Origin: Closterium sp. NIES-65 | Lineage: Eukaryota; Streptophyta; Zygnematophyceae; Desmidiales; Closteriaceae | Reading direction: 5' to 3' | DNA length: 64,000 bases | Assembly (NCBI GenBank): GCA_948144175.1 | Contig: CANXME010000222.1 | Coordinates: 62,001 to 126,000 of the forward strand | Part shown: positions 1-64,000 of the stretch, in pieces | Numbering within the stretch: position 1 is the first letter of the stretch | Layout: each line of letters starts with the position of its first letter | Program-made: the position numbers and the translations under genes | Notes under the pieces: generated by a model | Seen by the model: only the letters and a program-made list of their open reading frames with translations | Database searches by the model: none | What the model was told of the DNA's origin: nothing

Positions 1-939
1 AGGGGCACGCAGAGGAGCAGTGGACGGACGCAGAGACATCCGGTGCGTGCCAGGGACAGGAGGAGGACGCTGACGCGAACCGCGACCACTAGCGCGAGCA
101 GCACGAACAGGCGACGCGGGACGAGACGCAGGCTCACGACGCTCAGCAAGACCTCCAGTAGGACCAGTGTAAGGAGAGGGAGCAGGCAGAGGAGAGGAAG
201 GCTCCAACAGTGACTGCGACTGGACAGGCTGTGGACACTCTACCGAAGGAGAAAGACCAAGAACCTGCTGTAGGAGCGGAACGAAGTACGGCCGAGGCCG
301 CGCGGCAGCTCCAGACTCAGCAGGGACAGCACCAGCACCCTCAGCGACAGCACCAGCGCCACCCACACCTCCAGCGGCAGGACCAACAGCAGTAGGCTCA
401 GCACCAACGCCCTCAGCAGCTCCAGCTCCAGGAGGACCCGCAGGTCCAGCAGCTCCGGGACCGGCAGCACCCGCACCCTCGACGGTCGAAGAAACTCCAG
501 CTCCAGCTCCAGCAGCACCTCCAGACTCAGCAGCACGCCTTTAGCGGCGAGTGTACCACTCGCGCAGCTCCTGTGGAGAGAGGGGCTCCCGGCAAGACGC
601 AGCAGCAGGAGAAACCCCAGGCTCAGCAGCTCCAGACGCAGCAGGGACAGCACCAGCACCCTCAGCTACAGCACCAGCGCCACCCACACCTCCAGCGGCA
701 GGACCAACAGCAGTAGGCTCAGCACCAACGCCCTCAGCAGCTCCAGCTCCAGGAGGACCCGCAGGTCCAGTAGCTCCGGGACCGGCAGCACCCGCACCCT
801 CGACGGTCGAAGAAGCTCCAGCTCCAGCTCCAGCAGCACCTCCAGACTCAGCAGCACGCCTCCAGCGGCGAGCGAACCACTCGCGCAGCTCCTGTCGAGA
901 GAGGGGCTCCCGGCGAGACGCAGCAGCCGGAGAAACCCC

Positions 940-1180
940 AGGCTCAGCAGCTCCAGACGCAGCACCCCCAGGCTCAGCAGCTCCCGACCCAGCACCCCCA
1001 GACCCATCACCTCCAGGCACAGCACCCCCTGGCTCAGCACCCCCAGGCTCCGCACCCTCCGCAGTAGCACTCGCAGGCCCAGTACCCCCAGCAGTAGCAC
1101 CCCCAGGCTCAGCACCCCCGCGCACAGCACCCCCAGAGTCAGCACCCCCAGGCTCAGCACCCGCAGCAGCACCAGAGTCA
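940..1180 (-). repeat. 15-bp minisatellite in the integrase-RT linker of copia A
   Basis: Imperfect tandem copies of a 15-bp unit (plus strand CCCCCAGGCTCAGCA) encode Gly-Gly-Ala-Glu-Pro repeats in the linker. The same array, with different unit numbers, sits at the same position in elements B, C, D and E. Confidence 0.8.
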
Positions 1181-1269
1181 CCTGTAACCTCGACCGGGTC
1201 AACGGCGTCTACCTGGGACACACCTGAGGGGGCAGGAACCTGAGGGGGGAGGGGGTCTACCGGGGGGGG

Positions 1270-2301
1270 AACCGGTACAAGGAAGTCCGGGGGAGGGGGG
1301 AGGGAAGGAGTGCGGTAGGGGAAGAGACGGTAGAAGGGGACTGACTCGTCGAACGTGACGTCCTGGGAGGACAGAACACGACGAGAGGAGGGGTGGTAAA
1401 ACTGCCACCCTGGGGCGTCAGTGGGGAAGCCAAGGAAGACACAGGGAGCAGCACGAGGGGACAGCTTGTCCGCAGACAAGTCGCGGACAAACGCCCGAGA
1501 TCCCCAGACACGGAACACAGACGCATCGCCAACCTTCCCCGTCCACAGCAAGGCTGGGGACATCGCAGGCCGAGAGACCCGGGGGTGAAGGTTGAGCTGA
1601 TGCGCCGCGTACCTCACCGCAAACGGCCACAGAAAATGGGGGGCAGCCGCATGCATCATGGACGTACGAGCGACATCCATGACCATGCCAATGCGGCGCT
1701 CAGCAATCCCATTTTGCTGTGGTGAGTCCGGAAGCGTGAAGGTCTGGCGGATCCCCCGTGCACGACAGTAGTCCCGCAGAAGGCGAGAAGAGAACTCTCC
1801 GCCTCTGTCAGAGTGCAGACGCAGAACAGGAAAGTCCGAGCCGAAGCTCTTCCTGAGCTGGAGACGAGCCTCGCGGATCCAGTCGATCAGCACCTCAGTG
1901 ACCTCACCCTTGCTGCGCAAGGGGAGGACTGTGGTGTAACGCGAGTAGTCGTCAACCACCAACAGGAAGTAGCGCTCGTAACCCTGCCCACGGACGGGGG
2001 CTGGGCCCCACACATCCATGTGAAGCGTCTGCAGGGGAGCCTCTGTCGAGGGGAAGTGGGAGGAGTGAGGAGTAGCCCGGAGGCGACCCTCGACACAGGG
2101 GACACAGGAAGGTCCTGGCCCGGAGGGGAGAGGAGGGAGAGACTGGGGAAGACCAGAGACAAGGACACGGGAAGCCATGCTCCGAAGACGGGGCAAGGAG
2201 GGGTGGCCAAGACGGTGGTGCCACAGGAGAGTCTCGTGAGACAGGAGGCGACAAGTACAGGGGGCAGACTCAGGACCAGACCTGGACGCAGCAGCAAACA
2301 C
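1270..2301 (-). pseudogene. Copia A GAG-pre-integrase and integrase region
   Basis: The minus strand encodes the pre-integrase zinc motif (WHHRLGHPS ... CVPCVEG) followed by the rve integrase core with HMDVWGP, VVDDYSRY, HSDRGGEF and QNGIAERR, which carry the D, D and E positions. The copia-typical C-terminal WGSRAFVRDL and CVFLGFP blocks follow. Integrase would insert cDNA; here it is part of a fossil element. Confidence 0.92.
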
Positions 2302-2339
2302 CTGACCCGACGCCGCTACCTGACCGGACGCGGGGACAG

Positions 2340-3400
2340 GAGGAGACTCAGTGGGTGACCCACTTCAGGGTGTAGAGGCTCGACCCCGGCCGACGCGAGA
2401 ACGTGGCCAGGTGCCGGCCTGTGCGTGCGTCCGTGCAGTGGGTCACCCGCTGACTCGCAGGAGTGAACTGGTGAACCCCCGCATCCTGTAGGTCTGCACC
2501 ACTCACCAAGTTCGTCGAGAACGAGGGGAGGTACAGGCCAGACAGGGTGCCCGAGGGGGCAGCCGGACACGGGAGGACAGTGGAGAAGTGAGCGAGGACA
2601 GGACCCCCAGAGGGGTCAGCCAGGGAGACTGCAACCGGCCGACCAAGCGGCGTGAGTGTGGTGCGGTCCCGAAAGAAGGAGCGAGAAGCCCCAGAGTCAA
2701 GTGTAAAGGTGAGGGAGGCCGAAGCCAACGCGGTACCTGAGAGCGCAGCCTCACCCGCACCTGAGGAAGCAGACTCACTAGCACCTAGAGCAGCAGCCGC
2801 ACCTGTACCTGGAGCAGGAGACTCACTAGCACCCAGAGCAGCAGCCTCACCAGTAGCTAGAGCAGCAGGTCCTATACCTGGGTCAGGCGGGACGCACAGG
2901 TGACCGGCACGGTCAGCACTAGTAGGCAATGCATACATGGCAGTGAGAATAGCATCATAGTCAAGAGCGTATATATCTACCCTCTGCCTAAGCAACTCCA
3001 CCCAGTCGGGAAGCTCAGCCTCGTCGCCAAACACGGTACGCCAGGCGTCGCTCAGACGGGCGAAGCAGCGGGACGGTGTATGACTACGTGTCCCACAAGG
3101 CTGACCAGTCCGAGTACCAGTGCGAATCACGTAAGAGCAGCGAACAGCACTGAGAGACCCTCCACTCTGAGCGTACCACTCACGAAGCTGGCGAGGCGTG
3201 AGAGACACGCGAGAGGGTCGCGGGAGCTGCATCTGGCCGCCACCACGAGTAGAAGCAGCAGGAGTGGTAGTAGGAGTAGCGTCGCCACCCCTACAGCCCC
3301 AACCAGCGTACCACGCACGCAGCTGCTGGGGCGTGAGGGACTCACGCCGGCGTCGCTGGGGCTGCATGTGGCTCCGCAAGTAGAAGCAGGAGCAGGACTA
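2340..3400 (-). pseudogene. Copia A zinc-motif and aspartic protease region
   Basis: Translation of the minus strand shows the short motif SLTPQQLRAWYA twice in variant form. A long-spaced Cys/His motif follows (C...C-x5-H-x4-CF, about 3050-3160), then the aspartic protease active site in LDSGASRSFF near 2700. This is the order seen in all copies of the family here. Fossil retroelement part. Confidence 0.85.
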
Positions 3401-3499
3401 GCAGCAGGGAGGCAGGCAGCCAGGCAAGCCAAAAGGCAGGCAGGCAGGCAAGCAGGCGACGCGCAGCGTGCTAGCAGGGCAAGAGCTCACCAGTGGTGG

Positions 3500-4480
3500 G
3501 AATAGTAGGCTCGGTGACTCAGCGGCTCGGCAGCTCGGCGGCTCGGCGGCTCGGGCGACTCGGGCGGCTCGGCGGCAAGGCGGCTCAGCAGCAACTGCAG
3601 CTCAGCAGCTCGGTGACTCGGCGGCTCGGCGGCAGGGCGGCTCGGCAGCAACTGTAGCTCAGCAGCTCAGCGACCCGGCGGCTCGGCGGCAGGGCGGCTC
3701 GGCTGTGGGGCGGCACGGCTGCTGCAGGTGAGCGGCTCGGCTGCTGCAGTGGGAGAGGAAGGAGGAGGAGAAGCAGGGGAGGCCACACACCTGCCACCCC
3801 TCTGCCGGCCCCCTCAGGTCGCCTCGACAGGCGACGGGAAAAGGGGGGGTGTGTTGTGGGGGGGCCGGTAGGTGCAGCGGCGGGGCCAGCAGGTGCAGTT
3901 GCGGGGCCGGTAGAAGGGGACGGCAGGAGCCGTCAGGAGGGGACGGCGGGGCCGTCAGGAAGGGACGGCGGGGCCGTCACGAAGGGACGGCGGGGCCGTC
4001 AGGAGGTGACCGGGCCGCGACGGGGGCAGGCGGCGGGGCCGCGTAAGGGCCTGGGCGGGGCCGCGACAGAGCCGTCGGCGGGGCCGCGTGAAAGCCGGGG
4101 CGGGGCCGCGTAGAAGCCGGGGCGGGGCCGCGACAAAGCCGTCGGCGGGGCCGCGTGAAAGGCGGAGCGGGGCCGCGCGAGAGCAGGCGGCGGGGCCGCG
4201 AAGGAGCCGGGGCGGGGCCGCGTGAGAGCAGGCGGCGGAGCCGCGTAAGGGCCTGGGCGGGACCGCGACAAAGCCGTCGGCGGGGCCGCGTGAAAGCAGG
4301 GGCGGGGCCGCGTAGAAGCCGGGGCGGGGCCGCGCGAGAGCAGGCGGCGGGGCCGCGAAGGAGCCGGGGCGGGGCCGCGTGAGAGCAGGCGGCGGGGCCG
4401 CGATAGAGAGGGCGGCGGGGCCGCGTCAGTGAAGGCGGCGGGGCCGCAGGGGAAATGGCGACCCGAGGGGTCGCTAAAAA
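3500..4480 (-). repeat. GC-rich tandem-repeat leader of copia A
   Basis: This is a GC-rich stretch built from variants of GGCGGGGCCGCG and GGCTCGGCGGCTCGG lying between the primer binding site and the first recognisable domain. Reading frames across it are a by-product of composition and are not called as genes. The same position in every other LTR element here holds a different GC-rich array. Confidence 0.7.
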
Positions 4481-4509
4481 AAAAGATCGCGCCTCGGGGG
4501 GCGCTTCGG

Positions 4510-4554
4510 TGGGCCCAAAAAAAAACGGTCCGTAGAAGGACCCGCTCTATACCA
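4510..4554 (-). promoter_or_regulatory. Extended primer binding site of copia A
   Basis: On the plus strand this reads as a degenerate 3' half of initiator tRNA-Met: GGTGGGCCCA, then an A-run, GGTCC, and GCTCT-ATACCA against the LTR. The element strand therefore carries its complement, starting TGGTATAGAGC. The match goes well past the usual 12-18 bases. Confidence 0.7.
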
Positions 4555-4688
4555 TGTGAGAATAAGCGAACAGGAAATGGGTCAACTAGAAGTGAAAAAG
4601 AGTACAAGTAGTAAACCGTAGAATTGTGTACCCCCTACAGGCTAACCCACTGTAGCCTACACAAGTATAACATATATAATGTTTGACA
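4555..4688 (-). repeat. 5' LTR of copia A (134 bp)
   Basis: In element orientation it begins TGTCAAAC and ends CTCACA, and is followed at once by TGGTATAGAGC, the primer binding site. It shares the block TGTGTAGGCTACAGTGGG and the TTGTACTC block with the other copia LTRs in the window. At 134 bp it is very short for a plant copia LTR. Confidence 0.85.
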
Positions 4689-4832
4689 AGTTTGATCCCA
4701 ATTTTTAAAACCCACAGACATGTGTTATTAATGCAATGGAAACATGGATGAAAACGCATATGCACACAACACAACACATACATATGATGACACACATTCA
4801 CACATACACGCATGCACGAAGCCAACAGACAA

Positions 4833-5008
4833 TGTCAGAATGTTATTATCTAGCCTATAGTGGGGTGCTCTATAGCGAGTATAACCCTGTTAGGGTTTGC
4901 TATATGTATCCCAACTGCTGCTAGTGAAAGTCCTCCTTTGTTCATTTCTCTCTTGCCTAACTAGCTAAACCCTAGCCATGGCTCCTCACTGTGCTTACCA
5001 TAGTAACA
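4833..5008 (+). repeat. 5' LTR of the split small LTR element
   Basis: 176 bp, starting TGTCAGAATG and ending TAGTAACA. It is paired with 14083-14258, which has the same length and order of blocks. Confidence 0.88.
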
Positions 5009-5078
5009 TAGTTTCAGAGCATTTACACTCCTAGCCTGTGGGTCCACCTAACTGCTTCCGCTGCTACTCAGTGTATTG
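5009..5078 (+). promoter_or_regulatory. Extended primer binding site, near full-length initiator tRNA-Met complement
   Basis: Right after the LTR the sequence reads TAGTTTCAGAGC, then CCTGTGGGT, CCACC, GCTTCCGCTGC and ACTC, in the order of the reverse complement of plant initiator tRNA-Met. The tRNA itself has GCAGCGGAAGC, GGGCCCA, CCCACAGG and GCTCTGATACCA. About 65-70 bases are covered with small gaps. Confidence 0.75.
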
Positions 5079-5084
5079 CACGCC

Positions 5085-5520
5085 CCGTGGCGTGCGACGG
5101 ATTTTTCTTCCCGCCGCGCGCTCGGAGCGTGCGGCGGTTTTCTGCCCGCCGTGCGCCCCGGGGCGTGCGGCGGTTCTCTGCCCGCTGTGCGCCCGAGGCG
5201 CGCGGCGGCTTTCTGCCCCGTCGGTCCGCGCGTCGCCTCCGGGGGGCGCTTCGACGGGCGACGGGGACCAGCCCGTCGTCCCCGGTCGCCCGTCCCGGCC
5301 AGCGCGGGCTGCGCTAGCCCCGAGCGCGGCCCGTACGGGCTGCGCCCGGCCCGCGCGCGGCCCGTACGGGCTGCGCCAAGCCCGCGCGCGGCCCGTATGG
5401 GCTGCGCCAGGCCCGCGCGCGGCCCGTATGGCATGCGCCAGGCCCGCGCGCGGCTCGGGCTGCCTGCGCGCGGCTCAGGCTGCCTGCGCGCGGTTCGTCT
5501 GGCTGTGCCAGGCCCGTTCT
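5085..5520 (+). repeat. GC-rich tandem repeats in the leader of the split small LTR element
   Basis: A roughly 40-bp unit (GTGCGCCCCGGGGCGTGCGG and neighbours) is followed by units of CCCGCGCGCGGCCCGTACGG-type sequence. The first unit type is also found, inverted, in the leader at 44480-44700 of the small LTR element at 43748-45041, which links the two elements. Confidence 0.7.
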
Positions 5521-5940
5521 TCTCTGCCCCTGAGCTGCCCGCTGTACCCCGTGCTTCTGACGGCGCCCCACCCCTGCTGCTGCCCGTTCTCCTCAATCAG
5601 GGTTTGGGGGTGGGGGGTATGGGGGTGCAGTTTCTGTGCGCCGTTCCACTACTCCTCTTCCTCCTCCGTCTCCCGCTGCTGCAGCTGCCGCTCAGGGGGG
5701 TGGGTGTGTGGGAGCCGAAGGAGTGGTGCTAGGGGGTGTCGTGGGAGTGGAGCTAGGGGTGCAGCAGGGGGTGTGTGATAGGGGTGTGGGGCAGCTGGGG
5801 GGAGTAGAGGCAGCCGTCGTGTCGTCAGCAGCGCCAGTAGTCCGGAGGCTACAATCTCCGGTAGTCGCCAGTCGCCTATGGGTCAGTTGCTCCAGTCAGG
5901 AGGCTACAATCTCCGCGGAGCCAGTTACTCCTGTAGTCCA

Positions 5941-6066
5941 TGTCAAACTCATATGCAATAGTCTGTGTAGGCTGTAGTGGGGTAGACAATATGAGGTACT
6001 ACACTTTTAGGTTTTCCTACTTGTACCCACCTGCTTGCTAGTTCATTCATTCCTTGTTCTTTCACA
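5941..6066 (+). repeat. 5' LTR of copia B (126 bp)
   Basis: Starts TGTCAAACTCATATGC, ends TTCTTTCACA, and is followed by the primer binding site. It matches 13768-13878. Confidence 0.9.
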
Positions 6067-6118
6067 TGGTATAGAGCAGGTTCCCTAGTGGGAACGTTTC
6101 CTAGGGCCCACCAAATAT
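6067..6118 (+). promoter_or_regulatory. Extended primer binding site of copia B
   Basis: TGGTATAGAGCAGGTTCCC is followed by GGGCCCACCA further on. Both blocks lie in the order of the complement of initiator tRNA-Met, from its 3' end to the anticodon arm. Confidence 0.7.
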
Positions 6119-6229
6119 CGATTTTTTTTCCTGCCCGGAGCGCGCTTCGCCCCTGCCCGAGTCGCGCCCCGTGTGCCTACCCTCTAGTCGCGTCCCCTGC
6201 CCTTGGTGGCCCGTCGCGCTCCCCTACGG

Positions 6230-6620
6230 CCCCGTAGCGGCCCCTCTCACGGCCTCTCACGACCCCTCTCACGGCCCTTCGCGGCCCCTTCAGGCACCTC
6301 GTGGCCCCTTCGCGGCCCCTTCACGGCCCCTTCGCGGCACCTTCGCGGCCCCTTCGCGGCCCCCTCACGGCCCCTTCGCGGCCCCTTCACGGCCCCTTCG
6401 CGGCACCTTCACGGCCCCTTCGCGGCCCCTTCACGGCCCCTTCGCGACCCCTTCACGGCCCCTTCACGGCCCCTTCACGGCCCCCCTCACGGCCCCTCGC
6501 GGCTCCCTTCGCGGCCCCTTCACGGCCCCTTTGCGGCCCCCCTTCGCGGCCCCCTCGCGGCCCCTTCACGTCCCCCCCCCCCTCGCGGCCCCCCTCGCGG
6601 CTCCCTTTGCGGCCCCGCCC
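6230..6620 (+). repeat. Leader array of copia B, 11-bp type
   Basis: Many tandem variants of CACGGCCCCTT and CGCGGCCCCTT. The open frames across this array are compositional. Confidence 0.75.
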
Positions 6621-6784
6621 CGCTGCCCGTAGCTGCCTCACCCCGTCGCCAGTCGCGGCCCCGCCGCGTCGCCCCCGCCTCGTCGCGACGCCCTGCGGGA
6701 CCCGCGAGGCCTGTGCGTCGCGACGCCCCTGCGGGACCCGCGTGGCGTCACCCCTCCCCGCCGCGGCGCCCTGCCCTAACCTGC

Positions 6785-7470
6785 GCCTTGGAGCAGCCGC
6801 CACTGCAGCAGCCACCCCTGGAGCAGCCGCCACTGCAGCAGCCGCCCCTAGAGAAGCCGCCCCTGAAGCAGCCGCCCCTGGAGCAGCCGCCCCTGAAGCA
6901 GCCGCCCCTGGAGTAGCCGCCACTGCAGCAGCCGCCCCTGGAGCAGCCACCCCTGGAGCAGCCGCCCCTGGAGCAGCCGCCCCTGCAGCAGCCGCCCCTG
7001 GAGCAGCCGCCACTGCAGCACCCGCCCCTGGAGCAGCCGCCCCTGCAGCAGCCGCCCCTGGAGCAGCTGCCACTGCAGCAGCCGCCCCTGGAGCAGCCTC
7101 CCCTGCAGCATCCGCCCCTGGAGCAGCCGCCCCCGAAGCAGCCGCCCCAGGAGCAGCCGCCACTGCAGCAGCCGCCCCTAGAGGAGCCACCCCTGCAGTA
7201 GCCGCCCCCGCCCCTAGAGCAGCCGCCCCTGCAGCAGCCGACCCTGGAGGAGCTGCCCCTGTAGCAGCCGCCCCTGGAGCAGCCACCCCTGCAGCAGCCG
7301 CCCCTGGAGCAGCCGCCCCTGCAGCAGCCGCCCCTGGAGCAGCCGCAACTGCAGCAGCCGCCTCTAGAGCAGCCACCCCTGGAGCAGCCACCCCTACAGC
7401 AGCCGCCCCTGGAGCAGCCGCCCCTACAACTACCGCCCCTGGAGTAGCCGCCCCTGCAGTTGCCGCGGGG
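6785..7470 (+). repeat. Leader array of copia B, 15-bp type
   Basis: About 45 imperfect copies of GCCGCCCCTGGAGCA, open in several frames on both strands (Ala-Ala-Ala-Pro-Gly type). It lies upstream of the SLTPQQLREW repeats. I see no independent gene. Confidence 0.75.
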
Positions 7471-7609
7471 CCCTCGCCCTACAATGGTAGCGGCCTCGCC
7501 GTTGCCGCCGTCGTCCGCCTGCCCTTCTCACCACTGGTGAGCACTGCCCTGCCTGTACTGCTGTTACTGCTGCTCTTGCTGCTACTGCTCATTCTACTAC
7601 TACTGCTGC

Positions 7610-8610
7610 TCCTAGCGTGGCCAGATGCAGCTCCAGCGCCGTCCGCGTGAGTCCCTCACCCCCCAACAGCTTCGTGAGTGGAACGCTAGTTGGGGTTATA
7701 GGGGTGGCCGCGCTGCGACTACTGCTATTGCTATTGCTGCTGCTACTGCGGCTACCACTGCTCCTGCTGCTCCTGCCGGTGGCCAGATGCAGCTCCAGCG
7801 ACGTCCGCGTGAGTCCCTCACGCCCCAGCAGCTTCGTGAGTGGTACGCTACTTGGGGTTGTCGGGGTGGCCGTAGTGGGAGTCGTCATGGAGTGAGTAGT
7901 TCAGCAGCTGCTTGTAGTGGCCAGGTGCAGCTGGAGCATCGTCCGTGCGCGGTCCTTTCGCCCTAGCCGCTTCGTGAGTGGTACGCTCAGCGTGGCGGGT
8001 CACGGGGTACTGCTCGCTGTCCGTACGTCATTCGCACTGGTGCTCGGACTGGTCAGCCTGGCGGGACGTTTGGTCACAACGAGTCCCGCTGCTTTGCCCG
8101 TCTGAGCGACGCCTGGCGTACGGAGTTTGGCGACGCTGCTAAGCTCCCCGACTGGGTGGAGCTGCTTAGGCTGCGGGTAGATATCTATACTCTTGACTAT
8201 GATGCTATCCTCACTGCCATATATGCATTGCCTACTAGTGATGAGGGTGACTGTTACCTGTGTGTTCCGCCTGACCCGGACATTGAGGCTGCTGCTCTAG
8301 GTGCTGGTGAGGCTGCTGCTCTAGGTGCTAGTGCGTCTGCTGCCCCAGGTGCTGGTGAGTTTGCTCTCTCATGTACCACGTCGGCTCTGGCCTTACACAC
8401 GTTCACCCTTGACTCGGGTGCTTCCTGCTCCTTCTTTCGAGACCGCACCACGCTTACGCCGCTTAGTCGGCCACTTGCGGTCTCCCTGGCGGACCCCTCT
8501 GGGGGTCCTGTCCTTGCCCACTCTCCACTGTCTTGCCGTGTCTGGCAGCCCCCTCTGGCACCCTGTCAGGTCTCTACCTCCCCTCGTTCTCTACGAACTT
8601 GGTGAGTGGT
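7610..8610 (+). pseudogene. Copia B LREW repeats, zinc motif and protease region
   Basis: RESLTPQQLREW occurs in tandem near 7650 and 7810, with a third degenerate copy near 7940. A variant of the long-spaced Cys/His motif lies about 8020-8110. The protease active site LDSGAS lies about 8405-8425. Fossil retroelement part. Confidence 0.8.
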
Positions 8611-8829
8611 GCTGATCTGCAGGATGGGGGGGTTGACCAGTTCACTCCTGCGAGTCAGCGGGTGACCCAATGTACGTGTGCTCGGATGGGCCGACACTTG
8701 GCCACGTTTACCCGTCAGCCGGGGTCGAGCCTGTACACACTGACTACTGAGTCTCCTCAGGTAGTTGCGTCGGGTCAGGTGTTTGCTGCAGGGTCCAGGT
8801 CTCGTCCTGAGTCTGCTCCCTGCTCGTGT

Positions 8830-9800
8830 CGTCTACTGTCCCACCAGACTCTCCTCTGGCACCACCGCCTTGGTCACCCCTCCCTGCCTCGCCTCCGAGG
8901 CATGGCCTCCCGTGTCCTTGTCTCTGGTCTCCCCCAGTCCCTCCCTCCCGTCCCTCCGAGGCCTGCCCCTACCTGCGTTCCCTGCGTCGAGGGGCGGCAG
9001 CGCGCCGCCCCTCACTCCTCCGAGTTTCCTCCGACAGAGGCTCCGCTGCAGACTCTTCACATGGACGTGTGGGGCCCCGCCCGCGTCCATGGCCAGAGTC
9101 ACGAGCGTTATTTCCTGTTGGTGGTTGACGACTACTCACGTTACACTGCCTTTTTCCCCTTGCGCAGCAAGGGTGACGTCACTGATGTGTTGATCGACTG
9201 GATCCGCGCAGCTCCTCTCCAGCTCAGAGAGAGTTTCGGCTCGGACTTTCCTGTTCTGCGTCTGCACTCTGACAAAGGCGGGGAGTTCTCCTCTGCCAAT
9301 CTGGGAGCCTTCTGTCGTGCACAGGGCATCCTCCAGACCTTCACGCTTCCGGCCTCTCCACAGCACAACGGGATTGCTGAGCGCCGCATTGGCATGGTCA
9401 TGGACGTCGCTTGTACGTCAATGATCCATGCCGCTGCTCCCCATTTTCCGTGGCCGTTTGCGGTTCAGTACGCAGCGCATCAGATCTACCTTCAACCCCG
9501 GGTCTCCTTGCCAGAGACCTCCCCCACCTTGCGGTGGACCGGGAAGGTTGGCGATGCGTCTGCGTTTCGTGTCTGGGGATCTCGGGCGTTTGTCCGCGAC
9601 TTGTCTACGGACAAGCTGTCCCCCCGTGCTGTTCCCTGCGTCTTCCTTGGCTTCCCCCCTGACGCGCCTGGTTGGCAGTTTTACCACCCCACCTCGCGCC
9701 GTGTTCTGTCCTCCCAGGACGTCACCTTTGACGAGTCGGTGCCTTACTACCGTCTCTTCCCCTACCGCACTGCGCCCCTCCCCCCACCGCCGCTCTTCCT
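8830..9800 (+). pseudogene. Copia B GAG-pre-integrase and integrase region
   Basis: WHHRLGHPS and CVPCVEG mark the zinc-binding part. HMDVWGP, VVDDYSRY, HSDKGGEF and NGIAERR mark the catalytic core. The WGSRAFVRDL and CVFLGFPPDAPGW blocks close the domain. Confidence 0.92.
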
Positions 9801-9899
9801 TGCGCCAGGTCCCCCCCGGGTAGACCCCCTCCCCCCTAAGGGTCCTGCCCCGTCAGGTGTGTCCCACGTAGACGCAGTCGAGCCTGTCGAGGTAGCTGT

Positions 9900-10060
9900 T
9901 GACTCTGGTGCTGCTAGGGGTGCTGAGCCTGGGGGTGCTGAGTCTGGGGGTGCTGAGTCTGGGGGTGCTGAGTCTGGGGGTGCGGAGCCTGGGGGTACGG
10001 AGCCTGGGGGTACTGAGCCTGGGGGTGTCGAGCCTGGGGGTGCTGGGTCTGCTCGTGTGG
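9900..10060 (+). repeat. 15-bp minisatellite in the linker of copia B
   Basis: Tandem GGTGCTGAGCCTGGG and GGTGCTGAGTCTGGG units, the plus-strand counterpart of the arrays in A, D and E. It is followed by SPQELREWFARRW, a variant of the gag-side LREW motif. Confidence 0.85.
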
Positions 10061-10954
10061 CCTCTGGCGGTGCTGGGTTTGGGGCCCCTTCGGGTGCTTC
10101 GTCTCGGCGGGAGCTACCCTCTCCACAGGAGCTGCGCGAGTGGTTTGCCCGGCGCTGGAGCCGTGCTGCTGGAGCTGGAGGTGCTACTGTTACTGCTGAC
10201 CCTAGGGTCGGCACTGGAGTTACTGGAGCCACTGGTCCCGGAGGTGCTCGTACTGGCGGTACTGGAGCTGCTAGGATTGGGGGTGCTGCTGGAGCTGCTT
10301 TAGCTGGTGCTGCTGGAGCTGCTGGAGCTGCTGGAGTAGGTGCTGCTGGAGCTACTGGAGCTGCTGGAGCTGGAGCTGCTAGGGGTATTGGCGCTGGTGG
10401 TGCTACTGGCGCTAGTGCTTCTGAGGGTGCTGGAGTTGGCGTTGTTGGAGCTGGAGGTGCTGCTCGCGCTGGTGCTGCCGCTCAGGGTACTGGTGCTGTC
10501 CCTGCTGGTTCATAAGGTGCTGCGCGGCCGCGGCCGTACTTCGTTCCGCTCCTTCAACAGGTTCTTGGTCTCCCGCCCTTTACTGGTCCTGCTTCTCCCT
10601 TAGAGTGTCCACAGGCTGTCTAGTTGCGGTCGCAGTTACAGCCAGCCTCCCCCCTGCCTGCTCCTTCTCCCTACACTGGTCCTACTGGAGGTCTTGCTGA
10701 GCGTCGTGAGCCTGCGTCTTGCCTTGCGTCGCCTGTTCGTGCTGCTCGCACTAGTAGTCGTGCTCCGCGTCCACATCCTCCTGCGGTCCCAGGCACACAC
10801 CAGATGGCACTGCGTCCTTCCACTGCTCCTCTACGTGTCCCGTTGCCGTCTCCTCAAGAGTCCTCTCTTCCTGTTCTTGCTGACCCGGAGTCTGACTCTC
10901 TTCGTGCTGCCAGTCCTACTGTCACGCGTCTCCTGGCTACTGTTGTCACTGACC

Positions 10955-11727
10955 AGGCCTGTCGCTTGCAGGGTGTTTGCCCTGTTGGACCTTGAATTCC
11001 AGGGCTGGGTTGCCCTTGAAATTTGAAATTGATGGGTTGAGAAAATTGTGGCCCTGATTCATTACAAGGCTGATTTCGGGCTTAGGTCTGGAGTGTGAAG
11101 GGTAGATTTTAGGCGAGCCCTGGAACAAAGTCTTTCTAACTTCCCCTCCCACTCCTCCCCCCCCCTCCCCCCCCCAAACTCCTCCATTCCCCCTCCCCCC
11201 GTTTCTATTTTGATTGCATTGAAGCCAGTCAAATTTGGAGTTGCGTGGCTGGACCACAGATTCAACTCAACCAACAACTGGTACTTGTACCAATTACAAC
11301 CTCGCTCCCATCCCATGACACAAAGAGACAGTAGCATGAACCAACATGCAGCAGCAAAACACATCTCAGATCCCCGTCATGTTGTGCACCCTCAGGCCTG
11401 AATGGGCATAGCAAGCAGCAAAACACATCTCAGATCTTTGCTAAGAGTTGGAAGAGGAGGAAGTCTGTTACGCGTGCGTAGTGAATGACGCTAACTAGTT
11501 TTTCTATTGCTAACTAGCTAATTTGATACTAGCGGAGTGCACCTGTCAGCTTTGTGGTAGAACTGAGGCTGCAGAATTTTCCGCGGCAAACCTGATTTAC
11601 AGGGAGGAATAAATTTCAGCCCTGAAGCCTAAAGGGCCGAGATTCGCCCCGACTCTGCTAAATACAGGGTAGTACATGCCAGGCCCCCTGATTTGTCCGG
11701 GGGGGCCAAAACGAAACGACAACCCTC
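10955..11727. mobile_element. hAT-like non-autonomous DNA transposon (773 bp) inside copia B
   Basis: The copia sequence is interrupted exactly between two copies of TCACTGACC (10946-10954 and 11728-11736); the corresponding DNA in E and D is continuous there. The insert's ends are imperfect inverted repeats: AGGCCTGTCGCTT on the left against AGGGTTGTCGTTT read in from the right, 11 of 15 bases alike. An 8- to 9-bp target duplication with such ends fits the hAT superfamily; a 9-bp duplication would also allow a MULE. No transposase is encoded. It has a C-rich tract (about 11139-11200) and a short internal duplication AAAACACATCTCAGATC. Confidence 0.8.
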
Positions 11728-12049
11728 TCACTGACCCTTCCTTTGAGTCCACTGCTGCGTCTACCTTAGTTGCTGAGCTTGTCGACTTTGCTGCTCGTTG
11801 TCGTCTCGACTACGCCGCTAGTCTCGTTGCTGAGTCTGCGTCTGTCTGTCCTCCGTCCGTCGGGGGTGAGTGTGCTCTTAGCACGGACGTCCTTGAGGAC
11901 AGGCAGGAGGAGTTCCAGTGTTTTGCTGCTGCTTTGCCTCATCTCGTGTCCACGCTGATTGCCCCTGAGGGAGACCCGGATGCACCAGACATCCCGACTC
12001 CTTGATCGTACGCTAAGGCGATCGAGGGTCCCTACTCCTCACAGTTCAG

Positions 12050-12790
12050 TAAGCCATGGACGCAGAGATGGCTTCGTGGAAGTCCACAGGCACCTACGTC
12101 GACGAGGTTCCCCCACCTAGGGCGAACATCGTAAGTGGCATGTGGATTTTCAGGGTGAAGCGGCCGCCGGGTTCTCCGCCTGTCTTCAAGGCGCGTTACG
12201 TGGCTCAAGGCTTCAGTCAGCGGCAGAGAGTTGACTACTTTCAGACCTTCTCTCCCACCCCGAAGATGACCACTCTTCGGGGGCTGCTGCACATAGCCGC
12301 TCAGCGCGACTACGAGCTTCACTCTCTTGACTTTAGCACAGCGTTCCTGCAGGGCAGCCTGCACGAGGAGATCTGGCTGCGCCGCCAACCTGGCTTTACT
12401 GGGTCGTTTCCTCCTGGTACCCAGTGGAGCCTCCGGCGGCCAGTCTACGGTCTCCGCCAGGCGCCCCGTGAGTGGCACGACACATTGAGGACTACACTTG
12501 CGGCTCTTGGGTTTGCTCCCTCTACTGCCGACCCGTCACTGTTTCTGCGCACCGACACCTCTTTGCCGTCGTTCTACATCCTCGTGTACGTCGACGACTT
12601 GGTCTTTGCCACTGCTGACACTGCTGGACTCACCCACGTGAAGTCCGAGCTGCAGAAGAGACAGACGTGCACAGACCTGGGTGAACTGCGCAGCTACCTT
12701 GGCTTGCAGATCAACTGGGACAGAGCATAGCGCACCATTACCCTGACTCAGTCACACATGGTGCAGCAGGTCCTTCAGCGCTTCGACTTC
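12050..12790 (+). pseudogene. Copia B reverse transcriptase region
   Basis: Characteristic copia RT blocks are visible: VKRPPGSPPVFKARYVAQGF, SLDFSTAFLQG, VYGLRQAPREW and YVDDLVFA, the last being the catalytic YVDD. Fossil retroelement part. Confidence 0.92.
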
Positions 12791-12949
12791 ACGTACTCCT
12801 CGCCTCAGGCCACTCCTCTGTCTACTCGCCACTCGCTCTCAGCTCTGCCTTCGGATGAGTCCGTAGAGCCGAGTGGCCCGTACCCAGAGCTTGTTGGCTG
12901 CCTCATGTACCTGATGACCTGCACATGACCTGACCTTGCATACCCTCTT

Positions 12950-13570
12950 AGCATCTTGGCACGCTATGTTGCTCCTGGGAGACACCGATCAGAGCACATG
13001 GCTGCAGTGAAGAGGGTGTTGCGCTACTTGTGCAGTACGTCGGGCATGGGGCTAGTGCTTGGAGGGCGACGTTCAGTGGTCCTTACAGGTCACGCAGACG
13101 CTTCTTGGGCTGACGACCAGGCTACGCAGCGGTCGTCAAAGGGTTACACCTTCAGCCTTGGTTCCGGCTCTGTTTCGTGGCGGTCTACCCGCTCGTCTTC
13201 TGTTCTCGGCTCCAGCTGTGAGGCTGAGATCTACGCGGGGGCCATGGCTGCACAGGAGCTACGCTGGCTCACCTACCTGCTGACTGACCTAGGAGAGTCG
13301 CCTTGTTCTCCTCCTGTTCTGTACGTAGACAACAAGGCCATGCTGGCCTTGTGTCGGGAGCACAGACTGGAGCACAGAACGAAGCACATTGCTCTTCGCT
13401 ACTTCCTTGCTCGTGAGCTACAACAGCGTGGTCAGGTGCGCCTTGCTTACGTGGCCTCTGAGGCCAACACTGCTGATATCTTTACCAAGGCACTTCCGCC
13501 TTGTGATCATCAGCGCTTCTGTACGATGCTAGGTCTTGTGCCTACTTGGCCTCACTTGCTCACTTCTTGA
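12950..13570 (+). pseudogene. Copia B RNase H region
   Basis: Copia RNase H blocks are visible: VLTGHADASWA, SSCEAEIYA, LYVDNKAMLAL and RTKHIALRYF, then the typical NTADIFTKAL near the end. Confidence 0.9.
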
Positions 13571-13767
13571 CCTTGCTTGTACTGTGATCTTTCTATACCT
13601 GCACTTGCTTGTTTACCTTTATATACGATCTTGCATGTGAACTGGCCTTGTGGCCTTGAACTTGTGCTCGGAATGTGTGGTGACGTTGTGATCCACCCTG
13701 AGCTTGCTTTGCTTTTCTTGACTGGTCTTGTGACCTCTTGTTCTCCCCCACTTTGCCTATGGGGGTG

Positions 13768-13878
13768 TGTCAAACTCATATGCTATAGTCTGTGTAGGTT
13801 GTAGTGGGGTAGACAATATAGGGTACAACACTTTTAGGTTTTCCTATTTGTACCCACCTGCTTCCTCGTTCTTTCACA
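13768..13878 (+). repeat. 3' LTR of copia B (111 bp)
   Basis: Starts TGTCAAACTCATATGC and ends CTTTCACA. It is 15 bp shorter than the 5' copy because of one internal indel. Confidence 0.88.
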
Positions 13879-14082
13879 GTCCGGGCCCTTGATTCGGTAG
13901 CCACTGAGCTAGCAGCTCCTGTGTGTATGCAGCTTCAGCAGTCACCTCCCATGTTCTCGCCCCCACAGTCTCTCCTCCTCCTCACTTGCCCTTTGTGATA
14001 GCCTCTAGCTTTGCTTGCAATTGTGAACCTGCTCTATGACTGCTTGTTCTGCTGATTACACCCCACTTTGGCTATGGGGGTG

Positions 14083-14258
14083 TGTCAGAATGTTATTATC
14101 TAGCCTGTAGTGGGGTGCTCTATAGCGAGTACAACCCTGTTAGGGTTTGCTATATGTATCCCAACTACTGCTTGTGAAAGTCCTCCTTTGTTCATTTCTC
14201 TCTTGCCTAGCTAGCTAAACCCTAGCCATGGCTCCTCACTGTGCTTACCATTGTAATA
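14083..14258 (+). repeat. 3' LTR of the split small LTR element
   Basis: 176 bp, preceded by the polypurine-like GCTATGGGGGTG and followed by GACAA, the target duplication that also precedes 4833. Confidence 0.88.
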
Positions 14259-14335
14259 GACAAAGCATATTAACTGCAGATTAAATAGAAACCTAAATCA
14301 CAAAGACATTATGTATCCTATACTGTAAGTCACTG

Positions 14336-15269
14336 CTCGGCTCGGCGGTGCTCTTACGAGGGGCGGGTGGGTAGAGGTCCGCAAGCGGTGGGGCAGGGCC
14401 GAGGCGCGCTGGCAGGGACAGGGCCGCGACAGGGCGGCAGAGGAGTGCCACGCCTCGGCTGTAGGGCAGTGCCGGGACGATGGCGGCGTTTGTCACGGCA
14501 GCGGCTGCGGCGGTTGCCTCAGCAGGAGCGGCAACGGCTGTCACAGCAGTAGCGGCGGCGGCGACCGGACGTAGAAGAAGCAGCAGCGGCAGCAGGCGCG
14601 ACGGCAGCTGCTGCTGGGGCGGCAGGGTCGTGAAGAGCCATGGAGGGGCCGCGAAGGGGGCCGCGACGAGCCGCGAAGGAGCCGCGGAGGGGCCGTGAAG
14701 GGGCCGCGAAGGGGCCGCTAAGGGCGGCGAAGGGGCCGAGAAGGGGCTACGAGGGGCCGTGAAGGGGTCGCGAAGGGTGGCGACGGGGCCGAGAAGGAGC
14801 CGCGAGGGGCCGCGAAGGGGCCGCGAGGGGCCGCGAAGAGCGGCGAAGGGGCGGCGAGGGGCCGCGGAGGGGCCGCGAAGGGCCGTGAGAGGGGCCGCGA
14901 AGGGCCGCGGAGGGGCCGCGAGGGAGCCGCTAAGGGGCCGCGAAGGGCCGTGAGAGGGGCCGCGAAGGGGCCTTTAAGAGGGCGCGACGGGCCGCTAAGG
15001 GCAGGGGACGCGACGGGAGGGCAGGCACACGGGGCGCGACTAGGGCAGGGGCGAAGCGCGCTCCGGGCAGGTAAAAAAAAATTCGTTTTAGTGGTGAGCC
15101 CTAGGAAACGTTCCCACTAGGGAACCTGCTCTATACCATGTGAAATAGTGAGGAATGAATCAACTAGGAAAGTGTGTGATACAAATATGAAACCCTAGAA
15201 ACTTGTACCCCTTAGTCTCTACCCCACTAGAGCCTATAGACACTATGTCATATATATCTGATAGTCACA
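14336..15269 (-). mobile_element. Copia stub G (5' LTR plus leader only)
   Basis: Right to left it has a 5' LTR (15139-15269), an extended primer binding site, a poly-A/T run with CCCGGAGCGCGC as in elements B, C and E, and a GC-rich leader array of GGGGCCGCGAA-type units. It stops near 14336 against ordinary AT-rich DNA, so the coding part is missing. Fossil. Confidence 0.75.
15139..15269 (-). repeat. 5' LTR of copia stub G (about 131 bp)
   Basis: It ends (element sense) in TATTTCACA followed by TGGTATAGAGCAGGTTCCC. The outer end is less certain because it reads TGTGAC rather than TGTCA. Confidence 0.7.
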
Positions 15270-16108
<839 letters not shown>

Positions 16109-16110
<2 letters not shown>

Positions 16111-17402
16111 CTGGGCTACCCATAGCTGCACGAGCGGCACTACACACTTACAGGGAGCAGCCGGCGGGACAGGGGAACCTTCAACTGACCCTGTCTCGCC
16201 ACATCAATGAGACGAGGGCGGCGGAGCTGCTGGCTGACACAATAGAAGACCGCCCAGGGAAGGACCGTGGGCACGCAGTACGGCTCATCAGCTTGCAAGG
16301 GATGGGCGCGGGGGACTGGCTCCATGCCGTCCCAACGAGATCTGACCTTACTTTCTCCCCTGGTCAGTTCTCGTTGGCACTTGGCTTTTGCCTCGGAATG
16401 GCTCTTCCAGTCACAGTCACCTGCCTGTGCAAGCGCGCCAACACTGCAATCACGGACACGAGCCTGGCAAACCACCTCTTGCGGTGTGGGTACGGGGGAG
16501 ATGTCGTCCGCACACACGACGCTCTAGTATTTACTCTGCTCCGGATGGCGAAGGAGGCCGACTTCACGGTTTTCCACGAAACCACGGCCTTTTCTCCACC
16601 GGTGCTGAGGAAGAGAGGAGAACTTGCTATTCGGGACAAGGAGTCAAATGAGACTTGGGTCACAGACGTGACAGTGACCGACCCAGTGCTGCAGTGCCGT
16701 GACAAGCGCGCCCGGAAGCCACCTGGATGGGCGGCAAAAGAGGCTTCAGAGAGGAAACACATGATCTATGAGGGGCGGCCTGACTACGTGGGTTTCTTCG
16801 GGTTGGCAGTGGAAACATACGGTGCCCTAGCTACGGATACACAACAGTTCATCCGCTTGTTAGCAACCTCGACGGCGAAGACAAGGTTCCGCCAGGGGAG
16901 GCTCACCACCACCACTGCTCGACTCATCGCTCACTACAGGCAGCGCTTCAGCGTCATGCTCCAGCGCTCACAGGCCTCGTCATTCCTGAACAAGTCGAAC
17001 ATAGGGGACGTGGCAGCCTTCTCACAGGCGGCCAGGGACCCCTGGGAACCTAGCCTAGGGGATCTCTGGCAAGTCCTGGAGGATGAGCTGGAGGTTGTGA
17101 TGGCTCAGCAGGTAGGAGAAGGTGTAGGCCAGTGATGTAGCCATGGCTCGGTTGCTGCATGATTGGCCTGAATGGCCTGCCTTCCTGTACTGCTGGCCGT
17201 GCCTGGCCTTGCCTTACAGTGCCCTGTCTTGCTGGTTTTGCCTTGTCTGCTTGCCCTCCCTCACCTGACCGGTTTGTTTGTGTGCAGATGTCCTGCTTGC
17301 TTCACGTTCCTGCCTTGCATGATTGGTAGCTCCAATGCCTAGGCTTGTATCGCTCTATTCCTACCATGCCTGTACCCCTATGAACCTATCAATGAAGGAT
17401 TT

Positions 17403-17404
<2 letters not shown>
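16109..17404 (+). mobile_element. LINE-1 copy: 5'-truncated RLE-type LINE between two GA tracts
   Basis: It starts inside the ORF directly after a GA tract and ends with a 3' UTR (CTATCAATGAAGGATTTCTT) directly before the next GA tract. 5' truncation with an intact 3' end is the normal product of target-primed reverse transcription. The coding part matches the C-terminus of the fuller copy at 17488-22736. Confidence 0.85.
16110..17135 (+). pseudogene. LINE ORF C-terminal fragment: CCHC knuckle and restriction-like endonuclease
   Basis: The frame is open from the GA junction (EAGLPIAARAALHTYREQ) to the stop at 17133-17135. Visible parts are the GDWLHAVP block, a C-x-C-...-H-x3-C knuckle (CLCKRANTAITD...NHLLRC), and a nuclease-like block, GELAIRDKE then WVTDVTVTDP. 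These correspond one to one to the C-terminus of the other two LINE copies. The module is the likely target-cutting nuclease of early-branching (R2-like) LINEs; family assignment is inference from motif order. There is no RT in this truncated copy, and there are no stops inside the fragment. Confidence 0.8.

Positions 17405-17487
<83 letters not shown>
17405..17487. repeat. (GA)n tract between two LINE copies
   Basis: A pure GA repeat of about 83 bp. It forms the 3' junction of the LINE at 16109-17404 and the 5' junction of the LINE that starts GGAATAGCC at 17488. Confidence 0.95.
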
Positions 17488-17491
<4 letters not shown>

Positions 17492-17745
17492 TAGCCTTTG
17501 TCCTCTGCCCCTAGCCTCTGTCCTTGCCTTTCAGCCATATTTAAGGCCTTCCTAAGGCCGTTCTCTTCTTCATTAGTTTGGCGGCTGGAATTTTCGCTCG
17601 TGAGAGAGAGCGAGAGAGAGAGAGAGGAATAGCCTCTGTCCTCTGCCCCTAGCCTCTGTCCTTGCCTTTCAGCCATATTTAAGGCCTTCCTAAGGCCGTT
17701 CTCTTCTTCATTAGTTTGGCGGCTGGAATTTTCGCTCGCGAGAGG
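17488..17745 (+). repeat. Two 138-bp direct repeats at the 5' end of LINE-2
   Basis: Units start GGAATAGCCT at 17488 and 17626 and end in TTTTCGCTCGYGAGAG. The first is followed by a short imperfect GA run, so each unit is itself preceded by GA. They may be 5' UTR monomers with promoter function, or a tiny extra insertion into the same GA tract. Confidence 0.85.
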
Positions 17746-17861
17746 TGTGGCAAGCGCAAACACAATCGAGTAACAATAAGCAACGACACGCATACACGCA
17801 ATGGCTGGTCCTACTCGGAACTAGGTACAAATGGCATCAATTGGGCAGCAGGAGCCCGCAT

Positions 17862-19325
17862 CTACATGCGGTGAGCTCCAAGGGCGTGAAGAACGCCCGT
17901 CAGGGAGCACCACAGCTCCCGGACTACAAGCGTGCTTGCGCCGATCGCCGCGGCTCCAGACCCAGCGCGCAAATGCCGCTTCAAGCTCCGGACTGCCTCG
18001 TCCAGCTGTCCCATAGCAGCAGCGCCTCCCTCTGCGGGCGCAGCCAGCACAGGCGCCAGCAGCACGGCGAGCTGGTCCGCTGCATCCAAGCAAGTCTCGC
18101 GCGGACGGTCGCGGAACGTCTCTGGAGAGACCACAGGGAGCGAAGAATGGGCAAGGACCTGTATCAGCAGCAAAGCGTGGAGACTCTCGGCAAGACGGTG
18201 GAGCTGACCGAGAGTCGACTGAGGAACACGAGTGTGCGGAGACTGAAGCGCCTCCACCAGGAACTGGAGCGGCTCATCAGCTGCATATTGAGCCGACCCC
18301 GCGACACCACCCGCGGCCACGAACTCCACCCCTGCAACAGGCGGAAGCGGCGGTAGCCGCAGACGGGAACCAGGAACGGGCGCCGAGGCGGGAGGAGACG
18401 GAGCAGACGGGGCGAGGACGGAAGGAAGGACGGCAGCTACAGGCGGAGGGGCTACAGGAGGCTCAATGGGACGGGGAGCCTCAAGTGCTGGCGCGGCCCG
18501 CAGGGAACTGCTTTGACTCTGCGCCGCCCGCTCCTTGCGCACAGCCCGCGACACCTCCCGCTGGAGATCCGCCATCGTCACAGGCGGACGATACCTCCCG
18601 CCACCACCTCGACCGTAGGGGCCCCTCCAGCCCCCATTGCCACCAGGGGGGGCAGGCCACTGTGCCTGCTGCTGGTAGCGCTGGGGAGAATTGCGCCGGC
18701 GCCGCGACGTCTAGCGCTCCTGTTGGGGCGCAGGAGAATGGGGGCGGGACTGGCGGCGGTCCGGCGACGGGGGGCGAGATGACTGCACCCCAGGGGCCGC
18801 CGGCGGCTGAGCGGGAGCTGCCGGGTTGGCGCCAGGAGGAGCATCCATTGGAGCAGGGTCCTCAGTGGTGGCGGACGCCGCCTTTGGGGAAGAAGCAGAC
18901 ACAGGCACAGGCACGCCGGGGACCGAAGCAGACGGCACAACGAGTGCGCGAACAACGGGACCGGAGCGAGCAGCTGCTTCCCCAGCAGGCGCGGACACCA
19001 CTGGTGGAACCGCAGAAGCCAGGTGCGCTGGAGCAGGAGCAGCAGACGGGACAGGCGGAGCCTCAGCAGGAGCAGACGGGCCAGCCGCCCCCCCCCCCTG
19101 GGGAGCCACGGGTGCGGGGGGATGAATCTTTTCAGCGTCTGCTAACGAGGGCTTCGGAGTCGGCGGTAGAGGAGGTTTCAAGGCAGTGGTCGCCCTTTCG
19201 GGCTCCGACTGAGGCCTGGCGACGACAGCCGACCAGGCGGCAGCGAGCTCTGGCGACGGCTCGTTAGCACCAGGAATCACCATCTCAAGCGCGGGGAAGT
19301 CGAGGGACGGAACGGCAAACGGCAA
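17862..19325 (-). other. Antisense open frame under the LINE-2 5' region, unknown
   Basis: The minus strand holds one frame of about 488 codons with one interruption. Its first part is Pro/Ala-rich (KPPLPPTPKPSLADAEKIHP), then comes a Gly/Arg-rich stretch (GGWRGPYGRGGGGRYRPP), then a helical-looking part (MADLQREVSRAVRKERAAQ, later LDAADQLAVLLAPVLA). The plus strand here is also partly open, so GC content alone may explain it. The amphipathic C-terminal part is more protein-like than its plus-strand shadow. I do not recognise it. Confidence 0.35.
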
Positions 19326-19372
19326 GCGGGGTTGGCGGAGGCCCGGAGAATGGTTACCAGGCAGCGGCTAGA

Positions 19373-22300
19373 GTGGCTTTAACCAATTTGACTACAGCGA
19401 ATGATGAAGACGAGCGGCAGGATCCCTCTTATATAGAAGAGACAGCACCAGCTAGCGAGGGCGAAGAGACAGAGGAAGAGGAAGGCAGGGCGAGAAGGAA
19501 CACTGGCGGATTGACTGTAGTGGGGGAGCAAGCACGCTTGGACACGCCCCAGGAGACACGCCCACCGCTCGATGCAGAACGGACGGAGGAGATTCCAACC
19601 TCCGCTCCCAGGGCACGAGGGAATCGCCCAAGAGGAAATCGGCCAGCAGACATTGGGACTGCAACACGCCCAGCCGCTTCGGTCCCCCGCTATTTTTCGC
19701 CAGACGACCTCGCGAAGCGGGCGGACCTGTTCGCTGCAATCAGTACTTGGGATATCACGGCCCTGTGCGACAGTTGCCAGCCTTCACTGTCGCGGCGCTT
19801 ACCGCCGAATTTGTGTCAGCTGTTCTCACTGGCGATGCTGACGCCGTTACTACACCTCTCACGAAACCCCGAGTCAGAGGCAGGATGGCGCCTGCTGCTA
19901 TTTCTCCCGCGTCTAACCCTTCGCCAAACCTCGCCTCGCCGTCCGGATTGGACCAAAATCAAAGCTCGTCTCCGAGCCTTCCAGCGTGGCGAATGGGAGC
20001 AATTGTACCAGGACGCGGTCGACGCGGTCAACATGCCACCTCTGCCCCGCCACTGTCCCGACGCGACAGGTGTGATCAGCCGGGCTGAGTGTCTAGCGAA
20101 ACGTGGCAGCCTTCGAAGGGCCGTACTCGCCCTTGAGTCAACCCCTGTCTGCACTCCCAGCCCCGAAATTTTGGAGGAGCTGCGTCAGAAACACCCTCCA
20201 GCAGCGAGCGAAGGGGTGACCTGGCCAACCACGAGTGAGTCAACACTTTCAATCGCCCACGCGGAATTCGCCAAGATGTTGGGCAGATGCGAAAATGGAG
20301 TTGGAGCGGGGCCTTCTGGGATGACATTTGAGCATTTGCGCGACGCGTCAATCACAAACGCGTCGGTCTGAACCCATCTGCACGCCTTGGTTAACACCAT
20401 CCTGGGTGGAAATCTGCCAGGCCCGGTGGCGACCCTCTTAACCGCATCGCGGCTTATTGCTCTGGCCAAGCCGGGAGGAGGCGCTCGGCCAATCGCGATC
20501 GGCGAGTGTTTGACCAGGCTGGCAGCCAAGGCTGCCCTGATGGTGATGGGCGAAGCTGCCCGCGATTTCTTCCTCCCCCTTCAGTATGGGGTGGCAGTGC
20601 CAGGTGGCGCCGAAACCGTAATCCACGCGGCCAGAGCTTTCCTGGATTCCCACCCTAACAGCCTGGTATTGCAAGCGGACATCAAAAACGCTTTCAACAG
20701 TATTTCGCGACAGGCCATCGCCACTGCGTTACACGCCCCCGAACTCTCGCCACTGCTGCCGCTCGTCAAACTAACCTACGGTAACCCGTCGCAGCTGTTC
20801 CTGGATTCCAACTACAACTCCGAACCACTGCACAGCGAACGCGGGGTTTGCCAGGGGGACCCACTTGGGCCGCTACTGTTTGCAGCGGGGATTCATGCTA
20901 CACTACGCGACACTGCAGATGCTCACGCTGGGGTACTTTGCTTGGCGTATGCGGACGACGTGACTTTCATAGGGGACTTTGAAGACACTGTAGCAGCATT
21001 TACACATTTCACGAGCAAGCTGTCGTTCCTGGGACTTGAGCACAACCCACACAAGTGCGCCGCCTGGAATTCGAGCGCAGTCCAAGCAGCACACCTACCT
21101 CAAGGGGTCCCCCTAACCAAGGACGGCGTGCAATTACTTGGCAGCTTCATAGGGCCTGATAGCGGCGCGACGACTTTTCTAACAAGGCAGCTTGACGAGA
21201 TGGCGAAGCCGCTAAGACTCATCGAACAGACAGACCCACAGGTTGCGGCACTTCTCATCACTCGCTGCATTTCGAGACGGGTCGCATACCTCACACGGAC
21301 CACTCCTCTCAACCTCCTGCCCCGTGACAGATGGAGCCAGTGGGGTATGGACCTGCTCACCACGCTCCTCATTGCTTGTGACATCCGCACGCCGACCTGT
21401 AGGACGGAGCAGACGCGCATCTGGGAGCAGGCGTCGTTACCCCCATCACTAGGAGGCCTCGGTATCACTAATCCCCTCGTCGAAGGGGTTTACGGCTTCT
21501 CGGCGAGTTTTACCCAGGCAGCGTTATTCCTCAACGAACTCACGCTGGAAGAGGGGACCGCGCTCTCGTTGGCAAGGAATCATATGCTCCTCCCGCGCGA
21601 CGACAGCACTCCACTACACACATGGCTGAGGGGGTGTGAAGCCGCACTGCCAACAGACGCGCTGGAGGTTTTAGAGAAGGAGCGGCTGGAGCGTTCTGAC
21701 ATTCGGCTCCAGCACGTGCTCGGACTGAAGGTGCACGGGAGCCGGTATGCCGTACAGGTGCAGGCGACGAGGCGAATGGAGTTGAACCCGCTAGCCGGAC
21801 ACACGCAGCGGATGTACTCCTTGACTGAATATGGCACCGGCGACTGGATTACGGCCATCCCAGTGGCTCCCACAAGGCGGATTGGGCCGGTGCATTTCGC
21901 CAATGCAGTACGCTTCCGCCTCGCGCTGCCATTTTCCACCCCTAAAAACTGCGACTGCTCAGAGCACACGGCCATCACTGACCCCCGGCTCCCAAACCAC
22001 CTTCTCCGGTGCGGCACGGGCAAGCACCGCACTAACACCCACAATGAGCTGCGGGACGCATGCGTAAGCATGGCGCAGGATGCGGGCTTTATAGTACACA
22101 GGGAGTCAACGGCCTACTGCCCCATCGAGGAACAAACGGCTGATTTCACAATGTCGGACAGAAGCAGTGGAGCGGTCTACATCTGTGACGTCACGGTCAC
22201 TGACCCAATAAGCACCAGGGATCCGGAGGCTCAGAAAGGCAGAGGGTGGGCGGCACGTGAGCAGGCCGACAAGAAGATCAAGCACTATGCCAACCGCCCG

Positions 22301-22618
22301 GAGACCGTTGGCTTCTTCCCCCTCGCAGTGGACACTTACGACTGCCCGTGTGCTGAGGTTCCCGTATTCCTTAAGCTCCTGGCAGACTCGGCGGCTCGGC
22401 GGCACTTCAACGCCGACTCCAAATCTTTCTATGCCGCCAAGTTCTTGCATCAGTTCCGGCAGCGTTGGTCCGTGGCCCTTCAACGGGCCCAATCCGTGGG
22501 GCTTCTGATGAAATTGGGTGAGGCTGCAGCAGCAGAGAATCCTCCTGTGGGGGGCATCGGGCATGAACTGCACCTGGGGGACTGTTTTGCGGTGGTGGAA
22601 CCACTCCTGGAGATTTAG
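19373..22618 (+). pseudogene. LINE ORF: reverse transcriptase, CCHC knuckle, restriction-like endonuclease
   Basis: One frame runs across about 1,080 codons with a single in-frame TGA at 20369-20371; the true start is uncertain because no clear ATG stands at the left end. The N-terminal third is acidic and Pro/Arg-rich. RT motifs follow: KPGGGARPIAIGE, motif A in QADIKNAFNSIS (about 20672-20707), QGDPLGPLLF (about 20852) and the catalytic YADD (about 20948). A C-x-C-...-H-x3-C knuckle lies near 21950 and a nuclease-like block, ADFTMSD then ICDVTVTDP, near 22138-22206. This order is that of RLE-bearing LINEs such as the R2 group. The lone TGA could have arisen from CGA by CpG decay. Apart from it the ORF looks sound. 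Confidence 0.85.
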
Positions 22619-22734
22619 AGTGGGGTAGCAGGGTGGCAGCAGAGGTAGCCTAGGTGATGTTGCATCGTGTTTCATGTTGCTTGCTTTCTACCTTGCATGT
22701 GTGTACCTTCCGGCTCTATCAATACAAGGACCAT

Positions 22735-22815
<81 letters not shown>
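22735..22815. repeat. (GA)n tract at the 3' end of LINE-2
   Basis: A GA repeat of about 80 bp directly after the LINE 3' UTR, followed by AT-rich DNA. Confidence 0.95.
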
Positions 22816-22823
<8 letters not shown>

Positions 22824-24529
22824 CGAACGAGAGTTAGAGAGTCTAATAAACTAGGGTTTTGGAAAAAACCTATGTAGTATTCAAAATTGTTGTGTGATGC
22901 AATCACATGCATTCACGTCTGTCTGCCTCCCATCATATGTTCGTGCGTTGCATGCGTGGTGTGAGCGTGTGCAAGAAATTGTGTTTTGTGTGGTTTGAAT
23001 TTTCTGAGTGTGTACAAATGTTATTTGGCTTGAGCACATATCTGAAGTGACTTCTCTGCTCAAGAGCTCTCCGACGAACCAAGTATCGCTTCAATCGGGG
23101 CACGAACAAGAAAGTTACGAACGTTGGAAGTTCGTATGCTTTTCATATTTGATTGTGGAGACTATGGGAAGTTGTGGGGTTGACTCCATAAGGGGTATAG
23201 AATTTTGGGGGTTGGGAAATTCGTCCCCATCACTGTAGATGCTACCAAGTTGTTGGGAGAAACCAAACCAGGTTGGCAAGTGTGGCCAAGTTGGGTTGAG
23301 GTGGATTGTGGAGGTTGGGATAGTGACAAAGGTCAAAGTTGGGTTGCCTATGGGGAAGGGAATTGTGTGGCATGGGGTTTCCTTGGTTGGGGACTCTCTT
23401 AGGACCTTCCCTCTCATCCTCTTCATCCCTTCCACCTGGTTAATTGCTACTCTAACTTCCTTGTGTGAGATTATGAGAACTTTGTGATTGAGTTAAGATT
23501 CATGGCAGCATACCCCCTAGTGTGCCGAAATTGATAACTCAAGATATACTTCACCTTTCCGTACGATTCAACTTGGGAATTGTAGCCACGGAGTAGAGCT
23601 ACATCATACCTGAGTTTGGTGAAGTTTTAATCGTGAACTTTTCGTCGACGGCGTTTCTTGTGAGCGCGACTTTTCTGTCTAGAATTCTAAGCCAACGATT
23701 TTTGAGAAATTTAGGCACCTAATCTTCATAGACTCCGTCCTTAGTCTCTAACAAAAATGGGCTGCAACAATTCAGAACGACGTAGCATATTGGGTTGCGG
23801 CCCTTGAAAAGCGACATAAACAGATCAATGAATACAACATAATGCTACGACAAAAATTAGGCAAAGAAACAAAGACAGACAAAAAATTATTTCTCTTTTA
23901 CTCTCTTTCGACACTCATTCTCTCCTCCACTCTCTCTCCCACTCCCTCTCTCATTCTATTTCTTTCCCACGCTCTTCTCTCACCCAAATTCTGCCGACTT
24001 TGTTGCTGCAGCAGCTGCGGATAGCACGCCTGGAGATGAAGAGCGTGGTGGTGTCGCCTCTCCCTTAGCGCGCCTGGCACGAGCAAAAAGTTGCCAGCGT
24101 GCCAAGCACCAACAGAACGACGACACAGAGAGGATAAAAGAAGGGAAACCAAAGAGAGACATTGACGGAGGGAAACGGTGAAGACAAATACGATAGCGGC
24201 TGGATATAGAAGTAACTGAAGAAATCATACGGAAGGAACGAGAGAAACGAAAGAGAGAAAGAAACAAAATGTAGATCTACTAGTGAAAAGAAAAATAGAC
24301 TACATACTTGTGGACCTGGATTACGAGGAGTTGTGGGAACCGTGGTAGGTGAGAGTAGCGAGAAGAAAGGAGAGAGATTCAGCGGAAAGAAAAAACGAAA
24401 TCTAGAAACCTAACCACGATTTCGTCGACGTAAACCAAAGAGATGACGAAAAACTAGTCTAGCTAATAATCATTTAGTTAGTTCTAATTAGTAGCTCAGA
24501 TATTCCTCACTTAGTGGTAGGTAGATCGC
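22816..24529. other. AT-richer intergenic DNA
   Basis: 1.7 kb with base composition closer to unique DNA. Short open frames on both strands show no recognised domain. A CT-rich stretch (about 23925-24000) is followed by a short Ala-rich frame. I see no supported gene. Confidence 0.5.
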
Positions 24530-25593
24530 TTCCCATCATGGCCTGTGCTTCAATCGGGATACCCTCCTAAACTCTTTACTCACCTCTCCCAACACCTCGA
24601 AGCCGATTTGCTGGAGAAGGTTCAAGCCACAGTAACGTCCCCGCTTCGCCTTGCTCGTCTAACCTCTTTGCAGGGCCCGCATGCAGGTGACTGGCTCACT
24701 GTGGCTCCATCCTCCCTGCACATGTAGCTTTCAGAGACCGAGTGGCGCATTGCAGCAGCTATCCGCTTAGGCCTTCCTCTTCCTCACCTTTCATCTTCAC
24801 TCACCTGCACCTGCAACTCCCCGTTCACTGATCCTTCCATCCATTCTCATGTCCTTCGCTGCCCTAGCAACAACGAGCCTACAAAGGTGCACGACGCAAT
24901 CAAACGAGAAGTTCATCGCATTGCCTTGGAGCTTGGGTTCTCTGCGCAGATGGAAGACCAGCATCTCCTGCCTGGCCGCCGCACAGACATCACATGCCGC
25001 AACATTAGCTCTGGTACCACCTGGGCCTTAGATGTTTCTGTTGTTGATCCACAAAAGGGGTTTCCGCACTCCAACGCAGCTACGGTGATTGGTTCAGCAG
25101 CAGCCACTCGTGAAAGTGAGAAGACCACCCACTATGCTGCAGCACTTCATGACCGTCCAGACATCAAACTGTTTCCCCTTGTCATCGAAACCTTCGGTTG
25201 CTTCGGCTCTTCGTTCAACAACTTCCTTCGCCAATGCAGCCAAAAAGGGGCGTCACAACTCCGCGACTTGAGTGGTGCTACAGATTCTCTTCCCCTGCTG
25301 TTTGAGACCAACTTCTACAAACGGATTTCTCTGGTCCACCAACGTGAGCAGGCTCGCACTGTTTGTCGTCGTGCACAAATTCGTTTTACCGAGGGCGTCA
25401 ACCACGCACCACCCGAGGTGACTTCTCTTTCTGCAGCTGACTTTGCCTAATTTGGAGAGGACCACTGAGACATCTCAGAGGCCTATTTGTAGGCCTCACA
25501 ATAGGATTAGTCTGCATGTCTTTCCATGCACTAGGTGTCTGGATTTGCCTTGTATACATTGTACATTTACTACAGTGTCAATAAAGAGGTAGG
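24530..25593 (+). mobile_element. LINE-3 copy: decayed C-terminal fragment of the same LINE group
   Basis: The frame from 24545 to 25450 contains HAGDWLTVAPSS, then CTCNSPFTDPSIHSHVLRC (the CCHC knuckle), DITCRNISSGTTWALDVSVV (the nuclease-like block) and IKLFPLVIETFG. All align with the other two LINE C-termini. One in-frame TAG lies at 24725-24727. The 3' UTR ends GTGTCAATAAAGAGG, comparable to the CTATCAATGAAGGA ends of the others. It is more diverged than they are and has no GA tail; a tiny LTR-like repeat begins immediately after it. Confidence 0.8.
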
Positions 25594-25919
25594 TGTCAGT
25601 AGAGCTACACTGTGAGATCCCCAATCGATCTTAGGGGGGGTTACAGGCGCGTTTGTCTGGGGGGTTATGGGCGCACTGACCCGCTACTGAAACAAGCCCT
25701 TTTATCCCAATGGTCTGGTGGTTGGGATTCTGAGATGGTATCAGAGCGGTCTCGGGTTCGAATCCCGGTGTATGCACATGTTGGCCGTTGCCACTGTGCT
25801 CAGTCCTGGGCCTCCCAGTGTGGGGGGGTGTCAGTAGAGCTACATTGTGAGATCCCCGATCAATCCTAGTGGGGGTTACAGGCGCGTTTGCCTGGGGGGT
25901 TATGGGCGCACTGACCCGG
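25594..25919 (+). mobile_element. Miniature LTR-like repeat, copy 1 (142-93-LTR plan, right LTR cut)
   Basis: A 142-bp repeat (25594-25735, starting TGTCAGTAGAGC) is followed by TGGTATCAGAGC, the exact initiator-tRNA primer binding site of plant LTR elements. After 93 bp ending in a purine run (TGTGGGGGGG), a second copy of the repeat starts (25829), running to about 25919 where similarity stops. Nothing is coded. The LTR end and the following bases also read as a tRNA-like unit with box A (TGGTCTGGTGGTT) and box B (GGTTCGAATCC). It could instead be a SINE-like composite; the repeat-PBS-purine-repeat order favours a SMART/TRIM-type element. Confidence 0.65.
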
Positions 25920-26165
25920 CACCCTCCCTCTGTCTACTGGGACGACTACTTCGCCCCACAGCCATTCCGCTTTGAGCCATACGACCTACTCACCAACATC
26001 GTCAAGGTGCGCCCACTCCCTCACTTCACTTTACTTGCACTGCCCTGCCCTTGATGACTTCCAAAAACATGTGACTGCTCCCCCGTGGGGGCTCACCGCT
26101 CACCAACCTCATCCACGTTTAGGGACTCACTCACTGCACTTCAACTTTTCTGCCTTGGGCGTCTC
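25920..26165 (+). pseudogene. Fragment of an unidentified gene, copy 1
   Basis: About 240 bp nearly identical to the reverse complement of 42006-42256. It includes a conserved open stretch ([20 protein letters not shown]) followed by GTGCGC, a possible splice donor, and shared non-coding sequence. I do not recognise the protein. The match ends at GGGCGTCTCTCAC. Confidence 0.55.
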
Positions 26166-26229
26166 TCACGCGGCCAGCTATGCGCCCAACGCAGAATGAG
26201 AGACCGCAGGCCGAGTATTTTACCCTCTC

Positions 26230-28085
26230 ATCCCCGCTCATGCAATCCCTTGCCTTATGTCAGGTCAGGCCATGCACGTGCATTTCAGAATATAACTGGC
26301 ATGTTTCAGACCATGCACATGCAAATATCAGTATGAGATGGCACGGGATGAGCTCGGGGATCGGAATTCACTGGGATGGCTGCCTTGCCCACCTCCCCCC
26401 AAACCCCAAACCCCGAGGCTCCGTGGGGATGAACAGGCCTGGCCAAACCGGGCCAGGCCTAAGGCCGAACCTGGCCAGCACCCGGCCAGACTGCTGAGTG
26501 AGGGGGAAAGAGTGGGGGATGATGGAGGCAGCACGCTTGTATTCAGCCCCTCACTGTCCCTCTTGTTATTTCTCACGCCCTACCCTTCCCTCTCATCCTC
26601 TCTCGTCCACTATCTAGCCCTCGAATTCCGGGTTTAGTTATACCCTCTTTGACCTGTTATCCCATCGGGTTTTGTCCCCTCCCCTATCTTCCTCTCTCAT
26701 CTCCTCTCTCATTCTGAACCCATGTCCTACCATTCATCCCCATTTTTGTCCTCTCATGCAAGCCCCGCCTTATTCATACCCGCACATCCCCTTTTTTGTC
26801 CTGAGATGCAATCCCCTCAGTATCAAATCCATCTCTCCCCTTTTTTGTCCTCGCTTGAGCTCCTCCCTAACATACCCTCTCGTCCCCTTTGATATCCTTG
26901 TCTGCGCTTCTGCCTCTAAACCTACTACCAAAGGGCTTCTTGTTATTCCTATCAATCTATCTTTTGCCGATCGAGATATACCAACCCCCTTATCCAGCCT
27001 TCTTTTACAATTACCTTCTCTCTCATCACGTGTTACCCAATTCTTGTCGCATATCCTGCCCTCTAGTCCCCACACATTCTCTCCCATACGCTACTAGTAC
27101 CCCACATGCCAGACCTTCCCCAAACATACCCTCTTACACCCTCTCCTGCTCCCCTGAGTGAATCTGTCCTCAAATTTCTCTCATCCACTCAAACCCTCGT
27201 TATCCCATCCCAGGCTGTTCCCATCCCTATCCACCCCCCTCCTCATCCCCCCACCTTCTCAGTTACATCCCCTCTTATGTTGTTTCATGCCATACCATAC
27301 CCTTGCTATACCCTCCCCCATCCTGCCAGGGTACCCCAGATCCTTACCCCACATGCTATGCCATTTCCAATCCTACACTCCCCTCCTCTCTCCTGCTCTC
27401 CCTTATGCCCTCCCCTGCTACACCGTCACCTGTCACACTCTCTCGACCTGTCGCATTCTGTTTCGCATCCCCACTTCTGTCATCTCATGCCATCCAGCCA
27501 CCCATCCAGGGTTGATGCCCTCTCATTCACTATCACGCTGTATCTTTCCCTCACATGCAGTTTTGTCGGCCCACAAACTTTGCGGATATAATCTCACGTC
27601 CCTTCACCCCATCTCAACTGCCTAATCCTAACCCCTCTTCCCCTCTTTTTCCCTCATATCTCCTGTTATTCTCTCTTAATCGATCGCGCCGCACCTTCAC
27701 CCCTCCTATCCCCCCTAAATTTCTGTGCTTATGCAGTAATATCCTGTCAGATGCTACGCCATTCTCTACCTTGCATTCATTTCCCATTCCTTCTCCACCT
27801 AGACTTCTCCGATTCTAGGTCTGATACGTCGAACTGCCCTCACTCATCTGCTTATCTGACCTCCTACACCTTCTCGCACCTACTCTCTTTATTGTTCAGA
27901 ACTTGAGACCTCAGTTGTGGGGATCATGTCTCGCATCCAGCGTTCCAGGTGCGACCTCATTCCTGAAGATCAGTTTGTATTTTATCAATTGCTATGACAA
28001 AGCAACTGTGATTAACACCTGTACCAATACACCTGGATATGTAGCATAATATTTCTACTCCATTCCTCCTATTTTCGAACCCCCA
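26230..28085. other. Pyrimidine-rich region without a supported gene
   Basis: C+T-rich sequence with many CTCTCATCCCC-like phrases and no clean repeat unit. Several overlapping plus-strand frames (Ser/Pro/Leu-rich) are open only because of composition. Confidence 0.55.
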
Positions 28086-28262
28086 GAGTCCTTCAACAGC
28101 GTATGGGCGATGTAGTCAACATCTACCAAGGGAAGGTCTACACTAATGCAAGCGTGGCGAGGGAGGAACTGTTGTTGTTCTGTCGGCAGCAAATGATTTT
28201 GCCGCGCTTTCGTTATAGCCGCCCAAACCTCATAGTGTTGCAGTGTAACACAGTGCACCGCC
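28086..28262 (+). pseudogene. N-terminal fragment of a MULE transposase
   Basis: After a possible acceptor (ACCCCCAG) the frame reads MGDVVNIYQGKVYTNA ... LFCRQQMILPRFRYSRPNLI. This aligns with the start of the MULE protein at 35.9-39.4 kb (DAVNIHLGKVYPTADAV ... LYCRQQMVSSYFHYNRSDLI). It stops at the left end of copia element E, so it was cut there. Confidence 0.75.
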
Positions 28263-28264
28263 AT

Positions 28265-28985
28265 CCGACTGTGGCTGAGTCAGGGTAATGGTGCGGCGTG
28301 CTCTGTCCCGGGTGATCTTCAAGCCAAGGTAGCTGCGCAGTTCACCCAGGTCAGTGCACGTGTGTCTCTTCTGCAGCTCGGACTTCACGTAGGCAAGTCC
28401 AGTAGTGTCACCTGTGGCAAAGACCAAGTCGTCGATGTACATGAGGATGTAGAACGGCGGCAGAGAGGTGTCGGTGCGCAGAAACAGCGACGGGTCGGCA
28501 GTAGAAGGAACAAACCCAAGAGCCGCAAGCGTAGTCCTCAGTGTGTCGTGCCACTCACGTGGCGCCTGGCGGAGACCGTAGACTGGACGCCGGAGACTCC
28601 ACTGGGTACCAGGAGGGAAAGACCCAGTGAAGCCAAGTGGGCGACGCAGCCAGATCTCCTCGTGCACGCTGCCCTGCAAGAAAGCAGTGCTGAAGTCGAG
28701 AGAGTGCAGCTCGTAGTTACGGTGGGCAGCAACGTGCAGCAGTACCCGAAGAGTGGTCATCTTCGGGGTGGGGGAGAAGGTCTGAAAGTAATCAACTCCC
28801 TGCCGGTGACTGAAGCCACGAGCCACGTAACGCGCCTTGAAGACAGGCGGAGAACCCGGCGGCCGCTTCACCCTGAAAATCCACATGCCACTGACTATGT
28901 TCGCCCCAGGAGGGGGAACAGCGTCAACGTAGGTGCCTGTGGACTTCGAGGAAGCCATCTCTGCATCCATAGCTGCCTGCCACTG
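28265..28985 (-). pseudogene. Copia E reverse transcriptase region
   Basis: The blocks FRVKRPPGSPPVFKARYVAR, SLDFSTAFLQG, VYGLRQAPREWHDT and the catalytic YIDDLVFATGD are visible on the minus strand. Confidence 0.9.
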
Positions 28986-30059
28986 AGAGGAGTAGGGACC
29001 CTCTATCGCCTCCGCGTAAGAGCGCGGAGTCGGGATATCTAGTGCATCCGGGTCTCCCTCAGGGGCGAGCAGTACAGACGTGAGATGAGGTGAAGCGGTG
29101 GCCAGACACTGGACCTCCTCCTGCCTGTCCTCAAGGACGTCCGTGCCAAGGGCACACTCACCCCCGACGGACGGAGGACAGGCAGACTCAGACTCAGCGA
29201 CAAGACTAGCAGCGTAGTCTAGACGACAGCGCGCAGCAAAGTCGACGAACTCAGTGACAAGGGCAGACGCAGCAGAAGACTCGAAAGAAGGGTCAATGAT
29301 AGCAGTAGCAAGGAGACGCGTGACAGTAGGACTGGCAGCACGAAGAGAGTCCGACTCCGGCTCGGCAAGAGCAGGAAGAGAGGACTCAGGAGGAGAAGGC
29401 AAAGGGGCACGCAGAGGAGCAGTGGACGGACGCAGAGACATCCGGTGCATGCCAGGGACAGGAGGAGGACGCTGACGCGAACCGCGACCACTAGTGCGTG
29501 CCGTACGAACAGGCGACGCAGGACGAGACGCAGGCTCACGACGCTCAGTAAGACCTCCAGTCGGACCAGCGTAGGGAGAAGGAGCAGGCAAAGGGGAGGC
29601 AGGCTGTAGCTGTGACTAGGACTGGACAGGCTGTGGACCCTCTAAGGGAGGAGGAGGAGGACGAGGAGAAGGTGTAAGACCAAGAACCTGCTGCAGGAGC
29701 GGAATGAAGTACGGTCGGGGCCGCGTGGCGACGCCAGAAACAGCAGGGACAGCACCTGTACTCCCAGCAGGAGTACTCGCTCCACCAGCACCTCCAGCAG
29801 CACCTCCAGTATCTCCAGAACCCCCAGCAGCACAAGGAGCACTGCCAGGCAGACCGCCAGCAGTAGTCTCAGCGCCAACACCCTCAGCACGAGCACCTCC
29901 GGGACGCGCGGCAGCAGCACCCTCTGCAGCCGAAGAACCTCCAGCACCAGCAGTACGCCTCCAGCGCCGGGCAAACCACTCACGCAGCTCTTGTGGGGAG
30001 AGTGGCTCTCGGCGAGACGAAGCACCTCCAGGCGGAGAACCTCCAGGCGAAGAACCTGT

Positions 30060-30310
30060 AGGCGCAGCACCCTCAGGCAAAGCACCTCTAGGCGGAGCAC
30101 CCCCAGTCTCAGCACCCCCAGGCTCAGCACCCCCAGGCCCAGCACCCCCAGGCTCAACCCCCCCAGACTCAGTACCCCCAGGCTCAGCACCCCCTGGCTC
30201 AGCACCCCCAGGCTCAGCAACCCCAGACTCCGCACCCCCAGGCTCAGCACCCCCAGGCTCAGCACCTCCAGTCCCAGCACCCCCAGGCTCAGTTCCCGCA
30301 GCAGCACCAG
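30060..30310 (-). repeat. 15-bp minisatellite in the linker of copia E
   Basis: About 13 or more units of the GGAEP-coding repeat (plus strand CCCCCAGGCTCAGCA), followed by SPQELREWFARRWRR. Confidence 0.82.
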
Positions 30311-30429
30311 AGTCACCAGTGACCTCGACAGGCTCGACCGCGTCTACCTGGAACACACCTGAAGGGGCAGGACCCTGAGGGGGGAGGGGGTCTACCGAGG
30401 GGGGACCTGGCACCAAGAAGAGCGGGGCG

Positions 30430-31440
30430 GGGGGAGGGACGGAGTGCGGTAGGGGAAGAGGCGGTAGTAGGGTACCGAATTGTCGAATGTGACGTCCTGG
30501 GAGGACAGAACACGTCGAGTGGTGGGGTGGTAGAACTGCCACCCAGGGGCGTCGGGGGGGAACCCCAGGAAGACGCAGGGAGCAGCGCGAGGGGACAGCT
30601 TGTCCGCAGACAAGTCGCGGACAAACGCCCGAGATCCACAGACCCGGAACATTGACGCATCGCCAACCTTCCCCGTCCACAGTAGGGCTGGGGAGGTCTC
30701 CGGCCTGGAGACCCTGGGGTGGAGGTTGATCTGATGCGCCGCGTACCTGACTGCAAACGGCCACAGAAAATGGGGGGCAGCCACATGCATCATAGACGTA
30801 CGAGCGACGTCCATGACCATGCCAATACGGCGCTATGCAATCCCATTTTGCTGCGGTGAGTCCGGAAGCGTGAAGGTCTGACGGATGCCTTGCGCACGAC
30901 AGAAGGCACGCAGAAGGCCTGAGGAGAACTCTCCGCCTCTGTCCGAGTGCAGACGCAACACAGGAAAGTCCGAGCCAAAGCTGTGCCTGAGCCGGAGACG
31001 AGCTGCGCGGATCCAGTCGATCAGCACCTCAGTGACATCACCCTTGCTGCGCAAGGGGAAGACTGTGGTGTAACGCGAGTAGTCGTCAACCACCAACAGG
31101 AAGTAGCGCTCGTGACCGAGTCCACGGACGCGGGCAGGGCCCCACACGTCCATGTGAAGCATTTGCAACGGAGCCTCTGTCGGAGGAAACTGGGAGGAGT
31201 GAGGGGCAGCACGCTGGCGCCCCTCGACACAGGGGACACAGGCAGGGCCAGGGCCCTGAGGAAGGGGAGGGAGGGACCGGGGGAGACCAGACACAAGAAG
31301 ACGGGAGGCCATGCCTCTGAGCCGAAGCAGAGAAGGGTGGCCAAGGCGGTGGTGCCAGAGGAGAGTCTCGTGAGACAGACGGCGACACGAAAAGGGGGCA
31401 GACTTAGGACCAGACCTGGACGCTGCAGCTAACACCTGAC
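30430..31440 (-). pseudogene. Copia E GAG-pre-integrase and integrase region
   Basis: The minus strand encodes WHHRLGHPS, CVPCVEG, HMDVWGP, VVDDYSRY, HSDRGGEF and QQNGIA, then WTGKVGDASMFRVCGSRAF and FLGFPPDAPGW. Confidence 0.92.
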
Positions 31441-31659
31441 CAGACAAAGGGACTCTACCAGACTCAGCACCGGGAGGAGAAGCAGTGGTCAGTGTGTACA
31501 GGCTCAACCCTGGCTGGCGTGTAAACGTAGCCAGGTGGCGACCTGTGCTAGCCTCTGTGCAGTGTGTCACCCGCTGACGAGCGGGAGTGAACTGGTGGAC
31601 ACCCACATCCTGTAGGTCAGCACCACTCACCAGGCTCGTAGAGAACGAGGGGAGGTAGA

Positions 31660-32640
31660 GACCAGTCAGGGTGCCAGAGGGAGCCGCCGGACACGGGAGG
31701 ACTGTGGAGAAACGAGACAGGACAGGACCCCCAGAGGGGTCAGCCAGGGACACCGCAACCGGTCGACTAAGCGGCGTGAGAGTGGTGCGGTCCCGAAAGA
31801 AGGAGCGAGACGCCCCAGAGTGAAGGGTGAAGGTGTGAGAGGCCGAAGCCGACACAGTACCTGAGAGTGCAGACTCACTAGTACCTGGGAGCACAGACAC
31901 ACTGGCACCTAGAGAAGCAGCCTCACTGGCACCTGACGCAGCAGTACCAATGCCCGGGTCGGGCGAGAAACACCGGTAACAGTCACCCTCATCACTAACA
32001 GTCACAGCATACATGGCAGCAAGGATAGCATCAAAGTCAAAATCAAAGATGGCTACACCAGCCCTAGACAGCTCTCTCGAGCGGGGGATCTCAGAGGCCT
32101 CCGGAAACTGCTGACGCCAAGCGTCGGTCAAGCGGGCAAAGCAGCGGCGGGCGGTGTGGGTGCCCCCACATTGCTCACCCGCGCGGTCGCCGGTGCGAAG
32201 GACGTAGGTGCAGGGACCGAACGCCCCACCACGCTGACGCTGCGAGTACCACTCACGGAGCTGCTGAGGGGCGGGGACGTCGCAAGAGCGCTGCTGCTGC
32301 TGCTGCTGGCGCTGACCACCCCCAGTGCTGCTCCGCTGGGACGAGCCACTCCGACCACCTCCACCACCGCCACCCCCGCCTCCGTCGCCACCGCCGCCAC
32401 CGTCACCCTCGCCCCCGCAGCTCCCACCGCCACCTGCACCGCCACCTCCACCGCCACCTCCGCCTCCACTGCCGCCACTAGTACCTCCACCCCCGCCACC
32501 ACCTCCACCGCCACCCCCACTCCCCCCGCCTCCCCCACCTCCTCCGCTACCGCCCCTGCTAGCTCCACCCGCTCCCTTGCCCCCCTTGCCCCTGCCAGAG
32601 CGGCGCCTACCGCTGGGGGCAGACGCCGCACCGACCGACT
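31660..32640 (-). pseudogene. Copia E Gly-rich run, LREW motif, zinc motif and protease
   Basis: A poly-glycine stretch encoded by GGN repeats is followed by VPAPQQLREWYSQRQ. The long-spaced CTYVLRTGDRAGEQC ... H-x4-CF motif comes next, then the protease region with RSFFRDRTTLTPL (31770-31830). Confidence 0.85.
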
Positions 32641-33370
32641 CTAGACCAACGAGGTCGGCCGCAGCAGCAGAGGCGACAGAGGGTAACAGGGGGGAAGGAG
32701 AACACCCCTCAAAGATGGGGGTGCGGGGGTCACCACGAGAGGCCCCTACAGCGACTATGCTCTTCTCGGCCGCTAGCAAGGACTTCTCGAGGAGGTCGAC
32801 AGTGAGGGTGGTGGGACAGACAGAGAGAAACTGGTCCCTAACAGCACGAAGGGACTTAGGGAGACGGGTGACTAGAAAGTAGAGGGTGATGTACATGGGA
32901 GGGGGGTTTTCGGCGCAGAAGGCAGCAGGAAGCGCATCTTGGTAGCGAGTGTCACTAGCGCGAAGGTGGGTAAAGAGGTTAGCGACTGTAGGAAAGGCAG
33001 CAAGGTCAGCGAAGAGGTACGGTAGCATGAGGCGGCTCAGCGTAGCAGAGGAAGGGGAGGAGTAGCGCGCAACCACAGCGTCGTACAAGGCCTGAGCGGT
33101 CTTGCACTGACTAAAGTGTGCGCGCTCGGAGGAAGGGAGGTGGCGACGCACAGCAAGACGTGCAACAGCATCGCGTGAGGCCCACTTGGAGCGCACAGTG
33201 GGGTCAGCATCAGCAGGAGGGGCAGGTACAGCGTCAGAGACAAAGTCAAAGAGAGAAACTTCATCTACCGTATCGCAAAGCAAGTACAGCTAAAGGTCGT
33301 TGACCCAGACCGCAAAGTCAATGGCGCGACCCTCAGCGTCAAAAGCCAGGACACTGGGGGTGGCCATGAT
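32640..33370 (-). pseudogene. Copia E gag core
   Basis: It has a copia-type gag with the blocks KWASRDAVARLAVRRHLPSS, ALYDAVVARYSSPSSATLSR and FPTVANLFTHLRASDTRYQD. Such gag forms the particle shell. It is homologous to the gag of element C (54188 onward). A Gly-rich run (32325-32620) lies between it and the zinc-motif. Fossil part. Confidence 0.85.
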
Positions 33371-33479
33371 AGCAGCTGAAAGTCTCACCGGACAGGAAGG
33401 GTCGGGTCGCTCAGCAGCACAGCAACACAGTAGCACACCAAATCCGCCGGCCCAGGAGCAGTAGCAGCTCCACAGGAGC

Positions 33480-34320
33480 AGGAGCTCGGCACCTCAGACG
33501 GCTCGGGCGGCTCGGGCGGCTAGGGTGGCTCGGGCACGCAGCAGCACGGGCGGCTCGGGCGGCTCTGCTGCTCGTGCGGTTCGTGCGGCTCGGGTGACGC
33601 TGGGGCTCACGGGCGGCGCGGGCGTCGTGGCGGGCGGCTCACGGGCGGCTCGCGGGCGGCTCATGGGCGGCTGCACGGGCGGCTGGGGCGGCTCACGGGC
33701 GGCTCGTGGGGTTGCTGCACGGACGGGTGCACGGGCGGCTGCACGGGCGGTTGCACGGGCGGTGCACGGGCGGCTCACGGGCGGCTGCACGGGTGGCGCG
33801 TCGGGCGGCAGCACGGGCGGTTGCACGGGCGGCTGCACGGGCGGTTCACGGGCTGCTGCACGGACGGCTGTACGGGCGGCTGCACGGGCGGCGCGTCGGG
33901 CTGCTGAGGGCGACGCACGGGCAGCCCACGGGCGGCTAGCGGGCGTCGGGCGGCGCGCAGGCGACGGGCGGGTAGTGGGCGCCGGGCGGCTAGCGGGCGT
34001 CGGGCGGCTAGCGGGCGTCGGGCGGCTAGCGGGCGTCGGGCGGCTGGCCCGTCGGGCGGCTAGCGCACGGGCGGCCCTGGGTGGCGCACGGGCGGCTCTG
34101 GGCAGCGCGCGGGCGCTAGGGCGCTAGGGCGCTAGGGCGGGCAGCGGGTCGTGAGAGCGCTAGGGCGCGAGGGCGGGCAGCGCGCGGGCGCTAGGGCGCT
34201 AGGGCGCGAGGGCGTGCAGCGGGGCGCGGGCGCTAAGGCGGCGCTCGGGCTGCTAGGGCGGGCGGCGCGCTAAGGCGGAGCTCGGGCCGTAGGGCAGATC
34301 GAAAAAAAAGTAAGAGCAAG
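33480..34320 (-). repeat. GC-rich leader array of copia E
   Basis: Tandem variants of CACGGGCGGCTG and GGGCGTCGGGCGGCTAGC between the primer binding site and gag. Confidence 0.75.
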
Positions 34321-34354
34321 GGCCCGGAGCGCGCTCCGGGCAGAAAAAAAAAAT

Positions 34355-34406
34355 CGATGTGGTGGGCCCTAAGCACAGTTCCCACGGGGGAACCTGCTCG
34401 ATACCA
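34355..34406 (-). promoter_or_regulatory. Extended primer binding site of copia E
   Basis: The plus strand reads GGTGGGCCCTA ... GGAACCTGCTCGATACCA against the LTR. These are the blocks of initiator tRNA-Met from anticodon arm to 3' CCA, in order. Confidence 0.7.
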
Positions 34407-34538
34407 TGACAGAATTAGAACGAGAATGAAATGACTATGAACGAAGTGAGTACAAATAGGAAACCCTAGTTGGGTTGTACCCCCTATGGGATACCCCACT
34501 ATAGCCTACACAAATAAGTAAGCTATAATATTCTGACA
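34407..34538 (-). repeat. 5' LTR of copia E (132 bp)
   Basis: In element sense it runs from TGTCAGAATATTATAGC to ATTCTGTCA, followed by TGGTATCGAGCAGG. Confidence 0.88.
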
Positions 34539-35680
34539 ATAGCGCTGTTGTGCAATGAGATATTATGAAAAGCAAGATGACTTGGAGGGGTAGGACAGGT
34601 TGGCACATCTGCATGGGCATAGTGTAGATCGTGAGATGCTGTATAAGCTAATGGCGTGTTGTAATTCAAACCATTGTTAGCTCCAGGTTTGTAGAACTAC
34701 GATTACCCAAACATCACAGGACAAATACACATGTCTTCACGACAAGATGCTTCTGTATGTGGTTGTTATGGAGTTCGAGAAATCCCGATGCATGGCAAAC
34801 ACGAACATAACACTTCCCTTCCCACATCCTGTTGTATAAATGCCCACCAACCATGACTTTTCAATCATGATGACACACTAGGCAAGCTGGGCCATGCTGT
34901 TGTATGCTCACTAGATGCGCACCTATTGTTGTCATGCTTGTCACACTAGGCTTGACTTTTAGAATGTACATAACGTTAAGTGTCAACACCATCGTGTGCT
35001 CCTACTGTGGACAAACACTGGTGGCCATTGCCCTTTTCCGCCTACGGTACTTCTCTGGCTTTTGCCCATTCTGTCACTCTCTCTTCCTATCCATCCCCAG
35101 CTTCTCAGGTTGATTCGTGATTTATTACAGGTGCACTATATGCGGGACGAGACACCTTGTGTTCTGGACTCTTGCTACCGATGAGTTTAGGGGCTGTATG
35201 CTCTCTTTTTGTGCGTGAAATAGAATATCCAGCGTAGCATGTTACGAACGAAACCAGCCTATCTGATTTACAGGGTGGAATGTGAGTTTATTCATATTCA
35301 CCAATGGACAAGTCTCACACACAATTTAATGTGAACCTAGCAAGTGTATACTTGACTAATTGTACTGATGGTTATATAGATATGTAAACCTACAAGAGGA
35401 GGATCTGTGGGACGCACGTTTGAGGTTCGCCACACCCACGCTATGGTCACAATCCTTCTATTTAATAAAAGACATAATGCACACCTAATACTGCTGATTA
35501 TTGCCATCACCGTTCTCAGCTCCACCCTGTTCTGTTGACCAAGTACGAACTCCAGTCACCAACCCGTCCACCCGACTCTGCTGTGGCATACCTACATGGC
35601 TCCAACGGTTTAGGATGCCTCCTGAGTTCTCCTGCATTGGCATCCCATACAATCCCCACCGTTGATCGATACCACTGTTA
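34539..35680. other. Intergenic DNA between copia E and the MULE gene
   Basis: AT-richer, non-repetitive sequence with only short frames. I see no domain, RNA or repeat. Confidence 0.5.
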
Positions 35681-35689
35681 CTAAATTGC

Positions 35690-36310
35690 CTTTGTAACAA
35701 CCCTCCCATTCCCTGCTGCCCGCCCATTCCCTGCTGCCCGCCCATTCCCTGCTGCCCGCACCTTCCCTGCTGCCCACCCCTTCCCTGAGGCCCTCCCATT
35801 CTCTGTGGCCCTCCCATTCCCTGTGGCCCTCCCATTCCCTGTGGCCCTCCCATTCCCTGTGGCCCTCCCATGCCCTGTGGCCCTCCCATTCCCTGTGGCC
35901 CTCCCATTCCCTGTGGCCCTCATAATATCTGCGGCTCTCCCATTCTCTGCCGCCCAACCATTCTCTGCTGCCCGCCCATTCCCTGCGCCCCTCCCATTCC
36001 CTGTGCCCCTCCCATTCCCTGTGCCCCTCCCATTCCCTGTGCCCCTCCCATTCCCTGTGGCCCTCCCATTCCCTGTGGCCCTCCCAATGTCTGCGGCTCT
36101 CTCATTCTCTGCAGCCCTCCCATTCCTTGCTGCTCGCCCATTCCCTGCTGCCCTCCCAAACAATCTGGCCCCCCCATTCCCTGCTGCCAACCCATTCCCA
36201 GTGCCCCCCCCATTCCCTCCTGCCAACCCATTCCATGTGGCCCTTCCATTCCCTGCTGCCAACCCATTCCCAGTGGTCCCCCCATTCCCTGCTGCCCACA
36301 CGTGCCATGC
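35690..36310 (-). repeat. 18-bp tandem repeat coding the Gly/Met-rich tail of the MULE protein
   Basis: Units of GGCCCTCCCATTCCCTGT (plus strand) give GMGGPQ in the transposase frame. Because 18 is a multiple of three, the other two minus frames are open too. The array continues beyond the stop of the long frame (35920) to about 35690. Confidence 0.85.
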
Positions 36311-39300
36311 TGCCCTTGCATTCCCGGCTGCCCTTCCAACCCTTGAAGCCCTCCCGTTTCCTCCTGCCCATCCCTCCCTTGCTGCCCTCCCCTTCCTTGC
36401 CTCCCTCCTCTCCCTTGCTGCCCTCCCCTTCCTTGCCTCCCTCCTCTCCCTTGCTGCCCTCCCCTTCCTTGCCTCCCTCCTCTCCCTTGCTGCCCTCCCC
36501 TTCTTTGGCGCCCTCCCCTATCAGGACCTTCCAAACAATCTGCGCCTCCTCCTTCTTCTGTGGAAGACACCACCCCGGACCTGCCTCTACCTCTCCCTCC
36601 ACCCCTTCCCCGTTGATTTCTACCTCGTCCACGCCCTTCCTCCGAATGCCCCACATGCACATCGTCGTCGCCTACGTGCCCCACCACTTCCCCCTGTATG
36701 TTGAGACATTGCAACCTCCGTAATCGCCCCCGAACCACGTCGTCCGCACTCCTCAGGCCACCCCCCTTTGAAGTTCCCTCACCAGTACTACTTCCTTGCG
36801 CACCACCCAAGTGCAACCCTTCGGAACCGGCCCCCATATCATCCATCACTGTTTCGGGAGGGAGATCCCCGGCAGGTACAAGCACCCTCCCAAATATTTC
36901 CGTCAACACCGAATCTGCCGGTGTGCTCCCATTCTCCTCTCCATCCCCCTCATCTTCCCCGCTGCCCGACTCCTCGTCCGGTTCGCTCTCATCGTCACTC
37001 TCACCAGTGGTATGGATACAATGAATACCTCTCCGATGACTTCGGTTACATGCGCTACAAGGGGCTACATGTACCGCGCCGTCCGCCGTGGTCATCGTCT
37101 GCACAGCCAATTGCCCTGCTGGGGTTTGTAATGCCTCCCACAACACCCGGTTTGTAGCCCGGACCTCACATGTCCTAGAGTTATGCCCCATCTCACCACA
37201 TTTGCCACACTTGCGTAGTTTGATAGGGTCGACCTCTCCTGTCGAGCGAATCCTGTTCTTTTTTGGCCGGCCTGCCCTTTTGGAGTAGACTGGCGGTAGA
37301 GTAATGCCATCCGGGATCACTGACGTGGGGTCGAGGGTCCGAATCGGGGTCTTGTACACCTGCTGCAGCGCCGAAACCGTGTGGCTGTTGTGTATCACAG
37401 CGTGGGCCTTGTGCCCTGCATTCTTGAACACAACAAAAATGTGGACGCACGGCAGCCCATACTCCCTGTTGTTGGGGTATGGGGGTATTGGTGTTGTGGA
37501 ATAGGATGGTTGGTTATTGAAATGATTGGTCAAAGAAACACATACACATAGTCATGCGCTCAAGCTGTAGACGTAAAGAAACAGTCCCATATGTGGCATA
37601 CAGTCCCTCCCATCCATGGCCACCACTTTTTCCCTTGCTGCCCCCCCTTATGTCGTCGTCCCCCTTTCGCATGCTGCCTTACATTCGCTTGCTGATCCAG
37701 CCCGTGTTGTTTGGCACAATATCCCTCCCTCCATCGATCTGACCCCCTCTCCTACTGCCTCACTTTCCATTGTTGCCCTCCTATGCCCTTCCTTGCTGAC
37801 CCCATTTCTTGCTGCCCCCATCTCCCTTGATGCCCTGCAAGATCCCCCCCCCTCCCCCACCCCCATGCTGTCTTCACATTCCCTGGTGCTCCCCAAACCT
37901 TGCTGCCCCCATTCCCTTGCTGCATGCCCTACTTATTGTACCCCTTGCTCTTGCTGGGCTCCCATGTCTTACCTGGTGTAACCACACGTGCAGCTGGTTG
38001 CTGAAGGATTGTTGGGGTTAGTAGTCACGACTCTCGATTCCACCTTCAGCTCCCCCTCTCCTCGGCTCACAATGAAACGGTTCTCGCCGGACCCTTCAGC
38101 ATCGTATCTCTTCCCTTCGTTGCAGTTTGCCTTGATAATTGGTCGTGTCCTTGGCGGGAAGACCGCACCAGTGAGTTGTGAGTACTCGAGGCGCCTCTTT
38201 TCAATACTCTTTGAGAGCTTGGCCGTCAAGAGGTGCAACACTTGAGGGGGACTTTTGTCACGCAGCCCTGAGAGTGATGCGTGGTGTGACTCAACGGGAT
38301 TGGAGGTCATGCAGCCAAAACGCGGAGCACCGAAGTGCGCCGAGGCCCACTTCTTATGCAAATTGTTGTCAACAAGATATGCCTTCCCACCAGGGCATTC
38401 TTGCTCGATTTTCTCCATCGTTTTGTGGTAAACCCCCGGAGTAAGAGCCGCTGCAGCTGCGAGGATCCTCCCATCCAAGTCTGTCCGAAACTTGTTTTTG
38501 AAATTGCGCACCAAATGAGTGATGCAATATGACTCCCGTATTAGGGGGAGACAAGCTGCTGTCGCCGACTTCCATGCACCTCCCCTATCATGCATAATCA
38601 CAAAATCGGGGGAGTTCACCTCCGGTACTGCCTCTAGCAAGAGTTGAAAGAGAAAGGTACACGACTGCTTGTTCTCACCCTCGACCCACGCACACCCCAA
38701 CCTAACAAGCTGGTGTTGACTGTCCAGCATGCAAATGTTCAAAGTGTAACCCCCCCATCTCGTCTTATTATGACAACCATCTGCAAAAAGGATAGGCAAA
38801 CAGTTCATACCAGACTCCTTGGCACCTGGATAGATGACACCGGCCCGATAGAAGTTGTTACCCTGCCTCACCAATGACACTTTACACGACGGGTTTTCGA
38901 CCTCAAACTTTCTCAGCAGGTCCTCCATGTACTCGAATCCTTTATCTCCCCCAAAAAGCTCATCATCACTCAACTCCCAAAGCACCTCCCGTGCGAGAGT
39001 ATAAGAATACTGCACACCCAGCACCTGATGAACACGGCTCATCAACGCTGCCGGTCTAACCTCGCCGTGCATTCTCATCTCACATGCAACCTCTATCACC
39101 TCTTCTCGTTGGACCCTAGCTGCACCGACTGTACACCTATCCGCATGCTCCAAATGAGCTGTCGTGACCCTGAGGTTATCACAAACAGGCCCTCGAACGA
39201 TGATACGAAAAGGGCATAGCCCGGCGTCACTACTCACCTCACGTTTGGGCCAACCCTTCCCCTGCATACTCTTGCATCGCACCTCAATGAGATCGCTACG

Positions 39301-39423
39301 ATTGTAATGAAAGTACGAAGATACCATCTGTTGCCGACAGTACAGCCGCACATCTGCCCTCACCGCGTCTGCAGTAGGATAGACTTTCCCTAGGTGGATG
39401 TTGACTGCATCATTCTCCTGCAT
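35920..39423 (-). CDS. Mutator-like (MULE) transposase, two exons
   Basis: Exon 1 spans 39423-37973 and exon 2 spans 37465-35920, joined by a 507-bp GT-AG intron (CACCAG|GTAAG ... CAACAG|GGAG). The splice keeps frame and completes a SWIM finger, CTCGYTREYGLPCVH (C-x-C-x8-C-x-H). Exon 1 has the MULE catalytic core: LFADGCHNKTRWGG (first Asp), IMHDRGGAWKSA (second Asp) and SNPVESHHASLSGLR (Glu). Exon 2 adds an AT-hook-like GRPKKNR, a CCHC knuckle (CGKCGEMGHNSRTC), an acidic stretch and a long GMGGPQ-type tail. The start is taken at MQENDAV; an acceptor-like CCCCAG just upstream means a 5' exon may exist. Terminal inverted repeats were not found. It could be an active MULE or a host-adopted FAR1/MUSTANG-like gene. 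Confidence 0.8.
36345..36520 (-). repeat. 36-bp tandem repeat in the MULE tail
   Basis: Three to four copies of a unit with TTGCTGCCCTCCCCTTCC and TTGCCTCCCTCCTCTCCC. It codes a Gly/Gln/Arg-rich stretch (RGGQQGRGGRQG). Confidence 0.8.
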
Positions 39424-39433
39424 CTCAAAGGTA

Positions 39434-40247
<814 letters not shown>

Positions 40248-40257
40248 GGGTACCTGG

Positions 40258-40375
40258 AAACTAGTTGCAGTAGAGCGACTCCACCAGGTTCCTGTTGACG
40301 TTGGGGTTGCCCCGCCGCACGTGGCTCAGAATGCACATGAACAGCACCGCCAGGCGCTGCGCGCTGTGATTCGGA
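40258..40375 (-). pseudogene. Exon-like fragment of an unidentified gene
   Basis: The minus strand reads QRLAVLFMCILSHVRRGNPN followed by VNRNLVESLYCN and a stop, a protein-like stretch in otherwise low-complexity DNA. A CCAGGTACC follows. It may belong to the same unknown gene as 42171-42256 (same strand, 2 kb upstream), but that is inference. No family recognised. Confidence 0.4.
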
Positions 40376-40399
40376 GGGTGGTGGAGTGGTAGGGGAAAG

Positions 40400-42000
40400 A
40401 GATGGAACAGGGGTAGGGGTATGGGAGCGAGGACAGGAACGAGGATGAGAGGTGGGACAGGGGTTATGACAATGAAGGGCATACGAGGGGATGAAAGGAT
40501 AAGTGACAGGGGATGAGGGTGAAGAACAGGGGAGAAGACAGCGTCTGATGGGGAGCGAGCATTCCGCAAGCGCATAGCGCTGGCCGCGAGAGAGGCGCGA
40601 GAGATAGAGGAAAGGGCGGACCAGGAGTGGAGGGTATGGGCTGCATATAGAGAATCAGATGAGGGGACGGGTTCAGGGAGTGATTGGGTTCAGGAGATGG
40701 AAGGGGACAGGGAGCAGCGGAGGGGGTTGAGTGCGATTGAGATGGAGGATGGGGAGGAAGGCGAGGAGAGGAAGCGGAGTGAGGAGAGCAAGAGGGTGGG
40801 GTTGATGGGGGGCCTTAGTGGCCGATTAGGTTCAGGTTTGGTGGGCCGAAGGGGGTCTGGTATGGTGGTGGATGTTGGTAGGCCTAATGATGAAGCAGAG
40901 GAGGATGAGGAGGAGGGAGATGGTGAGTGTAGCGAGCATAGTGACGATCATAGTGAGCAGCGGGAGAATGAGGAGTGGTCAGGTTCGGACAGGGGCTTGG
41001 CAGTGACCGTGGTTCGGCGGGAGTTTTGGCTCCAGAGCTTACACCCCAGAGGAGCTGGAGGGGTAATGACGTCACCCTTCTGGGCAGTTTCAGGGGTGAT
41101 GATGCGTTAACTCCCCTGGGCAGATGGGGGGGCGAAGGGGAACTTACCCCGGTTTGGAGGGGTGAAGGGGAGATTACCCCCCAAGGAAGCGGGGACTGGG
41201 GAGAAGAGGCACAGAGGGAGAGGGAGGAAGAGGGGGAGGGGGTTTGGACACCTGTGCTAACCCCTCAGGGCAGTTGGAGGGGGGACATGTCAGGGAGCGA
41301 GAAAGGGAAGGGTCGGAAGGGGAAGGGTCTGTAATTGAGTTGCATCAGAGGGAGGGGGATTTGACAAGGGAGCTGGAAAGACAAGGGGGAGAGGGAAGGG
41401 GTTTTGACGCCTGAGTTGTCGCCTCAGGGGAGTTGGAGGGGAGAGTTTTTGGGGAGTGGGAGGAGGGAAGGGTGGGACGGGCTGGTGGGGGAGGGGTAGG
41501 TACGAGGATGAGAGGGGGAGTGAGGAGGGAAGTGAGAGGAGGAGTGAGGAGGGAAGTGAGAGGGGGAGTGAGGGGTCTAGGGGTGAAGAAGAGGAGAGGG
41601 AGAGGCAGTGGGAGGGTCTGAGGGACGGGGAAGAGGAGGGGAGTGTGAGAGACGAGGATGAGGAGATGGAGAGAGGGGAGAGTGAGGGGGAACGTGAGGG
41701 AGAGAGTGCGGAGGAAGAGAGGGAGAGACAATGGGCCGAGATGCATGCTGGTAGTGAGGAAGGGAGTGAGGATGGAAGTTGACGGTAGGATGGAGAGCGA
41801 AGATGAAGAAGTGGAAGAATGAGAGGTGACGGGGGCGAGGGAGTAAACAGAGAAGGGTTTGGGAAGACAAAGAGGAGGAGCAGGAGAAGGAGGAGGAACA
41901 GGAGGAGCAGTAGCAGGAGAAGGGATAATATTAGGAGGAACGTTTGAGTGAGGGCGAGTTGAGGGAAGAGGCAACGGGGGACGAGGATGGGGACAGGTCA
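40400..42000. other. Purine-rich region without a supported gene
   Basis: G+A-rich sequence; the open frames are Glu/Gly/Arg-rich and compositional. A repeated phrase of the type AACTCCCCTGGGCAGATGGG / AACCCCTCAGGGCAGTTGGA occurs several times between 41050 and 41440. A lone diverged satellite-like unit (GCATAGCGCTGGCCGCGAGA) lies at about 40571-40591. Confidence 0.5.
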
Positions 42001-42005
42001 AGGGC

Positions 42006-42256
42006 TCAAAGGGACAGGTGGTGATATTGGAAGTGAGAGACGCCCAAGGCAGAAAAGTTGAAGTGCAGTGAGTGGTGAGCGGTGAGCCCCCACGGGGGAG
42101 CAGTCACATGTTTCTGGAAGTCATCAAGGGCAGGGCAGTTCAAGTAAAGTGAAGTGAGGGAGTGGGCGCACCTTGACGATGTTGGTGAGTAGGTCATATG
42201 GCTCAAAGCGGAATGGCTGTGGGGCGAAGAAGCCTGCAAACACCTGCCGTAGTACC
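42006..42256 (-). pseudogene. Fragment of an unidentified gene, copy 2 (inverted relative to copy 1)
   Basis: The minus strand reads [20 protein letters not shown], then IVK and a possible donor GTGCGC, followed by about 170 bp of non-coding sequence shared with 25920-26165. Copy 2 has a different upstream part ([10 protein letters not shown]) from copy 1 (VYWDDY). The high identity points to a recent inverted duplication. Confidence 0.55.
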
Positions 42257-42280
42257 GGTGGGGAGGGAGAGGGGGGAGAG

Positions 42281-42391
<111 letters not shown>

Positions 42392-42431
42392 TGGCGGGGT
42401 TGAGTAATAGCAAGGAAAGGGTGAGGTCACC

Positions 42432-43432
42432 GCTGAGCGCATAGCGCTGGCCGCGAGAGAGGCGCAATGCGCCCAACGGCAAGGATTCCGCAGGGCGAAT
42501 GGCACTAGAGTGAGAGGCGCAATGCGCCCAGCGGTGAGCAATCCGCTGAGCGCATTGCTGGCCGCGAGAGAGGCACAATGCGCCCAGCGGTGAGCAATCC
42601 GTTGAGCGCATTGCTGGCCGCGAGAGAGGCGCAATGCGCCCAGCGGTGAGCAATACGCTGAGCGCATTGCCAGGGCGAGAGAGGCGCAATGCGCCCAGCG
42701 GTGAGCAATCCGCAGAGCGCATTGCTGGCCGCGAGAGAGGCGCAATGCGCCCAGCGGTGAGCGATCCGCTGAGCGCATTGCTGGCCGCGAGAGAGGCGCA
42801 ATGCGCCCAGCGGTAAGCGATCCGCTGAGCGCATTGCTGGCCGCGAGAGAGGCGCAATGCGCCCAGTGGTGAGCGATCCGCTGAACGCATTGCTGGCCGC
42901 GAGAGAGGCGCAATGCGCCCAGCGGTGAGCGATCCGCTGAGCGCATTGCTGGCCGCGAGAGAGGCGCAATGCGCCCAGCGGTGAGCAATCCGCTGAGCGC
43001 ATTGCTGGCCGCGAGAGAGGCGCAATGCGCCCAGCGGTGAGCAATCCGCTGAGCGCATTGCTGGCCGCGAGAGAGGCGCAATGCGCCCAGCGGTGAGCAA
43101 TCCGCTGAGCGCATTGCTGGCCGCGAGAGAGGCGCAATGCGCCCAGCGGTGAGAAATCCGCTGAGCGCATTGCTGGCCGCGAGAGAGGCGGAATGCGCAT
43201 AGCTTGGCGCATAGCGCTGGCCGCGAGATGCGCGCTACGCGCCCAGCGGCGAGCATTCCGATGGGCGCATAGCGCTGGCCGTGAGATGCGCGCTATCCGC
43301 CCAGCGGCGAGCATTCCACTGGCGCATAGCGCTGGCCGCGAGATGCGCGCTATGCGCCCAGCGGCGAGCATTCCGCTGGGCGCATAGCGCTGGCCGCGAG
43401 ACAGGCGCTATGCGCCCAGCGGCAATCATTCA
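42432..43432. repeat. 56-bp satellite with hairpin units, about 18 copies
   Basis: The tandem unit contains GCGCATTGC, a 16-base spacer (TGGCCGCGAGAGAGGC) and GCAATGCGC, so each unit can fold into a 9-bp stem. This is extended by CCGCT/AGCGG across a 2-base mismatch and followed by an 8-base linker. The first 14 units or so share one variant (to about 43190). The last 4 are a second variant with GCATAGCGCTGG and GATGCGCGCTATGCGC, keeping the 56-bp period. Open frames across it come from the repeat and are not genes. Confidence 0.92.
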
Positions 43433-43742
43433 GAATTTCGAAGAATGGATAGATTCGAGTAGGTTCAGCATATAGGGAAGAGAAAGGGAGAGAGACGCAC
43501 CTCTGATACGGATCAGCTGTAATTCGAGCTTCCGTGAATTTGATGGGGGTTAATAAATCTGCTAAGAAGTCCTTACTAAGTTAGTGTCGAGAGTGATAGG
43601 GCTAGAGCAGGATGACGGGGAGCTATCTGGTGGGGCCACGGGGAACTTGTAGCTTTGCAGGTTGGGTTGTTCTTAGTGTGCACGCGGTGTACAACACGCT
43701 TGGTTCTGGTTCGGTTGAGTGGCGAACGTGGTTCAGGAGGAC
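43433..43742. other. Unique-looking DNA between satellite and LTR element
   Basis: About 310 bp in which I see no gene or repeat. It ends with GTGGG, the target site of the next element. Confidence 0.5.
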
Positions 43743-44479
43743 GTGGGTGTCAAAATAAGCGAGAGTGAGCTAAGTTTTAACTAGGGCCTAGGCTTAGGAG
43801 CCTAGGCCCAACTTAGGTATCGAGTGAGTTTGGGCAAGGGTGAGAGGATCGAGGAAGTTGGAAAGGAGAAAAGATGGGTTTCACTATAGGTTCAAGGAAC
43901 ATATAGCATAGGAAACAAATGAAATTGGTGCACCACCTACAAAGCACAATAACTACACTACAACTACAAGCAGTTATAAAATATGTCAATTATATTTCGA
44001 CACGCCCCCATAAGTGCTTGTAGGTAGAAGTATAGTTACGCCCCCTGAGGGGGTACACCATGCAAAATAACAAGCAACAGCAGGTACTGCAGGCGGGCTA
44101 ACTCTGGATGGTCACCCACTCCATCTCCTCACCCTCCTCCTTCCCCTCCCCCACACTGCTACAGGAGCAGCAGAGAGGGGGGGGAAAGAGGAGAGGTGGA
44201 GGGACGGCTGCTGGTTGCCTCACACCCGCCACCTCGGTGCCAATCCCCCTTCTCCCCCACACCCTCACACCCTCCCCCCCAGCGGCAGCTGCAGCAATGG
44301 GAACGAAAGGAGGAGGAGGGGAAGGGAAGGAAATGACCCAAAACTCCAACACCCGCCACCCCCATACCCTCCTCCCCACGGCTGCAGGGAGACAAAGGAG
44401 GAGGGGGGTGGGCGGGAAGAAAGCCGCAGAGCGGTTACTATATGTTGGCGCAGGTAGGTCAGGGGCGGCTGCAGTGAGG

Positions 44480-44700
44480 ACGGGTGCGGAAAGGCCCGTC
44501 GTGTGCCAAGGGGCGCATGACGGGTAAGTTTAAGAGTAGGGCCCGTTTGTGTGCCTCGGGGCGCACGACGAGCAGGGCACCGTCGCGTGCCACGGGGCGT
44601 ACGACGGGCAGGTTTAGGGCACCGTCGCGTGCCACGGGGCGCGCGACGGGCAGAGAAAGAGTCACACGCCAACCGGGGGCGGGACTAGAAGAAAATCGCC
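44480..44700 (-). repeat. GC-rich leader repeats, about 42-bp type
   Basis: Three to four units around GTGCCACGGGGCGCACGACG. These are inverted homologues of the units at 5085-5240 in the other small LTR element. Confidence 0.75.
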
Positions 44701-44719
44701 ACGCGCCCTAGGCGCGCGA

Positions 44720-44787
44720 CCGGAAAAGTAGCAGCGGAAGCTTAAGGCGGGCCCACACAGGCCAGATCGAAACGTGCTCTGAATCCA
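44720..44787 (-). promoter_or_regulatory. Near full-length initiator tRNA-Met complement in the leader
   Basis: The plus strand shows GCAGCGGAAGC, GCGGGCCCA, CACAGG, CCAG, ATCGAAAC, GCTCTGA and TCCA in tRNA order up to the LTR edge. Compare initiator tRNA-Met GCAGCGGAAGC, TGGGCCCA, CCACAGG, ATCGAAAC, GCTCTGATACCA. Only the anticodon 3' side and single bases differ or are lost. Confidence 0.8.
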
Positions 44788-45046
44788 TGTCAAAATAAGC
44801 GAGAGTGAGCTAAGTTTTAACTAGGCATAGGCTTAGGAGCCTAGGCCCAACTTAGGTATCGAGTGAGTTTGGGCAAGGGTGAGAGGATCGAGGAAGTTGG
44901 AAAGGAGAAAAGATGGGTTTCACTATAGGTTCAAGGAACATATAGCATAGGAAACAAATGAAATTGGTGCACCACCTACAAAGCACAATAACTACACTAC
45001 AACTACAAGCAGTTATAAAATATGTCAATTATATTTCGACAGTGGG

Positions 45047-45733
45047 TGCATCACAACTCGTGGATTGGTTTGGCGCGAGCGGGAAACCGTCAAATCAAGG
45101 TCATGTCAGAGCTGATTTCATCAAAGTTACCATTCGCGTGATGGGCTGCTAGTGTATGGTTACCAAACGTGTTAAGCTAGTTACCAAACGCGTTAAGCGA
45201 GTTACCAAGTACGTTAAGCGGGTTACCAAACGCGATGAAATCGTTATCGTACGCGTTACAGTGCCCCATGTAAGTTACCATTCACATATTTTCTCTAAAA
45301 CAATTAACGCGTTCACAAATAGCGCGTAAAATTGACATTTGCCCCTCTCCCGCAACATTCCCCCGAGGCCCAAGCCCTTCACTTGACATGGCACAGGCAG
45401 GGCTTGCTGGGACGGGCAGCCATCCGCTCTCCCCCTTCCCGCTCCGCTTCATTTCTTCATCGCTCACGCACGCCACACCGACGGAGCGCAGTAATGGTGG
45501 TGTGGGAATTTGCTGATTGCTGCTGGTGTGCCTTACAGCCTGAGTTGTGTGTCACAATGGTAACGCCCATTGTCGTAGCCCGTGGATACACCCGCACGGT
45601 CGTACCAAGTTTTCAAGTCTCGTTGCTCGAACACGTGGTGCATAGGAAATGAGAAATGATGTGTTGGAGCTCTTGCATTCAAGTTAATCCATAGCTGTAT
45701 TTCCTGCGACGCTTCTCCGTTCGACGCGCTGCC
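45047..45733. other. Upstream region of the glycosyltransferase gene
   Basis: About 690 bp. Four to five short phrases of the form GTTACCAAACGCGTTAAGC stand in tandem at 45160-45260. No gene seen. It may include the promoter of the gene that follows. Confidence 0.45.
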
Positions 45734-48700
45734 ATGGCGCTGCGAGAAGCTGCCGACCGTCCACGATGGTTATGGCTGACGATCGTGCTGTCCTCGGCGG
45801 TCCACGTCAGCGCCGTGCCAAGCGCTAACGAAAGTATGCAAGACCGCTGTTCAGCACGAGGCTCGTCGCGTCTTTTAGTAGACAATTATTTAGACGTCTC
45901 AAAAGTCGCACTGCTGCGGCTGCTGGGGCTTGGCGTAAAAAGGGTATCGTTTTCAGATGCGCGACATACGCCGTGTTTCGATCCGCGACTCGTAGGGGCG
46001 ACGATCCGGCCCTGTGTAACAAGTGACCAACGTAGCGATATCATCCAGTTTGATTCGAACCGGAATTGCGGACGCACCTTTCCAACTACGACGTTCTCTA
46101 GCTATAGACTATGCCCCCCCTCTTTCCCTGCTCGTTCCCCCTCTTTCGAGTTCCCGTACTCCTCCTTATTCCCCTTATTCACCCGAATCCCGTCTATCCT
46201 CATAATCCTGTTTATCCTCCGTGAATCCCTAGGCGCCAGCGTTCAGAGCGATTCTCCAGCGCCGCGGGTCCACGTGGAGGGCAGAGTGGCGGAGTTCGAG
46301 GGCGCTCTCAACTACCACGTGCCCTCGCTTTACAGGTCGACTCCTGATGCCTCAGCCTGTATACGAGTTTTGCTTTCTAGATTTCTCGCTTCCGGTTTCG
46401 TTACAGCTTTCCAAAGTGATAGCACTTTCCAAGAGTTTTAAAGTGATTCCGTTACAGCTATTTTAGGGTTTCATGGTGTTGTCGTAGAACAAATTTCGTT
46501 TCTTACTGGGTGAGTTGCAAGCCGATTTCAGCTGCCACGTGGCAGTGATCTACAGGGCTGTTGGAGATAACATAAAAAAACAGTTATAGATGACTTCGAG
46601 ATCAGCTATATTGCTACATGCCAACGCCGTTACAGTTTAATCCGTGCTGCTAAAGCAGAAATCTAATGTGGGAGAGAGCTGAATACGCATGTCTCTTCTC
46701 GCACTCCCCTTTGCTTCTCACTCACCCCTCTCGCCCCCCTCTCTCGTTCCCCTCAACCACCCACAGGAACCACCCTGAGCGATCCGCCCTGAAAATTCAC
46801 CCGCTTGACTTCCCCCTGGACCTCACTCATCTACCCAACATAATGATGGGTTACTTCGAACACCTACCCCGCCACCCTCCGCCCTCGGACCCCAGGAGCC
46901 CTCTCCTTCTCGCCTGCCACGGCCCGCCCTGCCCCTCCTTTGGCGCCTGCTCGGCGCGCTTCCCCAACGTGCAGGCCTGCTGGAACCCCCACCTGGTTGA
47001 TGAACCTGAGGACACACCCATTCCCCCTATAAACTGCCCCTTTAAGGGCACCAGTGGCGGGGAGAGTGGGAGAGGGGAGTTTGACCCGGAGTGCTCCCAT
47101 CGGGAGGACTTCACATCGCACGGGGGGTCGGCGCTGCAGGTATTTGAGAGTCTCTGTTGCGAATCCTCAAGAGGGAGAGAGAGGGAGGGAAGGGGAGGGG
47201 GAGCGGGGGAGGGAGGGGGAGGAGGAGGGGGGAGGGGAGTTTGACCCGGAGTGCTCCCATTGGGAGGACCAACGTGTTTGTCCTCCAGATGATTGACTTA
47301 CCTGTCAATGTCTTTAGAGGCGCCTCGAAAGTCGTTTCTTACATGGTGGCGCCTTAACGAACGTTTCTTCACCTGCTATGTTTCTATTGGGTGGGCGACA
47401 CTGCAGGTGATGCGGCTGGAGGACGTGTTTGTGACGGACAACGGCTTTGCTGTCAACCTCTATTGATGTGCCTCAGAATTCGTTGTCGTTTCTTACACTC
47501 GTTTCCTATTGGGCGGGCGGTGCTGCAGGTGATGCGGCTGGAGGATGTGTTTGTGACGGACAATGGATTCGCTGTCAACCAATCCCATGTGTTCGTGCGC
47601 AACGGGTGCCGACGGTTCTGGAGAAAGGTGAAAGGTGTGGGAGGGTCAGCGTTGGGTGCGGGGTGTGGGAGGGGAAGGGGTAGGTGAGGGGCGTGGGAAG
47701 GAAGGCGAGGGAAAGGGTTGTGGGAGGGTAAGGTAGGACAGGACAGGGGAGTTGTGAGACGTTTCAAGATAGGCGAGGGGATGCAAGCACAAGTGCGTGC
47801 CAACGGTTCTGAGAGGCAGGTGATGGGGAGTGGGAGAGCTGATGGTAAGGGCTGACATGAGTCATGCAGTGTTGAGAATGTAATGTAATATGCTGTATGC
47901 ATTATATTACATTATAATGCATTAGGATGCATTATAGTGCACTATACAGAAAGTCATACACTTTATGCTCTTGCAGTATGGAACACGCAGTATGCTATGC
48001 AAGATAAATCATGCATTACGCATGGAATATGATGCATGCACTATGCATGTACGAGCATTCAACCGGGCGCACGTCAGGTTCAAGAACTCGTGCCCCTTCG
48101 TTGCTCATCCCGTGCCGTGCCGTGCCGTGCCGTGCCCCCACCCCAGCAACGTGCAATGGCACCCACTGCCATACAGAACGCCACATTCTTCATGCGGCCA
48201 AACCCACCCCCATCCCACCTTTGCCCCTTCTACCCCCAGACCAGGTACAAGCAAGGGCACATGGCGCAGCACGTGCAGGGAGCGGCGTTCAACTGGGCGC
48301 ACCTGATGGGCAAGAACTTCTTCCACTTTACTGTCGAGCTCGTCCCGCTCTTCCTCGTCGTCGCTCCCCTCATGCCCACGCTCAGAACGCTGCCGATAAT
48401 CCTCAGGAAACCCCAGGTGGATTCCAGGAAGTTGCATGGGCTTGATTCTTTCACTAGTCGCTCACAGATTGCTCCAGTTCACACAATGCCTCTGACTGTG
48501 TGGGAGACAGCCCTCATTGTTGCTTCATCCACTCCTCACACGGTCTTAATCGCTGCTCGCTCACTGGCTTCGCCGTCTGTCTCTTCTTTCCCTCCTGTGC
48601 GTGCGTGTGTGCATCGCCCGCCTCCCTCTCTCAGTGGCTGTACTGCGATAAGTGGGCGGTGTCTCCTCTCGCTCTGCAGCGAGACAACATGCGCATGTTA

Positions 48701-51106
48701 TCTAAACACACCCTTGACCTCCCCTCTTCCTCTCCCTAACTCCTTCCTCTCGCCTCTCCATGCACCCATCAGTGGCTGTACTACTACAAGTGGGCGGCCC
48801 CTCTATTGAGGCGCCTCAAAAGGCACCTGTACTGGGCATAGAGCGAGACACCATGCGCAATCTGCCCATCTACAATCTTGACCTCCCCCCTTTCTCTCTC
48901 AAACTATTCCTTCTCTCCCCTGTGCGTGTGTCCCTCTCGCTCAGTGGCTGTACTACGACAAGTGGGCGGCACCTCTAATGGGAATAGAGCGAGACACCAT
49001 GCGCATGCTGCCCATCTATTTCAATGACCTCATTCATGTCGACGTGCTTTACCAGGTAACGCGGTTACCACGTAACGTGGTTATTACGAAATTTGCTTAC
49101 ATATGAGTTTGTGGTGATTTCTGTAACATACTTACTCTCTGATGCTGCCCATCTATTTCAATGACTTCATCCACCCACGTTGACGTGCTGTCCATGTAAT
49201 GTGATTACCTAGGTAACGCGTTACCAGGTAATGTACTTTAAATGAGCTTGTCTCAATATTGTGCTGCCCATTTACTTCAATGACCTCATCCACATTGATG
49301 TGCTGTAACTGGTAACGCGGTTACCACATAACCTGGCTACTGAGCTCTGCTTCTCCACCCACACCATGCTCTCAAGCACGACTTCCTGCATCCCCAACCG
49401 CCCTCCCCCCACCCTGCATACAAAGACTGCGACCATCCCTGCCCCTCCCGCTGGCAATTGCTGCGCAGTACCCACCTGCTGCACCCCTCTTCAACCCGCC
49501 TTTCTCCCTCACCCCTCCCATTTCTTCCCCTCCCCAACACCCCCCTCACCCGCCCTCCTCACCAGCCCATCTACGGCGACCATCCCAGCCATTCACTCTG
49601 GCAGCTGCTGCAGCGCCGCCACCTCCTGCACCCCACTGGCCTCCCCCTCTTCAAACCCCTCTCCTCCCCCACCTCTCCCATTTCTTCCCCACTTGACCCC
49701 CTGCTTCCCTCTCCACCAGTCCATATACCAGGGCTGCGACCGTCCCACCGGTCTCTCTGGCTGTTGCTGCGGCGCACCCACCTCCTCCACCTCGCCAGAA
49801 TCCCCATCTTCAACCTCCTTCCCCCCCCCCACCTCCCTTTCTTCCCCCCCCCCAACCTCCCCCCCCCCCCAACTTCCTCCCCTCCCTCCAGCCCATATAA
49901 CAGGACTGCGGCCATCCCAGCCCGTCGCTCTGGCAACTCCCAAGGCGCCGCCACCTGCTGCACCCACCTGTCCCCCCCTCTTCAACCCCCTTCCCCTTTC
50001 CTCCCCCACCTCCCCCACCTCCGCCACCTCCCTCCCCCACCAGCCCATATACCAAGACTGCGACCGTCCCAGCCCGTCGCTCTGGCAACTCCTGCGCAGG
50101 CGCCACCTCCTCCACCCCTCTGGCCTCCCTCTCTTCAACCGTGACTGGACCTACCGTCAACATTATGCCCCCCTCTCTGCCTCTGAGGCGCGCGCCTTCC
50201 CACCCGACTGGCTGGTGGTGCTGGCGAGTCGGCCGGAGGGCGGGGCGAGGGCGCTGGTGAATAAAGGCGAGGTGGAGGCCATGCTGGTGCAGCGGTTTGG
50301 GCGAGAGAGGGTGGTGGTGTTTGACGGCTCGATGCCCATTCTGCAAGGTGTGTTGAATTGGGGAAGGTGATCCCAATTCGCCTGCGGTTGCATGGCTGTG
50401 GCAATGTTTTGTTCTTGCCTGTTCATGAGTGCAACAATGCAATGCAGCGCTGGCTATTCATGTCCTTGTTTTCTAATCCATGACTGCCTTTTTTGTCACT
50501 ATCCACCTCCATGGCACGTTGCTCTTTCCCAGCAAGTACAAACAACTAGCGAAGGGTTTGACAGGCAACATCAAATCATATCTCTCATACTGTACACAAC
50601 CGTTGGTGGCTTATCCTGAAACCCCCCCTCTCCTCTTGTCTTCACTTTCCCTGGTTCCCTTCCTCCACCCAATCCCCCTCTTTCCCCTCCTCCCCTCTAC
50701 TTCCCCTGCTTCCCCTGCTCCTCCTCCTCCCTGCCTCCCCCTTTGCCCCCGTCTTCAACCCATCCCCTCAGCCCGGTCGTTGTTCCATCAGACCCGCTTC
50801 CTCCTGGGGGTGCACGGAGCAGCGCTCACCAACACCATATTCATGCCCGAGGGGGCCGCGCTGCTCGAGATGCGCCCGAGGGACTGTCACATCACCGTCT
50901 TCCACCCACTTGCTGCCGCCTGTTCTATCGCATACCACCTGCTGCTTGCTCAGGGGAATTGCTCTTCTCCTGCGGTGGTGGATTTGCCTAGTGTGGCTCG
51001 GGTGATTGATATGGTTCATACGCGCTTACAAAGGGGGGATGAGGGGGTTTTGTTGGATATGAATGATGCAGTAAGTCATAATGAAAATACTGCAACAAGA
51101 AAATGA
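45734..51106 (+). CDS. GT61-family glycosyltransferase gene (DUF563 type), split into several exons
   Basis: Family GT61 enzymes transfer xylose, arabinose or GlcNAc in the secretory pathway; the substrate here is unknown. The start at 45734 gives an N-terminal signal or anchor (WLWLTIVLSSAVHVSAV). Best-supported exons: one ending 46335 (ALNYHVPSLYR|GT), one ending 47139 (NPHLVDEPED region), 47529-47627 (VFVTDNGFAVNQSHVFVRNG), 48240-48416 (MGKNFFHFTVELVPLF), 48945-49055 (WLYYDKWAAPLMGIERD), 50044-50347 (DCDRPSPSLWQLLRRRHLL) and 50772-51106 (FLLGVHGAALTNTIFMPEGA, the GT61 hallmark). Phases from 47529 on fit: 0, 0, 0, 0, then 1. The last exon may read to the stop at 51104-51106 or use the GTAAGT at 51071. 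The 5' exon chain before 47529 is uncertain. Several exons have decayed partial copies next to them, so some spliced forms may differ. Confidence 0.75.
47225..47290 (+). repeat. Partial copy of the end of the second supported GT61 exon
   Basis: The stretch coding EFDPECSHWED repeats the EFDPECSHREDF block of the exon ending at 47139, about 155 bp further on, after a GAGGGA-rich run. It leads nowhere in frame. Confidence 0.7.
47325..47458 (+). repeat. Partial upstream copy of the VFVTDNGFAV exon with its acceptor
   Basis: TTTCTATTGGGTGGGCG ... CTGCAG|GTGATGCGGCTGGAGG repeats the intron end and the first 51-52 bases of exon 47529-47627, then breaks off at GCTGTCAACC. The spacing is 122 bp. Confidence 0.8.
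48620..48890 (+). repeat. Two partial upstream copies of the WLYYDKW exon with acceptors
   Basis: CAG|TGGCTGTACTGCGATAAG at 48635 and CAG|TGGCTGTACTACTACAAG at 48773 precede the complete exon at 48945. Both are followed by altered continuations (GACAACATGCGCATG, GACACCATGCGCAAT). They are decayed or alternative exons. Confidence 0.8.
49138..49320 (+). repeat. Two partial downstream copies of the same exon's end
   Basis: CTGCCCATCTATTTCAATGA at about 49145 and CTGCCCATTTACTTCAATGA at about 49264 repeat the 3' part of exon 48945-49055, including the following GTAACGCGG-like donor region. Confidence 0.75.
49410..50043 (+). repeat. Tandem array of four partial copies of the CDRPSPSLWQLL exon
   Basis: Copies start at about 49420, 49566, 49720 and 49892; the complete exon starts at 50044. 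The spacing is about 146-172 bp. Each copy has a pyrimidine-rich tract, usually a CAG acceptor, and about the first 95 bases of the exon (GACTGCGACCATCCCAGCC-like), then falls into CCTCCCCC-rich spacer. Confidence 0.85.
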
Positions 51107-51973
51107 AGCATTTTTTCAAACCTACGGTAATTTTCTGCTACAGATAACTTTCTGCTAGAAGGTTTTGTGGTATGGCAGTAAGACCATTTTACACCTGTCC
51201 ACAATTCCTACAACAGAATGACAATGACGAGTTTCTTTTCTATTGCGATTGTCGTAATAGGCTCCTCAGACCTTCTCCAATCGTTTAGGAAACTATAAGG
51301 AATTTTCTCGATATTCCTTAGCGCACCTTGCAACATCGCGTACAATAGCAGCCGTTGTTCGCCCGTTACTGCTAACGGGGCTTCGCCGACTTCGCGCGCA
51401 CTGTTTCACCAAACCTCGCACTGCTGGCCTGGCAGTATCGGCCTACGCTTCGGGACTAGCCCGAACCTCGCTTCCAGCATAGCACTAGCTAGCTCGCACG
51501 CACCACGTTACCGTTTGCATGTTTCGCGTATAAATGTTCGCTCATGCCTTCGCTCACATTTCGTACTCGTTTGACACCTTAGTGCCAGGCCCTCAGATTG
51601 GTTTCAGGGCATGCTGATGGATCAACGTGCTCTGCCCAAAGTAGTGACCAAATCAGCGTTGGGGGTGAAGTTTATGCTGATTTTGTCAGGGTAAAATTTC
51701 ATGGTTAACTGATTTATAAGTGTAGGAATTAAGTTTGAACTTCGTAATCAGTATTTCTAACGTAGCTGTCTGAGGCTTTGTCCTGTTGTTAGAGAGGTCA
51801 CGGGTTCAAGTCCCGTCAGTGAGAGGCTTACTAGTGCGTGGCAGTGGTTTTCGGCCTAATCCCACGTCCGCGCACTCCATGTCTTGGTAAGTCCGAATCA
51901 GTGTGACTCAGTGTACTATACTGATGGTTCATTGTCACTGGTACACCTATACGCTAATTCGTCAGGGTAGTCC
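51107..51973. other. Intergenic DNA downstream of the glycosyltransferase gene
   Basis: About 870 bp of AT-richer DNA. At 51799-51830 there is a tRNA T-arm-like block (CACGGGTTCAAGTCCCGT), but no matching acceptor or D arm, so it is not called as a tRNA. Nothing else seen. Confidence 0.5.
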
Positions 51974-52098
51974 TGTGAAGAATAAGGAATGAATGAACTA
52001 GCAAGCAGGTGAGTACAAGTAGGAAAACATAGAAGTGTTGTACCCCATATTGTCTACCCCACTACAGCCTACACAGACTATAGCATATGAGTTTGACA
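51974..52098 (-). repeat. 3' LTR of copia F/D (125 bp)
   Basis: The plus strand runs from TGTGAAGAATAAGG to GAGTTTGACA, followed by CACCCCCATAGG, the complement of the polypurine tract. It is very similar to the copia B LTRs. Confidence 0.88.
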
Positions 52099-52295
52099 CA
52101 CCCCCATAGGCAAAGTGGGGGAGAACAAGAGGTCACAAGACCAGTTAAGCAAAGCAAAGCAAGCTCAGGGTGGATCACAACGTCACCACACAATCCGAGC
52201 ACAAGAGCAAGGCCAAAAGGCCAGTTCACATGCAAGATCATATATAAAGGTAAACAAGCAAGTGCAGGTATAGAAAGATCACAGTACAAGCAAGG

Positions 52296-53153
52296 TCAAG
52301 AAGTGAGCAAGTGAGGCCAAGTAGGCACAAGACCTAGCATCGTACAGAAGCGCTGATGATCACCAGGCGCAAGTGCCTTGGTAAAGATATCAGCAGTGTT
52401 GGCCTCAGAGGCCACGTAAGCAAGGCGCAGCTGACCACGCTGCTGCAGCTCACGAGCAAGGAAGTAGCGGAGAGCAATGTGCTTCGTTCTGTGCTCCAGT
52501 CTGTGCTCCCGACACAAGGCTAGCATGGCCTTGTTGTCTACGTACAGAACTGGGGGAGAACGAGGCGGCTCTCCTAGGTCAGTCAGCAGGTAGGTGAGCC
52601 AGCGTAGCTCCTGTGCAGCCATGGCCCTCGCGTAGATCTCAGCCTCACAACTGGAGCCGAGAGCAGAAGACGAGCGGGTAGACCGCCACGAAACAGAGCC
52701 GGAGCCAAGGCTGAAGATGTAACCCTGTAACGACCGCTGCGTAGCCTGGTCATCAGCCCAAGAAGCGTCTGCGTGACCAGTGAGGACCACTGGACGTCGC
52801 CCTCCAAGCACTAGCCCCATGCCCGACGTACTGCACAAGTAGCGCAACACCCTCTTCGCTGTAGCCATGTGCTCTGGTCGGTGTCTCCCAGGAGCAACAT
52901 AGCGTGCGAGGATGCTAAGAGGGTATGCAAGGTCAGGTCGAGTGCTGGTACATGAGGCAGCCAACAAGCTCTGGGTACGGGCCACTCGGCTCTACGGACT
53001 CATCCGAAGGCAGAGCTGAGAGCGAGTGGCGAGTAGACAGAGGAGTGGCCTGAGGCGAGGAGTACGTGAAGTCGAAGCGCTGAAGGACCTGCTGCACCAT
53101 GTGTGACTGAGTCAGGGTAATGGTGCGGCGTGCTCTGTCCCGGGAGATCTGCA
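52296..53153 (-). pseudogene. Copia F/D RNase H and end of RT
   Basis: The minus strand shows VLTGHADASWADDQATQ, SSCEAEIYARAMAAQELRWL, LYVDNKAMLALCREHRLEHR and EANTADIFTKAL. The 3' edge of RT (RDRARRTITLTQSHMVQQVL) is cut at 53153 by the LTR of copia C. Confidence 0.88.
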
Positions 53154-53285
53154 TGTCAGAACATCATAGCTTATGCATTTTGTGTAGGCTATAGTGTGGT
53201 AGCCCATAAGGGGTACAACCCAATTAGGGTTAGTACTTGTACCAACTCTTGCATAGTCCAATTTATTCTCGTTATAGTTTTCTCA
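53154..53285 (+). repeat. 5' LTR of copia C (132 bp)
   Basis: Starts TGTCAGAACATCATAGC and ends TTTTCTCA, followed by TGGTATCGAGCAGG. Closest to the LTR of copia E. Confidence 0.88.
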
Positions 53286-53335
53286 TGGTATCGAGCAGGT
53301 TCCCTCGTGGGAACTCTTCCTAGGGCCCACCGATT
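53286..53335 (+). promoter_or_regulatory. Extended primer binding site of copia C
   Basis: TGGTATCGAGCAGGTTCCC is followed by CCTAGGGCCCACCG, again the order of an initiator tRNA-Met complement to the anticodon arm. Confidence 0.7.
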
Positions 53336-53369
53336 CGATATATTTTTTTTCCTGCCCGGAGCGCACTCA

Positions 53370-54125
53370 CCCCTTGCCCGAGTCGCGCTCCCCTCTCTCG
53401 ATCCCGTCGCGCCGCCCTAGCGGCTGCGTCGAGCCGCCCTTGCGGCCCCGATCCGCCGCCCTAGCGGCCCCGTCGCCTACCTCTGCAGCCCCGGCGCCGC
53501 CCTTCCCGGCCCTGATCCGCCGCCCTGCGACCCCGTCGCCTACCCCGCGGCCCTGGCGCCGCCCTTCCCGGCCCCGATCCGCCGCCCTGCGACCCCATCG
53601 CCTACCCCGCGGCCTTGGCGCTGCCCTTCCCAGACCCGATCCGCCGCCCTGCGGCCCCGTCGCCTACCCCGCGGCCCCGGCGCCGCCCTTCCCGGCCTTG
53701 GCGCCGCCCTTCCCGACCCAGAACCGCCTCTGCTGGTCCCGTCGCCTACCTGCGGCCCCGGCGCTCCCCTTCCCGGCCCCGTCGCCTACCTTTGCGGTCC
53801 CCGTGCCGCCTCTGCCGGCCCCGCCGCTGTCCCCACGCGGCTCCGCCGTCACCACCGAGCCGCCGGCGCCGCCACCTGCTGCCGAGCCGCCCGCCACCCG
53901 AGCCGCCGCACCACGCCGAGCCGCCCGAGCTGCCGTGTCGCCGAGCCGCCCAAGCGCCCGAGCCGCCTGAGCCGCCCGAGCCGCCGAGTCGCCAAAGCCG
54001 CCCGAGCCGCCCGAGCCGCCCGAGTCGCCGAGCTATCTGTGCCGCCGAGTCGCCGAGCCGCAGTTGTTGCCGAGCCGCCGAGCAGCCGAGGCGCCGAGCC
54101 GCCCGAGCCGCCCTGTCCGGTAAGA
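53370..54125 (+). repeat. GC-rich leader array of copia C
   Basis: Units of CGCCTACCCCGCGGCCCTGG and GCCGAGCCGCCCGAGC type fill the space between primer binding site and gag. Confidence 0.75.
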
Positions 54126-54476
54126 GCAGCGCCGCTATTACTGCACTGCCCCTACCCTACTCTTCGCGCTGCTAGTCTACTACAGTCATGGCTACCCCTA
54201 GTGTCCTCGCTTTTGACGCTGAGGGTTGGGCTATTGACTTTGACGTCTGGCTAGATGATCTGCAGCTTTTCCTACAGTGCGATAGGGCAGACGGTCTCTC
54301 CCTCTTTGACCTTACCTCTGGCGCCTCTCCTGCCCCTACTGGTGATACTGACGCCACTGTTCGCTCACAGTGGGCCACACGTGATGCTGCTGCACATCTT
54401 GCTGTGCGTCGCCACCTACCTACCTCTGAGCGTGCGCACTTTAGCCAGTACAAGAGTGCTCAGACCATGTACGACG

Positions 54477-55957
54477 TGTCAGAATCTTAGCTTGGCTAAG
54501 GAGCCATAGCTAGTGAGAAGTTCGAGTGAGTTTGAGTTAGGAGAGTCGAGAAAGTTGAAAAGAGAAGAGGAGTGGTTTCACTATAGAGCGAGCAGTACAT
54601 ATAGGCAAGATGAAAGGTGCACCACCAAAACAGAACATTATATAACTACACTAGTCTACACTACAGGCAATTACAAAACAATATATAGATTTATATATTA
54701 TTCTGACACGCCCCCATAAGTGCCTGTAGGGAAGAATATGCAGTCAACGCCCCCATAATGGGGTACACCAAGCAGAGTGCAGTTGAAGTAGCAGCAGTAG
54801 GCAGGAGCAGTGACAACCAGTGCAGAAAACAGAGAACAGAAGGGAGAGAGGAGAGAGAGAGGGAGAGAGAGGAGAGGAGGTGGTAGGCTCTGGTTGGTCA
54901 CCCTCTACATCCCCTCACCCTCCCCCTCCCCCTCCCCATCCCCCTCACACTGCTGCAGGAGCAGCAGAGGGGGGGGGGGGGGGGGGGGCAAACGGAGGAG
55001 AATGGGGCCGTAGGGCCAGGGGACCAGACATCACCCATCACCCCCACACCCGCCACCCCCAGTCCCTCCCCGGGCTCCCCCACACTCCCACACCCTCCCC
55101 CCCAGCGGCAGCAGCAGCAGAGGGAACAAAAGGAGGAGGAGAAGAGGGGGGGGGGGAGGGGGGGGGGCGACGCACGGCCTCCCCGGGCGCCAAAGCAAAC
55201 GGCAGAGGGGGCGACGACTGCCCCCCCTTTTCAGGTCACGGCCCCCGAAGGAGCCGCGACAGGTGACGGGAAGAAGGGGGGGGGGGGGGGTGCACGTGCC
55301 CCCGGTGTGCCGTAGCTGGTGACGAGGCATGGCCGGGACGGGGTCGGGACCGCAGGTGTAGGAGACGGGCGGCTCACGGGCGGGCGGGTGGCTCGCGGAC
55401 TAGCGGCTCAGAGGCGGCGGCTCACGGGCGGGCGGCGCATGGGCGGGCGGTGCACGGGCGGGCGGCCCACGGGTGGCGCCGGCTCACGGGCGGGCGGCTC
55501 ACGGGCGGGCGGCGCACGGGCGGGCGGCTCACGGACGGGCGGCGCACGGGCGGCGAGGCCGCAGTGAAGGGCGGCGAGACCGCGACGTAGGGCGGCGGGG
55601 CCGCGACAGTAGAGAGGCGGCGAGGCCGCGACAGAAGGGCACACCACGGGGCGTGCATGTTACTCAGTAGCAGCGGAAGCATTAAAGTGGGGCCCACAGG
55701 TCAGGACCTTGTCGCTCTAATACCATGTCAGAATCTTAGCTTGGCTAAGGAGCCATAGCTAGTGAGAAGTTCGAGTGAGTTTGAGTTAGGAGAGTCGAGA
55801 AAGTTGAAAAGAGAAGAGGAGTGGTTTCACTATAGAGCGAGCAGTACATATAGGCAAGATGAAAGGTGCACCACCAAAACATAACATTATATAACTACAC
55901 TAGTCTACACTACAGGCAATTACAAAACAATATATAGATTTATATATTATTCTGACA
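54477..55957 (-). mobile_element. Very young small LTR element (TRIM-like) inside copia C gag
   Basis: The 232-bp LTRs at 54477-54708 and 55726-55957 differ at about one position and are flanked by the target duplication CGACG (54472-54476, 55958-55962). In element sense the right LTR is followed by TGGTATTAGAGCG and a long initiator-tRNA complement; a purine-rich tract precedes the left LTR. The roughly 1-kb interior has G-runs and GC repeats but no coding domain. It looks whole and recent, and is related by LTR sequence to the element at 43748-45041. Confidence 0.92.
55672..55725 (-). promoter_or_regulatory. Near full-length initiator tRNA-Met complement in the leader
   Basis: The plus strand shows GCAGCGGAAGC, GTGGGGCCCA, CAGGTCAGGACC and CGCTCTAATACCA in tRNA order up to the LTR edge. 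Confidence 0.78.
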
Positions 55958-56759
55958 CGACGTTGTAGTTGCACGCTACTCCTCCCCTGCCATTGCTGCA
56001 CTGAGCCGCCTCATGCTATCGCACCTCTTCCCTGACCTTGCTGCCTTCCCCACAGTCGCTGACCTCATAACGCACCTCCGCACTAGTGACACTCGCTACC
56101 GCGCTGCGCTACCTGCTGAGTTTTGCGCCAAGAACCCCCCCCCCACCCCCCCTCATGTACATCACCCTCTACTACATAGTCACCCGGCTCCCTGACTCTC
56201 TGCGCGTAGTCAGGGACCACTTCCTCTCAGTTTGCCCCACCACTCTCACCGTTGACCTCATCGAGAAGGCCCTCCTAGCAGCAGAGAAGAGCATAGTCGC
56301 TGTAGGAGCCTCTCGTGGTGACCCTCGCACCCCCGTCTTTGAGGGGTGTTCCCCCTCCCCCCTCCTGCCCTCTGTTGCCTCTGCTGCTGCGGCCGACCTC
56401 GTTGGTTTCGAGTCGGTCGGCGCTGCGTCTGCCCCGAGCACGAGACGCCGCACCGGCAAGGGCAAGGGGGGCAAGGGCGGTGGAGGAGCTGGCGGGGGTG
56501 GCGGAGGTGGCGGTGGAGGCAGTGGAGGGGGTGGGGGTGGTGGTGGGAGTGGTGGCGGGGGTGGAGGTGTCGGTGGCGGCAGTGGAGGCGGAGGCGGCGG
56601 CGGCGGTGGCGGTGGGAGCGGAGGTGGCGGAGGTGGCGGAGGTGGAGGAGGCGACGGCGGAGGAGGTGGAGCTGGTCGTGGTGGCGCTGCGCAGAGGGCC
56701 GGCTCCGGTGGTGGTCAGCGCCAGCAGCAGCAGCAGCACCAGCAGCGCACGCGTGACAT

Positions 56760-57420
56760 CCCCTCCCCTTAGCAGCTCCGTGAGTGGTACGCTGCACGCC
56801 AGAGGGGTGGGGGTACTGGTCCGTGCACCTACGTCCTACGCACCGGCGACCGCGCGGGTGAGCAGTGCGGGGGTGCGCACTCCACCCAGCGCTGCTTTGG
56901 CCGCCTGACGGACGCTTGGCGTCAACAGTTCCCTGAGGCCACAGAGATCCCTCGCTGGGGCGAGCTGTCTAGGGTGGGAGTGGTTGTCTTTGACCTTGAC
57001 TTTGATGCTATTCTTGCTGCCATGTATGCTGTGACTGTTAGTGATGAGGGTGACTGTTACCGGTGTTTTCCGCCCAACCCGGGCATTGAGACTCCTGCTC
57101 TAGGTGCTGGTGAGGCTACTGCTCTAGGTGCTAGCGAGGCTGCTGATCTAGGTGCTGGTGAGTCTGCGCTCTCAGGTACTGCGTCGGCTTCGGCCTCCCA
57201 CACCTTCACACTTGACTCGCGGGCTTCTCGCTCCTTCTTTCGAGACCGCACCACACTCACGCCACTTGGTCGGCTAGTTGCAGTCTCTGTGGCAGACCCC
57301 TCTGGGGGTCCTATCCTTGCTCACTTCTCCACTGTCCTCCCGTGTCCGGCGGCCCCCTCTGGCACCCTGTCTGGTCTCTACCTCCCCTCGTTCTCTACGA
57401 ACTTGGTGAGTGGTGCTGAC
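56760..57420 (+). pseudogene. Copia C LREW motif, zinc motif and protease region
   Basis: QLREWYAARQRG, then CTYVLRTGDRAGEQC ... H-x4-CFGRLTDAW (about 56824-56912), then the protease-type block FTLDSRASRSFFRDRT near 57210-57255. Confidence 0.85.
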
Positions 57421-57639
57421 CTACAGGATGCGGGGGTTCACCAGTTCACTCCTGCGAGTCAGCGGGTGACCCACTGCACGGACGCTCGGACAGGCCGACA
57501 GTTGGCCACATTTACACGTCGACGGGGGTCAAGCTTGTACACACTGACCACTGCGTCTCCTCCAGTCACTGCGTCTGGTCAGGTAGCTGCGTCGGGTCAA
57601 GTGTTTGCTCCAGCGTTCAGGTCTGGTCATGAGTCTGCC

Positions 57640-58640
57640 CCCTGCTCATGTCGCCTCCTGTCTCACGAGACTCTCCTCGGGCACCACCGCCTTGGTCACC
57701 CCTCCCTGCTTTGTCTCCGAAGCATGGCCTCCCGCGTCCTTGTCTCTGGTCTTCCCCGGTCCCTACCTCCCCTTCCTCCGGGGCCTGGCCCCACCTGCGT
57801 CCCCTGTGTCGAGGGGCGGCAGCGGGCTGCCCCTCACTCCTCCCCGTTTCCTTTGACAGAGGCCCCGCTGCAGACGCTTCACATGGACGTGTGGGGCCCG
57901 GCCCGCGTCGGTGGACATGTTCACGAGCGCTACTTCCTGCTGGTGGTTGACGACTACTCGTGTTACACCACACTCTTCCCCTTGCGCAGCAAGGGTGATG
58001 TCACTGAGGTGTTGATCGACTGGATCCGCGCAGCTCGTCTCCAGCTCAGGAGGAGCTTCGGCTCGGACGTTCCTGTTCTGCGTCTGCACTCTGACCGAGG
58101 CGGAGAGTTCTCCTCTGGCCTTCTGCGAGCCTACTGTCGTGCACGAGGCATCCGCCAGACCTTCACGCTTCCGGACTCTCCACAGCAAAATGGGATTGCT
58201 GAGCGCCGCATTGGCATGGTCATGGACGTCGCCCGTACGTACATGATGCATGCGACTGCCCCCCATTTTCTGTGGCCGTTTGCGGTCCGGTACGCGGCGC
58301 ATCAGATCAACCTTCAGCCCAAGGTCTCCATGCCGGAGACCTCCCCAGCTTTGCTGTGGACGGGGAAGGTCGGCGATGCGTCTGCGTTCCGTGTCTGGGG
58401 ATCTCGGGCGTTTGTCCGCGACTTGTTTGCGGACAAGCTATCCCCTCGTGCTGCTCCTTGCGTCTTCCTGGGTTTCCCCCCTGACGCGCCAGGGTGGCAA
58501 TTCTACCACCCCACCTCTCGCCGTGTTCTGTCCTCCTAGGATGTCACGCTCGACGAGTCGGTCCCCTACTACCGTCTCTTCCCCTACCGCACTCCTTCCC
58601 TCCCCCCGCCACCGCTCTTCCTTGTGCCAGGTCCCCCCCC
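57640..58640 (+). pseudogene. Copia C GAG-pre-integrase and integrase region
   Basis: HHRLGHPS, CVPCVEG, HMDVWGP, VVDDYSCY, HSDRGGEF, NGIAERR, WGSRAFVRDL and FLGFPPDAPGW are visible in order. Confidence 0.92.
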
Positions 58641-58734
58641 GGTAGACCCCCTCCCACCTCAGGGTCCTGCCCCTTCAGGTGTGTCCCAGGTAGAGGCTGT
58701 TGAGCCTGTCAAGGTCGCTGGTGACTCTGGTGCT

Positions 58735-58995
58735 GCTGAGGGTGCTGAGCTTGGGGGTGCTGACTCTGGGGGTGCTGAGCGTGTGGGTGCTACGCCTGGG
58801 GGTGCTGAGCCTGACGGTACTGCGACTAGGGGTTCTGAGCCTGGGGGTGATGAGTATGGGGGTGCTGAGCCTGAGGGTGCTGAGCCTGGGGGTGCTGAGT
58901 CTGGGGGTGCTACACCTGGGGGTGCTGAGCCTGGGGGTGCTACGCCTGGAGGTACTGAGCCTTGGGGTGCGGAGCCTGAGGGAGCTGGGCCTACT
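58735..58995 (+). repeat. 15-bp minisatellite in the linker of copia C
   Basis: About 17 units of GGTGCTGAGCCTGGG type, followed by SPQELREWFARRWRRAAG. Confidence 0.85.
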
Positions 58996-59751
58996 CGTGT
59001 GGCGTCTGGCGGTGCTGTGCCTGGCGGTTCTCCGGGTGCTTCTTCTCGCCGGGAGCCACTCTCTCCACAGGAGCTGCGTGAGTGGTTTGCCCGGCGCTGG
59101 AGGCGAGCTGCTGGAGTTGGAGGTGCTGCGGGTACTGGAGGTTCTGCTGCTGCTGAGGGAGCTGGTGCCGCGGGTCCCGGAGGTGCTCGTACTGGGAGTA
59201 CTGGAGCTGCTGGGCCTGCGGATTCCTCTGGAGCTGGAGCTACTGAGGGTGTTGGCGCGAAGACTACTGTTGTCGGTCCTGGAGGCGTTCCTGCTGGTGG
59301 TGCTACTGGTGCTACTAGAGGTACTAGAGCGGGAGGTGCTACTGGTGCTGGTGCTGCCGCTGCTGGTTCTGGTGCTGTCCCTGCTGTGTCTGGAGTCGCC
59401 GCGCGGCCTCGGGTGTACTTCGTTCTGCTCATTGAGCAGGTTCTTGGTCTCCCGCCTTCTACTGGTCCTCCTCCTCCCTTAGAGTGTCCACAGTCTGTCC
59501 CGTCACAGTTACTGTTACAGCCGGCCTCCCAACTGCCTGCTCCGTCTCCCTACACTGGTCCTACTGGAGGTCTTGCTGAGCGTCGTGAGCCTGCGTCTTG
59601 CCCTGCGTCGCCTGTCCGTGCTGCTCGCACTAGTGGTCGCGCTTCGCGTTAGCGTCCTCCTCCTGTCCCTGGCACGCACCGGATGTCTCTGCGTCCGTCC
59701 ACTGCTCCTCTGCGTGCCCCTTTGCCTTCTCCTCCAACGAGAATGCGCCGG

Positions 59752-60150
59752 AGGCTCCACTGGGTACTAAGAGGAAACGACCCAGTGAAGCCAGGTGGGC
59801 GGCGCAGCTAGTTCTCCTCGTGCAGGCTGCCCTGTAGGAAAGCAGTGCTGAAGTCAAGAGAGTGAAGCTCGTAGTCGCGTTGAGCGGCTATGTGCAGCAG
59901 CACCCGAAGAGTGGTCATCTTCGGGGTGGGAGAGAAGGTCTGAAAGTAGTCAACTCCCTGCCGCTGACTGAAGCCTCGAGCCACGTAACGCGCCTTGAAG
60001 ACAGGCGGAGAACCCGGCGGCCGCTTCACCCTGAAAATCCACATGCCACTGACGATGTTCGCCCCAGGTGGGGGAACCTCGTCGACGTAGGTGCCTGTGG
60101 ACTTCCTGGAAGCCATCTCTGTGTCCATGGCTGACTGCCACTAAGAGGAT
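59752..60150 (-). pseudogene. Copia F/D reverse transcriptase, 5' part
   Basis: The minus strand shows FRVKRPPGSPPVFKARYVAR, QGVDYFQTFSPTPKMTTLRV and SLDFSTAFLQGSLHEE, and stops at the inverted junction near 59751. Confidence 0.88.
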
Positions 60151-60810
60151 TAGGGACCCTCGATCGCCTCAGCGTACGATCGAGGAGTCGGGATGTCTGG
60201 TGCATCCGGGTCTCCCTCAGGGGCAATCAGCGTGGACACGAGATGAGGCAAAGCAGCAGCAAAACACTGGAACTTCTCCTGCCTGTCCTCAAGGACGTCC
60301 GTGCTAAGAGCACACTCACCCCCGACGGACGGAGGACAAACAGACTCAGACTCAGCAACAAGACTAGCAGCGTAGTCTAGACGACAGCGAGCAGCGAAGT
60401 CGATAAGCTCAGCAACTAGGGCAGACGCAGCAGTGGACTCAAAGGAAGGGTCAGTGACAACAGTAGCTAGGAGACGCGTGACAGTAGGACTGGCAGCACG
60501 AAGAGAGTCAGACTCCGGGTCAGCAAAAGTAGGAAGAGAGGACTCTGGAGGAGATGGCAACGGGACACGCAGAGGAGCAGTGGAAGGACGCAGTGCCATC
60601 TGGTGTGTGCCTGGGACCGCAGGAGGACGCGGATGTGCAGTACGACCTTCAGTGCAAGCAGCACAAACAGGCGACGCAGGACGAGACGCAGGCTCACGAC
60701 GCTCAGAAGGACCTCCAGTAGGACCAATGTAGGGAGAAGGAGCAGGCAGGGGGGAGGCGGGCTTTAACTATGACTATAACTATGATTGCGACTGGACAGG
60801 CGGTGGACAC

Positions 60811-61172
60811 TGTGAGATCCCCGATCGATCCTAGGGGAGGTTACAGGCGCGTTTGCCTGGGGGTTTATGGGCGCATTGACTCGCTACTAAAACAAGCCCT
60901 TTTATCCAAACGGTCTAGTGGTTGGGATTCTGACATGGTATCAGAGCGGTCTCGGGTTCGAATCCCGATATATGCTCATGTTGGCCGTTGCCACTGTGCT
61001 CAGTCCTGGGCCTCCCTGTGTGGGGGGGGGTGTCAGTAGAGCTACACTGTGACATCCCCGGTCGATCCTAGGGGGGGTTACAGGCGCGTTTGCCTGGGGG
61101 GTTATGGGCGCACTGACCCGCTACTGAAACAAGCCCTTTTATCCCAATGGTCTAGTGGTTGGGATTCTGACA
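60811..61172 (-). mobile_element. Miniature LTR-like repeat, copy 2, inside the copia D linker
   Basis: A left repeat of about 125 bp (60811-60935, lacking the first 17 bases), a 95-bp middle that starts TGGTATCAGAGCGG and ends in a G-run, and a full 142-bp right repeat (61031-61172) match the copy at 25594. The strand given is that of the host element; the repeat itself reads on the plus strand. It interrupts the conserved linker between GTGGACAC and AAGGAGG. Confidence 0.7.
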
Positions 61173-61599
61173 AAGGAGGGGCAGGACCAGTAGAAGGCGA
61201 AAGACCAAGAACCTGCTCAAGGAGCGGAACGAAGTACGGCCTCGGCCGCGCAGCTCCTCCAAAACAAGCAGGGACAGTACCACTACCTCCAGCGGCAGCA
61301 CCAGCGCCAGTAGAACCTCCAGCTCAAACAACGCCAAATCCAGCACCCTCAGACGTACTAGCGCCAGCAGCACCACCAGCGCCAACACCCCCAGCAGCTC
61401 CAGCTCCAATAGCCCCAACTCCAGCAGGACCAGCAGCTCCACTACCGCCAGCAGCTCCAGCAATACCTCCAGCAGCACCAGCAGCAACAGTAGTACCTCC
61501 AGCTCCAGCAGCACGGCTCCAGCGCCGGGCAAACCACTTGCGCAGCTCCTGCGGAGAGAGTGGCTCCTGCCTCGAAGAAGCACCGCGCGAGGCCACATG

Positions 61600-61790
61600 A
61601 GCAGACCCAGCACCCCCAGGCTCAGCACCCCCAGACTCAGCTCCCCCAGGCTCAGCACCCCCACACTCAGCACCCCCAGGCTCAGCACCCCCTTGCTCCG
61701 CACCCCTAAACTCAGCACCCCCAGGCTCCGCACCCTCACGCTCAGCACCTCCAGACCCGCCACCCGCAGGCTCAGCACCTCTAGCAGCAC
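61600..61790 (-). repeat. 15-bp minisatellite in the linker of copia D
   Basis: CCCCCAGGCTCAGCA-type units on the plus strand, at the same position as in A, B, C and E. Confidence 0.82.
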
Positions 61791-61879
61791 CAGAGTCAAC
61801 AGCTACCTTGACAGGCTCGACTGCGTCTACCTGGGACACACCTGACGGGGCAGGACCCTGAGGGGGGAGGGGGGTCTAC

Positions 61880-62890
61880 CGGGGGAGGACCTGGCGCAAG
61901 GAAGAGCGGCGGCGGGGGGAGGGGCGTAGTGCGGTAGGGGAAGAGACGGTAGTAAGGCACCGACTCGTCAAAGGTGACGTCCTGGGAGGACAGAACACGG
62001 CGCGAGGTGGGGTGGTAAAACTGCCAACCAGGCGCGTCAGGGGGGAAGCCAAGGAAGACGCAGGGAACAGCACGGGGGGACAGCTTGTCCGCAGACAAGT
62101 CGTTTACAAACGCCCGAGATCCCCAGACCCGAAACGCAGACGCATCGCCAACCTTTCCCGTCCACCGCAGGGTGGGGGAGGTCTCTGGCAAGGAGACCCG
62201 GGGCTGGAGGTTGAGCTGATGCGCTGCAAACTGAACTGCGAACGGCCACAGAAAATGGGGGGCTACCGCATGGATTATGGACGTACGAGCGACGTCCATG
62301 ACCATGCCAATGCGGCGCTCAGCAATCCCATTTTGCTGCGGAGAGGCCGGAAGCGTGAAGGTCTGGCGGATGCCCTGTGCTCGATAGAAGGCTCCCAGAC
62401 GGGCAGAGGAAAACTCCCCGCCTCTGTCAGAGTGCAGACGCAGAACAGGAAAGTCCGAGCCGAAACTCTCTCTCAGCTGGAGACGAGCTGCGCGGATCCA
62501 GTCGATCAACACCTCAGTGATGACGCCCTTGCTGCGCAAGGGGAAGAGTGTGGTGTAACGCGAGTAGTTGTCAACCACCAACAGGAAGTAACGCTCGTGC
62601 CCCTGTCCACGAACGCGGGTGGGGCCCCACACGTCCATATGAAGAGTCTGCAGCGGAGCGTCCGTCGGAGGAAACTCGGAGGAGTGAGGGGCGGCGCGCT
62701 GTCGCCCCTCGATGCAGGGGACGCAAGTAGGGGCGGCCCCCGGAGGTAGGGGAGGGAGAGACCGGGGGAGACCAGAGACAAGGACACGGGAGGCCATGCC
62801 TCGGAGGCAAGGCAGGGAGGGGTGACCAAGGCGGTGGTGCCAAAGGAGAGTCTGGTGGGACAGGAGACGACACGAGTAGGGAGCACAGTC
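61880..62890 (-). pseudogene. Copia D GAG-pre-integrase and integrase region
   Basis: The minus strand shows WHHRLGHPS, CVPCIEG, HMDVWGP, VVDNYSRY, HSDRGGEF, NGIAERR and WGSRAFVNDL. Confidence 0.92.
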
Positions 62891-63219
62891 AGGACAAGAC
62901 CTGGACGCTGCAGCAAACACCTGACTCGACGCAGCTACCTGACCAGACGCAGCAGGAGAAGGAGACTCAGTTGTAAGTGTGTAGAGGCTCGACCCTAGCC
63001 GACGGGTGAATGTGGCCAAGTGTCGGCCTGTCCGAGCACACGTGCAGTGGGTCACCCGCTGACTCGCAGGAGTGAACTGGTCAACCCCCCTATCCTTTAG
63101 GTCAGCTCCACTCACCAAGTTTGTAGAGAATGAGGGGAGGTAGAGACCTGACATGGTGCCAGAGGGGGCTGCCAGGCACGGTAAGACAGTGGAGAAGCTA
63201 GCAAGGACAGGACCCCCAA

Positions 63220-63999
63220 AGGGGTCCGCCAGGGAGAACGCAACCGGCCGACTAAGCCGCGTAAGCGTGGTGCGGTCGCGAAAGAAGGAGCGGGAAGCAC
63301 CCGAGTCAAGGGTGAAGGTGTGTAAGGCCTGAGCCGACGTAGTACCTGACAGAGCAGACTCACCAGCACTTGGGGAAGTAGACGCACTAGCACCTGGGGC
63401 AGCAGCCTCACCAGCACCTAGAGCAGCAGCCTCAATGCCCGGGTCAGGCGGAACATACAGGTAAAAGTCACCCTCAACACTAACAGTCATAGCATACATG
63501 GCAGCAAGAATAGCATCATAGTCAAGATCAAAGATGGCAACCCCCGCCCTAGACAGATCTCCCCAGCGAGGGATCTCTGACGCCTCAGGGAACTGGTGAC
63601 GCCACGCGTCCGTCAGGCGGCCGAAGCAGCGATGGGTGGAGTGCGGGCCCCAGCACTGCTCACCAGCGCGGTCGCCGGTACGGAGAACATAAGTGCAGGG
63701 ACCAGTACCCCCACCGCGCTGACGCGCAGCGTACCACTCACGAAGCTGCTGAGGGGACAGGGTCTCACGACTGCGCTGCTGCTGCTGGCACGGACCACCA
63801 CCGGACCCACTCCTCTGCGTAGAGTCGCGAGCAGCTCCACCGCCGCCTCCGCCACCTCCGCCGCCTCCGCCACATCCCCCACTTCCACTCCCTGCGCCAC
63901 CACCGCCGCCTCCTCCGCCTCCACTGCTGCCACCGCCGCCGCCACCCCCGCCACCACTCCCACCACCACCCCCACCCCCTCCACTGCCTCCACCACCAC
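63220..63999 (-). pseudogene. Copia D protease, zinc motif and Gly-rich gag end
   Basis: The protease block TLDSGASRSFFRDR lies near 63270-63320. The CTYVLRTGDRAGEQC ... H-x4-CF motif lies near 63620-63700. A Gly-rich run begins at about 63830 and runs off the window. Confidence 0.85.
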
Positions 64000-64000
64000 C

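Follow-up and report, generated by a model that had tools for sequence, protein, structure and literature searches.

Leaders of copia-type LTR retrotransposons in the alga Closterium carry conserved blocks complementary to several parts of initiator tRNA-Met, a probable multipartite primer-binding site

Introduction

In the literature consulted, extended contacts with the primer tRNA have been worked out for yeast Ty1 and Ty3 and for retroviruses. In Ty1 the primer-binding site (PBS) lies at 95-104, and boxes at 110-116, 144-149 and 162-168 are complementary to the T or D hairpins (PMC5454406). A survey of plant elements reported tRNA-Met and 1/2tRNA-Met PBSs, identified where 12 bp or more matched a tRNA 3' end, plus other criteria (PMC6317226), and the PBSs of fungal Helenus elements are described as matching anticodon loops (PMC10886601).

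The 64,000-nt stretch of Closterium sp. NIES-65 DNA analyzed here (the window) contains LTR-element leaders that match initiator tRNA-Met (iMet) in separate blocks. Judged from their sequences, these leaders probably constitute a multipartite PBS for iMet in Ty1/copia-type LTR retrotransposons and related short elements. Closterium is a zygnematophyte, a member of the class sister to land plants, and the many diverged copies in this alga serve as natural replication, pointing to the leader positions that matter. The main text of the genome paper of this strain (PMC10407611) contains none of the terms retrotransposon, LTR or copia.

Results

Initiator tRNA-Met of Closterium

The first iMet query was a plant tRNA sequence, with which the genomic copies agree. 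All genome-wide counts refer to the 874-Mb Closterium assembly, a single genome, in which the iMet core was found at 32 places (25 exact and seven with one mismatch; a backwards control gave 0). The 20 of these 32 places that were read have two main T-stem forms, and CCA is not encoded. As the leaders match the CCA, which is absent from the iMet genes read, the match points to mature tRNA. A tRNA gene lying inside the leader was considered and rejected: the leader match includes CCA, without a counterpart in the 20 iMet genes read, and ARAGORN (bacterial setting) detected no tRNA in either the window or the 20 loci sampled. Positions in the tRNA are linear counts along the 75-nt molecule including CCA. 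Sampling beyond the window used twenty 10-kb pieces spaced along one contig (the even sample, 200 kb), which together with the window make 264 kb. Two pattern scans of viral contigs gave 0 matches.

Leaders with a D-arm block

A sequence-only reading of the window had claimed that the DNA next to the LTR of a short element (T1) matches iMet from the D arm to the CCA. This was borne out. The plus strand at 44720-44787 reads GCAGCGGAAGC, GGGCCCA, CACAGG, GATCGAAAC and GCTCTGA..CCA in tRNA order and ends exactly at the LTR; the element strand (minus) thus has the iMet complement adjoining its 5' LTR (Table 1). The T1 PBS has two mismatches to TGGTATCAGAGC. The same reading called the complement near full-length, which is a fair description of one class of leaders only, the D-arm class (n=9: T1, T2, T3 and six leaders of the even sample), and even there the match is blocky, the anticodon region of T1-T3 being short by 5-7 bases and T2 also being without most of the T loop.

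Table 1 Features of the window, with positions counted from its first nucleotide
Feature	Position	Strand	Details
T1, short LTR element	43748..45041	-	LTRs 43748-44002 and 44788-45041; target site duplication (TSD) GTGGG on both sides
T1 PBS TGGATTCAGAGC	44776..44787	-	Abuts 5' LTR; iMet 3'-end complement including CCA
T1 anticodon-arm block CCTGTGTGGGCCCGCC	44746..44761	-	Both anticodon-stem strands matched; loop region partly missing
T1 D-arm block GCTTCCGCTGC	44731..44741	-	Complement of tRNA nt 12-22
T2, short LTR element	54477..55957	-	LTRs 54477-54708 and 55726-55957; TSD CGACG
T2 leader	55670..55725	-	PBS 55714-55725; CCTGTGG 55694-55700; D-arm block 55670-55680
T3, LTR element	4833..14258	+	LTRs 4833-5008 and 14083-14258; TSD GACAA
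T3 leader	5009..5064	+	PBS 5009-5020 (TAGTTTCAGAGC); CCTGTGG 5035-5041; D-arm block 5054-5064
Copia A, nested in T3	5941..13878	+	5' LTR 5941-6066; gag-pre-integrase/integrase ORF 8467-10515
Copia A leader	6067..6112	+	PBS TGGTATAGAGC 6067-6077 (one base short); contact GGGCCCACC 6104-6112
Copia B leader	15093..15138	-	PBS 15128-15138; hairpin; contact variant GGGCTCACC 15093-15101
Copia C leader	34361..34406	-	PBS TGGTATCGAGC 34396-34406; hairpin; contact GGGCCCACC 34361-34369; LTR 34407-34538
Copia E leader	53286..53331	+	PBS 53286-53296; hairpin; contact GGGCCCACC 53323-53331; LTR 53154-53285
Further copia leader	4508..4554	-	PBS TGGTATAGAGC 4544-4554; contact GGGCCCACC 4508-4516; absent from the sequence-only reading

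The order of parts in the D-arm class is PBS, variable T region, CCTGTGG, variable loop region and GCTTCCGCTGC, together spanning about tRNA 12-75; in one sampled leader (L052 3429, minus) the match reaches tRNA nt 1. The T region forms a long hairpin in 3/9 of these leaders. Losses from the loop differ by subfamily: ATGGGCCCACC is kept in L052 5573, L042 8583 has another loop, and the loop is reduced in T1-T3.

By self-BLAST the LTRs of T1 are 99.2% identical over 255 nt and those of T2 are 99.6% identical (ends trimmed by two bases also present in the flank), and neither interior contains an ORF of at least 250 aa. At about 1.3 kb and 1.5 kb, T1 and T2 are longer than the TRIM size of <1000 bp given in PMC10886601. 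T3, which is interrupted by the nested copia A, has LTRs 96.6% identical over 174 nt, the 3' LTR ending in TA. The T3 and copia C LTRs have 58 nt in common (77.6%), a likeness which suggests that T3 may be mobilised by these copias. Repeated hairpin-like units of the GTCGCRCGCC type were seen by eye inside T1 and T3 (window 44490-44660 and 5080-5300).

Copia elements and leaders with their own hairpin

The window ORFs at 8467-10515 (+), 541-2364 (-) and 56773-58539 (+) have gag_pre-integrs and rve domains, and an ORF at 30833-33289 (-; gag_pre-integrs, rve) lies upstream of one at 28230-29615 (-; RVT_2), the two being taken as one element. In a search with the RVT_2 protein (28230-29615, -), all named entries among the best 120 matches are Closterium proteins. 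Assignment to Ty1/copia follows from the gag-pre-integrase, integrase and RVT_2 domains with integrase before reverse transcriptase, together with the TG..CA LTR ends and 5-bp target duplications of T1, T2, T3 and copia A. The flanks of copia A, GTCCA and GTCCG, differ by one mismatch; its 5' LTR is just 126 bp and the right copy about 15 nt shorter. Other coding sequences of the window include a MULE transposase-domain ORF (37969-39507, -) and an RVT_1-domain ORF (20372-22618, +).

In the sequence-only reading the copia elements keep the 3' half of the tRNA complement. They do not keep all of it: only the acceptor and anticodon-arm blocks are kept, and a hairpin of the leader's own lies between them. 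In this hairpin class the PBS is followed by the small hairpin, a variable spacer, GGGCCCACC, which lies 36-40 nt from the PBS start and matches the 5' strand of the anticodon stem-loop, and then variable sequence. The hairpin is GTTCCC-TAGT-GGGAAC in copia A and GGTCC-TTCTAC-GGACC in the leader at 4508-4554 (-), downstream of which lies the copia integrase ORF 541-2364 (minus). Within the window, hairpin-class leaders precede copia coding regions. The best stem directly follows the PBS in 17/18 leaders with exact GGGCCCACC, and the 18th (L054) has a weaker stem in the MFE fold. A universal leader hairpin was rejected, as six of the nine D-arm-class leaders (T1, T2, T3, L041, L052 3429 and L054 9370) have no stem above shuffles. 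Note that after GGGCCCACC, T-runs and CCTGCCCGGAGCGC, or GAAGCGCGCCCCGAGGCGCG, recur across elements (window 6113-6146, L039, L050 and L051).

Strength of the tRNA match

A local-alignment scan against iMet covered the whole window on both strands. The seven top-scoring places are all leaders (T1 64, C 53, T3 48, T2 46, E 42, A 38 and 4484-4554 38); outside the leaders the highest score is 37, and copia B, at 36, ranks among such non-leader places. When the first 18 nt were left out, the scores of T1 (44), T3 (39) and C (36) were reached by 0/2000 dinucleotide shuffles and that of T2 (36) by one, and those of E (24), A (22) and B (20) by 21, 53 and 66 of 2000. Of 6394 window stretches (both strands, leaders included), one reached the score of T1, two that of T3, eight each those of T2 and C, 142 that of E, 321 that of A and 732 that of B.

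With the genomic tRNA forms, the scores beyond 18 nt were reached by 0-16/1000 shuffles for the nine D-arm-class leaders and by 0-68/1000 for 18 hairpin-class leaders, among which four are weak when taken one by one (A, B, E and L055 4157, 42-68/1000). Three plain-PBS sites of the same genome showed no excess beyond 18 nt (679, 908 and 983 of 1000 shuffles reached their scores). The sequence-only reading had staked its claim on two points, that shuffled leaders should score lower than the leaders and that the match should persist beyond 18 bases in other genomic copies, and both were upheld for the D-arm class. Chance resemblance arising from GC-rich sequence was rejected since shuffles and the reversed tRNA (scores 10-19) gave lower values, although A, B and E taken singly are still compatible with chance.

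Frequency, spacing and conservation of the second block

Use of a PBS motif blind to the following sequence gave 26 candidates in 264 kb. Three (window 60936 +, L038 8848 - and L052 3841 +) were judged by eye, on A-box/B-box-like sequence, to be SINE-like heads derived from tRNA; leaving them out of the counts gives 23 candidate LTR-type sites. Note that the TGGTATCAGAGC at window 60936 (+; related sequences at 25607, 25842 and 61044) belongs to a SINE-like head rather than to a PBS and could mislead PBS scans. The second block was present in 20/23 LTR-type sites (17 with exact GGGCCCACC, two with one mismatch and T2 with GGGCCCCAC) and absent from three. The even sample alone gave 19 candidates, two of them SINE-like, and 14/17 candidate LTR-type sites had the second block. 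In the 264 kb, where base count predicts about two exact occurrences of GGGCCCACC anywhere, there are 18, each preceded by a PBS-like site at a distance of 36-43 nt; 17 of these PBS-like sites have at most one mismatch and one has three.

Conservation was assessed as mean pairwise identity. Among 18 hairpin-class leaders this is 0.89 for the PBS and 0.98 for the contact GGGCCCACC, which is thus the better conserved of the two, and the 9-nt flanks of the contact give 0.58 before and 0.40 after. The nine D-arm-class leaders gave 0.79 for the PBS, 0.37 for the loop and 0.46 after the D arm; CCTGTGG, placed as the best match within the leader, gave 0.97 (8/9 exact) and the D-arm block, on which the leaders were selected, 0.94. 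The T arm has no separate conserved block in this class (T region 0.37), the anticodon arm being matched instead. Further conserved blocks complementary to the primer tRNA lie downstream of the PBS, as in a Ty1-type extended PBS. The proposal that extended pairing was kept agrees with these data: the blocks that match the tRNA have diverged far less than the adjoining sequence and their spacing is fixed in many copies, which at the sequence level points to retention. The conservation could partly be ancestry, though neighbouring sequence has diverged.

Genome-wide, CCTGTGG-N11-GCTTCCGCTGC was found at 944 exact places (backwards control 0). Among the 100 of these places that were listed (34 distinct fillings), CCTGTGG is mostly followed by seven bases agreeing with the tRNA complement GCCCACC. 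The first four majorities are G 97, C 96, C 97 and C 85; position 5 is G in 57 (a wobble partner), A in 14 and T in 26; positions 6 and 7 are C in 65 and 93; and the last four vary (63, 46, 46 and 62). For the hairpin class, AGGTTCCC-N4-GGGAAC-N8-GGGCCC was found at 12,047 places, out of 13,978 that have the hairpin itself (0 and 3 in the backwards controls). These genome-wide places are copy numbers, related by descent rather than independent cases.

Proposed contacts and cofolding

In the preferred multipartite arrangement the tRNA acceptor end would pair with the 11-12 nt PBS and the anticodon arm with the second block, whose start lies 25-43 nt from that of the PBS; in one class a third block would pair with the D arm. 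Leaders of the main copia class have their own small hairpin between the first two blocks, and this hairpin would face the tRNA T arm. The likely use is to select and hold the initiator tRNA, with its 3' end placed for the initiation of minus-strand synthesis. As the contacted GGG of the anticodon stem is an initiator hallmark, the second block could add initiator-tRNA specificity. From these patterns we infer pairing in particles, an effect on priming and selection as the cause of conservation. Several observations count against this arrangement: the missing bases are often from the anticodon loop, a natural single-stranded target, GGGCCC is palindromic and could serve another purpose, and conservation is lacking in the T region of the D-arm class.

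Cofolding with a genomic tRNA gave a mean ddG of -35.9 kcal/mol for the D-arm class, with 0/60 shuffles as low in all nine cases. The hairpin-class mean was -17.4 kcal/mol and the second contact formed in 15/18 complexes, with shuffles as low in 42/60 cases for E, 26/60 for L050 and 19/60 each for B and L042. Plain-PBS sites had a mean gain of 12.4 kcal/mol, and one (L057, -17.6) equals the hairpin-class mean. The models thus support the D-arm class and are equivocal for the hairpin class, for which the case rests on conservation and spacing. In 13/18 hairpin-class complexes, 7-10 pairs also formed between tRNA 12-22 and GC-rich sequence, such as CCCGGAGCGC, lying downstream of the contact, possibly a third contact or an artefact of GC content in these models.

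Origin and upkeep of the blocks

The alternative that fares best concerns origin: an ancestor may once have acquired a complement of the whole mature tRNA by reverse transcription, the present blocks being leftovers of selection or chance. We regard this as a serious possibility, although not the favoured account. It is suggested by colinearity, the CCA, near-tRNA spacing and loop losses that differ by subfamily, and the lost anticodon loop sits between tRNA CCCA repeats, as slippage would leave. However, such a capture is not needed, as the blocks could have been gained singly by selection, and as a pure relic it fails because the blocks are conserved and their neighbours are not. Whole-tRNA copying by an ancestor had also been put forward in the sequence-only reading, and the block order, near-tRNA spacing and CCA make it plausible. 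The capture is compatible with a multipartite PBS, as its origin. Combining the two, an ancestor may have captured a complement of the entire mature iMet, including CCA, by end-to-end reverse transcription of the primer, and its descendants, in >10,000 copies, may have trimmed it to a modular lock on the initiator-specific anticodon stem, plus the D arm in one class. If true, leaders with a CCA-end PBS and an anticodon-arm site would be candidate intermediates between whole-tRNA and half-tRNA priming.

GGGCCC could alternatively be a palindromic site for dimerisation of the element RNA, with the tRNA likeness due to chance. It is a perfect palindrome, exact in 16/18 hairpin-class leaders. However, the non-palindromic ACC is invariant in that class (columns 1.00), CCTGTGG and the D-arm block match the tRNA and are not palindromic, and GGGCCC is broken in 20 of the 100 D-arm-class places listed, all of which have the D-arm block and CCTGTGG because the pattern fixes both. 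We consider dimerisation improbable.

The blocks might also be refreshed by over-extension, in which synthesis of plus-strand strong-stop DNA continues through the primer tRNA; the over-long strand could then still pair at the second transfer thanks to the leader complement. The blocks do run in tRNA order from CCA, as far as tRNA nt 1 in L052 3429 (minus), and a primer over-extension sequence has been described in both lentiviruses and spumaviruses (PMC13191261). Copying of the tRNA into every new element would leave a PBS that matches the tRNA, but mostly this is not so: the one-base-short TGGTATNGAGC stands before AGGTTCCC at 12,582 places genome-wide, versus 1,008 for the perfect TGGTATCAGAGC (examples of the short form before the hairpin are at window 6067 + and 34406 -). 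No shortened acceptor matching the short PBS was found in the 20 tRNA genes read (of 32 places). These counts contradict routine, continuing copying of the primer tRNA, as read from sequence, although, with 1,008 perfect PBSs, some refreshing may occur now and then. Moreover, the last 12 tRNA bases were not matched exactly in 33 of the 37 T1-related loci read (counted by eye), and the reduced anticodon loop persists. Nor does complement directly follow an 18-nt PBS, where the hairpin class has its own hairpin and the T region of the D-arm class is divergent, though T1 keeps GATCGAAAC there. For Ty1 and Ty3 the primer sequence is reported as not inherited (PMC5371799), which argues against over-extension and with which the one-base-short PBS of Closterium fits. 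Over-extension is therefore very unlikely. The sequence data suggest instead that conserved blocks are passed on mainly from the parent element rather than refreshed. The prevalence of the one-base-short PBS before the AGGTTCCC hairpin also means that priming must tolerate a bulge.

Least credible is that the second block is itself a half-tRNA-Met PBS, used by present or ancestral elements primed from a tRNA cut in the anticodon loop: GGGCCCACC has the content expected (inferred from the tRNA), and Osser, Bryco and part of Gymco-II are reported to have 1/2tRNA-Met PBSs (PMC6317226), but it is the 3'-end PBS that adjoins the LTR, with the second block 36-43 nt further in, counted from the PBS start, so that priming there would shift the LTR border.

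Discussion

The best reading, by analogy, is that the Closterium leaders extend the Ty1-type extended PBS to an anticodon-arm contact and that the multipartite site likely works like that of yeast Ty1. It offers an explanation of initiator-tRNA choice, a test bed for primer-type switches and an annotation marker for such elements. Among the titles, abstract openings and passages covered by the literature search, we found no description of an anticodon-arm block beside a CCA-end PBS in an LTR retrotransposon; most subscription journals lay outside that search, and such a description may be in print.

Several described systems share features with these leaders. T1 and T2 resemble Helenus and TRIM elements in being short and LTR-bearing with tRNA-related sequence, but in Helenus the tRNA-like sequence is inside the LTR (PMC10886601), whereas the iMet matches of T1 and T2 are antisense and in the leader. 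Plant elements with 1/2tRNA-Met PBSs (Osser, Bryco) likewise carry a complement of the iMet anticodon side (PMC6317226); in Closterium, by contrast, the anticodon block is additional to a CCA-end PBS and away from the LTR border. As in the primer over-extension sequences of lentiviruses and spumaviruses, complementarity runs past the PBS, but there it is immediately adjacent (PMC13191261) and here it consists of separate blocks reaching the D arm. The bipartite PBS of Ty3 also uses iMet, contacting its acceptor, T and D regions, with segments at opposite ends of the RNA (PMC5371799), whereas the Closterium blocks lie within about 70 nt. The closest likeness is to the extended PBS of Ty1 (PBS plus Box 0, Box 1 and Box 2.1), also in a copia-type element with an iMet primer and short tRNA-complementary blocks downstream (PMC5454406). 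The Ty1 boxes address the T and D hairpins (PMC5454406), whereas the common second block of Closterium addresses the anticodon arm; unlike Ty1, the main Closterium class has a hairpin between the second block and its PBS, and only one class has a D-arm block.
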